Source: Croceimicrobium hydrocarbonivorans (GTDB lineage: Bacteria; Bacteroidota; Bacteroidia; Flavobacteriales; Schleiferiaceae). Taken from it: a DNA stretch of 64,000 bases. The translations under genes were made by a program, and so were the position numbers. This document shows positions 1 through 64,000 of this stretch, piece by piece; the stretch's first letter is position 1; every line of letters starts with the position of its first letter. Below the pieces are notes generated by a model. The model was not told the DNA's origin. It was given only the letters and a program-made list of their open reading frames with translations, and searched no databases. The stretch spans positions 3,231,501 to 3,295,500 of the forward strand of contig NZ_CP060139.1 in assembly GCF_014524565.1 (NCBI RefSeq), read 5' to 3'.

Positions 1-36
1 TACTTTATTCCTGGTGGGAAGGTGGAGTTGTTTTGA
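1..36 (+). CDS. C-terminal end of an upstream gene, probably RND heavy-metal efflux pump (CusA/CzcA-like)
   Basis: Frame 1 is open from the first base and reads YFIPGGKVELF before a TGA at 34-36. The stop overlaps the TTG start of the next gene. The two genes that follow are an outer-membrane channel and a membrane-fusion protein, so the missing upstream gene is most likely the inner-membrane RND pump. Only 11 residues are visible, so the identity rests on context, not on the sequence. Confidence 0.5.
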   Translation, partial: YFIPGGKVELF

Positions 37-1241
37 AAGCAAAGAAGCTTAATAAATCAGCGCTGTTGATGCTTCTTCTCCTTTTGGTACCCATCGGGAC
101 TCAGGCTCAGGAAAGTCCAAAAAGCCTGAAGGAGTTGGAAAGCTTAGCCTTAGAACACAATTTCGCTCTGCGTGCCGCTCAACTTGAAAGTCAAAGGCAA
201 AAGTCATTAGTACCTGCAGCCATTTCGATTCCGGCCACGCAGTTTTACTATTCCTACGACCAGAATAATATTGCCCAAAATAATGCACCCATTCGGGTAT
301 GGGGTATCGATCAGGAAATTCATTTTCCTACTTATTATTATCAGCAGTCCAAGACTCAGGAACTTCGCTACCAAAGGGCCGAGACTGAGATGGAGATTCA
401 GAAGCAACAATTGTTAAAGCAGGTTGGTCAAACCTATTATGAAGCGGTGTATTGGGCTAGCTTAGTTCAAAATTATCAGCATTTGGATAGTCTTTATCGA
501 AGCTTAGCCTTTAAGGCTGAACAGGCTTATAAGCTGGGGCAAAGTAATTATCTGCAAAAACTGGCGGCTCAATCTAAAGCGGAGGAAATCAAATTAAAAT
601 TAGAGGAGTATAGGGCCAAGCAAGAGCAGATAAAAAGCCGGATGGAAGCCTTGGTTCAAACTAAATTAGAATCGCTGGCTTGGGAAGCTTTCCCCGAAAT
701 TGAATGGAGAAAGATTGACACCAGTAATTACGCTGGTTTGGATTGGCAACAGAAGAACATGGCACTCGCCCAGGCAGAACGAAAAGTTAGTCAGTCGGCT
801 TGGTGGCCGGCCTTAAGCTTTGGCTATTTTCAAGGGACCAATAGTTTGCCCAATGCCCAAACTTATCGTGGGATGCAAGTAGGCTTAGCCATTCCATTAT
901 GGTATGGACCGCGTAAAGCAGCAGCGGCAGCGTCCAAGCTCAATTATGCTAAAAGCCAATCGGCAGCGCAGGATTATCGCTTGTCCATTTTGGCGCATCA
1001 GCGCAGTTTAGAAATTGAATTGCTTCAGTATCAAAAAACCATCAATCATTTTAAAGAGGTGAATTATCCATTAGTGAAGGAAATCCGAAAGCATTCGGAT
1101 GAAGCACTAAAGGCCGGTGAAATCTCTTATCTCGAATATGTGCAGCTCCAAGAAAGAGCCAGCACTTTGGAAACGGAATACCTCTATCAGCAATGGCAAT
1201 ATTTTCATCGCTGGGTAGAATTAAAATATTTAAGCGAATAA
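33..1241 (+). CDS. TolC-family outer-membrane efflux protein (CusC/CzcC-like)
   Basis: 402 residues. A signal peptide covers residues 1-25 (hydrophobic stretch of Leu, cleavage after TQA). The rest is rich in Gln, Ala and Leu in long amphipathic helices, typical of the TolC family, which forms a trimeric outer-membrane tunnel for tripartite pumps. The TTG start overlaps the stop of the upstream partial gene (TTGA), and the fusion protein begins 1 nt after this stop, so the three genes form one operon. In Bacteroidota this order usually exports Cu/Ag, Co/Zn/Cd or similar cations. The substrate cannot be read from the sequence. Confidence 0.85.
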   Translation: MKAKKLNKSALLMLLLLLVPIGTQAQESPKSLKELESLALEHNFALRAAQLESQRQKSLVPAAISIPATQFYYSYDQNNIAQNNAPIRVWGIDQEIHFPTYYYQQSKTQELRYQRAETEMEIQKQQLLKQVGQTYYEAVYWASLVQNYQHLDSLYRSLAFKAEQAYKLGQSNYLQKLAAQSKAEEIKLKLEEYRAKQEQIKSRMEALVQTKLESLAWEAFPEIEWRKIDTSNYAGLDWQQKNMALAQAERKVSQSAWWPALSFGYFQGTNSLPNAQTYRGMQVGLAIPLWYGPRKAAAAASKLNYAKSQSAAQDYRLSILAHQRSLEIELLQYQKTINHFKEVNYPLVKEIRKHSDEALKAGEISYLEYVQLQERASTLETEYLYQQWQYFHRWVELKYLSE

Positions 1242-1242
1242 A

Positions 1243-2394
1243 TTGAAAAATCCAGCATACCTAAGCCTTGCTAAGCCCTTTGCCTTAGCCTTTGTTCTTG
1301 CTCTTACAGGCTGTAACTCTCCGGCCGATAAATCGGAAGAACAAGCCTCTAAACAAGAGGAAAATGCTCAAATATTAACTAAGTCCCAATTGGATGCGGA
1401 AGGCATTCATCTAATTCAAATTCAAAAGGCATTTTTGGGTACCAGCCTTAATTTAAGCGGACAGTTATTGACCAGTCCTTCGGCTCGATTTGACATAAGC
1501 TCTTTTGTCGGAGGAACGGTGCGACAACTGCACATCCAAAATGGGGATCGCATTCAAAAAGGGCAGGTCTTATTCTATTTGGAAGGCCCCGCTTTATTGG
1601 ATTTACAACAGAATTATTTGGAGGAGCGCGCCCGACTCGACTTTTTACAAGCGGATTATGAGCGCCAGCATAAATTGTATCAAGATTCTGTGGTTTCGGA
1701 AAAAGCTTATCGACAGGCCTTATCTGATTTTAAGGTATCGCAAGCGCGCTTTCAAAGCTTAAAAGCCAAACTGGATTTATTGAAAATAGATCTCAATCAA
1801 TTACACCAAAAGGGAATTTTCGAAAGTATTCCTTTTCATGCTCCAGCATCTGGTTATTTAAGTCAGTTGAGCATCAACGAAGGCTATCTTTTACAAGCCA
1901 ATGAAAGAGCAGCGGTAATTATCAATGATGCGGCGCCAATCTTGGAGCTCAAGGTTTTTGAAAAGGACTTAGCCAGGGTAAAACCAGGACAAAAAATTGA
2001 ATATCAAATTCCTTCAATGGCTGATGAGAAATTTTTCGCTGAAATAGTGCAAATTAGCCCTGATTTTAGTCAGGCCCAGGGCGCTGCTCTAGCCTATGCT
2101 AAATTGGACGAAGGCTCTTTACCCCAAGCCATTGGAACAGGAATGTACGTTGAGGCAAGGGTCTATGAGTCCGAACGGGAAGTGGTAAGTCTTCCAGAGG
2201 CTGCCGTGATCGAGCAAAATGGGCATTTCTATGCACTAAGTGCGAAGCTAGTAGGGGAAAAGTATCACCTTCAAAAAAGGGAACTAAAAGTGGGGCTTCG
2301 GCAAAAGGGTTTACTAGAAATCAGGGAGCCTCAACAATATTTAGACACGCTCTACTTTTTAGATAAGGGAGCTTTTGGCTTACTTGGGGAATAA
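1243..2394 (+). CDS. RND efflux periplasmic adaptor (membrane-fusion protein, CusB/CzcB-like), lipoprotein
   Basis: 383 residues from a TTG start. Residues 1-24 form a lipoprotein signal with lipobox LTGC, so Cys24 is probably acylated and anchors the protein in the inner membrane. A lipoyl-like half-motif (VGGTVRQLHIQNGDRIQKGQ) lies near residues 88-107, followed by a coiled-coil hairpin (LQQNYLEERARLDFLQADYE and onward) and the second lipoyl half (HAPASGYLSQLSINEGYLL). Beta-barrel and membrane-proximal domains follow. This is the CzcB/CusB architecture, bridging the inner-membrane pump and the TolC-like channel encoded just upstream. No metal-binding Met/His cluster stands out, so the substrate is unknown. 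Confidence 0.88.
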   Translation: MKNPAYLSLAKPFALAFVLALTGCNSPADKSEEQASKQEENAQILTKSQLDAEGIHLIQIQKAFLGTSLNLSGQLLTSPSARFDISSFVGGTVRQLHIQNGDRIQKGQVLFYLEGPALLDLQQNYLEERARLDFLQADYERQHKLYQDSVVSEKAYRQALSDFKVSQARFQSLKAKLDLLKIDLNQLHQKGIFESIPFHAPASGYLSQLSINEGYLLQANERAAVIINDAAPILELKVFEKDLARVKPGQKIEYQIPSMADEKFFAEIVQISPDFSQAQGAALAYAKLDEGSLPQAIGTGMYVEARVYESEREVVSLPEAAVIEQNGHFYALSAKLVGEKYHLQKRELKVGLRQKGLLEIREPQQYLDTLYFLDKGAFGLLGE

Positions 2395-2457
2395 ACAATG
2401 GAAGTAGATGGGAGCGCGATGAATTTTTAAGCTTAAAAAGGATTCACAGGAATAGCA

Positions 2458-3315
2458 ATGGGAACTGCAGGGAAAGGAAATTGGTGGCATATTTTGTATC
2501 AGTCAATCTTAGCATTGATTGTTATTATCGTGACCTTATGGCTGGGATTTGAAGGATACGATTATTACCAAACTCCCCTGGAAGAGCGCTTCTATCACGA
2601 GCATCATGAATGGTTTAAGGCCTCTGGCTTATTTGGTCATGGTTTGGGAATAATTGGAACTGCCCTTATTACAATTGGGGTGTTTCTGTACATACCGGCC
2701 AAGAAATATGGCTTTCTGGAAAAATACATGCGCTTGCGCTATTTGTTGGAGTTTCACATTTTTCTCTGCACCCTAGGGCCAATCTTAATACTCTTTCACA
2801 CCACCTTTAAATTTGGAGGAATCGTATCCATTGCTTTTTGGTCGATGGTATTAGTGGTTCTATCCGGAGTAGTGGGGCGCTATATCTATTTACAAATTCC
2901 ACGCAGTATTTCGGGACGTGAACTATCACGACAAGAATTAAAGGAAGAACAAGAACGTTCTTTATCCACATTGGCGATGGTGGCCGATCAAGCCCCCGAG
3001 CTTTACCAGCATATCCGTGAATATCAAAATGATGAGAAAGGCTATTTTGCCCGAAGGACACATTTCCGCAATCACTTTAATCAGCTTAAATCGCAATTGG
3101 GAGCATTGCAATTGGATGCCAAAGAACACAAGTCGATATTAAGCAATATCAAAGCGGAAATGGTTTTGCAACAACGCATACACCGATTGGCTTTAATGCA
3201 AAAGCTCTTCAAGTATTGGCATGTGGCCCACCGGCCCTTTGCTTTAATTATGCTCTTGGTGCTAATCATCCATATTGGGGTGACTATGGCCATGGGTTAT
3301 ACCTGGATTTTTTAG
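2458..3315 (+). CDS. Ferric-reductase-like di-haem b membrane protein
   Basis: 285 residues with five predicted membrane helices (about 12-32, 60-80, 96-117, 121-144, 258-282). Histidines H100/H114 in helix 3 and H258/H272 in helix 5 are each separated by 13 residues. This HX13H pairing is the classic bis-His haem arrangement of ferric reductase/NADPH oxidase membrane domains. A charged, helical linker (about 150-250) lies between helices 4 and 5. There is no flavin or NAD domain. It opens the electron-transfer operon and the next gene starts 1 nt after its stop, so it probably carries electrons across the inner membrane for the Fe-S/FAD protein. It sits 63 nt behind the efflux genes, so co-transcription with them is possible. 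Confidence 0.72.
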   Translation: MGTAGKGNWWHILYQSILALIVIIVTLWLGFEGYDYYQTPLEERFYHEHHEWFKASGLFGHGLGIIGTALITIGVFLYIPAKKYGFLEKYMRLRYLLEFHIFLCTLGPILILFHTTFKFGGIVSIAFWSMVLVVLSGVVGRYIYLQIPRSISGRELSRQELKEEQERSLSTLAMVADQAPELYQHIREYQNDEKGYFARRTHFRNHFNQLKSQLGALQLDAKEHKSILSNIKAEMVLQQRIHRLALMQKLFKYWHVAHRPFALIMLLVLIIHIGVTMAMGYTWIF

Positions 3316-3316
3316 C

Positions 3317-4636
3317 ATGTGGGAAGTATTGATATATGGCTTTGTCATTCTGCTTTCGGGTGCAATTGTCTGGTACTATTGGAGTTCCGGGCAAAAACGC
3401 TCTAAGGAAGTAGCCGCCAAAGTGGAGCAAGCTCAGGAAGAGGGGCGTTTTCAGCCAGTATCCCTACATCCCTATATCGATCCCCATAAGTGTATTGGTA
3501 GTGGCGCCTGTGTTCGCGCTTGTCCGGAAGAAGATATTTTAGGTTTAATTGATGGCAAAGGCACCTTAATTAATGCCAGCAGTTGTATTGGTCATGGCGC
3601 TTGTTTTCATGCCTGTCCCGTGGATGCGATTAGTTTGCGCATTGGCACTGAAGTACGAGGGGTGGATTTACCCCATATAAAACCGAACTACGAAACCAAT
3701 ATTTCCGGAATTTACATTGCCGGTGAATTAGGGGGCATGGGCCTCATTAAAAATTCCGCTGAGCAAGGAGTACAGGCTTGTAATAATTTGGCTGAAGAAT
3801 TACCCTCAGAGTGCTCATGTGAAACGGATGTAGTGATAATTGGCGCTGGTCCGGCAGGCATCGCTGCGGCATTAAAAGCCAAAGAAAAAGGATTAACCTT
3901 CCGAGTGCTGGAACAAGATTCCTTGGGGGGAACCGTGTTTACTTTTCCTCGGGATAAAGTAGTAATGACCAGCCCCATGGACTTGCCACTCTACGGTAAG
4001 TTGAAATTGAATAATACCTCCAAAGCTGAATTATTAGGGATTTGGAATGAGGTTCTGGATAAGCATCAAATTCAAATTGAAGAGCATTCGAAAGTAGAAC
4101 GGATCTCTCAAATAGGAGCTTACCATTTTAAATTGGATACCTCGAAAGGGGAGGCCGTGGAAGCACGTTCAGTGATCATCGCCATTGGTAGGAGAGGGAC
4201 GCCTAGAAAATTAGGCGTTCCCGGTGAAGAAAGTAGCAAAGTTGCCTATCGATTATTGGAGCCCGAGCATATTCAGGGCGAGAAGGTGCTGGTTGTTGGC
4301 GGTGGGGATTCAGCCGTGGAATCGGCTTTGCTTTTAGCCGATCATAATGAAGTGCATCTATCTTATCGCAAGCAACATTTCGCGCGCATCAAAAAAGGCA
4401 ATCAGGAGAAGTTAGAAGCGGCCCTAGCTTCGGGAAAAATTAGCCCATTGTTGGGTACTAATGTTAGCCGTATCGAGGAGAAAAAGCTAAGTTTAGTTCG
4501 GGAAGATGGATCAGAATTCGAAATTGAAAATGATCGCATTTACATCTTCGCTGGTGGAGAGTTACCCATTCCCTTCTTGCAGGATGCTGGAATTACAGTC
4601 GAGAAAACCTTTGGAAAAACCCTTCGTAAGCATTGA
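3317..4636 (+). CDS. Membrane-anchored ferredoxin-FAD/NAD(P) oxidoreductase (YpdA/thioredoxin-reductase-like fold)
   Basis: 439 residues. One N-terminal helix (4-22) is followed by Lys/Arg, suggesting a cytoplasmic body. Residues 59-69 and 90-100 are two ferredoxin-type motifs (CIGSGACVRAC, CIGHGACFHAC). A FAD Rossmann motif GAGPAG lies at 176-181 and an NAD(P) motif GGGDSA at 328-333. There is no redox CxxC of thioredoxin reductase. The stretch LGGTVFTFPRDKVVM resembles YpdA-type flavoproteins. The family is therefore a pyridine-nucleotide oxidoreductase with its own Fe-S input. Each ferredoxin motif lacks the usual second Cys (Ser62 and His93 there), so the clusters may be 3Fe-4S or absent. 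It overlaps the next gene by TTGA. Likely electron donor or acceptor of the b-type protein. Confidence 0.78.
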   Translation: MWEVLIYGFVILLSGAIVWYYWSSGQKRSKEVAAKVEQAQEEGRFQPVSLHPYIDPHKCIGSGACVRACPEEDILGLIDGKGTLINASSCIGHGACFHACPVDAISLRIGTEVRGVDLPHIKPNYETNISGIYIAGELGGMGLIKNSAEQGVQACNNLAEELPSECSCETDVVIIGAGPAGIAAALKAKEKGLTFRVLEQDSLGGTVFTFPRDKVVMTSPMDLPLYGKLKLNNTSKAELLGIWNEVLDKHQIQIEEHSKVERISQIGAYHFKLDTSKGEAVEARSVIIAIGRRGTPRKLGVPGEESSKVAYRLLEPEHIQGEKVLVVGGGDSAVESALLLADHNEVHLSYRKQHFARIKKGNQEKLEAALASGKISPLLGTNVSRIEEKKLSLVREDGSEFEIENDRIYIFAGGELPIPFLQDAGITVEKTFGKTLRKH

Positions 4637-6234
4637 GAGAGTTCAATAAAATAGCGTTCATCCTACTGTTTGGCTTAAGCAGTGTTTCGCTTTGGGCGCA
4701 GTTTTCTCCGGGTAAGCTTTCCGAGGCACATGCTAAGTATGAGGGCTTGGATAATTGTACTCTCTGCCATGAAATTGGTGCCCAGATTTCGGAGAAGAAA
4801 TGCCTCGAATGTCATAAGGAATTACAAAGCCTGATCGATTTAAAACGAGGCTATCATTCCTCCAAAGAGGTGAAAGAGAAAAGCTGTATTAAATGCCATA
4901 GTGAACATCATGGGCGCAAGTTCGATGCGGTTCGATTTGATCAGGAAAATTTCAATCACAATTTAACTGGCTATAAGCTCGAAGCAGCACATGATCGTAT
5001 TGATTGCCGTGATTGCCATAAAGCCGATTTTATTTCGGATTCTGAGATTGCGGGGCGTATAGGAACATTCTTGGGTCTGGAAGAATCTTGTCTTAGTTGC
5101 CATGTAGATTACCATCAAGGAAGCTTAGGTAAGGATTGCCTTTCTTGCCACAATTTTGAAGAGTTTCCGCAAACTCCGGGCTTTGACCATGCCAAAACCG
5201 ATTTTCCCTTAAAAGGAGCGCATCAAAATGTAAACTGCCTCGAATGTCATCCCAAGGAAGTTCGTGCGGGTAAAGATTTTCAAAAGTTTAGCGACATTGC
5301 TTTTAGTCGTTGTACCGATTGCCATGAGGACGCCCATCAAGGGAAATTTGGCCAAAATTGTACGGATTGTCATTCTGAGCAATCCTGGCTTAAGCTTAAA
5401 AATCGCAATTCCTTTAATCACGATTTAACGGATTATCCCTTGCGCGGCATGCATCGCACGGTAAGTTGTAGTGAATGTCATACGAGTGGCGATTTTAGAA
5501 AGGCCATGCCCTTTGCCAATTGCATTGACTGCCACGAAGATTACCATGAGGGGGAAATAGAAAGTATTGTCCTAAAGAAGCAAGATTGTGATGCCTGCCA
5601 TAGCCTCGATAGGCCCTTTACTTACAGTTCTTACGATTGGGAAGATCATGAGAACAATGGCTTTCCCCTGCAAGGAGCTCACTTAGCCACTCCTTGTTTT
5701 GCCTGCCATAAAGAATCGGAAGAGAGCCGTTGGGACTTTGCCTTTGAAGCACAGAACTGTGTATCTTGTCATGAGAATATTCATGAGGGGCTTATCAGCG
5801 AAAGCTATTTCCCGGAACAAAATTGCGAGGCTTGTCATAATGCAGAGGCATGGTCGCAAGTTCAGTTTAAACACGAAGAAACAGGTTGGGCCTTAGAAGG
5901 AGCACATGCTCGTCAAGAATGTCGCGAATGCCACTTTGAAGGAGAGGAGCAGCACTTTAAGGATCGCGATCAAACTTGTGTGCAATGCCATGATAATGTG
6001 CATGGTAAGCAATTTGAAGAAGAGGGGAAAACCAATTGCCTGGCCTGCCATCAAAGTGCTGAGCAATGGAAGGCTGACCTTTTTGATCATCAGATCACTG
6101 AATTCCCTCTGGAAGGACGCCATGCCGAAATAGACTGTTCCGCTTGCCATAAAGCTGAAATGCAGTCTGATGGCCAAGAAAGAGTTATTTACAAAATAGA
6201 GAAATTCCAATGCATCGATTGTCACGGTACCTAA
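4633..6234 (+). CDS. Multihaem c-type cytochrome with 20 CxxCH motifs
   Basis: 533 residues from a TTG start inside the previous stop (TTGA). A signal peptide spans residues 1-22 (cleavage after WAQ), with no lipobox Cys, so the product is exported to the periplasm or beyond. I count 20 CxxCH haem-attachment motifs by eye, about one per 26 residues. A module of the form F-x-H-x2-T-x-[FYW]-x-L-x-G-x-H-x4-C-x2-CH recurs about six times and supplies extra His that could be distal haem ligands. This is the cytochrome c3-like/porin-cytochrome type of haem wire. It overlaps the next cytochrome gene by 25 nt. Whether it is periplasmic or exposed on the surface is not settled by sequence. Confidence 0.88.
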   Translation: MREFNKIAFILLFGLSSVSLWAQFSPGKLSEAHAKYEGLDNCTLCHEIGAQISEKKCLECHKELQSLIDLKRGYHSSKEVKEKSCIKCHSEHHGRKFDAVRFDQENFNHNLTGYKLEAAHDRIDCRDCHKADFISDSEIAGRIGTFLGLEESCLSCHVDYHQGSLGKDCLSCHNFEEFPQTPGFDHAKTDFPLKGAHQNVNCLECHPKEVRAGKDFQKFSDIAFSRCTDCHEDAHQGKFGQNCTDCHSEQSWLKLKNRNSFNHDLTDYPLRGMHRTVSCSECHTSGDFRKAMPFANCIDCHEDYHEGEIESIVLKKQDCDACHSLDRPFTYSSYDWEDHENNGFPLQGAHLATPCFACHKESEESRWDFAFEAQNCVSCHENIHEGLISESYFPEQNCEACHNAEAWSQVQFKHEETGWALEGAHARQECRECHFEGEEQHFKDRDQTCVQCHDNVHGKQFEEEGKTNCLACHQSAEQWKADLFDHQITEFPLEGRHAEIDCSACHKAEMQSDGQERVIYKIEKFQCIDCHGT

Positions 6235-7232
6235 CGCTATTCCTCTTTGGAGCGATTGGGCTTATGGCTCAAAACCCGCATGGAGAAGGATTTAAAATCA
6301 ATTGTTCGGATTGCCATAATTCGGGCTCCTGGCAAGTGAATTTACAAAACATGAAGTTCGATCATGCCAGTACGGGCTTCGAATTGGAAGGGCAGCATGC
6401 CGCGGTCGCTTGTATGGATTGCCATGAGAATTTGGAATTTAAAAAAGTAGGCACTCAATGTGTCGAATGCCATACCGATGTGCATCAGATGAGTGTCGGC
6501 GACGATTGTAAGCGCTGCCATGATAGCGAATCCTGGTTGGTTTTTAATATCCCTGATCTGCACGAACAAAATGGATTTCCTTTACAAGGCGCTCACATTA
6601 CCTTAGCTTGCATCGATTGCCATGATGCTTCTAATAATTTGGTTTGGCAAAGGCAGGGCCAGGAATGCGTAGATTGCCATCGCGAAGATTATCAAACCGC
6701 TTCCGACCCAGATCACGTAGCTTCAGGCTTTTCCATCGATTGTATTCAATGCCATGAACCCCTCAGTCAGCAATGGGGTGGCGATAATTTTCACTATTTC
6801 TTTCCCTTGGTTTTAGGTCATGATGGCCTGGATTGTATGGACTGTCATACCAGCCCCACTTACGATCAAATTCAGCCGATATGCTCTACTTGTCACATCG
6901 ATGATTATCAAAGTGCGACCAATCCCAATCACCTGAGTTCTGGTTTCCCAACGGATTGTGCCCTTTGCCATAATACCAATCCAGGCTGGGCACCGGCAAG
7001 CTTCGAAAATCACGATGATGATCATTTCCCGATTTATAGCGGAACCCACCGTGGAACCTGGAGTTCTTGCACCGAATGCCATACCAATACCTCTAATTAC
7101 AATATTTTCAGTTGTATCGATTGCCATGAGCATAGTGATAAGTCGCGCATGGATAAAAAACACGACGATGTAGGCGGTTACCGATACGAGAGCAATGCCT
7201 GTTATAACTGTCATCCCACCGGAAGAGAATGA
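6210..7232 (+). CDS. Multihaem c-type cytochrome with 13 CxxCH motifs
   Basis: 340 residues. The ATG at 6210 lies inside the end of the 20-haem gene (25-nt overlap), and is supported because it gives a full signal peptide (residues 1-20, cleavage after LMA). I count 13 CxxCH motifs. The same F-x-H-x-(S)T-x-F-x-L-x-G-x-H module as in the upstream cytochrome is present near residues 50-70, with weaker versions later, so the two are paralogues or share a repeat origin. The beta-barrel gene starts with an ATGA overlap. The likely role is a second haem wire in the same conduit, for example the periplasmic or in-barrel subunit. Confidence 0.87.
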   Translation: MHRLSRYLTLFLFGAIGLMAQNPHGEGFKINCSDCHNSGSWQVNLQNMKFDHASTGFELEGQHAAVACMDCHENLEFKKVGTQCVECHTDVHQMSVGDDCKRCHDSESWLVFNIPDLHEQNGFPLQGAHITLACIDCHDASNNLVWQRQGQECVDCHREDYQTASDPDHVASGFSIDCIQCHEPLSQQWGGDNFHYFFPLVLGHDGLDCMDCHTSPTYDQIQPICSTCHIDDYQSATNPNHLSSGFPTDCALCHNTNPGWAPASFENHDDDHFPIYSGTHRGTWSSCTECHTNTSNYNIFSCIDCHEHSDKSRMDKKHDDVGGYRYESNACYNCHPTGRE

Positions 7233-8836
7233 TGCAGAAGGCCTACATAGGATTTGTTTTTATACTGTACACTTTGGGCCTTTCAGCCCAGGAAGTGCGC
7301 CAGGCTGAGGTAAGCTATGTAAATGATCAAAGCGTTTACCTGCGCTTTCAAAGCACCGAAGCCTTAAGGGAGGGGGATACCCTCTTTAACCAAAATGGCG
7401 GGCAGGCTTGTTTGCGCATTCAAAAGATATCCTCCGTATCCTGTTTGGCCGAGCGCATTGCAAATTGTGAAATCAGCAAAGGCCAGATTTTCGAGGTGCG
7501 CCTTTCGGCGGATGTGACTCCAGCGGAGGAAGAAGCTCCTGAAGTATTGGAAAGTCCCCAAGTAGTGGAAAGTAGCAGCGATAGTTTATCGCGCAGTCAA
7601 GTGCGTGATCGCAGCAATAGCATGCGCAACAAAGATCGAGGCTATTTAAATTTATCCTTAAATAATGGCAGCACCCTAAGTACCAATGGCCGCGAAAATT
7701 ACCGTACTAATTTTAGAGCCAGCCTTAAGGTAGATAGTTTATTCGGGCAAAATTTAAGTTTGGAAGCCTACGGCAATATGCAGGACTTTAGACGCTCCTA
7801 CGAAAGTGATGGCGAAAATTTCCGAGCGCTGATTTACAATTTAGCGCTGATCTATAAGCCTGGTAGCCATCATCAACTGGTAGTAGGGCGTAAAATTAAT
7901 AGCCGCATTTCTTCCTTAGGTGCCATAGACGGTTTGCAGTGGGAAGGGAATTGGAATAATTGGCGGGCTGGAGCCATTGTGGGCAGTCGCCCGGATTTTA
8001 GTAATTACGGCTACAATGCTAATCTCCTGCAGTATGGCGCTTATGGTGCTTACGATTGGCGTACCAAGTCTTGGACCGGACAATGGACCCTAGGCTTAAT
8101 GGAACAAAGAAATCAAGGGGCGATTGATCGTCGTTATTTGTACACCCAACAATCGATGCGTTGGGGGAAATGGTCTTGGTTTGCGTCCTTGGAAATCGAC
8201 CTCTATGAAAATTTTGATACTGCTCAGGCTGGCACTAAGGCCCGCTTAACCTCTCTTTATTTATCAATGCGTTATCGACCTACCAGTCGCTTAACCCTCT
8301 TTAGTTCCTATGATACCCGCCAACAAATAATATTCTTTGAGCGCTACGATAGCGATGTAGAACGTCTATTGGCAGAGCAGGGTGCACGCCAGGGTTTTAG
8401 ACTTCGTGGTGACTATCGCTTTTTTCGGGCTACTCATTTGGGCTTAAGCTATAATCTTCGCACCAACCCTACTTTTGGAAACCGTAGCCAAAACTTGCAG
8501 GCCTATCTCAGTCATCATCGTTTGCCCTGGATTGGTGGTAGCCTTACTTATCGATTTAATAAAAACCAAAACGGGAATTTAAATTCGGAGATAAATTCCT
8601 TGCGCTACTCGCGATCCTTCAATTCAGGATTTCGCATGTCGGCCTATTATCGCTATGCTTCGTATCGCTATGTTCTTCGTGAAATCACCCTCGATCCCCA
8701 GCATTATTACGGTGCAGAATTGAGCTGGCTAATGGCCAAGGATTGGAATCTGGGAATTATGGGAGAATATAGCCAAATAAGCGATCAAGACCTGTTTCGA
8801 ATGTATCTTCGCATCCAGAAAAGATTCAAATTTTAG
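7229..8836 (+). CDS. Outer-membrane beta-barrel protein, putative porin of a porin-cytochrome conduit
   Basis: 535 residues. Signal peptide 1-20 (cleavage after LSA). Residues 21-95 form a small beta-rich domain with four Cys. A Glu/Ser-rich linker (95-130) follows. From about 135 to the end the sequence alternates polar and aromatic/hydrophobic residues in some 18-22 strand-like segments rich in Tyr, Trp and Arg, ending in Phe (KRFKF), the usual outer-membrane barrel signature. No plug or TonB box is visible. Its place directly behind two multihaem cytochromes (ATGA overlap) suggests it houses a haem wire across the outer membrane, as MtrB/OmbB proteins do. It has no obvious sequence match to those that I can recognise by eye. 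Confidence 0.72.
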   Translation: MMQKAYIGFVFILYTLGLSAQEVRQAEVSYVNDQSVYLRFQSTEALREGDTLFNQNGGQACLRIQKISSVSCLAERIANCEISKGQIFEVRLSADVTPAEEEAPEVLESPQVVESSSDSLSRSQVRDRSNSMRNKDRGYLNLSLNNGSTLSTNGRENYRTNFRASLKVDSLFGQNLSLEAYGNMQDFRRSYESDGENFRALIYNLALIYKPGSHHQLVVGRKINSRISSLGAIDGLQWEGNWNNWRAGAIVGSRPDFSNYGYNANLLQYGAYGAYDWRTKSWTGQWTLGLMEQRNQGAIDRRYLYTQQSMRWGKWSWFASLEIDLYENFDTAQAGTKARLTSLYLSMRYRPTSRLTLFSSYDTRQQIIFFERYDSDVERLLAEQGARQGFRLRGDYRFFRATHLGLSYNLRTNPTFGNRSQNLQAYLSHHRLPWIGGSLTYRFNKNQNGNLNSEINSLRYSRSFNSGFRMSAYYRYASYRYVLREITLDPQHYYGAELSWLMAKDWNLGIMGEYSQISDQDLFRMYLRIQKRFKF

Positions 8837-8838
8837 TC

Positions 8839-9582
8839 ATGCGCAGACTGAGCTTTTTAGCGGCTCTGGCACTTTTCGCTTGTCAACAGCAGCCCACCGT
8901 TATCGAAACGGAGGATTCATCCGTAAAGGAGATTTTTAATTCTGACAGTAGTCCTGAAAACAATCCCAATGCCGAGCATCGGGTAGTGGTTTTAGATACC
9001 CTACAAAGTTCGAGGTATTCCTATCTCAAAGTAAAGGAAGGGGAGAAGGAGTTTTGGTTAGCCACCATGCGTTCCGATTTCCAAATAAATGAGGAATACA
9101 GCTTTAGCAAGGGATTGTATAAAACCGATTACTATTCAACCGAATTCGATCGCAGCTTTGATGAAATTTATTTGGTTTCACAATTGCGTCCGCTCTTTTC
9201 GGGTAGCCAAAAACAGGCTTTGGATCAGATGTTTAAAGGTGGACAGAAAGCCCCTGAAGCTGCTGTGGAAATTTCGGAAGCGGATTATGATCGGGAAGGA
9301 TCAATCAAGATCAAAGAACTGATACAGAACGCCGAGAACTACATCAATAAGGAAGTGCAAATCACCGCCAAGGTTACAAAGATCAATGCCAATATTATGG
9401 ATCGTCATTGGTTGCACCTTAAGGATGGAAGCTTTGATACTTTCGATTTGGTAGCTACTTCTCAAACTGCGGTGCCCGCGGGCCATATCGTGACCCTAAA
9501 GGCAACTTTGCATCAAGATGTAGATTTTGGTGCGGGCTATACCTACAATCTTATTTTGGAAAATGCCGAGGTAATACCTTGA
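8839..9582 (+). CDS. Lipoprotein with C-terminal OB-fold-like domain
   Basis: 247 residues. Lipoprotein signal with Cys15 (ALFAC). Residues 15-45 are a low-complexity acidic tether. Residues about 48-95 form one beta-rich segment (DTLQSSRYSYLKVKEGEKEF...). Residues about 155-247 look like an OB-fold (ENYINKEVQITAKVTKINAN, then HWLHLKDG), a fold seen in several small periplasmic proteins. It starts 2 nt after the barrel gene and lies 19 nt before ccsBA. Its role is unknown. It could assist haem protein assembly or bind the conduit at the membrane. I do not recognise a named family. Confidence 0.7.
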   Translation: MRRLSFLAALALFACQQQPTVIETEDSSVKEIFNSDSSPENNPNAEHRVVVLDTLQSSRYSYLKVKEGEKEFWLATMRSDFQINEEYSFSKGLYKTDYYSTEFDRSFDEIYLVSQLRPLFSGSQKQALDQMFKGGQKAPEAAVEISEADYDREGSIKIKELIQNAENYINKEVQITAKVTKINANIMDRHWLHLKDGSFDTFDLVATSQTAVPAGHIVTLKATLHQDVDFGAGYTYNLILENAEVIP

Positions 9583-9601
9583 TAACCAGAAAATAATTCC
9601 A

Positions 9602-12600
9602 GTGCAAAAAATTCTTGATTTACTCTTCGGCCGCCGAGCCGCTTTAGTATATATCCTTCTATTTGCCGCCGCTGTAGGGGTGGCCACCTTTGTAGAAAAC
9701 GATTATGGTACGGATAGTGCCCAAAAGGTGATTTACCAATCTACCTGGTTTGAGCTGCTCCTCTTTTTGTTTTCCGGCGCTATTGTGAAAAACGTATTGG
9801 ACTTCCGATTAATACAGCGGAAGATGTGGGCAGTGCTCACCTTTCACCTAGCGATATTGGTAATCTTACTCGGAGCAGGTATTACCCGCTTTAGCGGTTT
9901 TGAAGGTATGATGCACATTCGTGAAGGCGAGCAGAGCAATCAATACCTTTCTACGGAGGGATATCTCAAATTACGCTTTACCAAAGACAATCGCGAGTAT
10001 CTCATTGAAGAGCCAGTTTTATGGTCATCTCTGGGCTCCAATGATTTTTCAGAAACCTATCAGCTTAATAATGAGAAGGTAAATCTTAGAGTTAAGGAGG
10101 TTTATATCAATCCCGAGTACGAGATGGAAGCCGCCGATCAAGGGGAGCCCATTATCAAAGTAGTATTTGGCTCGGATGCTGGTCGGAATGAGTATTACCT
10201 GCATTACAATTCGCAGCGTCGTTTAGGAGGGGTGCCCTTTTACTTCGGTCCTGGTATTATGCCCAATCATTTCAATATTGATTTGGATAGTGAGGGGCGA
10301 GCTATGGTTACAAGCGCTGAAGCCTATAGCTATATGCGCATGGCAGACCGCAGCATGCACGATGTACCTGCAGATACGGCCACAGAATTAGCCTTGCGAA
10401 GTTTATACCGTTGGGGCGGATCCGCCTTTGTATTCGGCGATTATCAGAAATCAGCCCGTCTCAAACGTTCGGAAGGAAGCTTAAAAATCCAATCTTCATC
10501 TACCATCGGAATTTTGCTTGAGGTGCAGAAAGGGGAGCAAGTCGAAGAAGTATATATCGAAGGATTCAAAGGTTATCCCGGTAAAGCTGAAATGGTAGAT
10601 TTGGGTAGCATGCAATTGGCCTTGTCTTATGGCTCCAAAGTGCGTGAATTGCCTTTCAGTATTAAGCTATACGATTTCCAGATGGAGCGTTATCCTGGAA
10701 CCAATTCACCGGCATCTTATGCCAGCGAAGTACAGGTATTAGATCCAAGGGGCGGGAAGGAATTTGACTTCCGTATATACATGAATCACATTCTGAATTA
10801 TGGCGGATATCGCTTTTTCCAATCCTCTTATGATCGCGATGAAACCGGAACCTACCTTTCGGTGAACCATGATTTTTGGGGCACCTGGATTACCTATTTA
10901 GGATATACTCTGCTAACCATAGGAATGTTATGGAGCTTGGTTGCCCGGAACACTCGCTTTGCCCAATTATCAAAACAGATTCGTGAGTTAAGAGCGCGGC
11001 GTTCTGCGACCTTAGTCTTGATTTTGGCCACGGCCTTTGGCATGCAGGCCCAAACTGAATTGGAATCGGAATTACATGCCGTTTCGAAGGAACATGCCAG
11101 TGTATTCAGTACCGTATTGGTTCAGGATATCAATGGCCGGATGAAGCCGATGCATACCTTGAGCAGAGAGGTTTTACGGAAACTTACCGGAAAAGAAAGC
11201 TATCGTGGTCTGGATGCTGATCAAGTCCTATTAAGTGTTTGGGCTAATAATCAGGAATGGTATGGGGAACCTATGATCAAATTGCCCTTTCATCCTCGAT
11301 TTGCCGAAATGGGTTTTACAGAAAAACTCCAAGCTTATAAAGCCTTCTTTAATACCGATGGATCTTACAAACTCGCTGATGAGGTTCAAAAGGCTAATTC
11401 TGTGATAGACAAGGAAAAAGGAACTTGGGAAAAGGCCCTATTGAAATTGGATGAGAAGATTAATATCTTCAATATGATGCTCTCCGGTTATCTCTTGCGC
11501 ATTGTGCCTTTGGAAGGAGATATCAATAATACCTGGGTGTCTGATTACAGTCATGGTGAGCAGAGTTCTATTGTGGCAGACAAGCTTTTCCCGGCTTATT
11601 TAGCGGCCCTCAATAATGGAATGCAATCCGGCGATTATAAGGTGGCGAATACCATCATCAGTGAGTTGATGAAGTATCAAAATGCCCAGGATCCCGAAAT
11701 CTTGCCTTCCAATACCCAGCGTAAATTGGAAATCTTCTTGAATGAATTGAAGGTCTTTAATAGACTGGCATTGGTTTATACCTTGCTAGGCCTGGCCTTT
11801 TTACTACTCTTGTTTTTACAGGTATTTAGACCGAAGAACAGTTTTTCCAAACTGCATCTGGTCCTTTTAATCTTGATGTTTGCGGCTTTCTTCTTCCATA
11901 CTTTAGGATTGGGCTTGCGTTGGTATGTTTCCGGTCGTGCGCCTTGGAGTAATGGTTATGAGAGTATGATATACATCGCCTGGACCGGAACTTTGGCGGG
12001 ATTGATTTTCAGCCGTAAGTCGAGTGGAGCCTTGGCCGCTACCAATGTTCTTAGTGGTGTGGTGTTGTTAATCGCAATGTTGAGTTATCTCAATCCGGAG
12101 ATTACGCCTCTGGTACCCGTATTACGTTCGTATTGGCTAACTATTCACGTATCTCTGGAAGCGGGATCCTATGGCTTCTTAATGCTTGGAGCCTTAATTG
12201 GGGTGATCAATTTGCTTCTAATGATATTCTTGAATCAGGAGAATAAAAAACGCGTGCGCGATATTGTATCGGAAATGACCAAACTCAGTGAGATGACCTT
12301 GATTGGCGGTCTCTTTATGTTGAGCATCGGAACCTATTTAGGTGGGGTTTGGGCCAATGAAAGTTGGGGCCGATATTGGGGTTGGGATGCTAAAGAAACC
12401 TGGGCCTTAGTGTCGATATTGGTCTATGCCTTTATTCTGCACATGCGCTTTTTACCTGGCTTAAAGAGTCATTTTGCCTTCAACTTTGCGACCCTGTTTG
12501 GTTTGGCCTCCATTATTATGACCTATTACGGAGTAAATTATTACCTCTCCGGATTGCATAGTTATGCTGCAGGCGATCCGGTGCCGGTGCCAGCCTGGGT

Positions 12601-12685
12601 ATATTATTCCATTGCTAGCTTAGTATTGATAAGCGCTTTGGCCTGGTGGCGTCAACGAAAGATTTGGCGCAAGTCTAAAGCTTAA
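9602..12685 (+). CDS. ccsBA: Fused cytochrome c biogenesis protein CcsB-CcsA (system II haem lyase)
   Basis: 1027 residues from GTG. The N-terminal half is ResB/CcsB-like: helices near 15-32, 50-66 and 80-98, a large periplasmic domain (about 100-420), then a helix near 425-445. The C-terminal half is CcsA-like with several helices and the haem-handling motif WGRYWGWDAKE at about 922-932. Conserved periplasmic His residues occur in the CcsA part. The middle (about 470-700) holds a periplasmic segment preceded by a signal-like stretch ending in MQAQ. The protein ligates haem to CxxCH motifs outside the inner membrane. It closes the cytochrome operon, so the cluster brings its own maturation enzyme. 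A fused form is usual in Bacteroidota. Confidence 0.92.
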   Translation: MQKILDLLFGRRAALVYILLFAAAVGVATFVENDYGTDSAQKVIYQSTWFELLLFLFSGAIVKNVLDFRLIQRKMWAVLTFHLAILVILLGAGITRFSGFEGMMHIREGEQSNQYLSTEGYLKLRFTKDNREYLIEEPVLWSSLGSNDFSETYQLNNEKVNLRVKEVYINPEYEMEAADQGEPIIKVVFGSDAGRNEYYLHYNSQRRLGGVPFYFGPGIMPNHFNIDLDSEGRAMVTSAEAYSYMRMADRSMHDVPADTATELALRSLYRWGGSAFVFGDYQKSARLKRSEGSLKIQSSSTIGILLEVQKGEQVEEVYIEGFKGYPGKAEMVDLGSMQLALSYGSKVRELPFSIKLYDFQMERYPGTNSPASYASEVQVLDPRGGKEFDFRIYMNHILNYGGYRFFQSSYDRDETGTYLSVNHDFWGTWITYLGYTLLTIGMLWSLVARNTRFAQLSKQIRELRARRSATLVLILATAFGMQAQTELESELHAVSKEHASVFSTVLVQDINGRMKPMHTLSREVLRKLTGKESYRGLDADQVLLSVWANNQEWYGEPMIKLPFHPRFAEMGFTEKLQAYKAFFNTDGSYKLADEVQKANSVIDKEKGTWEKALLKLDEKINIFNMMLSGYLLRIVPLEGDINNTWVSDYSHGEQSSIVADKLFPAYLAALNNGMQSGDYKVANTIISELMKYQNAQDPEILPSNTQRKLEIFLNELKVFNRLALVYTLLGLAFLLLLFLQVFRPKNSFSKLHLVLLILMFAAFFFHTLGLGLRWYVSGRAPWSNGYESMIYIAWTGTLAGLIFSRKSSGALAATNVLSGVVLLIAMLSYLNPEITPLVPVLRSYWLTIHVSLEAGSYGFLMLGALIGVINLLLMIFLNQENKKRVRDIVSEMTKLSEMTLIGGLFMLSIGTYLGGVWANESWGRYWGWDAKETWALVSILVYAFILHMRFLPGLKSHFAFNFATLFGLASIIMTYYGVNYYLSGLHSYAAGDPVPVPAWVYYSIASLVLISALAWWRQRKIWRKSKA

Positions 12686-12767
12686 GCGTTTCTAAACCTT
12701 TATTAGGCATTTACCTTAAGGCTCCATCTTCAAGGGCTTATACATTGCTGTGAAATGATTCAAGGCA

Positions 12768-13283
12768 ATGCATATTCCTGAAGAACTAATCCTGGCAAAG
12801 ATCTATGAGATCCGTGGGCAGAAGGTCATGATCGATCGAGACCTGGCCCAGCTCTATGGTGTCCCCACTAAGGTTTTAAAGCAGGCCGTTCGAAGAAAGC
12901 TATTTCGATTTCCAGAGGATTTCATGTTTGAAATGTCCGATACGGAGTTTCAATTTTGGAGGTCACAAATTGTGACCTCCAGCAAAGCGAGCCGGGGCCT
13001 GCGATACGCGCCATTTTGCTTTACTGAACAAGGCGTTACCATGCTCTCTTGCGTCCTGAATTCTGATCAGGCCGTAAAGGTGAACATTCAAATAATCCGA
13101 ATCTTCGTGAAGATGCGGAATATGATCCAGCAGCATCAAGAAATTTTAAAAGACTTGGAGGAAATTCGAAATTCAGTAAGCAGTCATGATGAGCAGATTG
13201 AACTGATCTTCCAGTATATACAAAAGCTAGAGGCCCAGAAAACTGAGCCTCGAAATAAGATTGGATATAAGCAGGAGCCCTAG
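12768..13283 (+). CDS. ORF6N domain-containing DNA-binding protein
   Basis: 171 residues. The N-terminal domain (1-90; IYEIRGQKVMIDRDLAQLYG, then RFPEDFMF and FTEQGVTMLS) is a clear match to the ORF6N/KilA-N-type domain found in phage and plasmid regulators. The C-terminal part (110-165) is a coiled coil. It stands alone, 82 nt behind ccsBA, and converges on the LOG-family gene, with the two stop codons interlocked in CTAG (13280-13283). No phage or integrase gene lies next to it. It is probably a domesticated or recently acquired regulator; its target is unknown. Confidence 0.85.
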   Translation: MHIPEELILAKIYEIRGQKVMIDRDLAQLYGVPTKVLKQAVRRKLFRFPEDFMFEMSDTEFQFWRSQIVTSSKASRGLRYAPFCFTEQGVTMLSCVLNSDQAVKVNIQIIRIFVKMRNMIQQHQEILKDLEEIRNSVSSHDEQIELIFQYIQKLEAQKTEPRNKIGYKQEP

Positions 13284-13990
13284 AAGTTGGGTTTCAGCAT
13301 ATATTTCAGGTAGAAGTCTTCAATTACTTCTACTGCTTCATCAGCGGAATCCACTATTTTAAAGAGCTCCAAGTCCTTGGCGCTAATGTTGTTTTCAGCT
13401 TCCAATAGGGTGGTTTTAATCCATTCAATTAAGCCGCCCCAAAATTTGGTGCCAACCAGAACGATTGGGAATCGTCCGATTTTGTAAGTCTGAATAAGAG
13501 TAAGGGCCTCAAAGAGTTCATCCAAGGTGCCAAAGCCACCAGGCATTACTACAAAGCCCTGAGAGTATTTCACGAAGATCACCTTACGAACAAAGAAATA
13601 ATCGAAGTCCAGGCTTTTATCTGGATCGATATAAGGATTAGGCTGCTGCTCCATGGGCAGGTCGATATTCAGACCTACCGAATTTCCTTTTCCTTCCTTG
13701 GCGCCTTTATTTCCTGCTTCCATTATGCCTGGACCACCGCCGGTGATAATCCCAAAACCACTTTGAGTGAGCTTATAGGCAATTTCCTCAGCCAATTTAA
13801 AATAGGGGCTGTCGGGCTTGGTGCGAGCTGATCCGAAAATAGATACACAAGGTCCCATGCGGGCCATAGATTCGTATCCATTAACGAATTCACTCATAAT
13901 TTTAAAGATGCCCCAAGAATCGTTGGTGCGTATTTCGTTCCAGCTTTTCGGCTCAAAAGCCCTTTGAAGCTGATCATCAGATTTAGCCAT
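13280..13990 (-). CDS. TIGR00730/LOG-family Rossmann-fold protein
   Basis: 236 residues. It carries the LOG-family signature PGGFGTLDE and a preceding GGGPGIMEAGNKGA stretch, which bind and cleave nucleoside 5'-monophosphates (phosphoribohydrolase activity, as in cytokinin-activating LOG proteins). The N-terminal extension of about 40 residues before VSIFGSAR is common in the longer bacterial subfamily. It overlaps the start-distal end of the uvrA gene by 8 nt and is probably co-transcribed with it. The physiological substrate in bacteria is not certain. Confidence 0.85.
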   Translation of the reverse strand: MAKSDDQLQRAFEPKSWNEIRTNDSWGIFKIMSEFVNGYESMARMGPCVSIFGSARTKPDSPYFKLAEEIAYKLTQSGFGIITGGGPGIMEAGNKGAKEGKGNSVGLNIDLPMEQQPNPYIDPDKSLDFDYFFVRKVIFVKYSQGFVVMPGGFGTLDELFEALTLIQTYKIGRFPIVLVGTKFWGGLIEWIKTTLLEAENNISAKDLELFKIVDSADEAVEVIEDFYLKYMLKPNF

Positions 13991-16817
13991 TGCTATTTCG
14001 TTTTAGTTCTATTTCGAGGAAGCGAGCGGTATGGCCAATGTTCTTTTTTACCATTTCTTCCGGGCTACCAGAAAACACCACGGTACCTCCTTTTGCGCCT
14101 CCTTCGGGGCCGATATCCACTAGGTGGTCGGCCAGCTTAATTACATCCAGGTTATGTTCAATAATGAGAACGGTGTTCCCACGGTCTACCAATTTATTTA
14201 AAACTTCCATTAAAACTCGCACATCTTCAAAATGTAAACCTGTGGTAGGTTCGTCTAAAATGTACAGGGTTTTACCAGTGTCTCGTTTACTGAGCTCAGT
14301 GGCTAGCTTAACTCGCTGAGCCTCACCGCCTGAAAGAGTGGTTGATTGTTGCCCTAGGGTTATATAGCCCAAGCCAACATCTTGTAAAGTTTTAAGCTTC
14401 TGGTAAATTTTTGGAATGCTTTCAAAGAATTGTACCGCCCTATTGATGCTCATATCGAGTACATCAGCAATACTTTTTCCTTTGTAGCGCACTTCCAAAG
14501 TTTCCCGATTAAATCGCTTACCCTGACAAGTCTCACAATCAACATAAACATCCGGTAGGAAGTTCATTTCGATCACTCGAATTCCAGCGCCTTCACAGGT
14601 TTCACAGCGTCCACCTTTTACATTAAAACTAAATCTGCCGGGCTTATAACCCCGAACTTTTGCTTCGGGTAAATTGGCAAAGAGGTCGCGGATATTGGAG
14701 AGAACGCCGGTATAGGTCGCTGGATTGGAGCGCGGAGTTCGTCCAATCGGACTTTGATCGATATCAATAACTTTATCAATATGTTCCAGTCCCTTCAAGC
14801 TTTTGTAGGGTAGGGGTTCTTTTACCGATTGATAAAAGTGTTTGGATATCGCCGGATACAGAGTTTCGTTGATTAAGGTCGATTTACCTGAACCGGAAAC
14901 CCCGGTAACCACGACTAACTGCCCTAAAGGTAAATTGAGGTTTACCTTTTTAAGATTGTTTCCAGTGGCACCTTTAAGCTCAATGAACTTCCCATTTCCT
15001 TCGCGGCGTTTTTCGGGAACGCTAATTTCAAGCTGACCATTAAGGTATTGAGCGGTAACGCTATTGCTATTCATGATATCGGCCAGGTCTCCTTGAGCAA
15101 CAATTTCGCCACCATGGCGACCAGCGCCCGGACCAATGTCTAAAATGAAATCAGCTTCCTCAATCATATCCCGGTCGTGTTCTACCACGATCACAGAATT
15201 GCCTAAGTCTCGCAATTCTTTAAGTGACTGAATAAGCTTTTCATTATCTCTTTGATGCAGACCAATACTGGGCTCATCTAAAATGTAAAGCACGTTCACT
15301 AATTGGGAGCCAATTTGGGTTGCCAAACGAATTCGCTGGGCCTCTCCACCGGAAAGTGATTTGGCCGGTCTGTTTAAGCTGAGGTAATTTAGGCCTACAT
15401 TTAAGAGGAAGCTACTACGGGTACTGAGTTCCTTGATAATTTCGGTGCCAATACGCCTTTGTTGTTCGCTCATTGAGGCTTCAGCGGAAGCTAACCATTG
15501 CTGAAGGCTTTCAATATCCATGCGGGCGAGGTCGGCAATGCTCTTGCCATCAATTTTAAAATGGCGCGACTCTTTGCGCAAGCGATCGCCATTGCATTCA
15601 TGGCAGGTTACTTCATTCATGAAGCCTTCTGCCCAGCGTTTAATATTGCGGCTTTTGGTTTCCTCAGATTGCTGAGAGATGAAATTTACTACCCCTTCAA
15701 ATTTGAGGCTGTACTTGCGCGTGATGCCTAAGGTTTTATTGGGCACTTCGAAAACTTCATCGGCTCCATAAAGAACCGTGTCTAAGCCTTCTTTGGGAAT
15801 ATCCTTAATGGGGGTGCTTAATTTGAAGCCATAGCGATCCCCAATAATCTCAATCTGATTGAAAATCCAATTCGCTTTAAATTCCCCTAAAGGCGCGAGG
15901 CCTCCTTGTTTGATACTTTTATTGGGATTGGGAATAACCTTATCTAGGTCAATCTCACTTACAATACCCAAGCCATTGCATTTTGGGCAAGCTCCTTTGG
16001 GACTGTTAAATGAGAAGGTATTAGGTTCTGGCTCCGGATAGGCGATTCCAGTTGTAGGACACATTAAGTTGCGGCTAAAGAAATGCACTTTGGGTTCTTC
16101 AAAAACCTGAACCATCAAAACACCGCTTCCTTGTGAAAGGGCAGTTTGAATAGATTCCATCAAGCGCTTTTCATCCTTAGCATCTACGCGTAAGCGATCA
16201 ATAACCAACTCAATGTCATGGGTTTTATAACGATCCAATCGCATCCCATGGGTAATATCTTTTATTTCACCATCCACGCGAACCTTCAAAAAACCCTGCT
16301 TGGCCACCGAGGCAAATAGCTCGCGGTAATGACCTTTACGACTGCGGATTAATGGGGCTAGGAGGTAAACGCGCTGATCTGCAAATCGCTCAATAATGAG
16401 GTTCTTAATCTGCTCCTGGGTATAGCTCACCATTTCTTCGCCGGTTTCATAAGAATAGGCGGTGGAAGCGCGAGCGTAAAGTAGACGTAAGAAATCGTAT
16501 ATCTCGGTTACCGTTCCTACGGTAGAGCGAGGATTCTTACTAGTCGTCTTTTGTTCAATCGAAATTACCGGACTCAGGCCATTGATTTTATCCACATCCG
16601 GCCGATCCATATTGCCCAAAAACTGGCGGGCATAGGCAGAGAAAGTTTCGATATAACGACGCTGTCCTTCGGCGTAAATAGTGTCGAAGGCTAATGATGA
16701 TTTTCCGCTGCCACTCAGGCCGGTAATCACAACCAATTCGTCGCGGGGAATCTCAACATCAAGGTCTTTCAGGTTGTGTACCCGTGCACCGAGTACTTCA
16801 ATTGTATCTGATTCCAA
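13983..16817 (-). CDS. uvrA: Excinuclease ABC subunit UvrA
   Basis: About 944 residues; ATP-dependent DNA damage sensor of nucleotide excision repair. It has two ABC modules: Walker A GLSGSGKS near residue 33-40 and GVSGSGKS in the second half, two LSGGEAQR signatures, two DEP Walker B motifs, and zinc-finger CxxC pairs ([14 protein letters not shown]). The frame is open to a TTG at 16841, but that codon overlaps a promoter -7 element (TATTTTTG, 16839-16846 on this strand), so I prefer the TTG at 16817, which also fits the family's usual N-terminus just before [12 protein letters not shown]. The LOG-family gene follows with an 8-nt overlap. Confidence 0.95.
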
Positions 16818-16838
16818 AGGGAAGATTTCAAATTCGAG

Positions 16839-16846
16839 CAAAAATA
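16839..16846 (-). promoter_or_regulatory. Putative -7 promoter element of uvrA
   Basis: On the minus strand these bases read TATTTTTG, matching the Bacteroidota -7 consensus TAnnTTTG. They overlap the first in-frame TTG of the uvrA frame and so argue for the start at 16817. No clear TTG -33 element is obvious upstream. Confidence 0.4.
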
Positions 16847-17026
16847 CAAGTCTTTTTAAGCTCCACCTCGGAGAATAGGAAATGAGTTTATGGCGATTCG
16901 AAAAATCTAATAATTATCATCTAAGCCCAATCCTCTGGACTAACTACTCCTTGTGGAATACTTCGCGATTTCCTCCGTTTTAAGCATAGTATTTGCAAGT
17001 ACTTTAGCTTATTAAATACCTCTTCA

Positions 17027-19957
17027 ATGCCCAGATATTTTCTTACGAGCCTTTTCCTCTGCCTTAGCTTTTTTCTTAAAAGCCAGCATTCGGTAATATA
17101 CCAGGCTGATAGTGCATGGGTTAAGCAGAAAATAGCGTCCATGTCTTTGGATGAAAAACTGGGACAATTGTTTATGGTGGCGGCCTATTCCAATAAAGGG
17201 CCGGAGCATGAACGCGAAATCCAGCAATTGGTGAAAGAGGAGCATATTGGGGGATTAATCTTTTTTCAGGGAAGCCCTAAGGAACAAGCGCGTTTAACCA
17301 ACCTCTATCAGTTGAACAGTAGCACTCCTCTCATGATTGCCATGGATGCAGAGTGGGGTTTGGCCATGCGTTTACCGGAGACTTTTAAATTTCCATGGCC
17401 CATTACCCTGGGGGCATTACAAGACACAGTATTGGCTTATGAATATGGTAAGGCAATTGGTGAGCATTGCAAAACTCTGGGCGTTCATATCAATTTTGCT
17501 CCGGTAGTGGATATCAATACCAATCCTAAGAATCCCATTATTGGAGCACGTTCATTTGGAGAGGACCCTGAGCATGTTACTCGAATCGCCGCTGCAGTTA
17601 TGCGGGGCATGCAATCTGTACATGTGTTGGCAGTAGCTAAGCATTTCCCCGGTCATGGGGATACCGATTCGGATTCGCATAAGACTCTTCCTTCGGTGAG
17701 CCATCCTATGGATAGATTGGAAAAGGTGGAGCTATACCCCTATAAAAATATCAGTAAGAGTGGCTTGGGAGGCGTAATGGTGGCGCATCTAAATGTTCCG
17801 GCTATCGACCCTAGTGGAAAGCCCAGCTCCTTAAGTCCAGCGACCTTAAAATTATTACGGGAGCAAATCGGTTTTGATGGATTAACCTTTACCGATGCTT
17901 TGAATATGCAAGGCGTGGCTCGCGATTATAAACCTGGCATGGTTGACTTGGAAGCCATCAAAGCCGGAAATGATGTATTGGTTTTTAGTCAAGATGTGAA
18001 ATTGGCCAAAGCCAAGATTAAGGAAGCTTTAAAAGCAGGTTTGATCGATACGGCCCACATTAATGCCAGCGTAAAAAGGATATTAGCCGCAAAGTATTGG
18101 ATGGGCCTAAGTACCAAGACCCATATCGAAGGCAGTACTTTGGCAACTAAGCTCTTACGTGAAAAAGATCAGATTCTAAATCACAATATTTTTGCTGAAG
18201 CACAAACCTTATTAATCAATAAAAACAAAACTCTGCCAGTTAAAAAGCTGGCGGATCTTAAGATTGCCTGTGTAACCGCCGGTAATGAGGTAAGCCCCTA
18301 TTTTGCTGAGATGTTGAAAAAGTACACTCAGGTAGAGTACTTTGATTATACCAACAAAAATGAGGAGGAAATTATCGCCGCCCTGGCGGATTACGATTAT
18401 GTAGTTCTGGGTTTATATACCTCCAATGCCAATCCCTGGAAGTCCTATAAAATCAGTTCTGAAATTCGTCGTTTTACCCGTCGAATTGCCCTGCAAAACA
18501 AATTGATCATAACCCTATTTGCCAATCCCTATTCCTTATTGGATTTTCCGGAAGCGCGTGATGCCGAAGCATTATTGATGGCCTATCAAAATGATCCCGA
18601 TGCCGAAAGTGTAGCCGCGCAAATCATTTTCGGAGCTTTGGGAGCCAAAGGTCGATTGCCCGTTTCTGCCGGGGAGCCCTTCGAAGTAGGCTTTGGATTA
18701 AACACGCAAGCCATCGGTCGTTTAGGTTATCATTATCCAGGGGCGGTGGGCCTCGATGTGAATACCTTAAATCGCATTGATGGCATTGTAAAAGAAGCGA
18801 TGAATCAAGGGGCAACCCCTGGAGCGCAGGTGCTTATCGCCCGCAAGGGACAGGTAATTTACCATAAGAACTTTGGTTATATCGATTCAAAAAAAAAGAC
18901 TCCGGTACGCTCGGAGCATCTTTATGATTTAGCGAGTATTACCAAAATCGCGGTAAGCGTACCCCTTTTAATGTCATTAGTAGAAGAGGGGAAAATAAAT
19001 CTCGACAAAACCTTAGGTTACTACCTTCCAGAAGCAAAGGGAACCAATAAAGAAGATTTGGTGTTACGGGAAATTCTGGCCCACCAAAGCGGTTTAAAAC
19101 CTTGGATTCCCTTCTATTTAGAAACCTTGGACCAAGGAAAGTATAAGGAAGGTTATTACGGTAAGGAACGCAGTTTTGACTATCCCAATGTGGTGAGTGA
19201 AGGGCTTTACAGTCAGCGCTATATGCGCGATACGATATTAAAAAGGATACTCGATTCTGACTTACTTCCCACTAAGGAATACCGCTATTCGGATTTGGGT
19301 TATTACCTCTTTATGCAGATCATCGAAAGGATGGAAGGGCAGCCCTTGGATGAATTGATCCACGAAAAGCTCTATGAACCATTGGGTGCCAATACCATGG
19401 TGTATCATCCTTTGCAGATATTCCCGATTGATTTAATTGTACCTACCGAAGATGATAAGACCTTTCGGAGATCATTGATTCGTGGTTATGTGCATGATCA
19501 GGGAGCCGCATTATTAGGTGGTGTAGCTGGGCATGCCGGACTATTCAGTACTGCGAATGATTTAGCCAAATTGATGCAGATGTACATGCAGAAGGGCGAA
19601 TATGCCGGAGTGCGATATTTCGATTCGGTAACCGTAAATGAATTTATTCGTTGTCAGTATTGCCAAACCAAGAACCGCCGGGGTATTGGTTTCGATAAAC
19701 CCCAATTAGAAGGCCCCGGACCTACCTGCGGTTGCGTTTCAGATCGTAGCTTTGGCCACAGCGGATTTACTGGTACCTTAGCCTGGGCCGATCCTGATGA
19801 GCAAATAGTCTATATTTTTCTATCGAATCGGGTGAATCCGGATGCTGAAAACCGAAAACTTTTAAGTTTATCAACTCGCACCAAAATTCAAGAAGTAATC
19901 TATGAAGCGATTCAAAACGACGACCCTGCTACTGCTCTCATTGGCTTGGCTCCCTGA
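17027..19957 (+). CDS. Secreted GH3 beta-N-acetylhexosaminidase fused to a serine hydrolase (beta-lactamase-like) domain
   Basis: 976 residues. Signal peptide 1-19 (cleavage after LKS). Residues about 30-360 are a glycoside hydrolase family 3 domain with the NagZ-like signature KHFPGHGDTDSDSH (about 205-218) and the nucleophile region TFTDALNM (Asp near 289). A GH3 C-terminal-like region follows (to about 575). Residues about 590-970 are a class C beta-lactamase/penicillin-binding-like domain with S637-x-x-K640 (SITK), YSDLGYY and GHSG. The fusion is typical of Bacteroidota and suggests peptidoglycan turnover in the periplasm: sugar removal plus a peptide or ester hydrolase. The last 56 nt encode the signal peptide of the next gene in another frame. 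Confidence 0.9.
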   Translation: MPRYFLTSLFLCLSFFLKSQHSVIYQADSAWVKQKIASMSLDEKLGQLFMVAAYSNKGPEHEREIQQLVKEEHIGGLIFFQGSPKEQARLTNLYQLNSSTPLMIAMDAEWGLAMRLPETFKFPWPITLGALQDTVLAYEYGKAIGEHCKTLGVHINFAPVVDINTNPKNPIIGARSFGEDPEHVTRIAAAVMRGMQSVHVLAVAKHFPGHGDTDSDSHKTLPSVSHPMDRLEKVELYPYKNISKSGLGGVMVAHLNVPAIDPSGKPSSLSPATLKLLREQIGFDGLTFTDALNMQGVARDYKPGMVDLEAIKAGNDVLVFSQDVKLAKAKIKEALKAGLIDTAHINASVKRILAAKYWMGLSTKTHIEGSTLATKLLREKDQILNHNIFAEAQTLLINKNKTLPVKKLADLKIACVTAGNEVSPYFAEMLKKYTQVEYFDYTNKNEEEIIAALADYDYVVLGLYTSNANPWKSYKISSEIRRFTRRIALQNKLIITLFANPYSLLDFPEARDAEALLMAYQNDPDAESVAAQIIFGALGAKGRLPVSAGEPFEVGFGLNTQAIGRLGYHYPGAVGLDVNTLNRIDGIVKEAMNQGATPGAQVLIARKGQVIYHKNFGYIDSKKKTPVRSEHLYDLASITKIAVSVPLLMSLVEEGKINLDKTLGYYLPEAKGTNKEDLVLREILAHQSGLKPWIPFYLETLDQGKYKEGYYGKERSFDYPNVVSEGLYSQRYMRDTILKRILDSDLLPTKEYRYSDLGYYLFMQIIERMEGQPLDELIHEKLYEPLGANTMVYHPLQIFPIDLIVPTEDDKTFRRSLIRGYVHDQGAALLGGVAGHAGLFSTANDLAKLMQMYMQKGEYAGVRYFDSVTVNEFIRCQYCQTKNRRGIGFDKPQLEGPGPTCGCVSDRSFGHSGFTGTLAWADPDEQIVYIFLSNRVNPDAENRKLLSLSTRTKIQEVIYEAIQNDDPATALIGLAP

Positions 19958-20582
19958 GGGTCTTCAAGCACAAGAAAATCAAAAGCCAAATCCTACTGAT
20001 ACTACCATTGTAAACTTCCATCCCAATGGAATTCCATCGGAATTGATCTCCTACGATCAAAACGGTTTGGAAGATGGTGTACACTTTAATTATCGCCAAA
20101 CAGGAAGCATTGCCAAGATGGAGAATTTCAGCCATGGCAAGCTGCATGGTCCATTTATGCGCGTGAATAATCGAGGTAAGATTAGCGAAGAGGGAAAATT
20201 TGAAAATGGCCTGGAGCAAGGACTTTTCACCAAGTATTATTCCGACGGTAAAAAGCAAGAGCAGGCTACTTATAAGGATGGTAAGAAGAATGGTAAAGCC
20301 ATTTGGTACTACACCAATGAGAATATGAGCACCATGCTCAATTATGAAGATGATATCCTTCAAGGTGAAGCCAAGAGTTTCTATAAAAGTGGTGAGGTAA
20401 AATCAGTTTACACTTACGAAAACAATAAGAAGGAAGGCCTTTACCGTGAGTATTATCAAGATGGTAAACTCAAGGTAGAAGGGAATTACAAGGACGATAA
20501 AGAAGACGGCAAATGGACCTATTATGCAGAAGATGGTTCCGTGCTGAAAACTGAAAAATACCGGAAGGGAGAATTACGCTAA
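19902..20582 (+). CDS. Secreted YwqK-like MORN-repeat protein
   Basis: 226 residues with a signal peptide (1-24, cleavage after LQA). The mature part is a run of about seven 22-24-residue repeats of the form YYxDGKxxxxGxYKDGKxxG, the MORN_2/YwqK family often labelled toxin-antitoxin antitoxin YwqK, though no toxin is present here. The ATG lies 56 nt inside the end of the GH3 gene; later ATGs would remove the signal peptide, so the long overlap is probably real. bshA starts 1 nt after its stop. Likely an extracytoplasmic scaffold of unknown partner. Confidence 0.8.
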   Translation: MKRFKTTTLLLLSLAWLPEGLQAQENQKPNPTDTTIVNFHPNGIPSELISYDQNGLEDGVHFNYRQTGSIAKMENFSHGKLHGPFMRVNNRGKISEEGKFENGLEQGLFTKYYSDGKKQEQATYKDGKKNGKAIWYYTNENMSTMLNYEDDILQGEAKSFYKSGEVKSVYTYENNKKEGLYREYYQDGKLKVEGNYKDDKEDGKWTYYAEDGSVLKTEKYRKGELR

Positions 20583-20583
20583 A

Positions 20584-21711
20584 GTGAATATCGGGATCGT
20601 GGGATACCCCACCTACGGGGGAAGTGGAGTAGTAGCTACCGAACTTAGTATGTACCTAGCTAAGCAGGGACATAAGATTCATTTCATTTCCTATTCGCAG
20701 CCAGTAAGGCTGGATGTTTTGGAGCCTAATATTTACTACCATGAGGTAAATGTTCAGGATTATCCGCTCTTCGAATATCAGCCCTATGAGTTGGCTTTGA
20801 GCAGTAAAATGGTGAATGTAACCCTCAAGTATAAATTGGAGGTTATTCACGTACACTATGCTATTCCTCACGCCTATGCTGCCTATATGGCCAAGCAAAT
20901 TTTGCGCGAAAAGGGAGTTGATCTTCCGATTGTAACCACCTTACATGGTACGGATATCACGCTGGTGGGAAGAAATCCCAGCTATAAGCAGGCGGTAAAT
21001 TTCAGTATCAATCATTCGGATGTAGTGACCTCCGTAAGTGAAAGTTTGAAACAGGATACCCTTTCCTTTTTCAATATTACCAAGGATATTCAGGTGATTC
21101 CTAACTTTTTGGATCTAAGCCTTTATAAACCAGATGATAGCTGCAAACACAATTTTGCGGAAGAAGGGGAGAAGATCGTTACCCACGTTTCTAATTTCAG
21201 AAAAGTGAAGCGCATTCCGGATGTAATTGATGTCTTCTTCCGTTTGCAAAATGAAATGCCCGCAGTATTACTGATGTTAGGTGATGGTCCGGAAAAGGAA
21301 AGAGCGCGCAAGCAAGCACAGGATTTGGGCATTGCCGAGAAGGTGAAATTCCTGGGTAAAACCTCTGATGTAGAGCGCATCCTTTGCATTTCAGATTTGT
21401 TTATCCTGCCATCCGAAAAGGAGAGCTTCGGCTTGGCCGCTTTGGAAGCGATGGGAGCCGGGGTACCCGTAATCTCATCCAATACCGGTGGCTTAGGGGA
21501 AGTGAATATCCATATGAAAACCGGTATTACTGCCGATGTGGGTGATATAGATGCGATGGCTCAAGGAGCTATTCATATCTTAAGCGATCCACAAAGGCAT
21601 ATAGCATTTGCGCAGGCTGCTCGAGCCCAGGCGGAGCGTTTTGCTATTGATGAAATTATGCCGGATTATTTACGGGTTTACCATGAAGCCATAGCCGCCA
21701 GTAATGCCTGA
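20584..21711 (+). CDS. bshA: N-acetyl-alpha-D-glucosaminyl L-malate synthase BshA
   Basis: 375 residues from GTG, a GT4-family glycosyltransferase. The N-terminus NIGIVGYPTYGGSGVVATEL and the HFISYSQPVRLD segment are typical of BshA, which joins UDP-GlcNAc and L-malate in the first step of bacillithiol synthesis. The C-terminal half has the nucleotide-sugar site motif (SEKESFGLAALEAMGAGVPV). It lies 1 nt behind the YwqK-like gene and overlaps the next by 8 nt. BshB and BshC are not in the window. A YpdA-like flavoprotein occurs at 3317, but no direct link can be shown. Confidence 0.93.
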   Translation: MNIGIVGYPTYGGSGVVATELSMYLAKQGHKIHFISYSQPVRLDVLEPNIYYHEVNVQDYPLFEYQPYELALSSKMVNVTLKYKLEVIHVHYAIPHAYAAYMAKQILREKGVDLPIVTTLHGTDITLVGRNPSYKQAVNFSINHSDVVTSVSESLKQDTLSFFNITKDIQVIPNFLDLSLYKPDDSCKHNFAEEGEKIVTHVSNFRKVKRIPDVIDVFFRLQNEMPAVLLMLGDGPEKERARKQAQDLGIAEKVKFLGKTSDVERILCISDLFILPSEKESFGLAALEAMGAGVPVISSNTGGLGEVNIHMKTGITADVGDIDAMAQGAIHILSDPQRHIAFAQAARAQAERFAIDEIMPDYLRVYHEAIAASNA

Positions 21712-22222
21712 AGTGCTAATTCAAAGACGTGACCGCGCCGGTTATTTAGAGTCTTATCCTTTATACGTAAATCGAAAGCTTACTGCCCGCATTGCTTTTG
21801 GCGAAACTTATCATTTGGAATTGGAGCCCGGGCGGTATCAATTGCATTGTGGTGGTCTCTTTGCTTTGGAGGATGAAATATGGTTAGACCTTACTGAGCA
21901 TCGCAAGGCTTTGTTCTTGTCGGCGGAAAGGCCCAAATCATTAAAAGCGCCTTGGCCCAAATACTATCGTTTAAAGTGGACGGAAACCACTCCTATTCAG
22001 ATTAAAAAGGAGGAAGAGCAGGCAGTGTTAAAATCTGAGCAAGGCAATGCCTTAATTCGGGCTTTTGGTTTTTTAACCTTACTGGCTTTGGGTGCTGCCT
22101 GGATGTTTTGGCAGTCTATGGAATATGAGGAGCCCTTATTGTCCTTTGGTGGATTGGCTTTATTAGTGGCCATTCCCTGGGCTTATCGAGGGGCCTTACT
22201 CAGTCAGCTGAAAGAGAAATAG
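21704..22222 (+). CDS. Hypothetical protein with two C-terminal membrane helices
   Basis: 172 residues; start overlaps the end of bshA by 8 nt, so it is translationally linked. Residues 1-100 look like a beta-rich cytosolic domain (short alternating segments, YRLKW). Two hydrophobic helices lie near 121-137 and 144-163. I do not recognise a family. It ends 7 nt from the stop of the convergent eIF1-like gene. Confidence 0.7.
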   Translation: MPEVLIQRRDRAGYLESYPLYVNRKLTARIAFGETYHLELEPGRYQLHCGGLFALEDEIWLDLTEHRKALFLSAERPKSLKAPWPKYYRLKWTETTPIQIKKEEEQAVLKSEQGNALIRAFGFLTLLALGAAWMFWQSMEYEEPLLSFGGLALLVAIPWAYRGALLSQLKEK

Positions 22223-22229
22223 CCGCTAA

Positions 22230-22586
22230 TTAGCCACCCACTCTTTTGGTTTTATAGCCTTGTTTTTGGAGGTATTCCAAGATTTTCGGACGCATATCAC
22301 CCTGGATGATGATCTCTCCGTCTTTAACGGATCCACCGGTGGCGCAATGACCTTTTACCGCTTTAGCCAGATCTTTCAAGGCTTCATCAGAACCTTCAAA
22401 ACCTTTGATGACTACGGCCGTTTTTCCACCCCGACCTTTCTTTTCAAGATGAACTTCTAAAAGCTGATCTCCGGCTTGGATTTCTTCAATTTCATCTTCC
22501 TCATCGAAACCTTGAAAACCACTATTGCCGGTTGAGAATACCATGGAGCCCAGATCTTCGAGGGAATTGGATTGCTTTTTAGCCAT
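22230..22586 (-). CDS. SUI1/eIF1-family translation factor-like protein (YciH-like)
   Basis: 118 residues. The C-terminal 75 residues match the SUI1/eIF1 fold: RGGKTAVVIKGFEG, then LKDLAKAVKGHCATGGSVKDGEIIIQG. The N-terminal 40 residues are a variable acidic tail. In bacteria this family (YciH) is thought to influence start-codon choice; its exact role is unsettled. It is the last of a run of small genes on this strand, 39 nt behind the TfoX-like gene. Confidence 0.9.
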   Translation of the reverse strand: MAKKQSNSLEDLGSMVFSTGNSGFQGFDEEDEIEEIQAGDQLLEVHLEKKGRGGKTAVVIKGFEGSDEALKDLAKAVKGHCATGGSVKDGEIIIQGDMRPKILEYLQKQGYKTKRVGG

Positions 22587-22625
22587 AAAAGGGATTTGAA
22601 GGCAAAGGTATAGATTGGATGCAAT

Positions 22626-22967
22626 CTATTTCTTCTTACTTGATTTCGCTTGCGGATTAAAATTGAGGCATAATTGCAACCAGTACTCCAATTCATCTTC
22701 TCGGTCAATACCCTCAGGATCTACAAAGACATAGCCTTTCATCGGTCTACCGGTAAAGTCCATAGGGCGAGCGGCTTTCAACTCCATGGCTTCTTCATAT
22801 TGATCCGGACCTACCCGCGCCATTAAATGATCTTTTACCACGCCGGCCAGCATTTTATCATCTACCATAAAGCAGAGGCCACCCATCATTTTCTTTTCAA
22901 TAAAGGGGATACTTTTCTGATTGAGATGGTTGCGGATGCGCTCACCTAAAAATTCATCGAAAGCCAT
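22626..22967 (-). CDS. TfoX N-terminal domain protein
   Basis: 113 residues, covering one TfoX/Sxy N-terminal domain (KKMMGGLCFMVDDKMLAGVV and the PMDFTGRPMKGYVFV segment). The stand-alone domain is widespread in Bacteroidota; a competence role as in TfoX of Haemophilus is not implied because the C-terminal domain is missing. The C-terminus is Lys-rich. It starts 3 nt after the stop of the zinc-ribbon membrane protein gene. Confidence 0.88.
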   Translation of the reverse strand: MAFDEFLGERIRNHLNQKSIPFIEKKMMGGLCFMVDDKMLAGVVKDHLMARVGPDQYEEAMELKAARPMDFTGRPMKGYVFVDPEGIDREDELEYWLQLCLNFNPQAKSSKKK

Positions 22968-22970
22968 ACT

Positions 22971-23306
22971 CTAGCGTCTAGCCATTATTTTATTAAAAGA
23001 ATTCACCCTTTTACTCTGTTGGGTAAAGGCAACAAATGGAATAGCAGCACTTACCGTGCTGATAGCGCCATAGCGAGACCATAGAAAGAAAGTGAGTATA
23101 GCGCTAAGACCAAAGGCGATGATCACCATGGTGTTATTTACTTCTGCTCTAATATCGTTCACATGTTTCATTTGGTCCTTGGCACAATGCTTACAATGTA
23201 CCCGAATCTCCTTGCCGTATTTCATCTCCAAGTTAATGCGGGAATTCGCCTTTTGCTTTAAAGTAAATGGCTTTTTACAAGATTCACAATTGCAATAGAG
23301 AAGCAT
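22971..23306 (-). CDS. Small membrane protein with a zinc-ribbon-like N-terminus
   Basis: 111 residues. Two CxxC pairs (CESC near residue 7 and CKHC near 38) could bind zinc. Two hydrophobic helices follow (about 58-75 and 78-95) and a basic C-terminus. It lies between the PspC micro-protein (10 nt upstream) and the TfoX-like gene (3 nt downstream), so the three are probably co-transcribed. No named family recognised. Confidence 0.68.
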   Translation of the reverse strand: MLLYCNCESCKKPFTLKQKANSRINLEMKYGKEIRVHCKHCAKDQMKHVNDIRAEVNNTMVIIAFGLSAILTFFLWSRYGAISTVSAAIPFVAFTQQSKRVNSFNKIMARR

Positions 23307-23316
23307 TGATATTCAG

Positions 23317-23466
23317 TTAATATGAAAATTGTTTCACTAACCAAAGAATCAGATATAGCCCTAAACCAGTGCCATAGAAAATGAAGGCAATAACAAAGGC
23401 AATGCGGATGATGCTAACATCCCATCCTAATTTAAAGCTCAGCCATTCGGCTACTCCTAATACCAT
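23317..23466 (-). CDS. PspC-domain micro-protein
   Basis: 49 residues (ATG at 23466, TAA at 23317). The sequence reads like a single PspC domain: VLGVAEWLSFKLGWDVSIIR, then a membrane helix with YGTGLGLYLILWL. PspC is a small inner-membrane protein family linked to envelope stress; in Bacteroidota very short stand-alone versions occur. Its usual N-terminal basic segment is missing or very short. The gene is easily missed because of its size. It starts an apparent four-gene run with the zinc-ribbon protein, TfoX-like and eIF1-like genes. Confidence 0.75.
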   Translation of the reverse strand: MVLGVAEWLSFKLGWDVSIIRIAFVIAFIFYGTGLGLYLILWLVKQFSY

Positions 23467-23510
23467 AGCTTTTGAATTATTTGGTCTCTAAATTTAGCAA
23501 AGGCCAAGGA

Positions 23511-24047
23511 CTATTGGGTCGACAAATAAACTTTTAAGCTTTGATAGCCTTCCACAAAACCTCCTTCCGGACCGAAATCCCAATTCGAATGGCCAGTACA
23601 AAGAGGGTATAGGTTTTCGGTCCCTAAAGCTACAATGCGAGATTTAAATTGTCCGCCATTTTGGGATCCATCAAGATCCTCGATCATAATTTGACTTCCC
23701 GGTAAATCCGCTCCCCAAACCAGAACATAATTACTTTCCGCAAACCAAAAGCGAATAGACCAAGGATTCATTGGGTGATTGTTATCTATGATGCCACAGT
23801 GACTGGTACTATCTGGGTTCATCCACATCCATAAGGTATCATACTCCCATCCTCCATTGCGGTAAACTTGATGCATGATTCGCTCCCCCAGACTATCCAA
23901 AAAGCTGATTTTTAAATTTGGGATTCTCTTTCCACTCAAACTATCTTCAACTTCCACCACCAGAATATAAGCCCCATCAAAAGGACAATGTTGTGAAAAG
24001 AGTGGGGTGCTAAAGAGTAGCAAACCAAAGAGAAATTGTTTTAGCAT
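23511..24047 (-). CDS. Secreted protein of unknown function
   Basis: 178 residues with a signal peptide (1-18, cleavage after LFS). The mature part is beta-rich, starts with a segment like a carboxypeptidase-regulatory or Cna_B fold (ILVVEVEDSLSGKRIPNLKI), and contains several Trp. No T9SS tail or lipobox. It is preceded on the same strand by another secreted unknown (36 nt). Confidence 0.65.
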   Translation of the reverse strand: MLKQFLFGLLLFSTPLFSQHCPFDGAYILVVEVEDSLSGKRIPNLKISFLDSLGERIMHQVYRNGGWEYDTLWMWMNPDSTSHCGIIDNNHPMNPWSIRFWFAESNYVLVWGADLPGSQIMIEDLDGSQNGGQFKSRIVALGTENLYPLCTGHSNWDFGPEGGFVEGYQSLKVYLSTQ

Positions 24048-24083
24048 CTCGAAAGGGATTTTTCGAAATGTACTAATCTCTCT

Positions 24084-24719
24084 TTAAGGGGATAGGCGTT
24101 CCAGAAAATAAGTCTGGACAAAACCACTATCCGTTTGGCCTCCGTAATTCCTTATTTGAATCAAGTCTACAATCAGGTACTTACCATTTTGAAAGCTCAG
24201 AATAGTAGGGTTACTTACTCTATATTCCGTAGATGTGCCAGGAAAGATGGAAGGTATTCGAACAGGCTTTTGGAATAACATCGATTCTACATAAATGCGA
24301 CTGGCCCAAATAGAAGGACTATTGCCAAAGGTCAGAATACTATCTGCGTCTGGATTTTGTAAAGGGAGATCAATTTGCAGTGTACCCTGGAAAAAATGAC
24401 TGGATTTTTCACTTTTAGGATAAACTTGAATATTGATAAGCTTAACGGTATCTAGATCTCTTTCAATGGAACGAATATTTAAGTTCCGATTGAAATGAAA
24501 TTTGGGATCGATAAAGTTTCCACTTGCCGAAAAGAGAATGCGATATAAAGCACTATCATGAGTATATTCCCAAGTGCTATCGGCGATTAAGCCTTTAAGA
24601 CCAGTGAGGTGTTTAAAAAGATCGTGATAGGCCAGACTATCGTTTTGAGCGTGGACCAAGCTGCTAAGGATTAGGAATACCAGCAGACAGGATTTCTTAT
24701 AGCTCATCACGAAGGACAC
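24084..24719 (-). CDS. Secreted protein of unknown function
   Basis: 211 residues; signal peptide about 1-24 (cleavage after VHA). A second ATG four codons in would also fit. The mature part is beta-rich with no recognisable motif. It starts 5 nt behind the stop of the 2OG-Fe(II) oxygenase gene, so it is probably in the same transcript, although no functional link is evident. Confidence 0.62.
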   Translation of the reverse strand: MSFVMSYKKSCLLVFLILSSLVHAQNDSLAYHDLFKHLTGLKGLIADSTWEYTHDSALYRILFSASGNFIDPKFHFNRNLNIRSIERDLDTVKLINIQVYPKSEKSSHFFQGTLQIDLPLQNPDADSILTFGNSPSIWASRIYVESMLFQKPVRIPSIFPGTSTEYRVSNPTILSFQNGKYLIVDLIQIRNYGGQTDSGFVQTYFLERLSP

Positions 24720-24724
24720 TGGAA

Positions 24725-25681
24725 TTAGCTTTTTAAGCCAATCTCTCTTAAACGCTCATCTAAATATCCTCCTGCTGAAATATCCTCGTATTGTTTAGGA
24801 TGTTCGGCATCAATACACTCTGGCAAACAATCCAAAGGCATTTCGCTGCGAGGATGTAAAAAGAAAGGAATACTGAAACGGCTTTCCGCCCATTTTTCGC
24901 GAGGTGGATTCACCACTCGGTGGGTAGTACTGCGCAATTTATTATTGCTGTGCCTTTGCAGCATATCGCCAACATTCACCACAATTTGACCTGGTAAGGC
25001 CGTAACGGGAATCCATTCACCTGCCTTATTTAAAACTTGTAATCCATCCGCTGAAGCTCCCATTAAAAGGGTGATGAGGTTAATATCTTCATGTTCGGCG
25101 GCCCGCACAGCATCCTGAGGTTCCTCGGTAATGGGAGGGTAGTGAATCGGTCTTAAGATGCTATTGCCATTATGAATATGAGCATCAAAATAAGTTTCTT
25201 CCAATCCAAGGTATAAAGCCAGGGCACGAAGCATATCTCTACCGGTTGCTTCCAAAGTTTGATAAGCTTCTTTACCGATACGGTTAAAATCGGGTAATTC
25301 CGCAACCTCAATATTTTCTGGATATTCTTTTGCGATCGCATCGCCATCTTCTACATATTGACCAAAATGCCAAAACTCTTTCAGGTCACCTGTATTTCTG
25401 CCCTTGGCATGCTCCTTTCCAAATCCGGTATATCCACGCTGACCAGCAATCCCTTCAATCTCGTATTGAGCTTTGATATCGGTTGGGAGGTTAAAAAAGG
25501 CCTTTACCTCGCGATATAAAGCAGCGCTGAGCTCGTCACTGAGACGATGATTCTTGAGGGCCACAAAACCAATGTCCTCATAAGCCTTGCCTAAGGCCTG
25601 CACAAAGGCATCTTTTCTTTGTGGATCACCACTTAAAAAATCATTTAAATCAACTGAAGGAATACCGATCGACTGACTCAT
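24725..25681 (-). CDS. Isopenicillin N synthase-like 2-oxoglutarate/Fe(II)-dependent oxygenase
   Basis: 318 residues from the ATG at 25681 (MSQSIGIPSVDL); the frame is open six codons further. It has the DIOX_N-type front (IPSVDLNDFL), the iron ligands H-x-D in EHEDINLITLL and His in RSTTHRVVN, and the 2-oxoglutarate-binding R-x-S in SRFSIPFF. Such enzymes hydroxylate or cyclise small molecules; the substrate is unknown and true isopenicillin N synthase activity is unlikely without an ACV synthetase. It heads the minus-strand gene run. Confidence 0.9.
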   Translation of the reverse strand: MSQSIGIPSVDLNDFLSGDPQRKDAFVQALGKAYEDIGFVALKNHRLSDELSAALYREVKAFFNLPTDIKAQYEIEGIAGQRGYTGFGKEHAKGRNTGDLKEFWHFGQYVEDGDAIAKEYPENIEVAELPDFNRIGKEAYQTLEATGRDMLRALALYLGLEETYFDAHIHNGNSILRPIHYPPITEEPQDAVRAAEHEDINLITLLMGASADGLQVLNKAGEWIPVTALPGQIVVNVGDMLQRHSNNKLRSTTHRVVNPPREKWAESRFSIPFFLHPRSEMPLDCLPECIDAEHPKQYEDISAGGYLDERLREIGLKS

Positions 25682-25886
25682 CTTTAGGATTTTGCGCAAA
25701 GATAGGGACTGAGCGGGATTAGCGTGGAAAAAGCTTGCGGAATGGCTCTAAATAGAATTCATTTTAAGCCATCTTCAAACATAGCTAAAGGCTTGATTAG
25801 TCGGAATTTGGTTTAGGCAAGGACAAAGTCCGCATATAGATTGGATATTTCAAGCTTAATGAAAGCTCAAATCTTGGCTAAATCCC

Positions 25887-25915
25887 TTGCCCATTCCCAA
25901 TAAAATCTAATTTTG
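25887..25915 (+). promoter_or_regulatory. Bacteroidota-type promoter of the E1 gene
   Basis: TTG at 25887-25889 and TAATTTTG at 25908-25915 are 18 nt apart, matching the -33/-7 pattern of Bacteroidota. Transcription would start near 25922, about 14 nt before the ATG at 25936. Confidence 0.6.
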
Positions 25916-25935
25916 GAAGCCCTTATTACCTCTCT

Positions 25936-27909
25936 ATGAAATTCAATCGAAAAGGATTGACCGATCAGGAATTGATCGACTTTTATACCGCCATTCTTCG
26001 TCCCCGCTTAATCGAGGAGAAAATGTTGATCGCCCTGCGTCAGGGGCGGATTTCCAAATGGTTTTCCGGCTATGGTCAGGAGGCAATTTCAGTAGGCGCG
26101 GCCTTAGCGATGGACTCTGATGAGTTTATGCTTCCAATGCATCGAAACCTGGGGATTTTCACCACTCGTAAGGTGCCTTTATACCGTTTGTTCTCCCAAT
26201 TTCAGGGTAAAGCTAATGGCTTTACTAAGGGTAGAGACCGTTCTTTCCACTTCGGTTCTAAGGACCATAAACTGGTAGGGATGATTTCCCATCTCGGTCC
26301 GCAAATGGGAATTGCCGATGGTATTGCTCTGGCCCATAAGCTTAAAAAAGAGGATAAGGTTTGTTTGGTGATTACCGGTGATGGTGGGGCCAGTGAAGGC
26401 GATTTTCATGAAGCCTTAAACGTAGCTGCCGTTTGGAAACTGCCCGTAATCTTTCTGGTAGAGAATAATCAGTGGGGATTGAGTACGCCCAGTCATGAAC
26501 AATTTGCCTTCAAAAGCTTCGTCTATAAAGCGATGGGCTATGGTGTGAAAGGGAAGAGTATCGATGGTAACAACCTCCTGGAAGTTTATCATTCGATTAA
26601 AGAAATCAGTGAAGAAATAAAGAAGGACTCCGTTCCTTTCATATTGGAGTGTAAAACCTTCCGCATGCGTGGGCATGAAGAAGCTAGTGGCACTAAATAT
26701 TATCCCGAAGGCATTCAAGATGAATGGGCGGATCAAGATCCGGTAGATAATTTCCGGGCCTTCATGATTAATGAGGACATTATTAGTCCCGATGAAAATG
26801 AAAATTTAACACAGGGCATTAAGCAGGAAATCAATGCGGCTTTTGAAGAGGCTTTCGCCGAAGAGCCCATTGTGTTTAATCCTGAAACAGAATTAGCTGA
26901 TCGTTTTGCCCCCTTCGAATTTGTAGAGCGTCCGGCGGGCGATCAAAAGGAAGATCGTCGTTTGGTAGACGCCATCCACGATGCATTGGATCAAAGTATG
27001 GAGGCCCATCCCAATTTGGTGATTATGGGTCAGGATATAGCTAAATATGGTGGTGTTTTCAAAGTAACCGAAGGCCTGGCCGACAAATACGGTTACGATC
27101 GAGTGCGAAATACCCCTTTATGCGAATCGGCCATTGTGGGTACGGGTTTAGGCCTGAGTATCTCAGGAATGAAAGCGGTGGTAGAAATGCAATTTGCCGA
27201 CTTCGTTACCGAAGGCTTTAATCAGATTGTAAATAACCTGGCTAAGATTCACTACCGCTGGGGGCAGAATGCCGATGTGGTAGTGCGCATGCCTACCGGA
27301 GCGGGAGTAGCGGCTGGTCCATTCCACAGCCAGAGTAATGAGGCCTGGTTTACCCATGTGCCCGGATTAAAAGTGGTGTATCCTGCTTTTCCATCCGATG
27401 CCAAAGGTTTGCTGATCAGCGCTATAGAAGATCCTAACCCGGTGCTCTTTTTTGAGCATAAAGCACTGTATCGTTCCATTTCGGAGCCGGTGGCCGACAA
27501 TTACTATAATTTACCCATCGGCAAAGCAGCAGTAGTGCGCGAAGGAAATTCCGCCACCATAGTTACTTATGGAGCTGCGGTACATTGGGCTTTGGATTTA
27601 GCAGAAGAACAAGGTTTGGATATTGAGGTAATCGATCTCCGAACTCTAATGCCTCTGGATGAGGAAGCAATCCTTAACTCAGTTCGTAAAACCCATCGCG
27701 CCTTAGTGTTAACCGAGGATACCGCTTTTGGAAGTATAGCCAATGATATTGCCGCACTTATTACTGAAAAGGCATTCGAAGCCTTGGATGCGCCGGTACG
27801 TCGTTGTGCGAGTATGGATATGCCGGTTCCTTTTGCTGCGCAATTGGAGCAGGGATTCTTGGCGAAAAGCCGATTGGCCGATACTTTGAAGGAGCTATTG
27901 GAGTATTAG
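25936..27909 (+). CDS. Fused alpha/beta E1 component of a 2-oxoacid (branched-chain-type) dehydrogenase
   Basis: 657 residues joining two classic subunits. Residues 1-310 are E1-alpha with the thiamine diphosphate motif GDGGASEGDFHEALN...ENN and RMRGHEEASG. Residues about 335-657 are E1-beta with the transketolase-like core (FADFVTEGFNQIVNN, RMPTGAGVAAGPFHSQSNEAWF) and the C-terminal domain (LTEDTAFGSIANDI). The enzyme decarboxylates a 2-oxoacid, most likely branched-chain (3-methyl-2-oxobutanoate), to feed an E2 lipoyl carrier and so branched fatty acids. The fused form is standard in Bacteroidota. It has its own promoter. Confidence 0.92.
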   Translation: MKFNRKGLTDQELIDFYTAILRPRLIEEKMLIALRQGRISKWFSGYGQEAISVGAALAMDSDEFMLPMHRNLGIFTTRKVPLYRLFSQFQGKANGFTKGRDRSFHFGSKDHKLVGMISHLGPQMGIADGIALAHKLKKEDKVCLVITGDGGASEGDFHEALNVAAVWKLPVIFLVENNQWGLSTPSHEQFAFKSFVYKAMGYGVKGKSIDGNNLLEVYHSIKEISEEIKKDSVPFILECKTFRMRGHEEASGTKYYPEGIQDEWADQDPVDNFRAFMINEDIISPDENENLTQGIKQEINAAFEEAFAEEPIVFNPETELADRFAPFEFVERPAGDQKEDRRLVDAIHDALDQSMEAHPNLVIMGQDIAKYGGVFKVTEGLADKYGYDRVRNTPLCESAIVGTGLGLSISGMKAVVEMQFADFVTEGFNQIVNNLAKIHYRWGQNADVVVRMPTGAGVAAGPFHSQSNEAWFTHVPGLKVVYPAFPSDAKGLLISAIEDPNPVLFFEHKALYRSISEPVADNYYNLPIGKAAVVREGNSATIVTYGAAVHWALDLAEEQGLDIEVIDLRTLMPLDEEAILNSVRKTHRALVLTEDTAFGSIANDIAALITEKAFEALDAPVRRCASMDMPVPFAAQLEQGFLAKSRLADTLKELLEY

Positions 27910-27918
27910 GATTTCTGA

Positions 27919-27937
27919 ATTGAATTGTAAATTCAAT
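27919..27937. repeat. Perfect inverted repeat (8-bp arms, 3-nt loop)
   Basis: ATTGAATT - GTA - AATTCAAT, directly behind the stop of the E1 gene and before the convergent xerD. A further copy of the AATTCAATCC half occurs about 16 nt later. It may act as a weak hairpin at transcript ends. Confidence 0.55.
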
Positions 27938-27975
27938 CCAGTTTCAAATTCAATCCTGTATCGTCCGGAACACTA

Positions 27976-27996
27976 GCTCGAATTTGCAATTCGAGC
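27976..27996. repeat. Perfect inverted repeat (9-bp arms, 3-nt loop)
   Basis: GCTCGAATT - TGC - AATTCGAGC, between the convergent E1 and xerD genes. There is no T-run, so it is not a classic intrinsic terminator, but it could form a stem in transcripts from either side. Confidence 0.6.
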
Positions 27997-28018
27997 GATG
28001 CTACAATTTGAAAGATAT

Positions 28019-28921
28019 TTAAGCATCCTTAGACCGAGGATGAAACTTCAGAATAGTTTCCCTTAACTGCTGCTGACTGAGATGGGTATAAATCTCGGTG
28101 GTGGTGATGCTTTCATGCCCCAGCATTTCTTGGACAGCGCGTAAATCGGCGCCATGTTTTACGAGGTGGGTAGCGAAGCTATGACGAAAGGTATGGGGCG
28201 AAATGGTTTTGCGGATGCCCGCTGCGGAGGCAGCATCTTTCACTAAATTGAATATCATGGCCCGACTTAAGGCACTGCCTCTGCGATTGAGGAAGAGAAT
28301 GTCTTCGGAGCCTTTTTTAATGGGCAGATGCACCCGCACTTCCTGTCGGTACAGCTCAATCATCTTTTGAGCCAGGCTATTGATGGGAACCAATCTTTCC
28401 TTATTGCCTTTGCCCACTACCCGAATAAGATCTTCCTTAAAAAAGAGATCGGAAAGGCGCAGACCCACTAATTCGGAAACCCGCAAACCACAGGCATAAA
28501 GAGTTTCGAAAATGGCCACATTACGCATGCCTTCGGGCTTGGAGCGATCAATACTATCGATCATAGCCGATACTTCTTCTTCCTCTAAATACTCTGGAAG
28601 CTTTTGATCCAATTTAGGTCCTTCCAGTAGTTCAGCAGGATTTTGATCGATATAGTCTTCTAAAATTAGGTACTTATAAAAAGCACGGAGGGAGGAAATT
28701 AAGCGGGCCTGACTGCGGGTGCTCAATCCATGATTTTGCAAATCTCGCAAGCATTTCTCCAAACGGAAAAGGTTCAATTGCAAGGGTCCCAGTTCTTCAT
28801 TCTCGAAATAGTGGGCAATTTTATTCAAGTCACGGAGATAGGCTTTCACCGAATTATCGGCCAGACCCTTCTCCAGTTGCAGATAGTTTTTGAATTCTCG
28901 AATGGCGCCTTTCCACTGCAT
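28019..28921 (-). CDS. xerD: Site-specific tyrosine recombinase XerD
   Basis: 300 residues. The N-terminal SAM-like domain (1-85) and the catalytic domain carry the Arg in YACGLRVSEL, HxxR in SPHTFRHSFATHL, and His/Tyr in LGHESITTTEIYTHL. These are the five catalytic residues of the family. Length and order fit chromosomal XerD, which resolves chromosome dimers at dif. XerC-like assignment is less likely but cannot be excluded. It is divergent from aroQ with 33 nt between them. Confidence 0.9.
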   Translation of the reverse strand: MQWKGAIREFKNYLQLEKGLADNSVKAYLRDLNKIAHYFENEELGPLQLNLFRLEKCLRDLQNHGLSTRSQARLISSLRAFYKYLILEDYIDQNPAELLEGPKLDQKLPEYLEEEEVSAMIDSIDRSKPEGMRNVAIFETLYACGLRVSELVGLRLSDLFFKEDLIRVVGKGNKERLVPINSLAQKMIELYRQEVRVHLPIKKGSEDILFLNRRGSALSRAMIFNLVKDAASAAGIRKTISPHTFRHSFATHLVKHGADLRAVQEMLGHESITTTEIYTHLSQQQLRETILKFHPRSKDA

Positions 28922-28954
28922 TTTTAAGTAATTTGGCTCGGCTAAAGGTAGCTA

Positions 28955-29371
28955 ATGAAAGTGGGTATTCTCAACGGTCCGAATCTCAACTTATTGGGAA
29001 AGCGCGAACCGGAAATTTACGGACATCAAGGCTTTGAATCCTATTTGGAAAAGCTGCAAGCGGATTTTCCCGAACATGAAATCCAGTATCGTCAATCTAA
29101 TGTGGAAGGCGAATTGGTGAGTGCCTTGCATGAGCTGGCAGAGGAGTGTGAGGGAATCATCTTTAATCCTGCTGCCTTTACTCATACTTCGATCGCTTTG
29201 GCGGATGCGGCAAAATCGATTGACTGTCCTATTATCGAGGTGCATCTTTCCAATGTTTATCAGCGTGAAAGCTTCCGACATAAAAGCTATTTGTCGCCCG
29301 CTGCTAAGGGTGTAATCACTGGCCTGGGTCTTAAGGGCTATGAGTTGGCAATGAGAGCTTTGTTGGGCTAA
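28955..29371 (+). CDS. aroQ: Type II 3-dehydroquinate dehydratase AroQ
   Basis: 138 residues, the usual size of the family. It has the motifs NGPNLNLLGKREPEIYG (catalytic Tyr), QSNVEGELV, NPAAFTHTSIALADA and EVHLSNVYQRESFRHKS (catalytic His). It converts 3-dehydroquinate to 3-dehydroshikimate in the shikimate pathway. Its stop is interlocked with the stop of the convergent T9SS gene (CTAA, 29368-29371). Confidence 0.96.
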   Translation: MKVGILNGPNLNLLGKREPEIYGHQGFESYLEKLQADFPEHEIQYRQSNVEGELVSALHELAEECEGIIFNPAAFTHTSIALADAAKSIDCPIIEVHLSNVYQRESFRHKSYLSPAAKGVITGLGLKGYELAMRALLG

Positions 29372-30018
29372 AGTTTGATGAATTTCACAGTTTCGCTAAA
29401 ATCAAACTTATCGCTACTGGCTTTACATATATAAAAGCCAAAAGGCAAATCACTTAATTCCATTTTTTGTTCTTGTCCCGCTTCAAAATGGATAGTTTTA
29501 ATCAAGTTCCCACTTACATTGTATATATCCACACGATTGTAGCATTCACCTTCGGCAAGAGCAGCAGTTTCATGTACGGGATTGGGATAGAGACTTAAGG
29601 GTTTAAATTCTGGGAAATCTTCAGAGTCTAAAATATACTCAGGGTAATACCTTGGTGATCTGCTCACAAATTCCACATTTACTGGTTCTTCTATCCGAGG
29701 GTACCAATTGTTAAATCCTTCGTGCAGACGAACATTTAGAATTCGCTTACGCTGATTGCTGTAGAAATTATAACAGCTCAAATTATAGATGCCGGGTGGT
29801 ATTCCATCGATTTGGTAGCCAAGGGTACTATCCCCAAACCTTTTGTTTAGGGAAATGATTTGACCTGTTTCCTGGTTTTTAATGGAGATATAGAAAAGGG
29901 AAATAGTGTCTTCGGTTCCTGACTCCAATACAATACCGGTTAAAATAGCCTCTCCATGTTGGGCAAATACTCTGGGCATGCAGAGCAGAAGGGCAAGTAA
30001 AAGCGAAGCAGATTTCAT
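29368..30018 (-). CDS. Small secreted protein with T9SS C-terminal sorting domain
   Basis: 216 residues. Signal peptide 1-19 (cleavage after VFA). Residues about 25-130 are a beta-rich domain, possibly carboxypeptidase-regulatory-like (ESGTEDTISLFYISIKNQETG). The last 75 residues are a type A sorting domain: LSLYPNPVHETA, VDIYNVSGNLIKT, LPFGFYICKA, ending in FIKL. It should be exported across the outer membrane by the T9SS. Function of the passenger is unknown. Confidence 0.82.
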   Translation of the reverse strand: MKSASLLLALLLCMPRVFAQHGEAILTGIVLESGTEDTISLFYISIKNQETGQIISLNKRFGDSTLGYQIDGIPPGIYNLSCYNFYSNQRKRILNVRLHEGFNNWYPRIEEPVNVEFVSRSPRYYPEYILDSEDFPEFKPLSLYPNPVHETAALAEGECYNRVDIYNVSGNLIKTIHFEAGQEQKMELSDLPFGFYICKASSDKFDFSETVKFIKL

Positions 30019-30133
30019 AGCAGATTTAGGTTTAAGGGTTCACTATTTTGGATGCTCAATTTTTAATTCGGTTGCCTAATTCATGTGAAAATGCATTTCG
30101 TACATTAGGGCTCTTGCCTAAACAGAGCGAAAA

Positions 30134-30448
30134 ATGATACTAAGTACCACCGACTATATACCGAACCGTGAAGTGACCGAGATAATAGGCATAGCGCGTG
30201 GAAGCACGGTTAGAGCCCGAAATATCGGTCGTGACTTCTTTGCCGGATTAAAAAATATCGTTGGTGGAGAAATTGAGGAATACACCAAGCTTCAGGCACA
30301 TGCGCGCGAGCAGGCCATGCAAAGATTGGAGCAGGATGCCCAACGTTTAGGCGCCGATGCGGTGATCAATATCCGATTAACCACTGCGATGGTTATGCAA
30401 GGAGCGGCAGAAATTCTGGCCTATGGTACGGCAGTAAAATTGAGCTAA
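30134..30448 (+). CDS. YbjQ-family (DUF74) protein
   Basis: 104 residues covering one YbjQ domain: EVTEIIGIARGSTVRARNIGRDF, then ARQEAMQRLEQDAQ-like helix and GADAVINIRLTTAMVM. The family is a small cytosolic fold forming pentamers, of unknown function. Its stop codon overlaps the ATG of the next micro-gene by 1 nt. Confidence 0.92.
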   Translation: MILSTTDYIPNREVTEIIGIARGSTVRARNIGRDFFAGLKNIVGGEIEEYTKLQAHAREQAMQRLEQDAQRLGADAVINIRLTTAMVMQGAAEILAYGTAVKLS

Positions 30449-30576
30449 TGGAATTTAGTTGGCCAATTTATATCAATGGCGGAGTTTGGATAATCCTCCT
30501 GATACTAATCATTTATTTAGCCTTTCGTCGCCTGCGAATAAAGGAGACCGAAGACTTTGAAAAGCGAGATAATTAA
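30448..30576 (+). CDS. 42-residue single-pass membrane micro-protein
   Basis: ATG at 30448 overlaps the TAA of the YbjQ gene; TAA at 30574-30576. The product has one strongly hydrophobic helix (about residues 13-26, VWIILLILIIYLAF) followed by a basic-acidic tail (RRLRIKETEDFEKRD), consistent with an N-out, C-in membrane peptide. The sensor kinase gene starts 24 nt later. No family recognised; it is supported by its operon position and membrane-protein composition. Confidence 0.55.
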   Translation: MEFSWPIYINGGVWIILLILIIYLAFRRLRIKETEDFEKRDN

Positions 30577-30600
30577 GAAGGGGAAAAACACTTAGGGGAA

Positions 30601-31674
30601 TTGAAGTTTGAATATCGCATTAGCTTAATCTATCTGATTATTGGGGCGCTTTGGATTCTGTTCTCAGATCTGGCTGTCAATGAATTGGTGGATTCCCCTG
30701 CCTTACAAAATGAACTCCAAACCTATAAAGGCTGGTTCTATGTGGTAGCCACTGGAGCCTTATTTTTTGTTTTTCTACGCCGACATCTAGGGCGACTGAG
30801 AACCGTTGAGCAAAGTTTGGAGTCTCATCAAAAAAGCTTAGAGAAGACCGTTCAAGAAAAAACGCGTGATTTAGATCAAACCTTGCAGGCATTGAATGAA
30901 AAGCATGAAAAGCTGCAGGAAAAGAATGAGATCATTCACAATCAAAATCTTCAATTACAGAAAGCACTCGAAGATCTGAAATCAGCACAAAGCAAATTGA
31001 TGCAAGCTGAGAAAATGGCTTCCATTGGTCTTTTAACTCGGGGCTTGGCGCATGAGGTGAATAATCCTCTAAATTATATCTCTGGGGGTTTAGTAGGCCT
31101 CGAAGACCAGAAGCTGGCGGAGCATAATGAAGAAACCCAAATTTACATCCGCGGAATTCGTGAAGGACTTCAAAGAGTACATCGCATCATTCGCTCCTTA
31201 AACCAGATGAGTAATCAGGGTGGGGAGAAGAAAGAGCTTTGTGATATTGGTCGAATTCTCGACAATGTTTTGGTTTTACTGCTTCCCGAATACTCGACTG
31301 AAATTCAGATTCAAAACTCCATAAAAGCCAAAGAGATTCAGGTTGTTGGCAACCGGGCCGAACTTTATCAGGTTTTCTTTAATATTATTCAGAATGCCTT
31401 TCAGGCCATGCCAGATGGTGGGGTATTGAAGTTAAATGCCGAAAATCTGGAAGCCGGCATTCGCGTGCAAATCCAAGATAGTGGCAGCGGCATTGCCACC
31501 GAGAATCTTCTAAAAGTTACCGATCCGTTTTTTACCACCCGCTCTCCAGGCGAAGGGGTGGGGCTGGGATTATCGATAGCCTACAATATTATTGATCAGC
31601 ATAAAGGTAAAATGAGTATCCAATCCCAAGAGGGCCAGGGTACCACCGTCACTGTTGAAATTCCTAATTCATGA
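30601..31674 (+). CDS. Membrane sensor histidine kinase
   Basis: 357 residues from TTG. Two membrane helices (about 7-22 and 43-60) flank a short outside loop, followed by a long coiled coil (65-140, many Glu/Lys/Leu), the phospho-acceptor box GLAHEVNNPLNY with His151, and an ATPase domain with N box (FFNIIQNAFQAMP), G1 (DSGSGI) and G2 (GEGVGLGLSIAYNI). The short loop suggests it senses in the membrane or through the coiled coil. It overlaps the response-regulator gene by 4 nt (ATGA). Confidence 0.9.
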   Translation: MKFEYRISLIYLIIGALWILFSDLAVNELVDSPALQNELQTYKGWFYVVATGALFFVFLRRHLGRLRTVEQSLESHQKSLEKTVQEKTRDLDQTLQALNEKHEKLQEKNEIIHNQNLQLQKALEDLKSAQSKLMQAEKMASIGLLTRGLAHEVNNPLNYISGGLVGLEDQKLAEHNEETQIYIRGIREGLQRVHRIIRSLNQMSNQGGEKKELCDIGRILDNVLVLLLPEYSTEIQIQNSIKAKEIQVVGNRAELYQVFFNIIQNAFQAMPDGGVLKLNAENLEAGIRVQIQDSGSGIATENLLKVTDPFFTTRSPGEGVGLGLSIAYNIIDQHKGKMSIQSQEGQGTTVTVEIPNS

Positions 31675-32042
31675 GTTTACCCCAAATTCTCTATGTTGAT
31701 GATGAGGAGATGAATTTGCTCCTTTTCAGTCTCAATTTCAAAAAGCACTTTGAGGTGCTCACCGCTAAAGATCCGCAAGAGGCTTATCAAAAGGTTGCTG
31801 CTGGCTTAAAGCCGGATGTGGTAGTAAGTGATATGAAGATGCCTGGACAAAATGGAGTTGAGTTTTTGCAGAGTATTCGCGGCCATCTTCAAGAAGCACC
31901 ATTTTATATCCTAACCGGCTTTGAGATTAATGAAGAAATTCAACAGGCCCTTAATTCCGGCTTGATTCGAAATTATTTGCGAAAACCTTTTAATCGAGAT
32001 TCTCTCTTGGAGGAATTTCAACGGGTAGTAGGTCAAAATTGA
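31671..32042 (+). CDS. Single-domain response regulator
   Basis: 123 residues, a receiver domain only: acidic pocket DDEE at 10-13, phospho-acceptor Asp54 (VVVSDMKMPG), Thr in YILTGF and Lys in LRKPFN. There is no DNA-binding or enzyme output, so it probably acts by protein contact or in a phosphorelay. Partner kinase is the gene directly upstream (ATGA overlap). Confidence 0.92.
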   Translation: MSLPQILYVDDEEMNLLLFSLNFKKHFEVLTAKDPQEAYQKVAAGLKPDVVVSDMKMPGQNGVEFLQSIRGHLQEAPFYILTGFEINEEIQQALNSGLIRNYLRKPFNRDSLLEEFQRVVGQN

Positions 32043-32052
32043 TAACTAGAAA

Positions 32053-32487
32053 ATGGATTCGGCCTTACTAAAGAAGATGTCTTATAAGGGGGAAAGCCCT
32101 TTGCTATTGGCCAATGTGCCTGATACTTTGCTTGATACATTTAAGGATTGGATTGAGGAGTCTGTTGCCCAGGATCATGATTCAGCTTTAAACTTTGCTT
32201 TCATTTTTGTGCAGAAGCAAGAGGATCTGAATCAATGGATCGATAAGCTTTGCCCATTAATGGAGGGGGATGCACCGCTTTGGTTTGCCTATCCGAAGAA
32301 AAGCAGCAAGCGTTTTAAAAGCGAGATCACCCGCGATTCTGGATGGAACCATATTGGACAGTACAATATGGAACCAGTGCGTCAGATCGCCATTGATGAG
32401 GATTGGAGTGCTTTGCGTTTCCGCAAATTAGAATACATCAAGAAATTGACGCGTCGAGACAGCATGCGTCTCAGTCCAAAGAAATAA
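32053..32487 (+). CDS. Small protein similar to the DUF3052 family
   Basis: 144 residues. The segment PLWFAYPKKSSK, then ITRDSGWNHIGQ and VRQIAIDEDWSALRFRKLEYI resembles small DUF3052-type proteins. It starts 10 nt behind the response regulator, so it is likely co-transcribed, but no link to signalling is known. It ends 2 nt before the stop of the convergent outer-membrane receptor. Confidence 0.7.
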   Translation: MDSALLKKMSYKGESPLLLANVPDTLLDTFKDWIEESVAQDHDSALNFAFIFVQKQEDLNQWIDKLCPLMEGDAPLWFAYPKKSSKRFKSEITRDSGWNHIGQYNMEPVRQIAIDEDWSALRFRKLEYIKKLTRRDSMRLSPKK

Positions 32488-32489
32488 GC

Positions 32490-34907
32490 CTAAAACTTAT
32501 ACTTGTAACCAATCCGTATTACTTGTGTTTCATAGTAATTGGCACTGCTGTATTTGAATCCATCGGCGTTTATTTCTTGACGAATCACCATGGTATTGAG
32601 TAAATCCGTAGCATTGATGAAGAACTCTCCTTTACCTTTTTGAAGCCTGCGGCTTAAACCGAAATTGAGTGAATAACGTGCATCAATTTTACCTTGAGGA
32701 ATAATATCTGGTGCCAAGTAAATGCTGCTGATCTGCAGATCAGTAAATTGACCCAGTTTGAAATTGATGTTCAGTTTGAAATTTCCGGATAGTAAATCTT
32801 GGGCCGGTGCACTGTAATAGCTCAATTTAGGGTAGCGATTAAGCACTGTAAAGGCCGAAATTTGATTATAATACAGATTAAGGTTGGCATTCAGCCTCAG
32901 CCATTTACTTAGTTTTTGATTCAAATCCAGTTCAATTCCACTGTTAAAGGCAGTACCCGTATTTTGGGAGATATTGTAAATCAAATTTGAGGTATCGGAT
33001 TGAATCGCTATTCGACTTATCTGAGCCTTAGACATTCGATGGTAAGCAGCGCTGTAGATAGAACCTTTTTCCCAGGCATGCTTATAGCCGAGTTCCAAGC
33101 TATTGGTGAATTGAGGTTTCAGGGCGGGATTTCCCACCTTAATGATTTCCGCGTCATCATATTTTGGGAAAATGCGAATGTCCACTTCATCTGGGCGATC
33201 CACCCGGCGATTGAAGAATAAACTCAATTTATCCCTATCCGAAATTTTATAGGCGATGCGCGCATTGGGGAAAGGTTGTAAATATTGATAGCCATCACTT
33301 TTATAGGTATTATGTCCCGGGCTTACCTCATAGTATAAATCCACATATTCCAGCCTTAAACCTAGTTCTGCCTCCCAGTCTTGAATCTCATAATTCAGGT
33401 TTCCGTAGAGCGCAGGAATGGTCTCACGGTAAGTAGCAATGCCATCCGCACCTGCATCCAAAACAGAATGTTGAGCAGAAGGATTAAACTGCATATTGGT
33501 AGGGATAATTCGCTGTCTAAATTTTAGTCCCGTTTCCAAAAGGCCATGTTGTAAAGGCCTTTGATAATCTAAATTGAAATCGGATACTTTCTGATCCGCA
33601 ATGAGATGGAATGATTCCTTGCTTTGATAGCTCGGCAGTTTATTATCGAAGAAATAGCTTTCATCTTCTCGGTCGAAACTATAGCGATAGCCAACTTTAA
33701 GGAGATGCCCGGGTTCCGGAAATTTATGTTCGTAGTCTAAGGAACCCATGATGGCAGTTAGAACTTCATCTTCCAGGAATTGCCATAGGCGTAAATTTTC
33801 ACCAGTTCTGCCATTAAAGAAAGGTTGATCCCCATAATCTTTAATGCTTTTTCTACTGAAATAGGTAGCCAGGCTGAAACTATTACTGCCATCCAATTGA
33901 TAATCCAATCCTGCCTTCGAAGTGAAAAAATGGGTATTGCGATTTCGTTTTAATTGCTGATCGATCTGAGTGCCATCATCATAGCTTCGGTTTACGAATT
34001 CGTTTCGGTTCAAACTTTCGGTATAAAGATGATCTGCCTGAAGGAAAAGATTCATCTTGTTCTTACGATAGTTCAGCGCTATGCTAGGGTTAATTTTCGG
34101 GGTAGCTTGATATTGAGGCCTAATACCAGGAAGGTTTTCCTTGCGTACCCATAATGCACCCAATCCGGAACTCAGGCCTGCTTGTCCATTTAAACCGCTG
34201 GCATCTTGCTTCTTAAGAATAATGTTAATGATACCAGCATTTCCATTGGCATCATATTGAGCGGAAGGATTATTAATGATTTCAATCTTTTCGATGGCAG
34301 AAGCCGGAATATTATCCAGACCATTCTGCTTGCCAAAGCCAGTAATCGCCGTCTGTTTGCCATCAATTAGGACCATCACTTGATTACTGCCTCGCAATTG
34401 AATTTCCCCCTCCTGGGTGCTAATCCCTGGCAATTGACTAAGAGTTTGCAAAACACTACCACCGCTCTGACTCAGATTATCTTCGGGGAGGTAGGTTTTC
34501 TTATCCATTTTGGCGCTGAGTGCTTCTTTGCGCGCTGAAACCACCACTTCCTCTAATTGCTCATTATCCTCCTTTAGATATAGGGCCCCCAAATCCAAAT
34601 AGGCGGAATTGGAACCAATATAAAGTTCCTTATACAGGCCCTTAAATCCAATAAAGGAAAGTGAAAGCAAGTATTTTCCCGGTGCAATGTCGCTTAAATT
34701 GAAAAGGCCTTGCTCATCTGTTATGGTGCCACTCAGGAAGCTCGAATCAGCGGGACTAAGCAATTGAATATTTACGAAGGGAAGGAGCTCTTGATTTTTT
34801 TCGGATTTCACGGTCCCTGATAGATTCACCAAGCTTACCTGGGCCCGAAGGCCCAGGGGTAATAAGAGCAGTAAGAGACTAAAAGTTCTTAGGGTTCTAA
34901 TCATCAT
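32490..34907 (-). CDS. TonB-dependent-receptor-like outer-membrane beta-barrel protein
   Basis: 805 residues. Signal peptide about 1-22 (cleavage after LRA). A CarboxypepD_reg-like domain (about 27-110; LSGTVKSEKNQELLPFVNIQ), then a plug domain (QLPGISTQEGEIQLRGSNQVMVLIDGKQ) and a large barrel of the outer-membrane beta-barrel family (OMP_b-brl_3 type) ending in GYKYKF. It probably takes up or binds a small ligand; the substrate is unknown. It overlaps the PepSY-like gene by 11 nt and lies in one cluster with a two-component system, which suggests regulated expression. Confidence 0.88.
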   Translation of the reverse strand: MMIRTLRTFSLLLLLLPLGLRAQVSLVNLSGTVKSEKNQELLPFVNIQLLSPADSSFLSGTITDEQGLFNLSDIAPGKYLLSLSFIGFKGLYKELYIGSNSAYLDLGALYLKEDNEQLEEVVVSARKEALSAKMDKKTYLPEDNLSQSGGSVLQTLSQLPGISTQEGEIQLRGSNQVMVLIDGKQTAITGFGKQNGLDNIPASAIEKIEIINNPSAQYDANGNAGIINIILKKQDASGLNGQAGLSSGLGALWVRKENLPGIRPQYQATPKINPSIALNYRKNKMNLFLQADHLYTESLNRNEFVNRSYDDGTQIDQQLKRNRNTHFFTSKAGLDYQLDGSNSFSLATYFSRKSIKDYGDQPFFNGRTGENLRLWQFLEDEVLTAIMGSLDYEHKFPEPGHLLKVGYRYSFDREDESYFFDNKLPSYQSKESFHLIADQKVSDFNLDYQRPLQHGLLETGLKFRQRIIPTNMQFNPSAQHSVLDAGADGIATYRETIPALYGNLNYEIQDWEAELGLRLEYVDLYYEVSPGHNTYKSDGYQYLQPFPNARIAYKISDRDKLSLFFNRRVDRPDEVDIRIFPKYDDAEIIKVGNPALKPQFTNSLELGYKHAWEKGSIYSAAYHRMSKAQISRIAIQSDTSNLIYNISQNTGTAFNSGIELDLNQKLSKWLRLNANLNLYYNQISAFTVLNRYPKLSYYSAPAQDLLSGNFKLNINFKLGQFTDLQISSIYLAPDIIPQGKIDARYSLNFGLSRRLQKGKGEFFINATDLLNTMVIRQEINADGFKYSSANYYETQVIRIGYKYKF

Positions 34908-35358
34908 CTTCTTCTTCGCTTTCTTGACTTTGTTTTATGATGCCTTTTTCATTGACGAGGACTTCCCATTCTTCATCATTCACTTCAATTTCAATCTCAT
35001 AGGCCCAGCCATCGGCGGTTTCTACTCTTTCTACTTCTTCCAAATCGTAGTCGGAATAGGCAGCATCCAAATGCGCCAATATAGATTTGGGAACCTCACT
35101 TTTCTTTATTTCATATTCGGTCTCCAACCATTGCCCGTCGGATTTGAAATTAGCGGAATATTCCTTGCCATTCCATTTGAATTCAGCTTCCCATTCATCC
35201 GTAGATTCTTTTTCCCATTCCACTTTAGTGGCTTCCGGGAATTTGATTTTAAAGGCACTTTGTACTGCATCCGGTACCTTCATTGAATCCGATTTCTGGC
35301 CGTAGCCGAAGACCACTGTTCCCATAAGGAAGGCAGTGCTTAAAATTACTTTCTTCAT
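34897..35358 (-). CDS. Secreted PepSY-like (DUF2874) protein
   Basis: 153 residues from the ATG at 35358 (MKKVILSTAF); the frame is open nine codons further. Signal peptide about 1-20 (cleavage after GYG). The mature part has two copies of a PepSY-like repeat (AFKIKFPEATKVEWEKE with EWEAEFKWNGKEYSANF; then HLDAAYSDYDLEEVERVET with YEIEIEVNDEEWEVLVNEKG) and an acidic C-terminus of about nine Glu/Asp. Such proteins are exported and may inhibit or bind partners in the envelope. The receptor gene follows with an 11-nt overlap. Confidence 0.87.
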   Translation of the reverse strand: MKKVILSTAFLMGTVVFGYGQKSDSMKVPDAVQSAFKIKFPEATKVEWEKESTDEWEAEFKWNGKEYSANFKSDGQWLETEYEIKKSEVPKSILAHLDAAYSDYDLEEVERVETADGWAYEIEIEVNDEEWEVLVNEKGIIKQSQESEEEDDD

Positions 35359-35418
35359 AATTGCATGGATTAAATTACAGTCCAAACTTCAGGTTGGATT
35401 TGGAAGAAAATTGGAATT

Positions 35419-36714
35419 TTAAGAAAAGTCGAGGCGGAAGATATGCCTGGATGATTCAAAACTATAGCTCACCTGCCATTGGTATTTATGGGCAATCTCT
35501 TTAACAATCGCCAAGCCTAAGCCGCTGCTTACTTTATCTGAAGAATTGTTGCGCGAGAAACGTTGAAAGAGTTTTTCCGTATCCAGACTTTCCTGGCCTT
35601 CATTGGCGATTTTCAATTGAGACCCTTGCAGCCTTATCCAGATTTCTGAGCCATTTTTACTGTGCCGTATGGCATTGGAAAGTAGGTTTTGGATAAGTGT
35701 TTCGATTAAGAATGGATCACATTGGAGCGGGGTAGATTCGGAATCATCAAAATGACATTGAAGCTCTTTATCATCCAAATAATCCTCAAAAAGCAAAAGG
35801 GCATTATCGATGACCTGCTTTAAATTGATATTTTGATCGGATTGAAATTGATCACTTTCTACCTTGGCCAAAACCAGGAGGTTTTTGTTAATACGACTAA
35901 GTCTGGCCATGGGGGCATTAATGGCAGATATTAATTCCCGGACTTCATGACTCATTTCGGTTTTCTGGCTTAAGAGATCAATTTTGGATTTAAGCAGGGC
36001 CAGCGGAGTTTGCAGCTCATGAGAGGCATTTTCAATAAAAGATTTTTGCTGTTGATAGCTAGCCAAGGCCTTTGCTGCCATTTCTTCAATGGAATGATGA
36101 AGTTCCTGAAACTCCAAAATATCGGTTTCGGGAAGCTCTATTTTTTGTCCTTTACTGAGCTCAAAGCTTTTTAATGCTTGCAGGCTTTGGTAAAATGGGC
36201 GCCAGCTTTGTTTGGTGATTTTACGATTAAGCAATACAAAACCTATCACCATAATCACCAGAAAGCTAAGGGTGATAAGGCTAATCACCGCAAAGGTTTC
36301 ATCCAGTTCCTCAATATTGGTTTCAATACGAATTCGGTAAGCTCGCTTCTCTAATTCGAAATAGGATTCCAATCCGCGAAAGCGTTCCAGATCTTCATCT
36401 TCCGGCTCTAAAATGCTGGGCCTTTCAATGCTGTAATAGCGATCTTCAAAAGGTTGCGGTTTTTCCAATTTTTCAATCCGAATATCGGGCTGAAGGATGG
36501 CCCAATTTTCAATGACCTTATTGAGTTCACTTTCATTAAAATGACCTTTATCTAATTGGGATTTAATGAATTCCAGTCGCAGCTTATTGTTTTCATCCAG
36601 CTCATTATTCCAGATATGATCCATTACCAAAACATAAACTGGAATACTGCCAAGGAGAAGAATCAGGGCATAGAGAGCAAAGGCCTTAAGCGGTTTGTGT
36701 AGTAATCTGTTCAT
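35419..36714 (-). CDS. Two-component sensor histidine kinase
   Basis: 431 residues from the ATG at 36714, which overlaps the response-regulator stop in ATGA; a second ATG three codons earlier is possible. Two helices (about 11-30 and 138-163) flank a periplasmic sensor domain of about 105 residues. Then the phospho-acceptor box ENASHELQTPLALL with His232, and an ATPase domain with N box (LIQNLLSNAIRHS) and SSGLGLAIVKEI. Classic HisKA/HATPase type paired with the OmpR-family regulator upstream. Confidence 0.92.
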   Translation of the reverse strand: MNRLLHKPLKAFALYALILLLGSIPVYVLVMDHIWNNELDENNKLRLEFIKSQLDKGHFNESELNKVIENWAILQPDIRIEKLEKPQPFEDRYYSIERPSILEPEDEDLERFRGLESYFELEKRAYRIRIETNIEELDETFAVISLITLSFLVIMVIGFVLLNRKITKQSWRPFYQSLQALKSFELSKGQKIELPETDILEFQELHHSIEEMAAKALASYQQQKSFIENASHELQTPLALLKSKIDLLSQKTEMSHEVRELISAINAPMARLSRINKNLLVLAKVESDQFQSDQNINLKQVIDNALLLFEDYLDDKELQCHFDDSESTPLQCDPFLIETLIQNLLSNAIRHSKNGSEIWIRLQGSQLKIANEGQESLDTEKLFQRFSRNNSSDKVSSGLGLAIVKEIAHKYQWQVSYSFESSRHIFRLDFS

Positions 36715-37385
36715 GCTTCCCATTTATAGCCGGTTCCATAGATGGTTTGGATATAATTGCCGTAGCCGGCCTCTTTTAATTTGCGCTTCAAGTTTTTTAC
36801 GTGGGCATAAACAAAATCATGACTATCGAACATATCGGCAAAATCGCCGGACAGGTGCTCGGCCAAAGCCGCTTTAGAAAGTACCCGACCTTTATTTCCT
36901 AAGAAGAACAGAAGCAGGTTGTATTCTTTTCGAGTGAGAATCACTTCAATTTCGTGTACCCTTACACTTTTAGCATTTAGGTCTATGGATAGCTCTTGAA
37001 ATTGAATTTTATTTTGACTGTCAAATTGTTTGCGGCGTATAATGGACTCTACCCGAGCTGCTAATTCGGCTTGATGAAAGGGCTTAGCGAGGTAATCATC
37101 GGCGCCAAGCTTTAGGCCTCTAATCTTATCATCGAGGGCATTTTTAGCGGATATGATTATCACTCCTTCACTGCGATTAAGTGCCTTTAATTCCTCCAGG
37201 ATTTTTAAGCCATCTCCTCCCGGAAGCATTAAATCCAGTAGAATGCAATCGTATTCATAGTCGTGAATCTTGTCCCAGGCAGTCGGAAAATCCGGAGCAA
37301 TTTCGCAGCGATAATCTTCATGGGTCAGGAAACTGCTCATATCCTGTGCTAATTCCCTTTCGTCTTCGATGATTAAGATTTTCAT
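36711..37385 (-). CDS. OmpR/PhoB-family response regulator
   Basis: 224 residues. The receiver domain has EDERE at the acidic pocket, phospho-acceptor Asp51 (CILLDLMLPGGDG) and Lys in YLAKPF. The winged-helix output domain ends in the typical DFVYAHVKNLKRKLKEAG...IQTIYGTGYKWEA. It is first in the group RR - HK - PepSY - receptor, and probably controls the PepSY/receptor genes; the signal is unknown. Confidence 0.94.
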   Translation of the reverse strand: MKILIIEDERELAQDMSSFLTHEDYRCEIAPDFPTAWDKIHDYEYDCILLDLMLPGGDGLKILEELKALNRSEGVIIISAKNALDDKIRGLKLGADDYLAKPFHQAELAARVESIIRRKQFDSQNKIQFQELSIDLNAKSVRVHEIEVILTRKEYNLLLFFLGNKGRVLSKAALAEHLSGDFADMFDSHDFVYAHVKNLKRKLKEAGYGNYIQTIYGTGYKWEA

Positions 37386-37484
37386 GCTGCAATAGAATAA
37401 ATCAAATTGGAAGGAATATAGAATTTGCTCCCGCCCTCAATGACTATTCAAAGGTAATTTTAAAATGGGCCAGCTCTATAAATC

Positions 37485-37525
37485 AAAAATCCCGACCCAA
37501 GCTTGCGCCTGAATCGGGATTCTAT
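37485..37525 (-). terminator. Intrinsic terminator of the choice-of-anchor I gene
   Basis: On the minus strand AATCCCGA and TCGGGATT form an outer stem followed by a T-rich run (TTTTTGATTT). It lies about 27 nt behind the stop codon at 37552. It shares its stem sequence with three other terminators in the window. Confidence 0.75.
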
Positions 37526-37551
37526 AATGTTGTTCGGTCGACTAAAAAGCC

Positions 37552-39816
37552 TTATTTCTTTAAAATCTGAAGTTTTCCTTGAGCTGATACCAATTGGTAG
37601 ATTCCGCTAGGTAAAGCGCTTAAGTCGGCTTTGTTTCCTTCGATGTTCATCACCATTTGACCATTCAGGTTGTAAAGTTTACCACCTTCGATCTCCTGAC
37701 TAAACTGTACTAAGCCGTTGCTCGGGTTAGGATAAGCTTGTAAGCTTAAAGCACGCTCTTCTTCATTTAATCCGATGGTACCACCAATGCTGTATAAGGA
37801 AAGGGTTCCGGATACTTCGTTGGCAATGGCTAATAAGTTTTCACCGTTTGGACTTTGGGCGGCGGGGATAAACTTGATGTCTTCAGGACCTAAATCACCG
37901 GCATTGATATCATCAGCAGATACGCTAAAGTCACGGTGTAGGAAGTAGCTAATGAAGCTTGGGTTGCTAGGGTCAGTAATATCATAAACCATGATTCCAC
38001 CCATGCGCTCTAAACCTACAAAGGCAATGGTAAATCCGTTGATTACCGCAATTTCGATCGCTTCAGGCTCGGAAGCCTTATCATCAGAACGAGATTTTAA
38101 GGAGCTATTATCATCATTATTAGAGTTGAACTCATTGGGGTACAAGCTGAATAAAGTCTGAGCGAATTGATCTTCACTATCCCAGATCAGGTTCATGTTC
38201 TCATCCCAAATGGAGAAACCACGACCTCCGTAAGAGTATAATTCGTCATAGTCTCCGTCGCCATCCGTATCCCCTAATGAGGTGGTAATATTTAAGCGAC
38301 CTAAGCTGTCTTCCATTTGCAGGTTAGCAGCATTTGGGAAGGCAGTAGCATCTAATGTAAGGTCTTTAACACGCTCTTCTTCGCTGTAGAAATCATAGTC
38401 GCGAGAGTCGCCTTCGTTGGCCGTAGCGATGTAGGTAGTGCCATTCACTTCAAAAGCTTTGATGGCGTCTGGTTGGTACATACCAAATACTGGCCAGTTG
38501 CGAATGTCGATGCTGCTGGCGCGGTTAGAAGCATCCATTTTATTGTTGCCGGTAGAGTAATCTTTAAAACCAAGCGGCTTTAAGGAAGTGATGCTTTTGC
38601 TGGCTAAGTCGATAACCGCCATAGCATTGTTTTCCTGACAAACTACAAAAGCCTTGCTGTTATCCGGAGCTAAAGCAATGTATTCGGGCTCCAGGTTTTG
38701 AGATAAACGAGGCATGGTACCTTCGAACATCAAATCGTCAATTTGCCATACTGAAGAGTTTCCAGCGCCTGGGGCACCTTCGTAAACGAAAGCGATGCTC
38801 ACATTTGGAGTCAGGTAATTTTCTAAGCTGAAACGACCTGAATTGGTGTCTGCATATCCGCCAGAAGAGAAGGCGAAATGGCCAGTAATGGTATCCCAAT
38901 TGGCATTGGCAGGATCGGTATGGGTTAAGGGATCAAAGTCGGTAGAAATTAATACTTCCAAAGAACCACCATTGAAGTTACGAGTATTTTCAAAGCTGAA
39001 GTAAACCGAGTCCTGGCCAGTGAAGTTCATGGCAGGAGTAATCATCCAGGTAGTAGTAGGGCCACTCGCAGAAAAGGCATTCATTTCAGCGTAGTGATTA
39101 CCGCTGTAATCATCATAGTACCAACCGATATTACCAGCCGTAGTAACGATGATCAGGTTATCTAAAGAGTCAGCAGTGTTTTCGAGGTCTTCCAGGTAAT
39201 CAGCTACCGGACCGAAATTGCGGATGGCAGGATCATAATTGGCATCGAATTGAGTGAAATCAAGGGTAGTAACATTGCCCTGACTTACATTCTGTACGCC
39301 ACCGGAAATATCGATAATGGAAACGCTACCCATGGGGTCGGCGGTGTAATCATCATCAGGCTCACCTTCGTTAGCACTTAGCACGTACATGCCATCAGCG
39401 CTAAAGGTTACCATATCCGGTAAAACACCTACTTCCAAACTGGCGATGAAAGTAAGGGTAGAGTCGAAGAATACAATATGACCATTTTGATCAAAACCGT
39501 TGGCCTCTACAGCGATAGCTAAGTAACCTGATTTATAGGCAACAGAATTAGCGCCATCTCCATAAACGGTAATATCGATGGAATCGGTTTTGCTGATGTT
39601 GTTAGGATTGGAGATGTCAAATACATCAACGTGATCGGTGTAGCCATTTACGGCATATAAAACCTGGGCAGTTGGGTTATAAGCTACAATCTCCATAGCT
39701 CCTTCATCAAAAGCACCGCTTTTATAGCTAGCTAAATGAGAAAGGTCGATCAGGTTTTGAGCCTGAATCATAAGGCTGCTCAATAAGCAAAGTGTAATAG
39801 TAATTGTTCGTTTCAT
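37552..39816 (-). CDS. Choice-of-anchor I family protein with T9SS sorting domain and an inserted jelly-roll domain
   Basis: 754 residues. Signal peptide 1-19 (cleavage after IQA). The core is a beta-propeller typical of choice-of-anchor I/alkaline-phosphatase-like proteins: SGAFDEGAMEIVAYNP, VSANEGEPDDDYTADPMGSV, LEPEYIALAPDNSKAFV, TANEGDSRDYDFYSEEERV, GRGFSIWDENMNLIWDSED. Between about residues 220 and 370 a separate beta-sandwich (ITPAMNFTGQDSVYFSFENT ... IDDLMFEGTM), like choice-of-anchor J, interrupts the propeller. The last 60 residues are a type A sorting domain (YPNPSNGLVQFS, LPSGIYQLVS). Likely surface-exposed or released; a phosphatase or binding role is not shown. Confidence 0.88.
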   Translation of the reverse strand: MKRTITITLCLLSSLMIQAQNLIDLSHLASYKSGAFDEGAMEIVAYNPTAQVLYAVNGYTDHVDVFDISNPNNISKTDSIDITVYGDGANSVAYKSGYLAIAVEANGFDQNGHIVFFDSTLTFIASLEVGVLPDMVTFSADGMYVLSANEGEPDDDYTADPMGSVSIIDISGGVQNVSQGNVTTLDFTQFDANYDPAIRNFGPVADYLEDLENTADSLDNLIIVTTAGNIGWYYDDYSGNHYAEMNAFSASGPTTTWMITPAMNFTGQDSVYFSFENTRNFNGGSLEVLISTDFDPLTHTDPANANWDTITGHFAFSSGGYADTNSGRFSLENYLTPNVSIAFVYEGAPGAGNSSVWQIDDLMFEGTMPRLSQNLEPEYIALAPDNSKAFVVCQENNAMAVIDLASKSITSLKPLGFKDYSTGNNKMDASNRASSIDIRNWPVFGMYQPDAIKAFEVNGTTYIATANEGDSRDYDFYSEEERVKDLTLDATAFPNAANLQMEDSLGRLNITTSLGDTDGDGDYDELYSYGGRGFSIWDENMNLIWDSEDQFAQTLFSLYPNEFNSNNDDNSSLKSRSDDKASEPEAIEIAVINGFTIAFVGLERMGGIMVYDITDPSNPSFISYFLHRDFSVSADDINAGDLGPEDIKFIPAAQSPNGENLLAIANEVSGTLSLYSIGGTIGLNEEERALSLQAYPNPSNGLVQFSQEIEGGKLYNLNGQMVMNIEGNKADLSALPSGIYQLVSAQGKLQILKK

Positions 39817-40151
39817 AGATCTATTGTTTAGGAAAGCACAAAAGTCCTATGGCAATGCACCCTTAGTGTTCGATTAAGGTTAAGGCTGCTTGAAGTATAG
39901 ATTAGAAATCTTAAACGAAGGTTAAGTGCTTCGAGCTAGATTTAAGTAATAAGCTGTCTTTTAGGGAAGGGGAGATTTAACCTTATATCAAGTTGAGCAT
40001 CTAAACTGGCAGAAAATAGCTTTTTTGATTTCCATCAAAAAGGTATTCCATGGCAACCTAGGCTCATGATTAACAGTGAGTTTAGGGCTAGAAAATGATA
40101 AGGTTCCCTAAAAGGCGAAGTTATTTATACTTATCGAAAGTTTGTTTTTAA
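39817..40151. other. 335-nt intergenic region
   Basis: Between the choice-of-anchor I gene (start side) and the Pnkp gene (stop side), both on the minus strand. It holds one hairpin with a U-rich flank at about 40021-40042, and presumably the promoter of the downstream gene, though no clean TAnnTTTG was found (closest is GACTTTTG near the start codon). No ORF or RNA gene seen. Confidence 0.6.
40021..40042 (-). terminator. Possible terminator of the hen1-pnkp operon
   Basis: TTTTTTGAT - TTCC - ATCAAAAAG forms a 9-bp A/T-rich stem about 110 nt behind the Pnkp stop. It lacks a GC-rich stem, so it may be weak. Confidence 0.3.
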
Positions 40152-42725
40152 TTAAAGTCTGGGATCCACTTCTTCACTTTCCAGGGCTAATACCCCAAAA
40201 ACACTTTCATGGGTTCGGCGTAGGGGTTCTTTTCGAACAAAACGTTCTAAACTTTCAATACCCAAAGCAAATTCACGCAAGGCCAGAGAGCGCTTTTTAG
40301 ATAGTCCTCTCTTCTTCAACCTTTCGAGATTGTAGGCCGTATCATATTCCGGTCCATAGATGATTCTAAGGTATTCCTTACCCCGGCATTTTATAGCTGG
40401 TTGTACTAAGCCCTTTTTACCATAGGCCAGAAAATCATAGGGTTTTACAACCATACCTTCTCCACCTTTTTGGGTAAGCTCAATCCACCACTTGATTACC
40501 TCCTCGATCTTACTTTCATCATCCAAGTCCACTTTTTTGTAGGGGGTGATCTTGAACAAAGCTGGGTCTGCCAGGCAAATTTCCTTAATCTGGTCCATGT
40601 GCCACTCATGGTTTTTATCGACATGAACCGCACCTTCCGTGGCTAATAGATGGAAGGGAGCCAGTTTGTAATCCTCAATACTTTGTACTTCCCAACAATA
40701 GTTCTGATAGGCGTGAATGTAATTGGATACGGCTTTTTGTTTCGACTTAATTTTTTGAAGCTGTTCATCAATTCCAGCAATGCCGCGTTTTTGGGCTAAG
40801 CCTAGCGATTTCTCTACTTCGGCCAATGCATTTCTGGCGGCGGCACCTACTGCTGCATATTGATCTTGGATCAGAGATTGGGCTTTGGCAGACCAGGGCA
40901 TTAGCTCGGTATCCATGCAAAGCCAATCGGTGTTCATTTTATTCCAAAAACCAGAGTGCTCCAAAGCTTTTTGAACTCGATCTAAAAATTCCTTTTCTAA
41001 GTCGGGATGGCTGAAGAAATTTCGACCGGTTCGCGTATAACAAACTCCAATTCCTTCACCTTCAACTCCGAATCTTTCCTTGGCAACCTCCTCGTTTTTA
41101 CAAATTACGATTACGGCCCGAGAGCCCATGTGCTTTTCTTCGCAGATAAGACTTTTCAGACCTTGTTTTTTATAGTAGTCAATCGCTTCTTCGGGAAACT
41201 CCAAATAGGCCTCCTGATTACTTGTTTCGCAGGGCGACATGGTAGGGGGGAGGTAAATCAGCCATTTGGGATTTACGGCAAATCGGCTCATCACCTCCAA
41301 GGCAGCGATAGAATTTTCTTCGCGGATGGTGAGATTATTCCGTAAGCGGGTTTGAACTATTCGTTTCCCGCTAACATCTTCAATATTGAGTAGATCGTCA
41401 TCAATTTGTTGGTTGTTCAATTGACTTTCAGGTCCTTCCAAGAATGGTTTTACGGGTTCGCAATACACTTCTTTAGCCGGTACCGAAATCAGTTCTTCTT
41501 CCGGATAGCGGAGGGCACTAAGCTTGCCTCCAAATACGCAGCCCGTATCTATATCAATAGTCTTATTGAGCCATTCTGCTTCGGGTACAGGAGTATGTCC
41601 ATACACCACTTTGGCTTTTCCTCTATACTCCGAGGCCCAATTGTAGCGCACTGGTAGCCCAAATTCATCAATTTCGCCAGTGCTTTCTCCGTAAAGGCAA
41701 AAGGCACGAATGGCACCGGATCCTCTGCCTTGCATTTCTTCCTTAATCCCTGCATGGGCTACCACTAAATTTCCATGATCAAAAACATAGTGACTAATAA
41801 GGCTATAAAGGAATTCTTTTACTTGCTGATGAAAGTCGCTGGATTCATTTTCCATTTGCGCCATGGTTTCTGCCAAGCCATGCTTCAGATTAACGTTTTT
41901 GCCGCTGAGTTTTTTCTGAAGTTTAATGTCATGGTTTCCGGGTACACACCAGGCACTACCGGTGTGGACCATACTCATCACGAGTTTTAGGACTGCAGGC
42001 GAATTGGGACCACGATCTACCAAATCGCCGAGAAATATTACCTGACGATTTTGAGGATGTTGCACTTGGAGGCCAAAGTTTTGACCATCATCCGCCACCT
42101 CATTTATTTCATATCCCAGTTTTTGTAGGAGATCTAGGCATTCATCATAACAGCCATGAATGTCACCTATGATATCAAAAGGTCCGGTGATGTCTTTTTT
42201 ATCATTGTAGAGTTTAGCTCTGCTTATCCCCTCAACTTGATTTACCTCTTCAACCGAGTTTAATATTTGGATTTGTTTGAATCCTTCTTTCTTTAAGGAT
42301 TTTAAGGAGCGTTTTAAGTCTTGTCCTTGCTTACGAAGGACATGATTACCCAGGTTTCGGTCTTCGCGTTCAGCATTTCTTTCTTTACAGACAGACTCCG
42401 GGATATTTAAAACTATGGCAATGGGCAGGCAATGGTATTCACGCGCCAATTGCAAGAGGCCTTTGCGAGCTTCTTGTTGAATATTGGTAGCATCCACCAC
42501 CGTTAATAAGCCATTTTTTAAACGCTTAGCTACGGTATAATGCAAAAGCTCAAAGGCATCTGTAGTGGCAGCAAGATCATTTTCATCGTTAGAAACAATG
42601 CCTCTACATTCATCCGAGGAGACAATTTCGAATTTGCTAAAATGCTTTTTGGCAAAGGTGCTTTTACCGGATCCTGAAGTACCGATCAGCAGGACCAGAG
42701 ATAATTCAGGTACTTTAATTTCCAT
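40152..42725 (-). CDS. pnkp: Polynucleotide kinase-phosphatase-ligase Pnkp (bacterial RNA repair)
   Basis: 857 residues from the ATG at 42725 (frame open 11 codons earlier). Three modules in order: a 5'-OH kinase with P-loop GTSGSGKS at 15-22; a binuclear metallophosphoesterase (DIIGDIHGCYDE, FLGDLVDRGPNS, VPGNHDIKLQ, VVAHAGI); and a ligase-like adenylyltransferase with lysine motif EKHMGSR. This is the Clostridium thermocellum Pnkp layout and size. It heals and seals RNA broken by ribotoxins: removes 2',3'-cyclic phosphate, phosphorylates 5'-OH and, with Hen1, ligates. It overlaps hen1 by 11 nt, so the two are translationally coupled. Confidence 0.94.
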   Translation of the reverse strand: MEIKVPELSLVLLIGTSGSGKSTFAKKHFSKFEIVSSDECRGIVSNDENDLAATTDAFELLHYTVAKRLKNGLLTVVDATNIQQEARKGLLQLAREYHCLPIAIVLNIPESVCKERNAEREDRNLGNHVLRKQGQDLKRSLKSLKKEGFKQIQILNSVEEVNQVEGISRAKLYNDKKDITGPFDIIGDIHGCYDECLDLLQKLGYEINEVADDGQNFGLQVQHPQNRQVIFLGDLVDRGPNSPAVLKLVMSMVHTGSAWCVPGNHDIKLQKKLSGKNVNLKHGLAETMAQMENESSDFHQQVKEFLYSLISHYVFDHGNLVVAHAGIKEEMQGRGSGAIRAFCLYGESTGEIDEFGLPVRYNWASEYRGKAKVVYGHTPVPEAEWLNKTIDIDTGCVFGGKLSALRYPEEELISVPAKEVYCEPVKPFLEGPESQLNNQQIDDDLLNIEDVSGKRIVQTRLRNNLTIREENSIAALEVMSRFAVNPKWLIYLPPTMSPCETSNQEAYLEFPEEAIDYYKKQGLKSLICEEKHMGSRAVIVICKNEEVAKERFGVEGEGIGVCYTRTGRNFFSHPDLEKEFLDRVQKALEHSGFWNKMNTDWLCMDTELMPWSAKAQSLIQDQYAAVGAAARNALAEVEKSLGLAQKRGIAGIDEQLQKIKSKQKAVSNYIHAYQNYCWEVQSIEDYKLAPFHLLATEGAVHVDKNHEWHMDQIKEICLADPALFKITPYKKVDLDDESKIEEVIKWWIELTQKGGEGMVVKPYDFLAYGKKGLVQPAIKCRGKEYLRIIYGPEYDTAYNLERLKKRGLSKKRSLALREFALGIESLERFVRKEPLRRTHESVFGVLALESEEVDPRL

Positions 42726-44115
42726 AGGTGAATATTCCCATTTGTGAAGGTGCGCCAAGGTTTTCTACTTCAGTACCAATTGGCAAAAACTCAACACTAT
42801 AATTATTTTTCAAAGCCACTTTTTGGGCCCATTCTTCAAACTGTGCTCGTGTCCACTCAAAGCGATGATCGTGATGTCGCATGCTGCCAGCGTCAAGGCT
42901 ATCGTACTGCGAATTGTATTCGGCATTTGGCGTGGTTAAAATCACCGTTTGAGGTTGAGCCTTTTCAAAGACTACTCTCTCAAGGGCAGCTAGTCGATTT
43001 TCGTCGAGGTGTTCGATTACTTCTACCAGGGCGGCGGCATCAAAATTCTTTAATCGCTGGTCTTCATAGGTTAAGGCCCCTTGAAACAAATTGATTCGCG
43101 CTTTTTGGGCCGGTGCCATTTCATCCCAGCCTAATTTCTCTTTGGCAAAACTGAGGGATTGATAGGAAACATCCATCCCGGTAATTTTTTGAAATTGCTT
43201 TTCCTTGAGGAGTAAGCGAAGTAATTTGCCTTCACCACAGCCCAGGTCAATAACCGATTGCGCACCCGAATCTCGTAGCTGTTCAACTACTGCCGCCAGG
43301 CGTTGTTGATGCAGGTTTTCTTTTTTGATATTAAGCTCTGGGTTTTCAATTTCTTCACTTTCCGATTCTAAGGATTTGTCATCGTCTAGTCGATCCAGAG
43401 CTTCTCGGGTTAAGGACTTTAAATTGAATAAGTATCGACTAATAATAAGGTCCTTTTTAGGATGTGTTTCCAACCAACCCTTGCCTCTTTCCAGGAGTTT
43501 ATCTATTTCCTTTTGATTCACGAAATAATGTTTGTCATTATCCAAAACCGGAATCAAAACATAGAGATGCGACAACAAGTCTTGAAGGCGAATTTCATGC
43601 TTTAGGCGGAGGGTGAAGTATTTACTTTTCCCCCAGGATTCGAATTTAGAATCTAAAGCATGGTTCTGGATATCAAGTGTATAACCCAAAGGTCCGAAAA
43701 GGCTTTTAATCAATTTCTCACCTCCTTTTGCTGCGGGTAATACAGCAAGACTTACTTCTAAAGGCAAGGCTTGCTCTACTAGTTCGGGCTTATCCTTACA
43801 CTTGCCATTTAAAGCGCTGGAGAAGGCTTTGGCTATGGCGACACTCATAAAGGAGGAGGCCACATAAGGTCGATCATTAACGTATTGGCCTAGGGAGAAT
43901 TCAGCGCCATTTAAACGACGCGCCTTTTTTACCATATCTATGGGGTCGATATCCAACAATAAGGAAATGGTAGATCTATCTTCCGAACTTTCTGGATAAT
44001 AAACATGGGCTTGACCAATGGTCAGTTCGAAGGATTGAAATTTATCAGGGTGCTTATGAAGTAAAAAGCCTAAATCCGTAGCAGGCTTATGCGTGGTCGA
44101 AATATTTAAAAGCAT
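42715..44115 (-). CDS. hen1: 3'-terminal RNA ribose 2'-O-methyltransferase Hen1
   Basis: 466 residues. The N-terminal half (LNISTTHKPATDLGFLLHKH...) is the domain unique to bacterial Hen1 that helps activate the Pnkp ligase. The C-terminal half is a SAM methyltransferase with DLGCGEG at 290-296 and the metal-site pattern EVIEHL plus RHHDHRFEWTR. It methylates the 2'-OH at the break before ligation, making repaired RNA resistant to the same nuclease. It precedes pnkp with an 11-nt overlap; together they are the known Pnkp-Hen1 operon. Confidence 0.94.
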   Translation of the reverse strand: MLLNISTTHKPATDLGFLLHKHPDKFQSFELTIGQAHVYYPESSEDRSTISLLLDIDPIDMVKKARRLNGAEFSLGQYVNDRPYVASSFMSVAIAKAFSSALNGKCKDKPELVEQALPLEVSLAVLPAAKGGEKLIKSLFGPLGYTLDIQNHALDSKFESWGKSKYFTLRLKHEIRLQDLLSHLYVLIPVLDNDKHYFVNQKEIDKLLERGKGWLETHPKKDLIISRYLFNLKSLTREALDRLDDDKSLESESEEIENPELNIKKENLHQQRLAAVVEQLRDSGAQSVIDLGCGEGKLLRLLLKEKQFQKITGMDVSYQSLSFAKEKLGWDEMAPAQKARINLFQGALTYEDQRLKNFDAAALVEVIEHLDENRLAALERVVFEKAQPQTVILTTPNAEYNSQYDSLDAGSMRHHDHRFEWTRAQFEEWAQKVALKNNYSVEFLPIGTEVENLGAPSQMGIFTYGN

Positions 44116-44258
44116 AGGAGGAGTAACGATTGAAGCTGTTCTAAGCAGATTTTGGGTCTAAAAAGGAAGCTTAGAATGGCTTGAAGCTTTCTAAAATTAA
44201 AACAGGTTAAGGTAATTGGCTAAAGAATAAGCCTGAAGGTAAAAGTAAAAGATTCTTT

Positions 44259-44822
44259 TTAGTAATCGGAGCGACGAAGAATATCTAGATCACTGGGCTG
44301 AATTTGATATTTGACCAATAATTGCTGTTGATCGGATAGGTTTCCATATTTCTCCTCAAAAACAACATTGAGCAAAAAGTCCTGAATGGAAAGTTCGAAG
44401 CCTAAGCAATCGGATACATATTCCACCGAATATAGAGTATCCACAAGTGCGTCTTTTAGGAGTTGACTTTTATTCGGATTGTCTGCAGCAGCCAGTAATC
44501 CTTGATAGGCAAGACCTCGGATAGCACCATTTGGATATTGCTTTAAACAGGTCAATTCGTAGGTAGAGGCATGTTCCATTAGTTGATTTTGTTGATCGTG
44601 CGCTTTTCGCGCGGAAGAGCCATTTTCGCCAGGCCCCGAAATAATACCTCTTTTTTCAATTTGAATTACTAGGTCTTTTAGATCAGGACTTATGCCAGCC
44701 CAATTAAATTGCGGATTTAGCTTGGGGAGAATGGCATAAAGGCTTAATGCCACAACCAAGAAGAGGGATAAGTAGAGATAGGCCTTACCGCTGGACCTTA
44801 TGCTGTGTTCTTGACTTCTCAA
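44259..44822 (-). CDS. Hypothetical protein with one N-terminal membrane helix
   Basis: 187 residues. A helix lies near residues 14-31 (AYLYLSLFLVVALSLYAIL) after a basic segment, so the rest probably faces the periplasm. The remainder is helical with several conserved-looking Cys/Leu/Tyr positions and ends in LDILRRSDY. No family recognised. It stands alone between the RNA-repair operon and a large T9SS gene. Confidence 0.6.
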   Translation of the reverse strand: MRSQEHSIRSSGKAYLYLSLFLVVALSLYAILPKLNPQFNWAGISPDLKDLVIQIEKRGIISGPGENGSSARKAHDQQNQLMEHASTYELTCLKQYPNGAIRGLAYQGLLAAADNPNKSQLLKDALVDTLYSVEYVSDCLGFELSIQDFLLNVVFEEKYGNLSDQQQLLVKYQIQPSDLDILRRSDY

Positions 44823-44891
44823 ATCTTGATCATTATTCCATTAAAACGCTCTAGGCTTTAATGAATTGGATTATTGCTTTGAAAATAGAAA

Positions 44892-44919
44892 AATCCCGGC
44901 TCAATATAGAACCGGGATT
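44892..44919 (-). terminator. Intrinsic terminator behind the large T9SS gene
   Basis: AATCCCGG - 12-nt loop - CCGGGATT, followed on the minus strand by TTTTCTATTTTC. It lies about 30 nt behind the stop at 44950. Confidence 0.75.
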
Positions 44920-44949
44920 GAAGTTGAATTGAACGATTTCTGTTAAACT

Positions 44950-47900
44950 TTAATGACTAACAATTAAGGAACGATGCAGGGTACCGTGCCTCTCATCTTG
45001 TACTTGTATCCAATAAGTGCCACTAGGCCATTTGGAAATGTTGATGAGTAAAGGCTCTTTGCCAGACCACTCTCGATGGTATAGTATTCGTCCGCTTGAC
45101 TCAAAAACTTGAACATTTGAGGGCTGCCCTTTGCCGGTCCAAGCCAATTCTACCTTTTCATTTGCGGGATTTGGATATAAGCTAAGGGTATTGTCTTCTA
45201 CCTTAATCAAATTGCTGTCTGAACTTAGATTATGCTTGGCGCTAAGTCCTGATTCGGGCATGTAGACATCATGCAAGAGGGGAAATTGATCAAGCATGGC
45301 TAATAGGGCAAAGTATTCAGCAGGTAATTGATTGTGACTAGTAGCAAAGTTTTGCAATTCCGTGATGTGATCTTCGGCTTTAAATAAAACACTATCCTGT
45401 AAAAACCAATTATATAGCATGCTGTACAACTGCTCATAACTTTGATGATACTCTAAATCCCTCCCTCTTAAAGGGAAGGCTAGAGCGATGCTATCTTTTA
45501 CCTGATTGAATTTCACAAAATTCTTGTCGGCGAAATAGCGATCGGCCAAATGGTAGTGAAAGGAAGCTTGACTAGGATGTTTTAGGTAAGAATGTAAAGC
45601 TTCTGTGCTGTTATTGCTGTCCAACATTCGGCCTGCTATATACTCATTTAGAATTTGAGTGTATTCCAATTCTACTCTGGCTAAATCTTCCATAAGGCTA
45701 TCACGAAGACTGTATTGCTCCCCTGTCCCTGCAATATCTAGGATATAGGCTTCCGGGAAATTATCGCTTCGGTTCCGGAGGCTTTGGATTAGAGTAGGAT
45801 TGCGAGCCGAATGTGGATTTGCCATTAATAGATCCCGAATTTGCTCTTGACTAAAAGGATATTCAGAAACAGCCAATTGAGCGAGTACCCAATTACTGAG
45901 AAAGGGTGAGGCCGATTGGAGGTCATTGTAAACCTGTAAAGCATTTCCGGAAACGGCACTTTCTATCAATTGCAGGAAATAATCCGTATTGCCACCATCT
46001 GTAAGCAATTGCATTTGATTTAAGCCTTGAATAAGGAGGGGTTTCGCATTCATCAAATCGATTTCTAATTGAGTGCCATCACTACCATAAGTAGAAATGC
46101 GATTGGAACAGACCGAAGGGCCAGCCTTGGCGAGTCTGCGTATCCGGGGACTAATAGAATAGGGGTATTTCAAATTAGTGCGATTGGCTGGGCCATCGAA
46201 TACATAGTTTATTTGGGCTCCTTCATTATCTATATTGAAATTGAGAATGCTACTAAGATTACTAAACTCATTATTGGGTAGAAGAACGGGGGTTGCCCTA
46301 AAGCCTTGGTTACGAGCAATTCCAAATAGTGAAGATATCGACATAGGGGACTGACGAATATCTAAATCCGTAAATCCATTTAAATAGCTATTGCAACGAA
46401 AGCGAAGACCCTTTAGGTACTGGCTATGTCGATTAATACCGATAGCCTGAGATCCTAGGTGCAAGTCGTGGAATTGGGATCGGTAAAATTCATTATCGGT
46501 CTCCCCCGCATTTCGTATAACCAAACCGGCAGCGCCTTCAGTCATTGCATTGCCGTGACCATTAAACTGATTGCCTTCGGTATTAAACTGATCGCAAGCA
46601 TCAAGGTACAGGCCATAAGGGTATTCTGTGAAATTGCTCGCCTGAATTGGAATGTGCTCGATCTCGAAAGTATTGGCACGGACTAAACTTTCGAAGGTGC
46701 CAAAGAGGTAGATACCTTTATAGCAGCTTATATGAGTATGTTCTATTTTAATTAAACCCTTGCTGCCATTACGCCGAGCTTCAATCGCTTGTTTTAAACC
46801 GAGGAACTCGCTTCGGTCAAAATTTATACAGTTCGATGGATTGATACAACGGTGATCGATTTGGAAAGTGGATCGAATACCCTTGATGCCTGTGCGCGAT
46901 TCGGATGCAGGCATAGCACTGCGCTCCTCCTTAAAGCTGCATCCACTAAAACGAATGCCATTCACATCCCACATACTAATATGGTCCTTAAACTGAGATG
47001 CCGAAAGTGGGGCCTCATCCGTAGTTAGAAAATTGCAGTTTTCGAAATAGGAACGATTATTAACCTCCTTGCCCAGGCTGTTTTTAGGGTGGTAACTCAT
47101 GAATTCAACATCCTTTAAATTATTTTTAAAGCTGCTGTTCTCCGCTAAAACATAGCCACCGGTTTGACTCCATACCAAAGTTCTATTTTGATAATTGCCT
47201 TTGATACCAATAAAGCTTAAGCCAACCACTGCATTTTCGATGATGGCATTGTTCTTTAGAATCACCATGCCTTGATTTGCAGGTGATTGACTACTGCGAG
47301 AATTTCCGAAAACATAAATTCCATCAAAGTATTTTCCGCAGATGTTTCCAACCTGACCGCCATCAATGATGAGTTTTGCACCAGGCATTACCTTAATTAC
47401 GGCCTTTTCAGGAAGGGATAAATAGCATTTTAGGGTTAGGCTAGCGCCGGGCTCAAGAATTAAGTCACCTATTAAATAACGCGGGTTTTCCCATACTTCA
47501 TTGCTACCACCTGCTAAGCTTAAAGGCCTGTCGTGATAATTGCAGAAGTCAGAAAAGTCAACATAATGCCGGGCATTGTTATGGGTTAATGCATAATGTA
47601 ATCGCCCAATCTGACATCGGGTAAGGGCATCTTTCCTAGCATTTGAAGCCATCATGTTATTGGAACAAGGAAGTCCATCCGCAGCCGGACTGCTATTACA
47701 AGGGCAGGGATTTAGAGCTTGACTCGAAGGGGTGTCATCACAGAAATCATCCTGAAAAGGATCACAATTGTAGTTCGCATCTCTATTGGGCGATAATAGA
47801 CCTATGCAATGAGCTATTTCATGATTTAAGGCACCGGTCATAGTGGCCCAAGCACTTATACCATTTGCTAAAAAATCTTGGTAGGATCCATTAAGAATAA

Positions 47901-48462
47901 GTCGATTCGAATTGAAACTACCCCAATGTTCATTATTGGGTGAATGATGGGGAAAGGCAAAGACATGTAAGGCGTTTTCTTTAAAATTCAAATTAGGATT
48001 GTCCGTCACAAAACGTTTGTACAAACTGTTTAAGCGATCCTCTTTTGAATCGGTGAAGTGTTTGTGAAATTCGGGATCTCGATCATAAACAACATTTTGA
48101 GGGGACAAGCTAAAGCGAATTCTACTATCAAGCATATGTGGCGTGGGATGGTCGGGATCTTGCCGACTTTCCTCCGCTAGATTGGCATGAACCCGATTTA
48201 ATGAGTTTATAAGGTTTTGCCAATAAGCACTTTGGGGATGACCGCTTTGATCTGCCATATCAACAGCAGTAAAATTGCTTTTACCATTCGCTTCTTGTAT
48301 GATATGTAGTACCAGTCTTAGCCTTTTGGTAGGGGTATATCCAGGATAGTCTGGATCAGGAGCATAATTAATGGAACTACCACAAGGTGTTGGACCATTT
48401 TGGGCTAATAGAGCAGATAGTCCTAAAAGCCATATTCCGATGAGAATCTTTAATTTATTCAT
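44950..48462 (-). CDS. Large secreted T9SS protein with M43-like metallopeptidase domain (degenerate) and beta-helix region
   Basis: 1170 residues from the ATG at 48462 (MNKLKILIGIWLLG); the open frame extends 20 codons further but without a signal. Signal peptide about 1-21. Residues about 25-290 resemble M43 zinc peptidases: NHEIAHCIGLLS, then DDFCDDTPSSQ. The third zinc ligand expected in HExxHxxGxxH is Ser. Residues about 330-780 are a right-handed beta-helix-like region (GMVILKNNAIIENAVVGLSF, ANTFEIEHIPIQASNF). The C-terminus is a type A sorting domain (LSLYPNPANEKVEL, WPSGTYWIQV). Likely surface protein; peptidase activity doubtful. Confidence 0.8.
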   Translation of the reverse strand: MNKLKILIGIWLLGLSALLAQNGPTPCGSSINYAPDPDYPGYTPTKRLRLVLHIIQEANGKSNFTAVDMADQSGHPQSAYWQNLINSLNRVHANLAEESRQDPDHPTPHMLDSRIRFSLSPQNVVYDRDPEFHKHFTDSKEDRLNSLYKRFVTDNPNLNFKENALHVFAFPHHSPNNEHWGSFNSNRLILNGSYQDFLANGISAWATMTGALNHEIAHCIGLLSPNRDANYNCDPFQDDFCDDTPSSQALNPCPCNSSPAADGLPCSNNMMASNARKDALTRCQIGRLHYALTHNNARHYVDFSDFCNYHDRPLSLAGGSNEVWENPRYLIGDLILEPGASLTLKCYLSLPEKAVIKVMPGAKLIIDGGQVGNICGKYFDGIYVFGNSRSSQSPANQGMVILKNNAIIENAVVGLSFIGIKGNYQNRTLVWSQTGGYVLAENSSFKNNLKDVEFMSYHPKNSLGKEVNNRSYFENCNFLTTDEAPLSASQFKDHISMWDVNGIRFSGCSFKEERSAMPASESRTGIKGIRSTFQIDHRCINPSNCINFDRSEFLGLKQAIEARRNGSKGLIKIEHTHISCYKGIYLFGTFESLVRANTFEIEHIPIQASNFTEYPYGLYLDACDQFNTEGNQFNGHGNAMTEGAAGLVIRNAGETDNEFYRSQFHDLHLGSQAIGINRHSQYLKGLRFRCNSYLNGFTDLDIRQSPMSISSLFGIARNQGFRATPVLLPNNEFSNLSSILNFNIDNEGAQINYVFDGPANRTNLKYPYSISPRIRRLAKAGPSVCSNRISTYGSDGTQLEIDLMNAKPLLIQGLNQMQLLTDGGNTDYFLQLIESAVSGNALQVYNDLQSASPFLSNWVLAQLAVSEYPFSQEQIRDLLMANPHSARNPTLIQSLRNRSDNFPEAYILDIAGTGEQYSLRDSLMEDLARVELEYTQILNEYIAGRMLDSNNSTEALHSYLKHPSQASFHYHLADRYFADKNFVKFNQVKDSIALAFPLRGRDLEYHQSYEQLYSMLYNWFLQDSVLFKAEDHITELQNFATSHNQLPAEYFALLAMLDQFPLLHDVYMPESGLSAKHNLSSDSNLIKVEDNTLSLYPNPANEKVELAWTGKGQPSNVQVFESSGRILYHREWSGKEPLLINISKWPSGTYWIQVQDERHGTLHRSLIVSH

Positions 48463-48982
48463 CTTCTTTATTTGATTTTGAAAAGAAGCAGTTCGATCGG
48501 ATTGAAATGCAGATCTGACCACTTCTTCGTTTCTGATTCCGTGATTATTCCTTCTCTGTTTCCATTCCTAGGGTGGTCCTTTATTCTTCATAAGTGGTCA
48601 CTTTGAGTAAATCATTGCTTTGTCTCATTAAACAGATGCTTTTACCTTGATTTAAATTGCTTTAAATACGGGTAAAATCAATGTTTACTATAAGTTAATG
48701 ATTTAATAAATCGACCGATAAAGGAGTAGATTATATCTGATTAAAATAGCCTGTCTGGCTTGATTTTTATCTTAAGATACTGGAAAACAATGGTTTGAAT
48801 TATAATGCAAGGGCCTTGTAGCCTGGAGGTAGCTATGTGTGGGAGAAATGAGAGATTATTCTGAATAAGAATTATCAGGGAAATTAGAAGATCAATAAAT
48901 AGCTATTATGAGGTAATTTAATTTGTATTAAAATCTTTTAGAGCGGGCATGATATGCCATTTGCTTTTTTGTGAACAAAAAA

Positions 48983-49012
48983 AATCCCGACCTCCTTGCG
49001 GAGACCGGGATG
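48983..49012 (-). terminator. Intrinsic terminator of gap
   Basis: On the minus strand ATCCCG - inner CTCC/GGAG stem - CGGGAT, followed by TTTTTTTT. It lies about 100 nt behind the gap stop codon, beyond a tandem-repeat tract. Confidence 0.75.
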
Positions 49013-49026
49013 GATTTTTAAGAGAG

Positions 49027-49105
49027 TTTAGAGTGTAGAATTTAGAATGTAGAATTTAGAGTGTAGATCTAAGATCTAAAGTCTATCGTCTAACATCTAA
49101 AGTCT
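49027..49105. repeat. Imperfect short tandem repeats in the 3' region of gap
   Basis: Three 14-nt units TTTAGAGTGTAGAA, TTTAGAATGTAGAA, TTTAGAGTGTAGAT at 49027-49068, then a related tract in which ATCTAAAGTCTATC occurs twice (about 49074 and 49095). It lies between the gap stop and its terminator, so it is transcribed. Confidence 0.7.
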
Positions 49106-49108
49106 ATC

Positions 49109-50563
49109 CTAATAATATCTTTTACGACGCACCTGAGCAATATACTTGCTCAAACGAATAACCTGACGGCTATAACCGTACTCATTATCGTACCATACGT
49201 ATAATACCATGTTTTTGCCATTGGCATCTACAATGGTAGCAGGGCTATCGAAAATAGAAGGACAAGACTCACCTACAATGTCGCTGGAAACCAGTTCGTT
49301 GCTCATAGAGTACTTAATCTGCTCTACCAAATCACCTTTAAGGGCAGCATTGCGCATGGCATTGTTTACACCTTCTAAATCGGTAGCGTTTTTAACTTCC
49401 AGGTTCAAGATGGCTAAAGAACCATTAGGAACAGGAACACGAATGGCATTAGAAGTTAATTTACCCGCCATTACCGGAAGGGCTTTAGCTACAGCAGCGC
49501 CAGCACCAGTTTCAGTGATAACCATGTTTAAGGCAGCAGCACGACCACGACGGTATTTCTTGTGCATATTGTCTACTAAGTTCTGGTCATTGGTATAAGC
49601 GTGTACGGTTTCAATATGACCGCGCTCAACGCCAAAGGCATCTTCGATTACTTTCAATACCGGAGTAATGGCATTGGTAGTACAGCTAGCGGCAGAGAAG
49701 ATGTTCACCTCACTAGGATCGAAATCCATTTGGTTAACACCGTGTACAATATTGGGAACTCCTTTACCAGGAGCGGTTAATAACACTTTCGCAGCACCTT
49801 TAGCTTGCAAGTGACGGCTCAAAGCTGCTTCATCGCGGAAAGCACCGGTATTGTCAATGATCAAGGCATCATTAATACCATAAGCGGTATAATCGATATC
49901 CTCTGGTTTGGCTGCATTGATGAATTTGATCTCACGACCGTTAATGATCAAAGCCATGTTCTCTACGTCTGCTTCAACCGTGCCAGGGAAGTTACCATGC
50001 ACAGAGTCAACACGTAAAAGGGAAGCGCGTTTTTCTAAGCTTTCAGGAGTTTCTCCACGGCTTACTACGGCACGCAAACGCAATTGCTCGCCCATACCTT
50101 CTTGAGCCATTAACTCACGGGCGACTAAACGGCCAATACGACCAAATCCGTAAAGAACCACGTCTTTAGGAGTAGTACGCTCCATATTGTCCGGACCAAT
50201 AAAGTCGGCCAATTTGCTGTTCAGGAATTCTGAAACGCTGGCAAAATTGCTTCCTTCATTCAGCCACTCACTAGCCAAACGGCCAATGTCCATACGGGCG
50301 GGAGCTAAATCCATTTGCACCAATTCGTCCAAAAGGGCTACGGTGTCGGTAATGGTAATGTTTTGTCCTACAATGTTGCGAGCATAAGAATGCAGGTTCA
50401 GCACTTCGCTGGGACGTTGATCCACCAATTGGTTGCGGAACAACACGGTTTCAATGCCCTTATCTAAGTAAAGATCATTGATGTTTTTGATGAATTGAAC
50501 CGCCAGTTTCTCTTGCTGAATTCTCTGAGCAACAGATTCTTGATAATTGTTTGTCTGCGCCAT
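49109..50563 (-). CDS. gap: Glyceraldehyde-3-phosphate dehydrogenase, long form
   Basis: 484 residues. The catalytic core has the NAD motif VVLYGFGRIGRLVARE near residues 136-150 and the active Cys294 in SAASCTTNAITPV. It is about 140 residues longer than classic GAPDH because of an N-terminal helical extension (QRIQQEKLAVQFIKNINDLY ...), a form common in Bacteroidota. It catalyses the oxidative phosphorylation step of glycolysis or its reverse. It has its own promoter (50599-50626). Confidence 0.94.
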   Translation of the reverse strand: MAQTNNYQESVAQRIQQEKLAVQFIKNINDLYLDKGIETVLFRNQLVDQRPSEVLNLHSYARNIVGQNITITDTVALLDELVQMDLAPARMDIGRLASEWLNEGSNFASVSEFLNSKLADFIGPDNMERTTPKDVVLYGFGRIGRLVARELMAQEGMGEQLRLRAVVSRGETPESLEKRASLLRVDSVHGNFPGTVEADVENMALIINGREIKFINAAKPEDIDYTAYGINDALIIDNTGAFRDEAALSRHLQAKGAAKVLLTAPGKGVPNIVHGVNQMDFDPSEVNIFSAASCTTNAITPVLKVIEDAFGVERGHIETVHAYTNDQNLVDNMHKKYRRGRAAALNMVITETGAGAAVAKALPVMAGKLTSNAIRVPVPNGSLAILNLEVKNATDLEGVNNAMRNAALKGDLVEQIKYSMSNELVSSDIVGESCPSIFDSPATIVDANGKNMVLYVWYDNEYGYSRQVIRLSKYIAQVRRKRYY

Positions 50564-50598
50564 TTTAGCGTGATTTGAGAGGGTTTAAAAAAACGCTG

Positions 50599-50626
50599 CA
50601 AATGTAGACTATTTACAAATTATCAA
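50599..50626 (-). promoter_or_regulatory. Bacteroidota-type promoter of gap
   Basis: On the minus strand TTG (50626-50624) and TACATTTG (50606-50599) are 17 nt apart, fitting the -33/-7 consensus. Transcription would start about 28 nt upstream of the ATG. Confidence 0.6.
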
Positions 50627-50680
50627 AGGCTTAATCAAGCCTTTTTGCCTTTCGGCGGATGGGATTTTATTGATAGTCAA

Positions 50681-51709
50681 TTATCGAATTCCATTGCGGT
50701 TAGCCCAACGGTGGTATTTCGCCTTATTGATATTATGCTGACGCAGGCTCTGAGCAAAGGAATGGTAACCAGGTCGGTCGGGATCTGCGCACATAAAAAT
50801 GTAGGAATGATCCTGCGCTTTTAAAACGGCATCAATACTGCGAGGATCGGGAATGCGAATCGGCCCCGGAGGTAAGCCTGTATGCAAATAAGTATTATAG
50901 GGAGAGTCAATATCCAGGTTCTTGGTATACACTCTTTGCACGATCAAATCCGGATCTTCTATTTTCATGGCATAAATCACCGTAGGATCCGATTGTAATT
51001 TGATGCCTTTTTCCAAACGGTTGAGGTATAAGCCGGCTACCATGGGCATTTCATCGGGGCGAGCAGTTTCGCTTTCCACAATGCTGGCCAGGGTAATAAC
51101 TTCATGTCGGCTTAAGCCACTTTTTTCGAGCAATGCAGTACGACTCTGCCAAAAGCGCTCCGATTCGCGCAGCATCCTTTGAACAAAATCATGTGGACTG
51201 GTAATCCAGTAAAACTCATAGGTGTTAGATAAGAAGAAGCCCGGCAGTTCCTTGCGGCTGATTTTAAAATCTTCCAAAACCTCTTCGCTCTTCAAATATT
51301 TGAGGAAATCCAGCGAATCCGGTTCCAGAGCTTCTCCGGCTTGACCAGCCAAATCTTCCAGGGTATAAGCCATATTAAGGGTAAGGCGCACGGGCTCTTG
51401 AATTCCTGCGCGAAGACGATTCACCAAACTATTATTACTCATGCCACTGCTAATGGCATATTTACCTGGCTTAATGTTATGAGGTAATTTCTTCCATTCG
51501 GCCAGCAGTTCAAAGTATTCGCGATGAATAAGTAGAGTGTCTAGCTGAAGTAAAAGTTCTTCATAGCTAGTGCCTGGCTCAATATAAAGATGATGACTTT
51601 GCTCCAAGCTCACCACATTAGGAGCCCAAATAATGCGTTGGGCTCGATAGCCCAAATAGCCTCCAACTAAAACAATGATGCCAAGAAGAATGAGTAGACC
51701 TCGTTTCAT
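50681..51709 (-). CDS. mltG: Endolytic murein transglycosylase MltG
   Basis: 342 residues. One N-terminal helix (about 4-20), a LysM-like region and the YceG core with the catalytic Glu region ASIVESETARPDEMP, then NRLEKGIKLQSDPTVIYA and TYLHTGLPPGPIRIPD. It cuts nascent glycan strands in the inner-membrane periplasm. It starts inside the stop of the TPR cytochrome gene (ATGA) and ends the dapF operon. Confidence 0.94.
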   Translation of the reverse strand: MKRGLLILLGIIVLVGGYLGYRAQRIIWAPNVVSLEQSHHLYIEPGTSYEELLLQLDTLLIHREYFELLAEWKKLPHNIKPGKYAISSGMSNNSLVNRLRAGIQEPVRLTLNMAYTLEDLAGQAGEALEPDSLDFLKYLKSEEVLEDFKISRKELPGFFLSNTYEFYWITSPHDFVQRMLRESERFWQSRTALLEKSGLSRHEVITLASIVESETARPDEMPMVAGLYLNRLEKGIKLQSDPTVIYAMKIEDPDLIVQRVYTKNLDIDSPYNTYLHTGLPPGPIRIPDPRSIDAVLKAQDHSYIFMCADPDRPGYHSFAQSLRQHNINKAKYHRWANRNGIR

Positions 51710-53685
51710 GAAAAGAATTTCCTGTAGTGTTCCTTAGCCTGGATATTCTGCGGGTCCAAGCGAATTATAGCTTCCAAAGCGCGCTTCAAAGCTAGGGCAT
51801 CTTCGCTTTGCATGGCACGCCGAGCTTCATTTTGCCAAGCTAAAAGATAGTCGGGATAGCGTTCTAAGCAAAGCTTTAAGTATTGTGCTGCCTCGGTATT
51901 ACGGACTTGTTCCAGCATCAAAAAAGCAATATTATTTAGGGATTCCCGATGGTAAGGCTCCTCTTGTAATACTTCCTTCCATAAGCTTTCGGCCTTGGCT
52001 TTTTGTCCTTCGGCATTTAATAAAGCTGCCCATTTATTTTTGAAGTCACCAATAAAGGGAGCCAGTTCTACCGAGCGTTCAAATAGTTTTAAAGCGGATT
52101 CCCTATCACCTTTAAACTGATAAGCTTCCGCCAAACGGTAGGCTGTCCAAGCATCTTTATTTTCATAATCAAGTTCGGTGAGTTCTCGCAATAGATGGTC
52201 GATTCCATATTGCGCTCCGAAGTGATACAAGCTTTCGCGATCACCACTTAAAAAGAAGTAATAGGTCCAGAGGTACAAATGCTCCGATGCTGTTTTAGGC
52301 ACCTCATTTAAGAAGCGGGCCGCACTATCCAAATAAACAGGCTTGGCGCCGAAGCGTTCAAATTGCTGCAAATAAGCCAGGGCTTTATCGCGCGCTGAGG
52401 GTTTAGGATCATTGATAGAGAGCAGGGCTAAAAAGCGACTGGCTTCGGGTGAAACTTGAGTTCCATTTTCCTGAGGCTTACGGATAAAATGATCGTGCAC
52501 CGTAACATGGGGAATGTCGGTGGCCTGAGAGGGAGGCATGTGGCATTGCACACAATTATCTTGTACTAGCTCCCTTTCGGATAGGGGAGCAGAGCACAGT
52601 TTGCTGGCCTTCTCAGGCGAATGACATTCAATACAAGTTTGATTAAAGCTCGCAATCTCCGTATTCTTTACCGACACATGAGGGTTATGGCAAGAGGTAC
52701 AGGTGAAGGTCTCCGGATGAGCCTGATAGCAAGCGCTAAGCTTAAAACGATCCGCATGTGAGGCCATAATAAAGCGATTGTCGGAATCCTCATAGCGTGG
52801 TAAAAAGACCTGCATTACCTCTTTGAGCTCCATGCCTGGTTTAAAGTCGAAAAAGCTTTTGCCTTCCTTTAATACTGCATTGCCTTGAAGGTGACAGCGC
52901 TGGCAAATTTCAAATTGCATTTGGGCACTAAGGCGCTTGGGGTTCACAATACTGCGATCGGCTTCTTTGGCGGTGTCGGTAATTTCACCCCGCATAATTT
53001 TCGCCACATGCGCGCCTCCCGGACCATGGCAGCGTTCGCAATTAATTCCTTCCGGGATACGGCTAAATTTTTGAGTGCTACCCTTTACAAATTGGGTGGG
53101 CATGGCATTGTGGCAAGCCATACATTCCAGGCCAATTTGTCGGTTAAAGCGACTGTTATTTCCCTCCTCAAAGCCAGGAGGGAAGTCTAGCTTTTGTTCT
53201 TGAGCATACCAGGTAAAAGGCGCTTGAAAATAATAGCCATTCTCCTGCCAGAGATGTGAATTGGTATGCTGTCCGCTGCCAATAACATAATCGATCGGCT
53301 GTACTAAATTGTGGATCGTATCGCCATCGGCGCCAAGCCTAAACTCGCGCAGGACTAAGGTATTATCTCGCCAAAATGGTTGATAGTATAAATCTTGATA
53401 GGAGTCGTATAGCTTCTGCTGACCATCAATCTTGGCAATGCTTTTTAGGGTATCGGCCTTGCCAATGGACTGCCCCATTCCGGTTTGGATAAAGGTCTGA
53501 TGTATTCCACTATGACACTGCATACAAGTTTCGATGCCAACATAAGACACCGTATCATGGTGATTGAGCCATTGCAGCGATTCTTCTTTTTCGGCGCTCA
53601 GTTTTTTGGCTGTGGGATGATCACATTGATAAGCCAAAAGCATCACCAAGGCTATAATTCCACTTAAGCTCAAAAACTTCTTCAT
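51706..53685 (-). CDS. Seven-haem c-type cytochrome with TPR domain
   Basis: 659 residues. An N-terminal export signal (about 1-21) ends at AYQC, possibly a non-standard lipobox. Seven CxxCH motifs lie between about residues 55 and 390 (CMQCH, CMACH, CERCH, CQRCH, CTSCH, CIECH, CVQCH), in the style of NapC/NrfB-like or DmsE-type multihaem proteins. Residues about 500-659 are TPR repeats (AYRLAEAYQFKGDRESALKLFERSVE). The function is unknown; it may bind partner proteins. It is placed among cell-wall genes with ATGA overlaps on both sides. Confidence 0.86.
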   Translation of the reverse strand: MKKFLSLSGIIALVMLLAYQCDHPTAKKLSAEKEESLQWLNHHDTVSYVGIETCMQCHSGIHQTFIQTGMGQSIGKADTLKSIAKIDGQQKLYDSYQDLYYQPFWRDNTLVLREFRLGADGDTIHNLVQPIDYVIGSGQHTNSHLWQENGYYFQAPFTWYAQEQKLDFPPGFEEGNNSRFNRQIGLECMACHNAMPTQFVKGSTQKFSRIPEGINCERCHGPGGAHVAKIMRGEITDTAKEADRSIVNPKRLSAQMQFEICQRCHLQGNAVLKEGKSFFDFKPGMELKEVMQVFLPRYEDSDNRFIMASHADRFKLSACYQAHPETFTCTSCHNPHVSVKNTEIASFNQTCIECHSPEKASKLCSAPLSERELVQDNCVQCHMPPSQATDIPHVTVHDHFIRKPQENGTQVSPEASRFLALLSINDPKPSARDKALAYLQQFERFGAKPVYLDSAARFLNEVPKTASEHLYLWTYYFFLSGDRESLYHFGAQYGIDHLLRELTELDYENKDAWTAYRLAEAYQFKGDRESALKLFERSVELAPFIGDFKNKWAALLNAEGQKAKAESLWKEVLQEEPYHRESLNNIAFLMLEQVRNTEAAQYLKLCLERYPDYLLAWQNEARRAMQSEDALALKRALEAIIRLDPQNIQAKEHYRKFFS

Positions 53686-54209
53686 CGAGACCCTTTCAAT
53701 AATTGCAGTAAATGCTCGTCTATAAAAGAATCACCCTGGCGGTACCATTGTTTACGCAAGCCGCATTTTTCAAAGCCGCATTTTTCAAAAAGTCGCAAGC
53801 TGGCCGCATTTCCATCGGCAATACTTACATGTAATTGCTGCAAATCAAAGGCGGTGAAGAGGTAGTCTATAAAAAGATTCAGGGCCGCCTCTGCCAGGCC
53901 TTGGCCTCGATTGGACTCCGCACCGATGAGTATACCCAAGGCTCCGCGGCGATGGTCAATATCAAAATCAAAGAAATCAGCCAGTCCAATGCTTTGGTCT
54001 TTATAGCAAATCATCATTCGCAATTGTCCCACTTCATAGGGACTTTTCCCTACTTCTTGCAGGTATTGCTTCATTAGGTATTCGCTATAGGGAACCCTTT
54101 GCTGGGAGCTGGTCCAAAACTCAGGATTGTTCTCCCAAGCCAATAGCAGGCTTAGATCTTCGGGCTCCAAAGCCCTTAAGCTGATATCTTCTTTTTGCAG
54201 CTTTATCAT
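53682..54209 (-). CDS. GNAT-family N-acetyltransferase (RimJ-like)
   Basis: 175 residues. Shows the acetyl-CoA-binding pattern GILIGAESNRGQGLAEAAL and the C-terminal VSIADGNAASLRLFEKCGFEKCGLRKQ typical of RimJ/RimL-type acetyltransferases. Substrate unknown. Overlaps both neighbours in the dapF operon by 4 nt. Confidence 0.9.
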   Translation of the reverse strand: MIKLQKEDISLRALEPEDLSLLLAWENNPEFWTSSQQRVPYSEYLMKQYLQEVGKSPYEVGQLRMMICYKDQSIGLADFFDFDIDHRRGALGILIGAESNRGQGLAEAALNLFIDYLFTAFDLQQLHVSIADGNAASLRLFEKCGFEKCGLRKQWYRQGDSFIDEHLLQLLKGSR

Positions 54210-54979
54210 TTGGCAAAGCCCTCGAATACTTTCTCTGCTGGTCCTTCTAACCAGATGTTGAAATAGCCCTTTTCGGGACTGTGCTCAAAAGAAAGACTAA
54301 GCTTGCCTCCCTTGGTACGCATGTGAATGGGAGAGAGGGGTGCCTTGCCACTGTAATGGGCCACCAAAGCAGCGGCGGTAACTCCAGTGCCGCAACTATA
54401 GGTTTCATCTTCTACGCCTCGCTCATAGGTACGCATTTCCCAATTCTGGCCTTCACCAGTCATGAAGTTTACGTTAACCCCGGCTTTCTTATAAGGTTCT
54501 GAATTGCGAATGGCGCGTGCGGCAGTCACAATGTTCAATTCGTCGGGATTGGGATGCAAAACCACATGATGCGGAGAGCCGGTATCGGTAAACCAGTCAG
54601 TGCCCCGCGCTTCAATAGTGGGCACATCAATCATTTGCAGGCGTACGCGTTTTGCTTCTACTTCTGCCAGGTGGGGACCATCAATCGCAATGAAGCGAAA
54701 GGAGTTTCCCATCCCTAAATCGTGCGCAAATTGTGCAATACAGCGGCCACCATTGCCGCACATCGTACTTTCGCGTCCGTCGCTATTGTAATAGATCATG
54801 CGGAAGTCGAAACCTTCGGCGGGGGCTAATATGATTAGGCCATCGGCACCTATGCCAAATCGGCGATGACAAAATTGCTCGATGTCAGTTTGAGACCATG
54901 ACGGAATTTCCTGACGTCCATCGATCATAATAAAGTCATTTCCGGTACCTTGGTATTTGTGAAAAGTAATCGGATTCAC
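54206..54979 (-). CDS. dapF: Diaminopimelate epimerase DapF
   Basis: 257 residues from GTG. FHKYQGTGNDFIMID at the N-terminus, catalytic Cys in STMCGNGGRC and in DETYSCGTGVTA. Converts LL- to meso-diaminopimelate for lysine and peptidoglycan. First gene of dapF - GNAT - cytochrome - mltG. Confidence 0.96.
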   Translation of the reverse strand: MNPITFHKYQGTGNDFIMIDGRQEIPSWSQTDIEQFCHRRFGIGADGLIILAPAEGFDFRMIYYNSDGRESTMCGNGGRCIAQFAHDLGMGNSFRFIAIDGPHLAEVEAKRVRLQMIDVPTIEARGTDWFTDTGSPHHVVLHPNPDELNIVTAARAIRNSEPYKKAGVNVNFMTGEGQNWEMRTYERGVEDETYSCGTGVTAAALVAHYSGKAPLSPIHMRTKGGKLSLSFEHSPEKGYFNIWLEGPAEKVFEGFAK

Positions 54980-55083
54980 GTCTAAGTTAAAATGTCGTTA
55001 AAGGCTGTGTTTCAAGGATACTAGGCCTTGACTTGGAACAGTTATTGGAAAAAATTTGTTGCAAAGTAAAAAGATAGGATAAC

Positions 55084-56538
55084 ATGAAGAATATTGCAAA
55101 GCTCATTTTGATTTCAGCCTTTGGGGGAATGATCAGTTTGGGACTCTATAAAGCCTTCTTTGAGAAGGAGAACACCCGAACTTTTATTGAGAGCCCCGCT
55201 CAAGTTCAACATAGTCCGGTAAGTTATGCCGTGCCGGGAACCGCGCCGGAAGATTTTGTGGAGGCGGCCGAGAAGAGTGTTCATAGCGTAGTACACGTAA
55301 AAACAGCCGTGCGTGCTCGAGTGCCGGTAGCACAATCTCCTTTAGACTTTTTCTTTGGCGTACCTCAAGGTCAGGGCCAGGGTCAATTGCAATTAGGAAC
55401 CGGCTCCGGGGTAATCATTAGTGAGGATGGTTATATCGTAACCAATAACCACGTAATTGAGGGCGCTGAAGAAATTTTGGTGAGCCTCAATAGTGGAGAA
55501 GAATATCCCGCCAAAGTAATTGGTGCCGACCCCACCACCGATATTGCCTTAATTAAGGTAGAAGATGAGGTGAGTGGATTGCCTTATCTCAATTTTAGCA
55601 ATAGTGATAATCTCCGCGTAGGAGAATGGGTATTAGCCGTGGGTAACCCTTTCAATCTAACTTCAACCGTTACCGCGGGTATCGTTTCGGCCAAAGCACG
55701 TAGCATTGGTATTATTGCAGAGCAAGCAGCCATTGAGTCTTTTATTCAGACTGATGCGGCGGTAAACCCCGGAAATAGTGGTGGTGCTCTGGTAAATACT
55801 CGCGGTGAATTAGTAGGAATCAACTCAGCCATTAGTACTCGCACCGGAAGTTTTGAAGGTTACTCCTTTGCCGTACCTAGTAATCTGGCAGAAAAGGTAG
55901 TGGCTGACCTAAAAGAATTTGGTACTGTACAGCGTGCTTATTTAGGGGTTAAAATTTCGGATGTGACCCCAAGGCTGGCTACCGACTTAAAGCTTGAAGT
56001 GAACTCCGGTGTTTATATTGGCGGTTTAAGTGAAAATGGTGCCGCTGCTGAAGCCGGTTTGGCAGAAGGGGATATCATTGTGGCGGTTGATGATCGTAAG
56101 GTGAACAAAGGAGCCGAGTTGCAAGAGATTATTGGCAGCAAGCGCCCTGGAGAAGCGGTGATAGTTTCCGTTTTACGGGATGATGTTTTAAAAGACTATC
56201 AGGTAACCTTGCGCAATGTAAATGGCACTACGCAACGTTTTAAGAAGGAAGATCTTCAGTTCCTGACCTTATTAGGAGGAAGCTTCCGCGAGGTGAATGA
56301 AGATGAGCGACGCGCTTACCGTATTCCTTATGGTGTTAAGATTTTGGATGTGAAGAGTGGCATCTTAGCCGAGCAGGATATTCCTCGCGGCTTTATCATT
56401 ACCCAGATTAATCAGAAAGCCATTAAGAAGGTAGAGGACATTAATGTGGTAGGCAAAGAACTTCCACGTGATAAACCAGTAATCATCTTTGGTGTACTTC
56501 CGAATGGACGCGAAAAATATTATGCCTTTGGTTTTTAG
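55084..56538 (+). CDS. Do/HtrA-family periplasmic serine protease
   Basis: 484 residues. N-terminal membrane anchor or signal (1-24). Trypsin-like domain with triad His123 (NNHVIEG), Asp153 (TDIALIK) and Ser232 (NPGNSGGAL). Two PDZ domains follow (about 295-380 and 400-484; YLGVKISDVTPRL, KILDVKSGILAEQ). A Gln/Gly-rich segment (GVPQGQGQGQLQLGTGSG) precedes the protease core. It degrades or refolds misfolded envelope proteins. A 135-bp piece of its 3' end is duplicated 282 bp downstream. Confidence 0.93.
   Translation: MKNIAKLILISAFGGMISLGLYKAFFEKENTRTFIESPAQVQHSPVSYAVPGTAPEDFVEAAEKSVHSVVHVKTAVRARVPVAQSPLDFFFGVPQGQGQGQLQLGTGSGVIISEDGYIVTNNHVIEGAEEILVSLNSGEEYPAKVIGADPTTDIALIKVEDEVSGLPYLNFSNSDNLRVGEWVLAVGNPFNLTSTVTAGIVSAKARSIGIIAEQAAIESFIQTDAAVNPGNSGGALVNTRGELVGINSAISTRTGSFEGYSFAVPSNLAEKVVADLKEFGTVQRAYLGVKISDVTPRLATDLKLEVNSGVYIGGLSENGAAAEAGLAEGDIIVAVDDRKVNKGAELQEIIGSKRPGEAVIVSVLRDDVLKDYQVTLRNVNGTTQRFKKEDLQFLTLLGGSFREVNEDERRAYRIPYGVKILDVKSGILAEQDIPRGFIITQINQKAIKKVEDINVVGKELPRDKPVIIFGVLPNGREKYYAFGF
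56404..56538 (+). repeat. Tail of the htrA-like gene, source copy of a 282-bp tandem duplication
   Basis: These 135 bases match 56686-56820 at 114 of 135 positions by my count (about 84%), with the stop codon in the same place. The offset is 282 bp throughout. Confidence 0.8.
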
Positions 56539-56561
56539 TAATTGTGATGAAAGCAAATGAA

Positions 56562-56590
56562 AAGCGGCCCTGGATGGGGCCGCTTTTTTT
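56562..56590 (+). terminator. Intrinsic terminator of the htrA-like gene
   Basis: GCGGCCC - TGGATG - GGGCCGC followed by TTTTTTT. About 25 nt behind the stop. Confidence 0.85.
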
Positions 56591-56610
56591 ATGATGTAAA
56601 ATTGAAGTTC

Positions 56611-56686
56611 TTACAATCTTGCCAGGCTTTCTTCCAAAGCTTTGATTTTGCTTTGGGCATCATCCTGCTTGGCTTTCTCATTAGCC
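56611..56686 (-). pseudogene. Fragment: duplicated 3' end of valS
   Basis: Matches the last 25 codons of valS (59363-59438) at about 70 of 76 positions, in the same orientation, reading NEKAKQDDAQSKIKALEESLARL on the minus strand. It has no start and no rest of the gene. Confidence 0.85.
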
Positions 56687-56820
56687 AGATTAATCAGAAA
56701 GCGATTAAGAAGGAAGAGGATAGCAAGTCGCTTGTAAAAGATCTTCCACATGATAAACCAGTAATCATCTGTGGCGTACTTCCAAACGGATGCGAAAAGT
56801 ATTATGCTTTTGGTTTTTAG
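56686..56820 (+). pseudogene. Fragment: duplicated 3' end of the htrA-like gene
   Basis: Encodes a diverged copy of the HtrA C-terminus (SQINQKAIKK ... KPVIICGVLPNGCEKYYAFGF) with the same stop. It is joined directly to the valS fragment. An ORF of 87 codons can be read through it from 56557, but its first half is antisense valS, so it is not a real gene. Confidence 0.85.
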
Positions 56821-56870
56821 AAATTGTATTAAAAGCAAATGAAAAAAGGACCTGCACTGCTTCGCTTTTT

Positions 56871-56901
56871 TTGATCTAATAAAAGCAATGCAGTAGCTTT
56901 G
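56871..56901 (+). promoter_or_regulatory. Bacteroidota-type promoter of the inserted T9SS gene
   Basis: TTG at 56871-56873 and TAGCTTTG at 56894-56901 are 20 nt apart. The -7 element includes the TTG that could serve as a start, so the ATG at 56914 is preferred. The -33 TTG lies at the edge of the flanking host sequence. Confidence 0.55.
56873..56880 (+). repeat. GATCTAAT, left flank of the inserted segment
   Basis: The same 8 bases occur at 59356-59363, directly before the intact valS end. They bracket the T9SS gene and may be a target-site duplication or shared spacer sequence. Confidence 0.5.
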
Positions 56902-56913
56902 AAAAAACTTTAT

Positions 56914-59313
56914 ATGCTTCGTAGATTATTCATCATTTTACTTTTGCTCAGTGCTTTTTCCAACCTTAAAGCGTCGCACATTTTAGGTGGTATCTTGGAC
57001 TATTATGTTGTTAATCCAAGTCAATACAAGTTTGTAGCAACTATCTATTACGAGCCTGGTTATTCACCATCAAATATTCAATTAGCCGGTCCGCTTGGTA
57101 GTGGAAATATGGCATTGGATAGTAGTTATACTGATACCATTTTTTTCGACGGATGCGGGTTTTCAGTGGTGGTCTATAAATACTCTTTAGATGTTAATAC
57201 GGTTGGTGTACCTGGTAATTCTGGGTGGAATTTCTCCATAAGCGCCTGTTGCACGGATACTTTTTCTAATGTTTCGTACAGTGGTCAGAATATGGATTTT
57301 ACGATAAGCTGCACCTTGTTTAAAGAATATAATCCAATTAGCCAAAGCTATGTTGCGCCAACAGTTGGTACAATCAACACTAAAACTCCAAGCTTATTTC
57401 ATTACAGAACCACGGGAGCACCTCAAAAGATACCCATTGCTCCTTTGAGTAAAGAGAATAGTATAGATTCTGTAGTGCATCATTTATCTCAACCTTTTCT
57501 AACTCAAAGTCAGAGAATTACATGGGAGAATGGATATAATCAATTTGCCCCTTTTCCCGATCCCTCTGAGGATACACTAAATGGAGTCAATTTCTTGGAC
57601 AGTCGGGGTTTTTTAAACTTTAACATTCAGGGAAGTAATACAGAGGCCGGTAGGTATTTATATGGTGTTAGGTATAATCATTATAAAGGGGGAAATAGAA
57701 TTATACGTCAATTTAGTAACGGCGCCTTACTCTTAGGTACTCCAGATTCTAGCAGGAATATGCCAGATGTTCTTACCCTATTTAATGATACGGCTTATCA
57801 AGCATCTCAATCTACAGAGTATTATTCTCTATTGCTTGAAGTCCAAGATACATTTAATGTGGAATTGTTTGCAACGCAATCATTGTCGGGAGAATTGATT
57901 AGAGCAAGATTATTCGGCAGTCATGGACAAAGGGATAGCGGAGTATTTCAATCGCTAAACCCTCAAGGCGCATTTTTAACAGCGGATTCTAATAGAGTTA
58001 CTTATACGCAAAGGTTTTACCCTTGGGATTTAGTAGATAATCAAAGTAATGTAAATCTGCGGTTTTCATTTAGTGATACTACCTGTCTTTGGCCCTTGAC
58101 ACGTACGATAGAATTCAATCTGAAAATTCGTAACTATCTTAAAATTACCAATAAAGTCGGTGACGTCCTTGGTGATACGCTTTTTGTTTGCCCATTTGAT
58201 ACAATTGAATTATTGCCCAGCGGTAACTATAATAGCTTGGCTTTGTGGTCCAGCGAAAAAGTTCAATTATTTAGGAATACAAATACGCAGGCCACTTTTG
58301 TTGCAGACAGTTCAGGATGGATCTTTTTAAATGAGACCAATGGGAATCGGAAAGACTCTATCTATATAAATCTGATTAGGGAAGACTTTAAATTAATGAA
58401 TAGTGGACTTTTTTGGCCACGTCCAAATGTTCCAATTAGTTCTAATCAAGAAGCTTGGTTCTATAATGATATTCTGCCAATTTATTCGGATCGAGATAAT
58501 GACAATGCTATTTGGAAAATGGGAGCCGGATACTATACCTTCATTGATTTTAAGCTACCTCCTAGTTGCCCTGAATTCTATCGAGATACTTTGTTCATAT
58601 ATCAGTCTTGGGAAAGTTTAAATCCGCTACAAACCATCGCTGATACGGTGCATATTGCTGATCACAGGAAAATAGAGTTTAGAGTATTAAGTGATATAAT
58701 GGTTGACAGTCTTTATATAATTGGGCTTGACACAAATGCTACTCCAAATTTCTCAATCGATCAGCAAGAAATTGAATTTATACTGAGTGACAGAAGTCAA
58801 GAAATTCGAAGGGATACCATAAGATCTACAGGTAAAACCAAAATCTGTGCAGCCTTGAATTCCTTCTTAAGCACATCGAAGAAGTATTCCTTAACAATCA
58901 AACCTCTTAATAATTCTGCGAAATTTGTTGGTTTTGATTTTGCTCCAAATTTTCCTGGAGATACATCGGGATCATTTTTTATTGAACTTCGAAAGGATAT
59001 ATCAGACGACGGTTTAGAATACCTTACCTCTTCATTTTATGCAATAGGTTTTAAAGTTGGTCCTCGTATCAATATAGATGAGCATAAAATTTCAAAAGGT
59101 TTTAATGTTCATCCAAACCCGACGGACAATCAAATTAGCTTGTACAACCATGGTCTAGAAAATGAAGTTAGGTTGTTAGATATTAGTGGTAAACTCCTTT
59201 GGATAGGAGTGGCCAAAGAGGGGCCAAATCAATTTGATTTAACTTTTCTTAAATCCGGGATCTACACCTTGCTATTAAATGGGAGTACTCAAAAAATTGT
59301 TAAGCTTGATTAA
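56914..59313 (+). CDS. Secreted T9SS protein, ASHILGG-type surface protein
   Basis: 799 residues from the ATG at 56914 (a TTG at 56899 would add five). Signal peptide about 1-20 (cleavage after LKA), then the SHILGGILDYY start typical of large Bacteroidota surface proteins, where it is usually SHxMGGEITY. The body is beta-rich and repetitive; no catalytic motif seen. The C-terminus is a type A sorting domain (GFNVHPNPTDNQISL, VRLLDISGKLLWI, LKSGIYTLLLNG). It appears more A/T-rich than its neighbours and lies inside a duplication scar, so it was probably inserted. Confidence 0.82.
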   Translation: MLRRLFIILLLLSAFSNLKASHILGGILDYYVVNPSQYKFVATIYYEPGYSPSNIQLAGPLGSGNMALDSSYTDTIFFDGCGFSVVVYKYSLDVNTVGVPGNSGWNFSISACCTDTFSNVSYSGQNMDFTISCTLFKEYNPISQSYVAPTVGTINTKTPSLFHYRTTGAPQKIPIAPLSKENSIDSVVHHLSQPFLTQSQRITWENGYNQFAPFPDPSEDTLNGVNFLDSRGFLNFNIQGSNTEAGRYLYGVRYNHYKGGNRIIRQFSNGALLLGTPDSSRNMPDVLTLFNDTAYQASQSTEYYSLLLEVQDTFNVELFATQSLSGELIRARLFGSHGQRDSGVFQSLNPQGAFLTADSNRVTYTQRFYPWDLVDNQSNVNLRFSFSDTTCLWPLTRTIEFNLKIRNYLKITNKVGDVLGDTLFVCPFDTIELLPSGNYNSLALWSSEKVQLFRNTNTQATFVADSSGWIFLNETNGNRKDSIYINLIREDFKLMNSGLFWPRPNVPISSNQEAWFYNDILPIYSDRDNDNAIWKMGAGYYTFIDFKLPPSCPEFYRDTLFIYQSWESLNPLQTIADTVHIADHRKIEFRVLSDIMVDSLYIIGLDTNATPNFSIDQQEIEFILSDRSQEIRRDTIRSTGKTKICAALNSFLSTSKKYSLTIKPLNNSAKFVGFDFAPNFPGDTSGSFFIELRKDISDDGLEYLTSSFYAIGFKVGPRINIDEHKISKGFNVHPNPTDNQISLYNHGLENEVRLLDISGKLLWIGVAKEGPNQFDLTFLKSGIYTLLLNGSTQKIVKLD

Positions 59314-59315
59314 AT

Positions 59316-59350
59316 AAAAAAAGGGCCTGATTTCTCAGGCCCTTTTTTTT
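59316..59350. terminator. Bidirectional intrinsic terminator between the T9SS gene and valS
   Basis: GGGCCTGA - TTTC - TCAGGCCC flanked by A-run and T-run on both sides, so it can end transcripts from either direction. Confidence 0.88.
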
Positions 59351-59355
59351 AATTC

Positions 59356-59363
59356 GATCTAAT
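59356..59363 (+). repeat. GATCTAAT, right flank of the inserted segment
   Basis: Identical to 56873-56880; overlaps the first base of the valS stop codon. Confidence 0.5.
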
Positions 59364-61993
59364 TACAATCTTGCCAAACTTTCTTCCAAAGCTTTGATTT
59401 TGCTTTGGGCATCTTCCTGCTTGGCTTTTTCATTGGCTACCACTGCCTCTGGAGCATTATTTACGAAGCGCTCGTTCGAAAGCTTTTTCTCTACGGATTT
59501 TAAAAAGCCTTTGAGGTAGTCTAGCTCCTTTTCAATACGCTCTTTCTCGGCACCTAAATCGGCTTGCTCACCGGCAGGTACAAAGAATTCGTATTTACCC
59601 GCGAGGAAGCTAAAGCCGGGGCCTGCTTCTTCCGCCTTCATTTCAATTTTTGAAATATTGGCCAACTTAGAAGCAAGCTCACGTAATTCGCTAGAAAGGG
59701 CTTCTTCAGCCGGAAGGAAAATTTCCAGACTTTCCTTGGGTGACATACTCTTAGAGGCACGCAAATTCCGAACGCCATTTACTACGGCCAGCATCTGATC
59801 GAAATCCGCTAAATAAGCGCTATCCACTTTTTGCATTTTAGGCCATTCGCCTAAGCTTACCGATTCTCCTTCTTTACGAGGACGAAGATTTTGCCATATC
59901 TCTTCAGTAATGAAAGGCATAAAGGGATGAAGAACGGTAGTAACCTCTTCAAAGAATTTAATCGTTTGATCGTATACTGCCTTGGAGATTGCTTCGCCGT
60001 AAGCAGGTTTGATGGACTCTAAATACCAATTGCAGAAATCATCCCATACCCACTTGTAGGTAGTCATGAGTGCTTCTGAAATTCGATACGAATTAAAGCT
60101 GGCTTCGAGTTTTTCCAGGGTATCCAGTTTCTTCTCGGCAAACCAACGCATAGCGGCAATATCCGAAGCGGAGGGGGCTTTATCAGCTACTTCCCAATTG
60201 AGAACCAAGCGCTGGGCATTCCAAATCTTATTGGAGAAATTACGCCCTTGCTCACAAAGCTCTTCATCAAAAGGTAAATCGTTACCGGCGGGTGAGGTGA
60301 GCAACATACCTACGCGAACACCATCGGTGCTGTATTTTTCCATCAAGCCAATAGGGTCGGGAGAGTTGCCTAGGGATTTAGACATCTTACGCCCTTGCTT
60401 ATCGCGCACAATACCGGTGAGGTATACATTGCTAAAAGGCTTGGTGTCGCGTAATTCATAGCCGATGATAATCATACGTGCTACCCAGAAAAAGAGAATT
60501 TCGGGAGCGGTAATTAAATCGCGGGTAGGGTAGTAATAGTTAATTTCTTCATTCTCCGGATCAAGCACACCATTAAATACCGAAAGCGGCCATAACCAGG
60601 ATGAGAACCAGGTATCCAATACATCGGGTTCCTGCTGTAGGTCCTCCGTGCTGATGGAAGCATCACCAAACTGTTGACGCGCTTTTTCCAGCGCTTCGAC
60701 TTCATTTAAGGCCACCACAATTTTCTGGCGATCACCTTTATAGTACCATACCGGAATTTGATGTCCCCACCATAATTGACGAGATATGTTCCAATCGATC
60801 ACATTCTCCATCCAATGGCGGTAGGTATTCTTGAACTTTTCAGGAATTAACTGAATTTCAGCCTCCTCATCCATTACGGCTTTAATGGCGGGCTGGGCTA
60901 ATTCCTTCATTTTTAGGAACCATTGGTCTGATAATCGAGGCTCAATTACCGCCCCGGTTCTTTCGCTGGTTCCTACCTTGTTTTTATAATCTTCGGCTTT
61001 TACTAAAAAGCCTTTTTCTTCTAATTCTTTGGCGATGGCCTTGCGCACCACAAAGCGATCCTGACCTTCATAATGTAAGCCATGGGCATTAAGCTTGCCT
61101 TCTTCATCCAATACATCGATGATTTCGAGGTCATGCTTTTTACCAATGGTATAGTCATTAATGTCGTGGGCCGGAGTAATCTTTAAGCAACCGGTACCGA
61201 ATTCCATATCCACATAATCATCAGCGATAATGGGGATTTCGCGATTGGCGATGGGTACTAATACTTTTTTACCAATCAAATTTTGGTAGCGTTCATCATT
61301 TGGATTTACGCAAATGGCTACGTCACCTAAAATGGTTTCAGGACGAGTAGTAGCAACCTGAATACTGCCTTCTCCATCCACCATAGGATAGGAGAGGTGG
61401 TAGAGCTTACCATTCAATTCCTTGTAAATTACCTCCTCGTCAGATAAGGTAGTTTTGGCTTGCGGATCCCAGTTTACCATGCGGTAACCGCGGTAAATCA
61501 AGCCCTTTTCATAAAGGTGAATGAATACCTTAAGTACCGATTCCGAGCGAACTTCGTCCATGGTAAAGGCCTCGCGATCCCAATCGAAGGAACAACCTAA
61601 TTTTTTAAGCTGCTGTTGAATAATGCCACCATGCTTATGAGTCCATTCCCAGGCATGTTTCAAAAACTCCTCGCGACCAATCTCAAATTTGTCGATTCCA
61701 TCATCCTTAAGCTTTTGCACCACTTTGGCTTCGGTGGCGATAGAAGCATGATCCGTACCGGGAACCCAGCAGGCATTATAGCCCAACATACGTGCCCGAC
61801 GGATTAAAACATCCTGAAGGGTATTGTTTAACATGTGCCCCATGTGCAAGACGCCAGTCACATTGGGTGGCGGGATGACGATAGTATAGGATTCTCTTTG
61901 GTCCGGAACGGATTTGAAAAATTTGTGATCCATCCAGTAAGCATACCACTTGTCCTCAGCGGTAAGGTGCTCAAACTTGGGAGAAATGCTCAT
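59363..61993 (-). CDS. valS: Valyl-tRNA synthetase
   Basis: 876 residues from the ATG at 61993 (MSISPKFEHL); an ATG seven codons earlier is possible. HIGH-type motif in PPPNVTGVLHMGHMLNN, KMSKS motif in GRKMSKSLGNSPDP, an editing domain between (VATTRPETILGDVAICVNP), and the C-terminal coiled coil ending in KALEESLARL. Class I synthetase, length as in other Bacteroidota. Its last 25 codons are duplicated at 56611. Confidence 0.97.
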   Translation of the reverse strand: MSISPKFEHLTAEDKWYAYWMDHKFFKSVPDQRESYTIVIPPPNVTGVLHMGHMLNNTLQDVLIRRARMLGYNACWVPGTDHASIATEAKVVQKLKDDGIDKFEIGREEFLKHAWEWTHKHGGIIQQQLKKLGCSFDWDREAFTMDEVRSESVLKVFIHLYEKGLIYRGYRMVNWDPQAKTTLSDEEVIYKELNGKLYHLSYPMVDGEGSIQVATTRPETILGDVAICVNPNDERYQNLIGKKVLVPIANREIPIIADDYVDMEFGTGCLKITPAHDINDYTIGKKHDLEIIDVLDEEGKLNAHGLHYEGQDRFVVRKAIAKELEEKGFLVKAEDYKNKVGTSERTGAVIEPRLSDQWFLKMKELAQPAIKAVMDEEAEIQLIPEKFKNTYRHWMENVIDWNISRQLWWGHQIPVWYYKGDRQKIVVALNEVEALEKARQQFGDASISTEDLQQEPDVLDTWFSSWLWPLSVFNGVLDPENEEINYYYPTRDLITAPEILFFWVARMIIIGYELRDTKPFSNVYLTGIVRDKQGRKMSKSLGNSPDPIGLMEKYSTDGVRVGMLLTSPAGNDLPFDEELCEQGRNFSNKIWNAQRLVLNWEVADKAPSASDIAAMRWFAEKKLDTLEKLEASFNSYRISEALMTTYKWVWDDFCNWYLESIKPAYGEAISKAVYDQTIKFFEEVTTVLHPFMPFITEEIWQNLRPRKEGESVSLGEWPKMQKVDSAYLADFDQMLAVVNGVRNLRASKSMSPKESLEIFLPAEEALSSELRELASKLANISKIEMKAEEAGPGFSFLAGKYEFFVPAGEQADLGAEKERIEKELDYLKGFLKSVEKKLSNERFVNNAPEAVVANEKAKQEDAQSKIKALEESLARL

Positions 61994-62028
61994 GAAGCTG
62001 TGTTTTGAAAGCAATTATGATAAGCTGG

Positions 62029-62036
62029 CAAAGGTA
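62029..62036 (-). promoter_or_regulatory. Putative -7 element of valS
   Basis: Minus strand reads TACCTTTG, matching TAnnTTTG, about 36 nt upstream of the ATG at 61993. No convincing TTG -33 element is seen. Confidence 0.4.
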
Positions 62037-62095
62037 ATATTTCACTCAGAGGAGAGAGCTTTGACTTTGGTATAATTTTCGCGTACTAATTGGCC

Positions 62096-62126
62096 TTGAG
62101 TATAGCTGAAATATTCTCTAAATTTG
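62096..62126 (+). promoter_or_regulatory. Bacteroidota-type promoter of the DUF1573 gene
   Basis: TTG at 62096-62098 and TAAATTTG at 62119-62126, 20 nt apart. It lies inside the open frame that begins at 62090 and therefore supports the ATG at 62150. Confidence 0.6.
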
Positions 62127-62149
62127 AAGGTCTAATTAAAGAACGTACA

Positions 62150-62593
62150 ATGAGACAACTAATCACTACCCTAGCTGTAGCATTCTTTGGATTCACGGCC
62201 ATGGCCCAAGAACAGCCTGAGAATCCTAACGCTGCAACCATCGATTTTGAAACCGAGGTTGTAGATTACGGAACCGTTGAAAAAGGTGCTAATGGCGAGC
62301 GTGAATTTAAGTTTACCAACAATGGTAAAGAACCCTTAATCATTACCAGTGCTCGTGGATCCTGCGGATGTACCGTACCAAGCTGGCCTAAAGAGCCTAT
62401 CGCTCCAGGTGAGTCTGCGGTTATTAAGGTGAAGTACGACACTCAGCGTGTAGGTCCTATTAACAAATCAGTAACCGTTAATTCCAATTCCAAAACTCCG
62501 GTTAAGGTTTTGCGTATTAAAGGTAAAGTAGTGAAGCCCGAAGAGGTGAAAACTACTCCTGAGAAGGAAAAAAGCACGATGATGGCTAAATAA
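62150..62593 (+). CDS. Secreted DUF1573 protein
   Basis: 147 residues from the ATG at 62150 (MRQLITTLAV). Signal peptide 1-19 (cleavage after AMA). The mature part is one DUF1573 domain: TEVVDYGTVEKGANGEREFKF, then GSCGCTVPSWPKEPIAPGES and VKYDTQRVGPINKSVTVNSN. The family is an Ig-like periplasmic or outer-membrane-associated fold, widespread in Bacteroidota, of unknown function. A Lys/Glu-rich tail follows. It has its own promoter and terminator, so it is a single-gene unit. Confidence 0.93.
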   Translation: MRQLITTLAVAFFGFTAMAQEQPENPNAATIDFETEVVDYGTVEKGANGEREFKFTNNGKEPLIITSARGSCGCTVPSWPKEPIAPGESAVIKVKYDTQRVGPINKSVTVNSNSKTPVKVLRIKGKVVKPEEVKTTPEKEKSTMMAK

Positions 62594-62610
62594 GCCTAAG
62601 CTGCTACACG

Positions 62611-62656
62611 AAAAATCCCGAGTCAGAATTTAGTGTTCTGATTCGGGATTTTTTTT
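62611..62656 (+). terminator. Intrinsic terminator of the DUF1573 gene
   Basis: AATCCCGA with inner CAGAA pairing to TTCTG, then TCGGGATT and a run of T. Same outer stem as the terminators at 37485, 44892 and 48983. Confidence 0.88.
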
Positions 62657-62722
62657 GTCCTTAGGGTTTATAAAATTTATGTTTTATTTAAATTTTTTAT
62701 AGTTTTGGGTAAAACATTTAAC

Positions 62723-63259
62723 ATGAAAAGAAAAGATTATTTACGATTAAGCGGTTGGGTACTCCAGTTCATGCGCGGTCTTTGTGTTATAGCTTTAGCT
62801 TTTATGCTGTATGATGGTATTCGCCATAGCCTTGATCCCGAATACTATTTTGTGCGATGGGAATGGTATGGCCTAAGTGGCGATATGGATTTTGTGGAAG
62901 AAGGAGAATATCCTCCCCAAACAGCGGCTTCGTATTATTTCAACTGGATTCAAATCTCTATTCAATTGCTATTGATGTTTTTAGTTTGGACCCAATTAAT
63001 CAAAGTGCTGAATTCGGTGGTGAGCTTTGAGACCTTTATCAGCGATAATCCCATTCGTTTTCGGAAGATCGGATCCCTAATTTTGGGAATCTTTTTTCTG
63101 GATCTCTTTCATTTCTTTGATGGAATGGCCTCGGCCGATACCGAAATACAAGTGGGTGCCAATTTTTCAATTCTCTTCTTTGCCTTGGGAGCCTATGTTT
63201 TGGCCATTGTATTTGAAGAAGGGAAACGCCTGGCAGAAGAACAAAAATTGATTGTATGA
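62723..63259 (+). CDS. DUF2975-family membrane protein
   Basis: 178 residues from the ATG at 62723 (MKRKDYLRLSG). Four predicted helices (about 12-32, 78-98, 119-137, 149-168) and the motif SFETFISDNPIRFRKIGSLIL typical of DUF2975. Such genes are commonly paired with a small Cro/CI-like regulator, as here (ATGA overlap at 63256). Function unknown. Confidence 0.86.
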   Translation: MKRKDYLRLSGWVLQFMRGLCVIALAFMLYDGIRHSLDPEYYFVRWEWYGLSGDMDFVEEGEYPPQTAASYYFNWIQISIQLLLMFLVWTQLIKVLNSVVSFETFISDNPIRFRKIGSLILGIFFLDLFHFFDGMASADTEIQVGANFSILFFALGAYVLAIVFEEGKRLAEEQKLIV

Positions 63260-63465
63260 TACGGGTTGAATTAGATGTAATGTTGGCGCGCCGTAAAATG
63301 AAATTGAAGGACCTCGCCGCGGAAGTCGGAATTTCGGTAACCAATTTATCGCTCTTAAAAACAGGCAAAGCCAAGGGGGTTCGCTTTGAAACCTTGGCAG
63401 CGATTTGCGCTAGCTTAGATTGCCAGCCCGGAGATTTACTGATTTTTGAAAAGGAGGATGATTAG
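63256..63465 (+). CDS. Small Cro/CI-type HTH regulator (YozG-like)
   Basis: 69 residues, almost entirely one helix-turn-helix: ARRKMKLKDLAAEVGISVTN, then LSLLKTGKAKGVRFETLAAI and LDCQPGDLL. Starts in the stop of the DUF2975 gene (ATGA) and probably regulates this pair. Its stop interlocks with the stop of the convergent deaminase gene (TTAG). Confidence 0.94.
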   Translation: MIRVELDVMLARRKMKLKDLAAEVGISVTNLSLLKTGKAKGVRFETLAAICASLDCQPGDLLIFEKEDD

Positions 63466-63977
63466 GCCTTTTCGCCTCTAACTTTCGCTTCGAATTCGGA
63501 GCGAGAGCCTTTGCCAAACATCCACAGTCCACTGCGCATAAAAACGGCTTTGGCTTCTTCTTCATGCAGGCCTCCATGTACTTCGGGCACCTCACTAAAG
63601 AAAGGTGGGAAATGATGGAGTTCGGTATCCTCCATAATATTCCATTTGCTGTGACCACCCATAAAGGGGGAGGTGAGTGCATATACCACTCGGCTCACTT
63701 TATATTCACGAGCCATAAAAGCACACATGGGGCAAGGTTCGCAATTGGAATAGAGGGTAGCGCCTTTTAAATTGGAATGCCCCACTTTTTCATGCGCCAA
63801 ATGCAAGGCAATTACTTCCGCATGATCGGATACACGACGGGCAGCAAAATTGGAAGATTCAGCAATAATCTCATCGTACATCACCACCAGAGAACCAAAA
63901 GGAGCATCGCCTTTATCTAAGCTTTGGGACGATAATTCTATACAACGTTTAATGTATCGGCTATCGGAATCTGTCAT
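63462..63977 (-). CDS. Nucleoside deaminase (cytidine/guanine deaminase-like zinc enzyme)
   Basis: 171 residues. Zinc and catalytic motif DHAEVIALH and PCPMCAF, as in guanine/adenosine/cytosine deaminases of the CDA fold. GDAPFGSLVV near residue 23 is typical of the guanine-deaminase/tRNA-adenosine-deaminase branch. The exact substrate is uncertain. It begins 23 nt from the window end. Confidence 0.9.
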   Translation of the reverse strand: MTDSDSRYIKRCIELSSQSLDKGDAPFGSLVVMYDEIIAESSNFAARRVSDHAEVIALHLAHEKVGHSNLKGATLYSNCEPCPMCAFMAREYKVSRVVYALTSPFMGGHSKWNIMEDTELHHFPPFFSEVPEVHGGLHEEEAKAVFMRSGLWMFGKGSRSEFEAKVRGEKA

Positions 63978-64000
63978 GGGGGCGAAGATACAGTATTGAA

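Follow-up and report, generated by a model that had tools for sequence, protein, structure and literature searches.

Seven genes, here termed A to G, lie head to tail on the + strand of the 64,000 nt stretch of Croceimicrobium hydrocarbonivorans DNA that was analysed (the window), overlapping by 4, 25 and 4 nt or separated by gaps of 1, 2 and 19 nt. This layout, including each overlap and gap, is as given in a preliminary description of the locus, and the gene content supports that description's claim that every layer between the cytosol and the outside is encoded by A-G. Neither Rfam families nor tRNA genes were found when the window was scanned, a tandem-repeat finder detected none in the cluster or in a relative with 73 haem sites at the thresholds used, and no Bacteroidota-type promoter was recognised 5' of A with the consensus pattern tried. 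None of the products of A, E and F reached the cut-off of any Pfam or NCBIfam family. Comparisons were made with two sets of loci: 'named' loci, the best 80 of 158, of which 79 have titles referring to Bacteroidota taxa and one (L054) is titled only 'bacterium', and 'sampled' loci, drawn from 394 other Bacteroidota genomes, 39 of which harbour a strong relative of A (E below 1e-50).

The first gene, A (2458..3315), probably encodes an inner-membrane b-type protein, judging from its motifs, hydropathy and loop charges. It contains two HX13H pairs, H100/H114 and H258/H272, and an SGVVG sequence at position 136; two such pairs together with SGxxG are found in A of all 80 named loci, while in the sampled loci SGxxG is present in 39/39 and two pairs in 38/39. 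Five helices fit the protein by hydropathy and loop charges, with the windows of helices 2-4 overlapping, and the charges (+2/-6 outside; +5/-1 and +19/-13 inside) fit an N-in/C-out topology, which would place the loop spanning residues 148-253 in the cytosol. Searching Pfam with A gave two sub-threshold matches only, neither to a ferric reductase, and the best match of its profile to a solved structure, an interferon at E 0.043, is not credible.

Gene B (3317..4636) has Fer4 and pyridine-nucleotide oxidoreductase domains. An N-terminal hydrophobic stretch is followed by two Fe-S motifs that each retain three cysteines, the second Cys being replaced by Ser62 in motif I and His93 in motif II; the earlier designation of B as an Fe-S/FAD protein is upheld by the domains found, with the amendment that both Fe-S motifs are non-canonical. 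A His occupies one cluster-Cys position in 110/110 ORFs related to B, and the constancy of this residue in the second motif makes a concrete spectroscopic prediction. The FAD/NAD(P) domain is of the thioredoxin-reductase/YpdA type, with both FAD and NAD(P) motifs present, and this homology suggests that B uses NAD(P)H; an ad hoc pattern for the phosphate-binding arginine was matched by only 47/74 B proteins. Identity as a true thioredoxin reductase is ruled out by the absence of the redox-active CXXC, which follows the FAD motif in 0/74 ORFs of the named set and 0/36 of the sampled set, two sets that may share genomes. Similarly, the score against the YpdA-type model TIGR04018 (154.8 bits, cut-off 339.9) marks B as related to that family, not as its equivalog.

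Genes C (4633..6234) and D (6210..7232) encode cytochromes with 20 and 13 CXXCH motifs respectively, confirming the 33 c-type haem sites originally counted. Shuffling each protein 5000 times gave mean CXXCH numbers of 0.23 (C) and 0.17 (D), with a maximum of three, which rules out a chance origin. C, which possesses an N-terminal signal-like stretch, is predicted to be a periplasmic wire, and D an extracellular one. Relatives of C have 20 or 23 haem sites in 97/102 ORFs, whereas those of D range from 9 to 73 across 92 ORFs, the named and sampled D sets having no identical protein in common; a variable D and a fixed C are as expected of an unconstrained outer wire and a fixed periplasmic one. 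The D counts equal 1 modulo 3 in 86/92 cases, a regularity given as description only, with no probability attached, since the relatives are non-independent. The structure model of C is weak (pLDDT 68.6), such that a linear chain of haems is a proposal only. The solved structure nearest to the C profile is PDB 3ov0 (E 1.7e-11), a single 318-residue chain with an entry title of only 'cytochrome c family protein', which we take to be the twelve-haem Geobacter protein GSU1996, assembled from c7 tri-haem domains. A tri-haem domain of this kind would explain the three-haem step of D, for which the search of solved structures gave no match like 3ov0 (best E 0.0033, a nitrite reductase).

The product of E (7229..8836) is modelled as a 22-strand beta-barrel spanning residues 138 to 534, preceded by a beta domain at residues 22-92 (mean pLDDT 84.6, pTM 0.66). 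Among the matches listed, barrel folds including TonB receptors, ushers and porins align with E at Z 16-20, for instance PirA with a Z of 20.1 (358 residues, rmsd 4.0). These listed matches include no porin of a multihaem conduit, an absence that excludes nothing. F (8839..9582) is a likely lipoprotein, with C15 invariant in 5/5 sequences, and comparison with solved structures gave nothing below E 0.59. G (9602..12685) carries ResB (78.4 bits, cut-off 24.6) and Cytochrom_C_asm (130 bits, cut-off 29.9) in a single protein, as in a fused CcsBA of the system II type of haem attachment, and scores 175.4 bits against TIGR03144, below its cut-off of 187.6. Separate CcmC- and CcmF/NrfE-like genes, both below NCBIfam cut-offs, are found approximately 290 kb from G in the same genome; hence G is not this genome's only Cytochrom_C_asm gene, and, from gene content, looks dedicated to the cluster.

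A, B, C and D occur within approximately 20 kb of one another in 36/39 sampled loci; of the other three, one is an ACDE arrangement running into a contig end and two contain A alone. The barrel gene is present in 40/42 named loci with room for it and in 32/39 sampled loci, four of the remaining seven ending inside D. Individual departures include locus L145, where an intact A has no cytochrome in the next 15 kb, and L174, where E was not recognised though the stretch extends beyond B. The preliminary description had staked its reading on barrel and cytochromes co-occurring elsewhere, and A-E are indeed found together in many Bacteroidota genomes. Its term 'self-contained' is apt for the window and for 32/42 named loci that extend far enough to include G. 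The wider sample does not bear it out: neither F nor G was detected near the cluster in 38/39 sampled loci, and therefore these two genes are not core. In at least 8/80 named loci, many of them short, the cluster is accompanied by an ORF of a family identified by eye as RND-pump-like; this distribution does not support a fixed association with metal efflux. The strong variation in haem number between D relatives could indicate an electron store, with the haems charging and discharging like a capacitor as conditions alternate between oxic and anoxic and few electrons leaving the cell on balance, a role suggested for large activated-sludge cytochromes (PMC11495043) and for the porin-cytochrome system PCC3 (PMC10734462) in the available parts of both papers. 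However, such a store needs no barrel, and the frequency with which the barrel gene is retained makes this highly improbable.

The layout of the cluster is, as far as sequence can tell, PCC3-like. According to the available text of He et al. 2017 (PMC5566968), PCC3 consists of four genes in Alpha-, Beta- and Gammaproteobacteria, as it likewise does in Sideroxydans ES-1 (PMC8788666, also in part). Extracts of PMC5566968 and PMC10734462 describe a 5-helix membrane protein with SGxxG and two HX13H motifs, in the form WX3HX13H, a long cytochrome of 10-35 haems in Gallionellaceae and up to 85 elsewhere, and a steadier cytochrome of 21, 24 or 27 haems. The resemblance in barrel, long variable cytochrome, steadier cytochrome and two-HX13H/SGxxG membrane protein is one of description only. 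By contrast, the flavo-Fe-S subunit, lipoprotein and CcsBA have no counterpart named for PCC3 in those extracts, and both HX13H motifs of A are preceded by W in only 10/80 named loci, although 79/80 have at least one WX3HX13H copy. A ferric-reductase-like b protein, presented in the preliminary description as a new part, is not new, PCC3 and PCC4 each having one in the account available from PMC5566968. What goes beyond PCC3, so far as these extracts describe it, is the near-constant flavo-Fe-S subunit, the stepwise wire and, in this genome, the cluster's own haem-attachment gene. He et al. propose, in the same partial text, that the PCC3 and PCC4 membrane proteins, which share the HX13H motifs of A, are a quinone-active cytb, and by analogy A might oxidise menaquinol, leaving B as an NAD(P)H side entry or regulator. 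This seems quite unlikely, as B is found in 36/37 sampled loci holding both C and D, the exception being truncated by a contig end, which is more than a side role suggests. The position of B changes, following A in 20/36 loci and D or E in 16/36, with the order A-C-D-E-B seen in distant genomes, and its retention despite this counts towards a role in the conduit. A barrel with multihaem cytochromes on both sides is also the arrangement of MtrCAB and OmcB-OmaB-OmbB, and OmbB- and MtrB-like conduits are reported from Ignavibacteria in the part of PMC7399161 available. Unlike MtrCAB, there is no CymA-like gene among A-G, and C falls far below the cut-off for DmsE/MtrA-type decahaem cytochromes (TIGR03508, 43.7 bits against 192.2), leading to its rejection as one.

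The reading we favour, with a probability of roughly 0.57, is that the cluster encodes a porin-cytochrome-type, envelope-spanning conduit fed by cytosolic NAD(P)H and running outward. In this scheme, of which cofactor occupancy, topology, complex formation, the locations of C and D, direction and acceptor are all predicted features, B would be anchored in the inner membrane facing the cytosol, where its FAD would accept a hydride from NAD(P)H; single electrons would then move by way of its two Fe-S clusters to A, reaching first the inner haem b (H100/H258) and next the outer haem (H114/H272). C would carry electrons across the periplasm, the chain would pass through the outer membrane by way of E, and D would conduct them onward to an acceptor outside, for which Fe/Mn oxide, humics, an electrode, another cell and O2 are candidates; in this genome, G would attach the haems and F would be an accessory lipoprotein. 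Outward flow is preferred because electrons moving inward to reduce NAD(P)+ would have to work against the membrane potential, and none of the seven genes encodes a coupling subunit. The reverse route, in which Fe(II), Mn(II), a cathode or a partner cell would supply electrons that travel via D and C to quinone or NAD(P)+, is accordingly viewed as distinctly improbable. PCC3 was first proposed to function in uptake from an extracellular donor (PMC5566968, in part), yet Sideroxydans ES-1 downregulated its two PCC3 clusters on Fe(II), according to the section of PMC8788666 available.

The pairing of HX13H motifs on two helices with a cytosolic NAD(P)H-type flavoprotein recalls NADPH oxidases and ferric reductases (FRD domain), a NOX/FRE parallel already drawn for PCC3 in the available text of PMC5566968. 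The cluster differs in that A has no Pfam ferric-reductase match, the flavoprotein is encoded by a gene of its own, belongs to the thioredoxin-reductase type and carries Fe-S motifs, and a multihaem cytochrome is encoded next to it. This likeness raises the possibility, which we regard as unlikely, that the cluster acts as a surface reductase, either ferric or superoxide-producing, for iron acquisition or defence instead of respiration; two COX1-family genes in the genome, pointing to a separate aerobic chain, would be in keeping with it, while inspection by eye of sequences from the 14 commonest neighbour families revealed no recognisable iron-uptake gene. Such a reductase overlaps with the NAD(P)H-fed conduit, purpose being the sole difference. 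An analogy for the B-A-C route of that conduit is provided by four plasmids, from 30 plasmid records matching C (surroundings were viewed for these four and Emticicia), on which a FAD/NAD/2Fe-2S reductase, a two-HX13H b protein annotated 'iron reductase' and a 7-haem c3 cytochrome are consecutive. These triads differ in the family of the flavoprotein, the shortness of the cytochrome and the lack of an annotated adjoining barrel. Emticicia oligotrophica DSM 17448 has the gene set itself on a plasmid, pEMTOL02. No description of the present operon, flavo-Fe-S subunit included, was found in the parts available of the open-licence literature.

More tentatively, at rather less than even odds, the cluster may represent an equivalent of NADPH oxidase that is driven by NAD(P)H, spans the envelope and is widespread in Bacteroidota. 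In it, a His-substituted Fe-S flavoprotein would feed a b-type protein, from which electrons would enter a periplasmic wire of fixed size and then an outer wire lengthened or shortened in evolution by whole three-haem modules, allowing reach or capacity outside to be tuned independently of the rest. Very large Bacteroidota cytochromes, with more than 100 motifs, are called undescribed in the available text of PMC11495043, and their role becomes testable where they are set in a defined operon. The three-haem steps likewise provide studies of conductivity with a naturally graded set of wires, the shortest having 9 haems and the longest 73. Bacteroidota are known mostly as aerobic polymer degraders, and some of the isolates carrying the cluster are presumably ordinary aerobes. 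If the proposed conduit is correct, these bacteria would commonly be able to pass electrons from NAD(P)H out of the cell without involving the respiratory chain.

Seven genes lie on the forward strand at 2458-12685 of the window, encoding a b-type membrane protein (A), an Fe-S/FAD protein (B), two multihaem cytochromes (C and D), a predicted outer-membrane barrel (E), a likely lipoprotein (F) and a CcsBA-type haem attachment protein (G). Gene coordinates and CXXCH counts bore out the compact run of the preliminary description, with intergenic gaps of 1, 2 and 19 nt, overlaps of 4, 25 and 4 nt, and 20 and 13 haem sites in C and D, respectively; shuffled versions of these proteins contained a mean of 0.23 (C) or 0.17 (D) such motifs, with a maximum of three. 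Pfam matches were found for B (Fer4 and pyridine-nucleotide oxidoreductase), for C and D (cytochrome c7/c3) and for G (ResB and Cytochrom_C_asm); A, E and F had none over the cut-off. The host genome is a single 4.04 Mb contig. TolC and RND adaptor genes (33-2394) end 63 nt upstream of A, with similar neighbours present in the related loci L013, L048 and L050 and absent in L014 and L015. An ORF6N-domain gene of the phage-regulator type (12768-13283) follows G, as also in locus L012 and L013; none was seen in L014, L015 or locus L017. Elsewhere, a 659 aa protein encoded on the reverse strand (51706-53685), between YceG and acetyltransferase genes, combines TPR repeats with c7/doubled-CXXCH haem motifs, and has no apparent connection with the proposed conduit.

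Matches to A were found in 59 of 395 genomes of the phylum at E 1e-3, and in 40, carrying 14 family labels, at E below 1e-50; E was found in seven of 196 genomes of the order (each count includes the host). Six loci were fetched from barrel-bearing genomes of the order: A-G were present in L013, L014, L015 and L017, L012 was cut by a contig end, and L016 held relatives of all seven genes in broken frames. Up to 20 kb around A was then sampled from all 39 other genomes with a strong match, giving the gene sets ABCDE (30 loci), ABCD (five), ABCDEFG (one), ACDE (one) and A alone (two). Four ABCD loci were cut off within D and E was not recognised in the fifth, L174; the ACDE locus runs into the end of its contig, and A contains stop codons in L172, where it is alone. 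The clearest exception is L145 (A at 4498, locus read in reverse), in which an intact A has neither B nor cytochromes in the 15 kb downstream. The conduit set is present in about one in ten sampled genomes of the phylum. B follows A in 20 of 36 loci and comes after D or E in 16, of which 15 have the order A-C-D-E-B. The earlier reading of the operon as a putative transmembrane electron conduit was largely right. F and G were found in only one of the 39 sampled loci, and hence are either confined to part of the lineages or located elsewhere.

Named loci from a second scan (the best 80 of 158) include isolates of Yeosuana, Arenibacter, Maribacter, Lutibacter and Flagellimonas, as well as Saprospiraceae and Cyclobacteriaceae MAGs. 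Among the 42 of these best 80 whose sequence extends 9.5 kb or more beyond A, A, B and D were present in all, a separate C in 41, E in 40, F in 34 and G in 32, the last lying after F on either strand or before A. The one locus lacking a separate C, L102, appears to have B and C in one reading frame (from 10363 onward; 1104 aa, 20 haem sites), either because the genes are genuinely fused or through an error in the sequence.

A contains H100-X13-H114, H258-X13-H272 and SGVVG, and its N-terminus and 148-260 loop are predicted to be cytosolic from loop charges. Both HX13H motifs and SGxxG are kept in all 80 named relatives (the best 80 of 158), and in 38 and 39, respectively, of the 39 sampled proteins. 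Short A-like proteins also occur beside C-like cytochromes: one of 199 aa with two HX13H motifs and a 12-haem partner in L075 (7395-9007), and one of 195 aa with a 10-haem partner in L156 (near 15184-16670, locus read in reverse). Each pair makes up an additional, smaller system close to the main set, and weak A matches of similar size recur (family label f32). Just upstream of A in L071, L077, L108 and L127, on either strand, are thioredoxin-like, ApbE and DUF3570 genes, joined by DUF4266 in L077 and L108 and identified by Pfam in L108 and by resemblance in the others; these correspond to the flavinylation set described in PMC8238504. A single ApbE gene is present in the host genome, at a distance from the operon.

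At the start of B, a hydrophobic stretch precedes Lys/Arg and exceeds the threshold in 32 of 36 sampled proteins; next come two Fe-S motifs, each C-x2-X-x2-C-x3-CP, and an FAD/NAD(P) domain nearest to thioredoxin reductase/YpdA chains. A thioredoxin-reductase-like CXXC occurs in none of 74 named (from the best 80 of 158 loci) or 36 sampled proteins. Residue X of motif II is His in all of both sets, and that of motif I is Ser in 72 of the named proteins (Cys and Val once each); in the sampled set it is Ser (20 proteins), Cys (14), Thr (one) or Ala (one). Some members of the family thus have a canonical motif I, and none of those seen has a canonical motif II, whose His may be a cluster ligand.

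The two cytochromes differ in how they vary. Complete D open reading frames, 53 in named and 39 in sampled loci, gave 92 distinct proteins with 9-73 haems, the count equalling 1 modulo 3 in 86; the exceptions have 9 (three proteins), 15, 38 and 42, the last of these, from L119, having CVTCN in place of one expected motif. Each repeat covers about 71-78 residues, and most haem spacings are near 25, 31-35 or 15-16. Of 63 named C proteins (from the best 80 of 158 loci), 16 have 20 haems and 47 have 23; of 39 sampled, 32 have 20, two have 23 and two have 19, and the other three have 5 and 14 (both fragments, in L152) and 10 (the small second system of L156). Two Yeosuana species with 92% identical B have 31 vs 22 haems in D and 23 in both C, and neighbouring D modules share 87% protein identity in L061 and only 40% in the 73-haem protein. 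Together, these sequences indicate that D changes length by whole modules and C hardly changes. Two D genes of unequal length occur in L053, L063, L075, L114, L126 and some of L149-L177 (13 + 64 or 46 + 19 haems, for example). Scaled by rule of thumb from the 10-haem MtrA, about 100 Å long (He et al., PMC5566968), the wires would be about 20 nm (C) and 9-73 nm (D) long, which would favour a periplasmic C and an extracellular D.

The model of E, built from an alignment of 43 proteins (mean pLDDT 84.6), predicts 22 strands between residues 138 and 534 and a small beta domain at the N-terminus; among the fold matches listed, the best were barrels, TonB receptors included (Z up to 20.1). The lipobox cysteine of F is kept in 5/5. 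Cytochrom_C_asm matches in the genome number three: G, and CcmF/NrfE-like and CcmC-like proteins about 290 kb away, both scoring below NCBIfam cut-offs, beside a gene that is CcmB-like by eye and matches no NCBIfam model. The genome therefore most likely has system I in addition to CcsBA. It also has two COX1-family genes, which suggest an aerobic chain.

PCC3, known from Proteobacteria, combines a barrel and two cytochromes, one extracellular with a median of 34 haems and as many as 85, the other periplasmic with a median of 21, with a membrane protein that carries two WX3HX13H motifs and SGxxG (PMC5566968). Gallionellaceae PCC3 have 21, 24 or 27 inner and 10-35 outer haems (PMC10734462), so that one steadier and one variable wire, putatively inner and outer, are common to both. 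PMC6344600 lists Bacteroidetes among the bacteria carrying novel putative PCCs and also describes a 51-haem protein of a putative PCC on an unbinned contig; for Ignavibacteria, PMC7399161 reports OmbB- and MtrB-like PCCs. Neither a flavo-Fe-S subunit in such an operon nor the 3-haem step rule was found in the open-licence literature searched. As two WX3HX13H motifs occur in only 10 of the 80 named A proteins (at least one in 79), and the comparison is by motif and description rather than sequence, the cluster is not classed as PCC3; by analogy, it appears to work like PCC3 plus an added input subunit.

Electrons would enter from NAD(P)H at the FAD and Fe-S centres of B, pass to the two haems b of A, cross the periplasm through C, traverse the outer membrane at E and leave outward along D. 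Plasmid neighbourhoods were examined in five of 30 records matching C. On four, a b protein with two HX13H motifs and a 7-haem cytochrome accompany a flavoprotein of a different family; by analogy, these triads support B as the electron input. The fifth, pEMTOL02 of Emticicia oligotrophica, carries the set itself, annotated as CcsA, hypothetical, NAD(P)-binding, cytochrome c3 twice, hypothetical and GW-domain, with 23 haem sites in C and 40 in D. General bioenergetics favours an outward direction, since electrons moving inward to NAD(P)+ would have to work against the membrane potential. As outward flow would not itself build that potential, a sink or surface reductase seems a likelier role for the conduit than energy-conserving respiration. 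It is directly testable, and the Emticicia plasmid offers a natural experiment.
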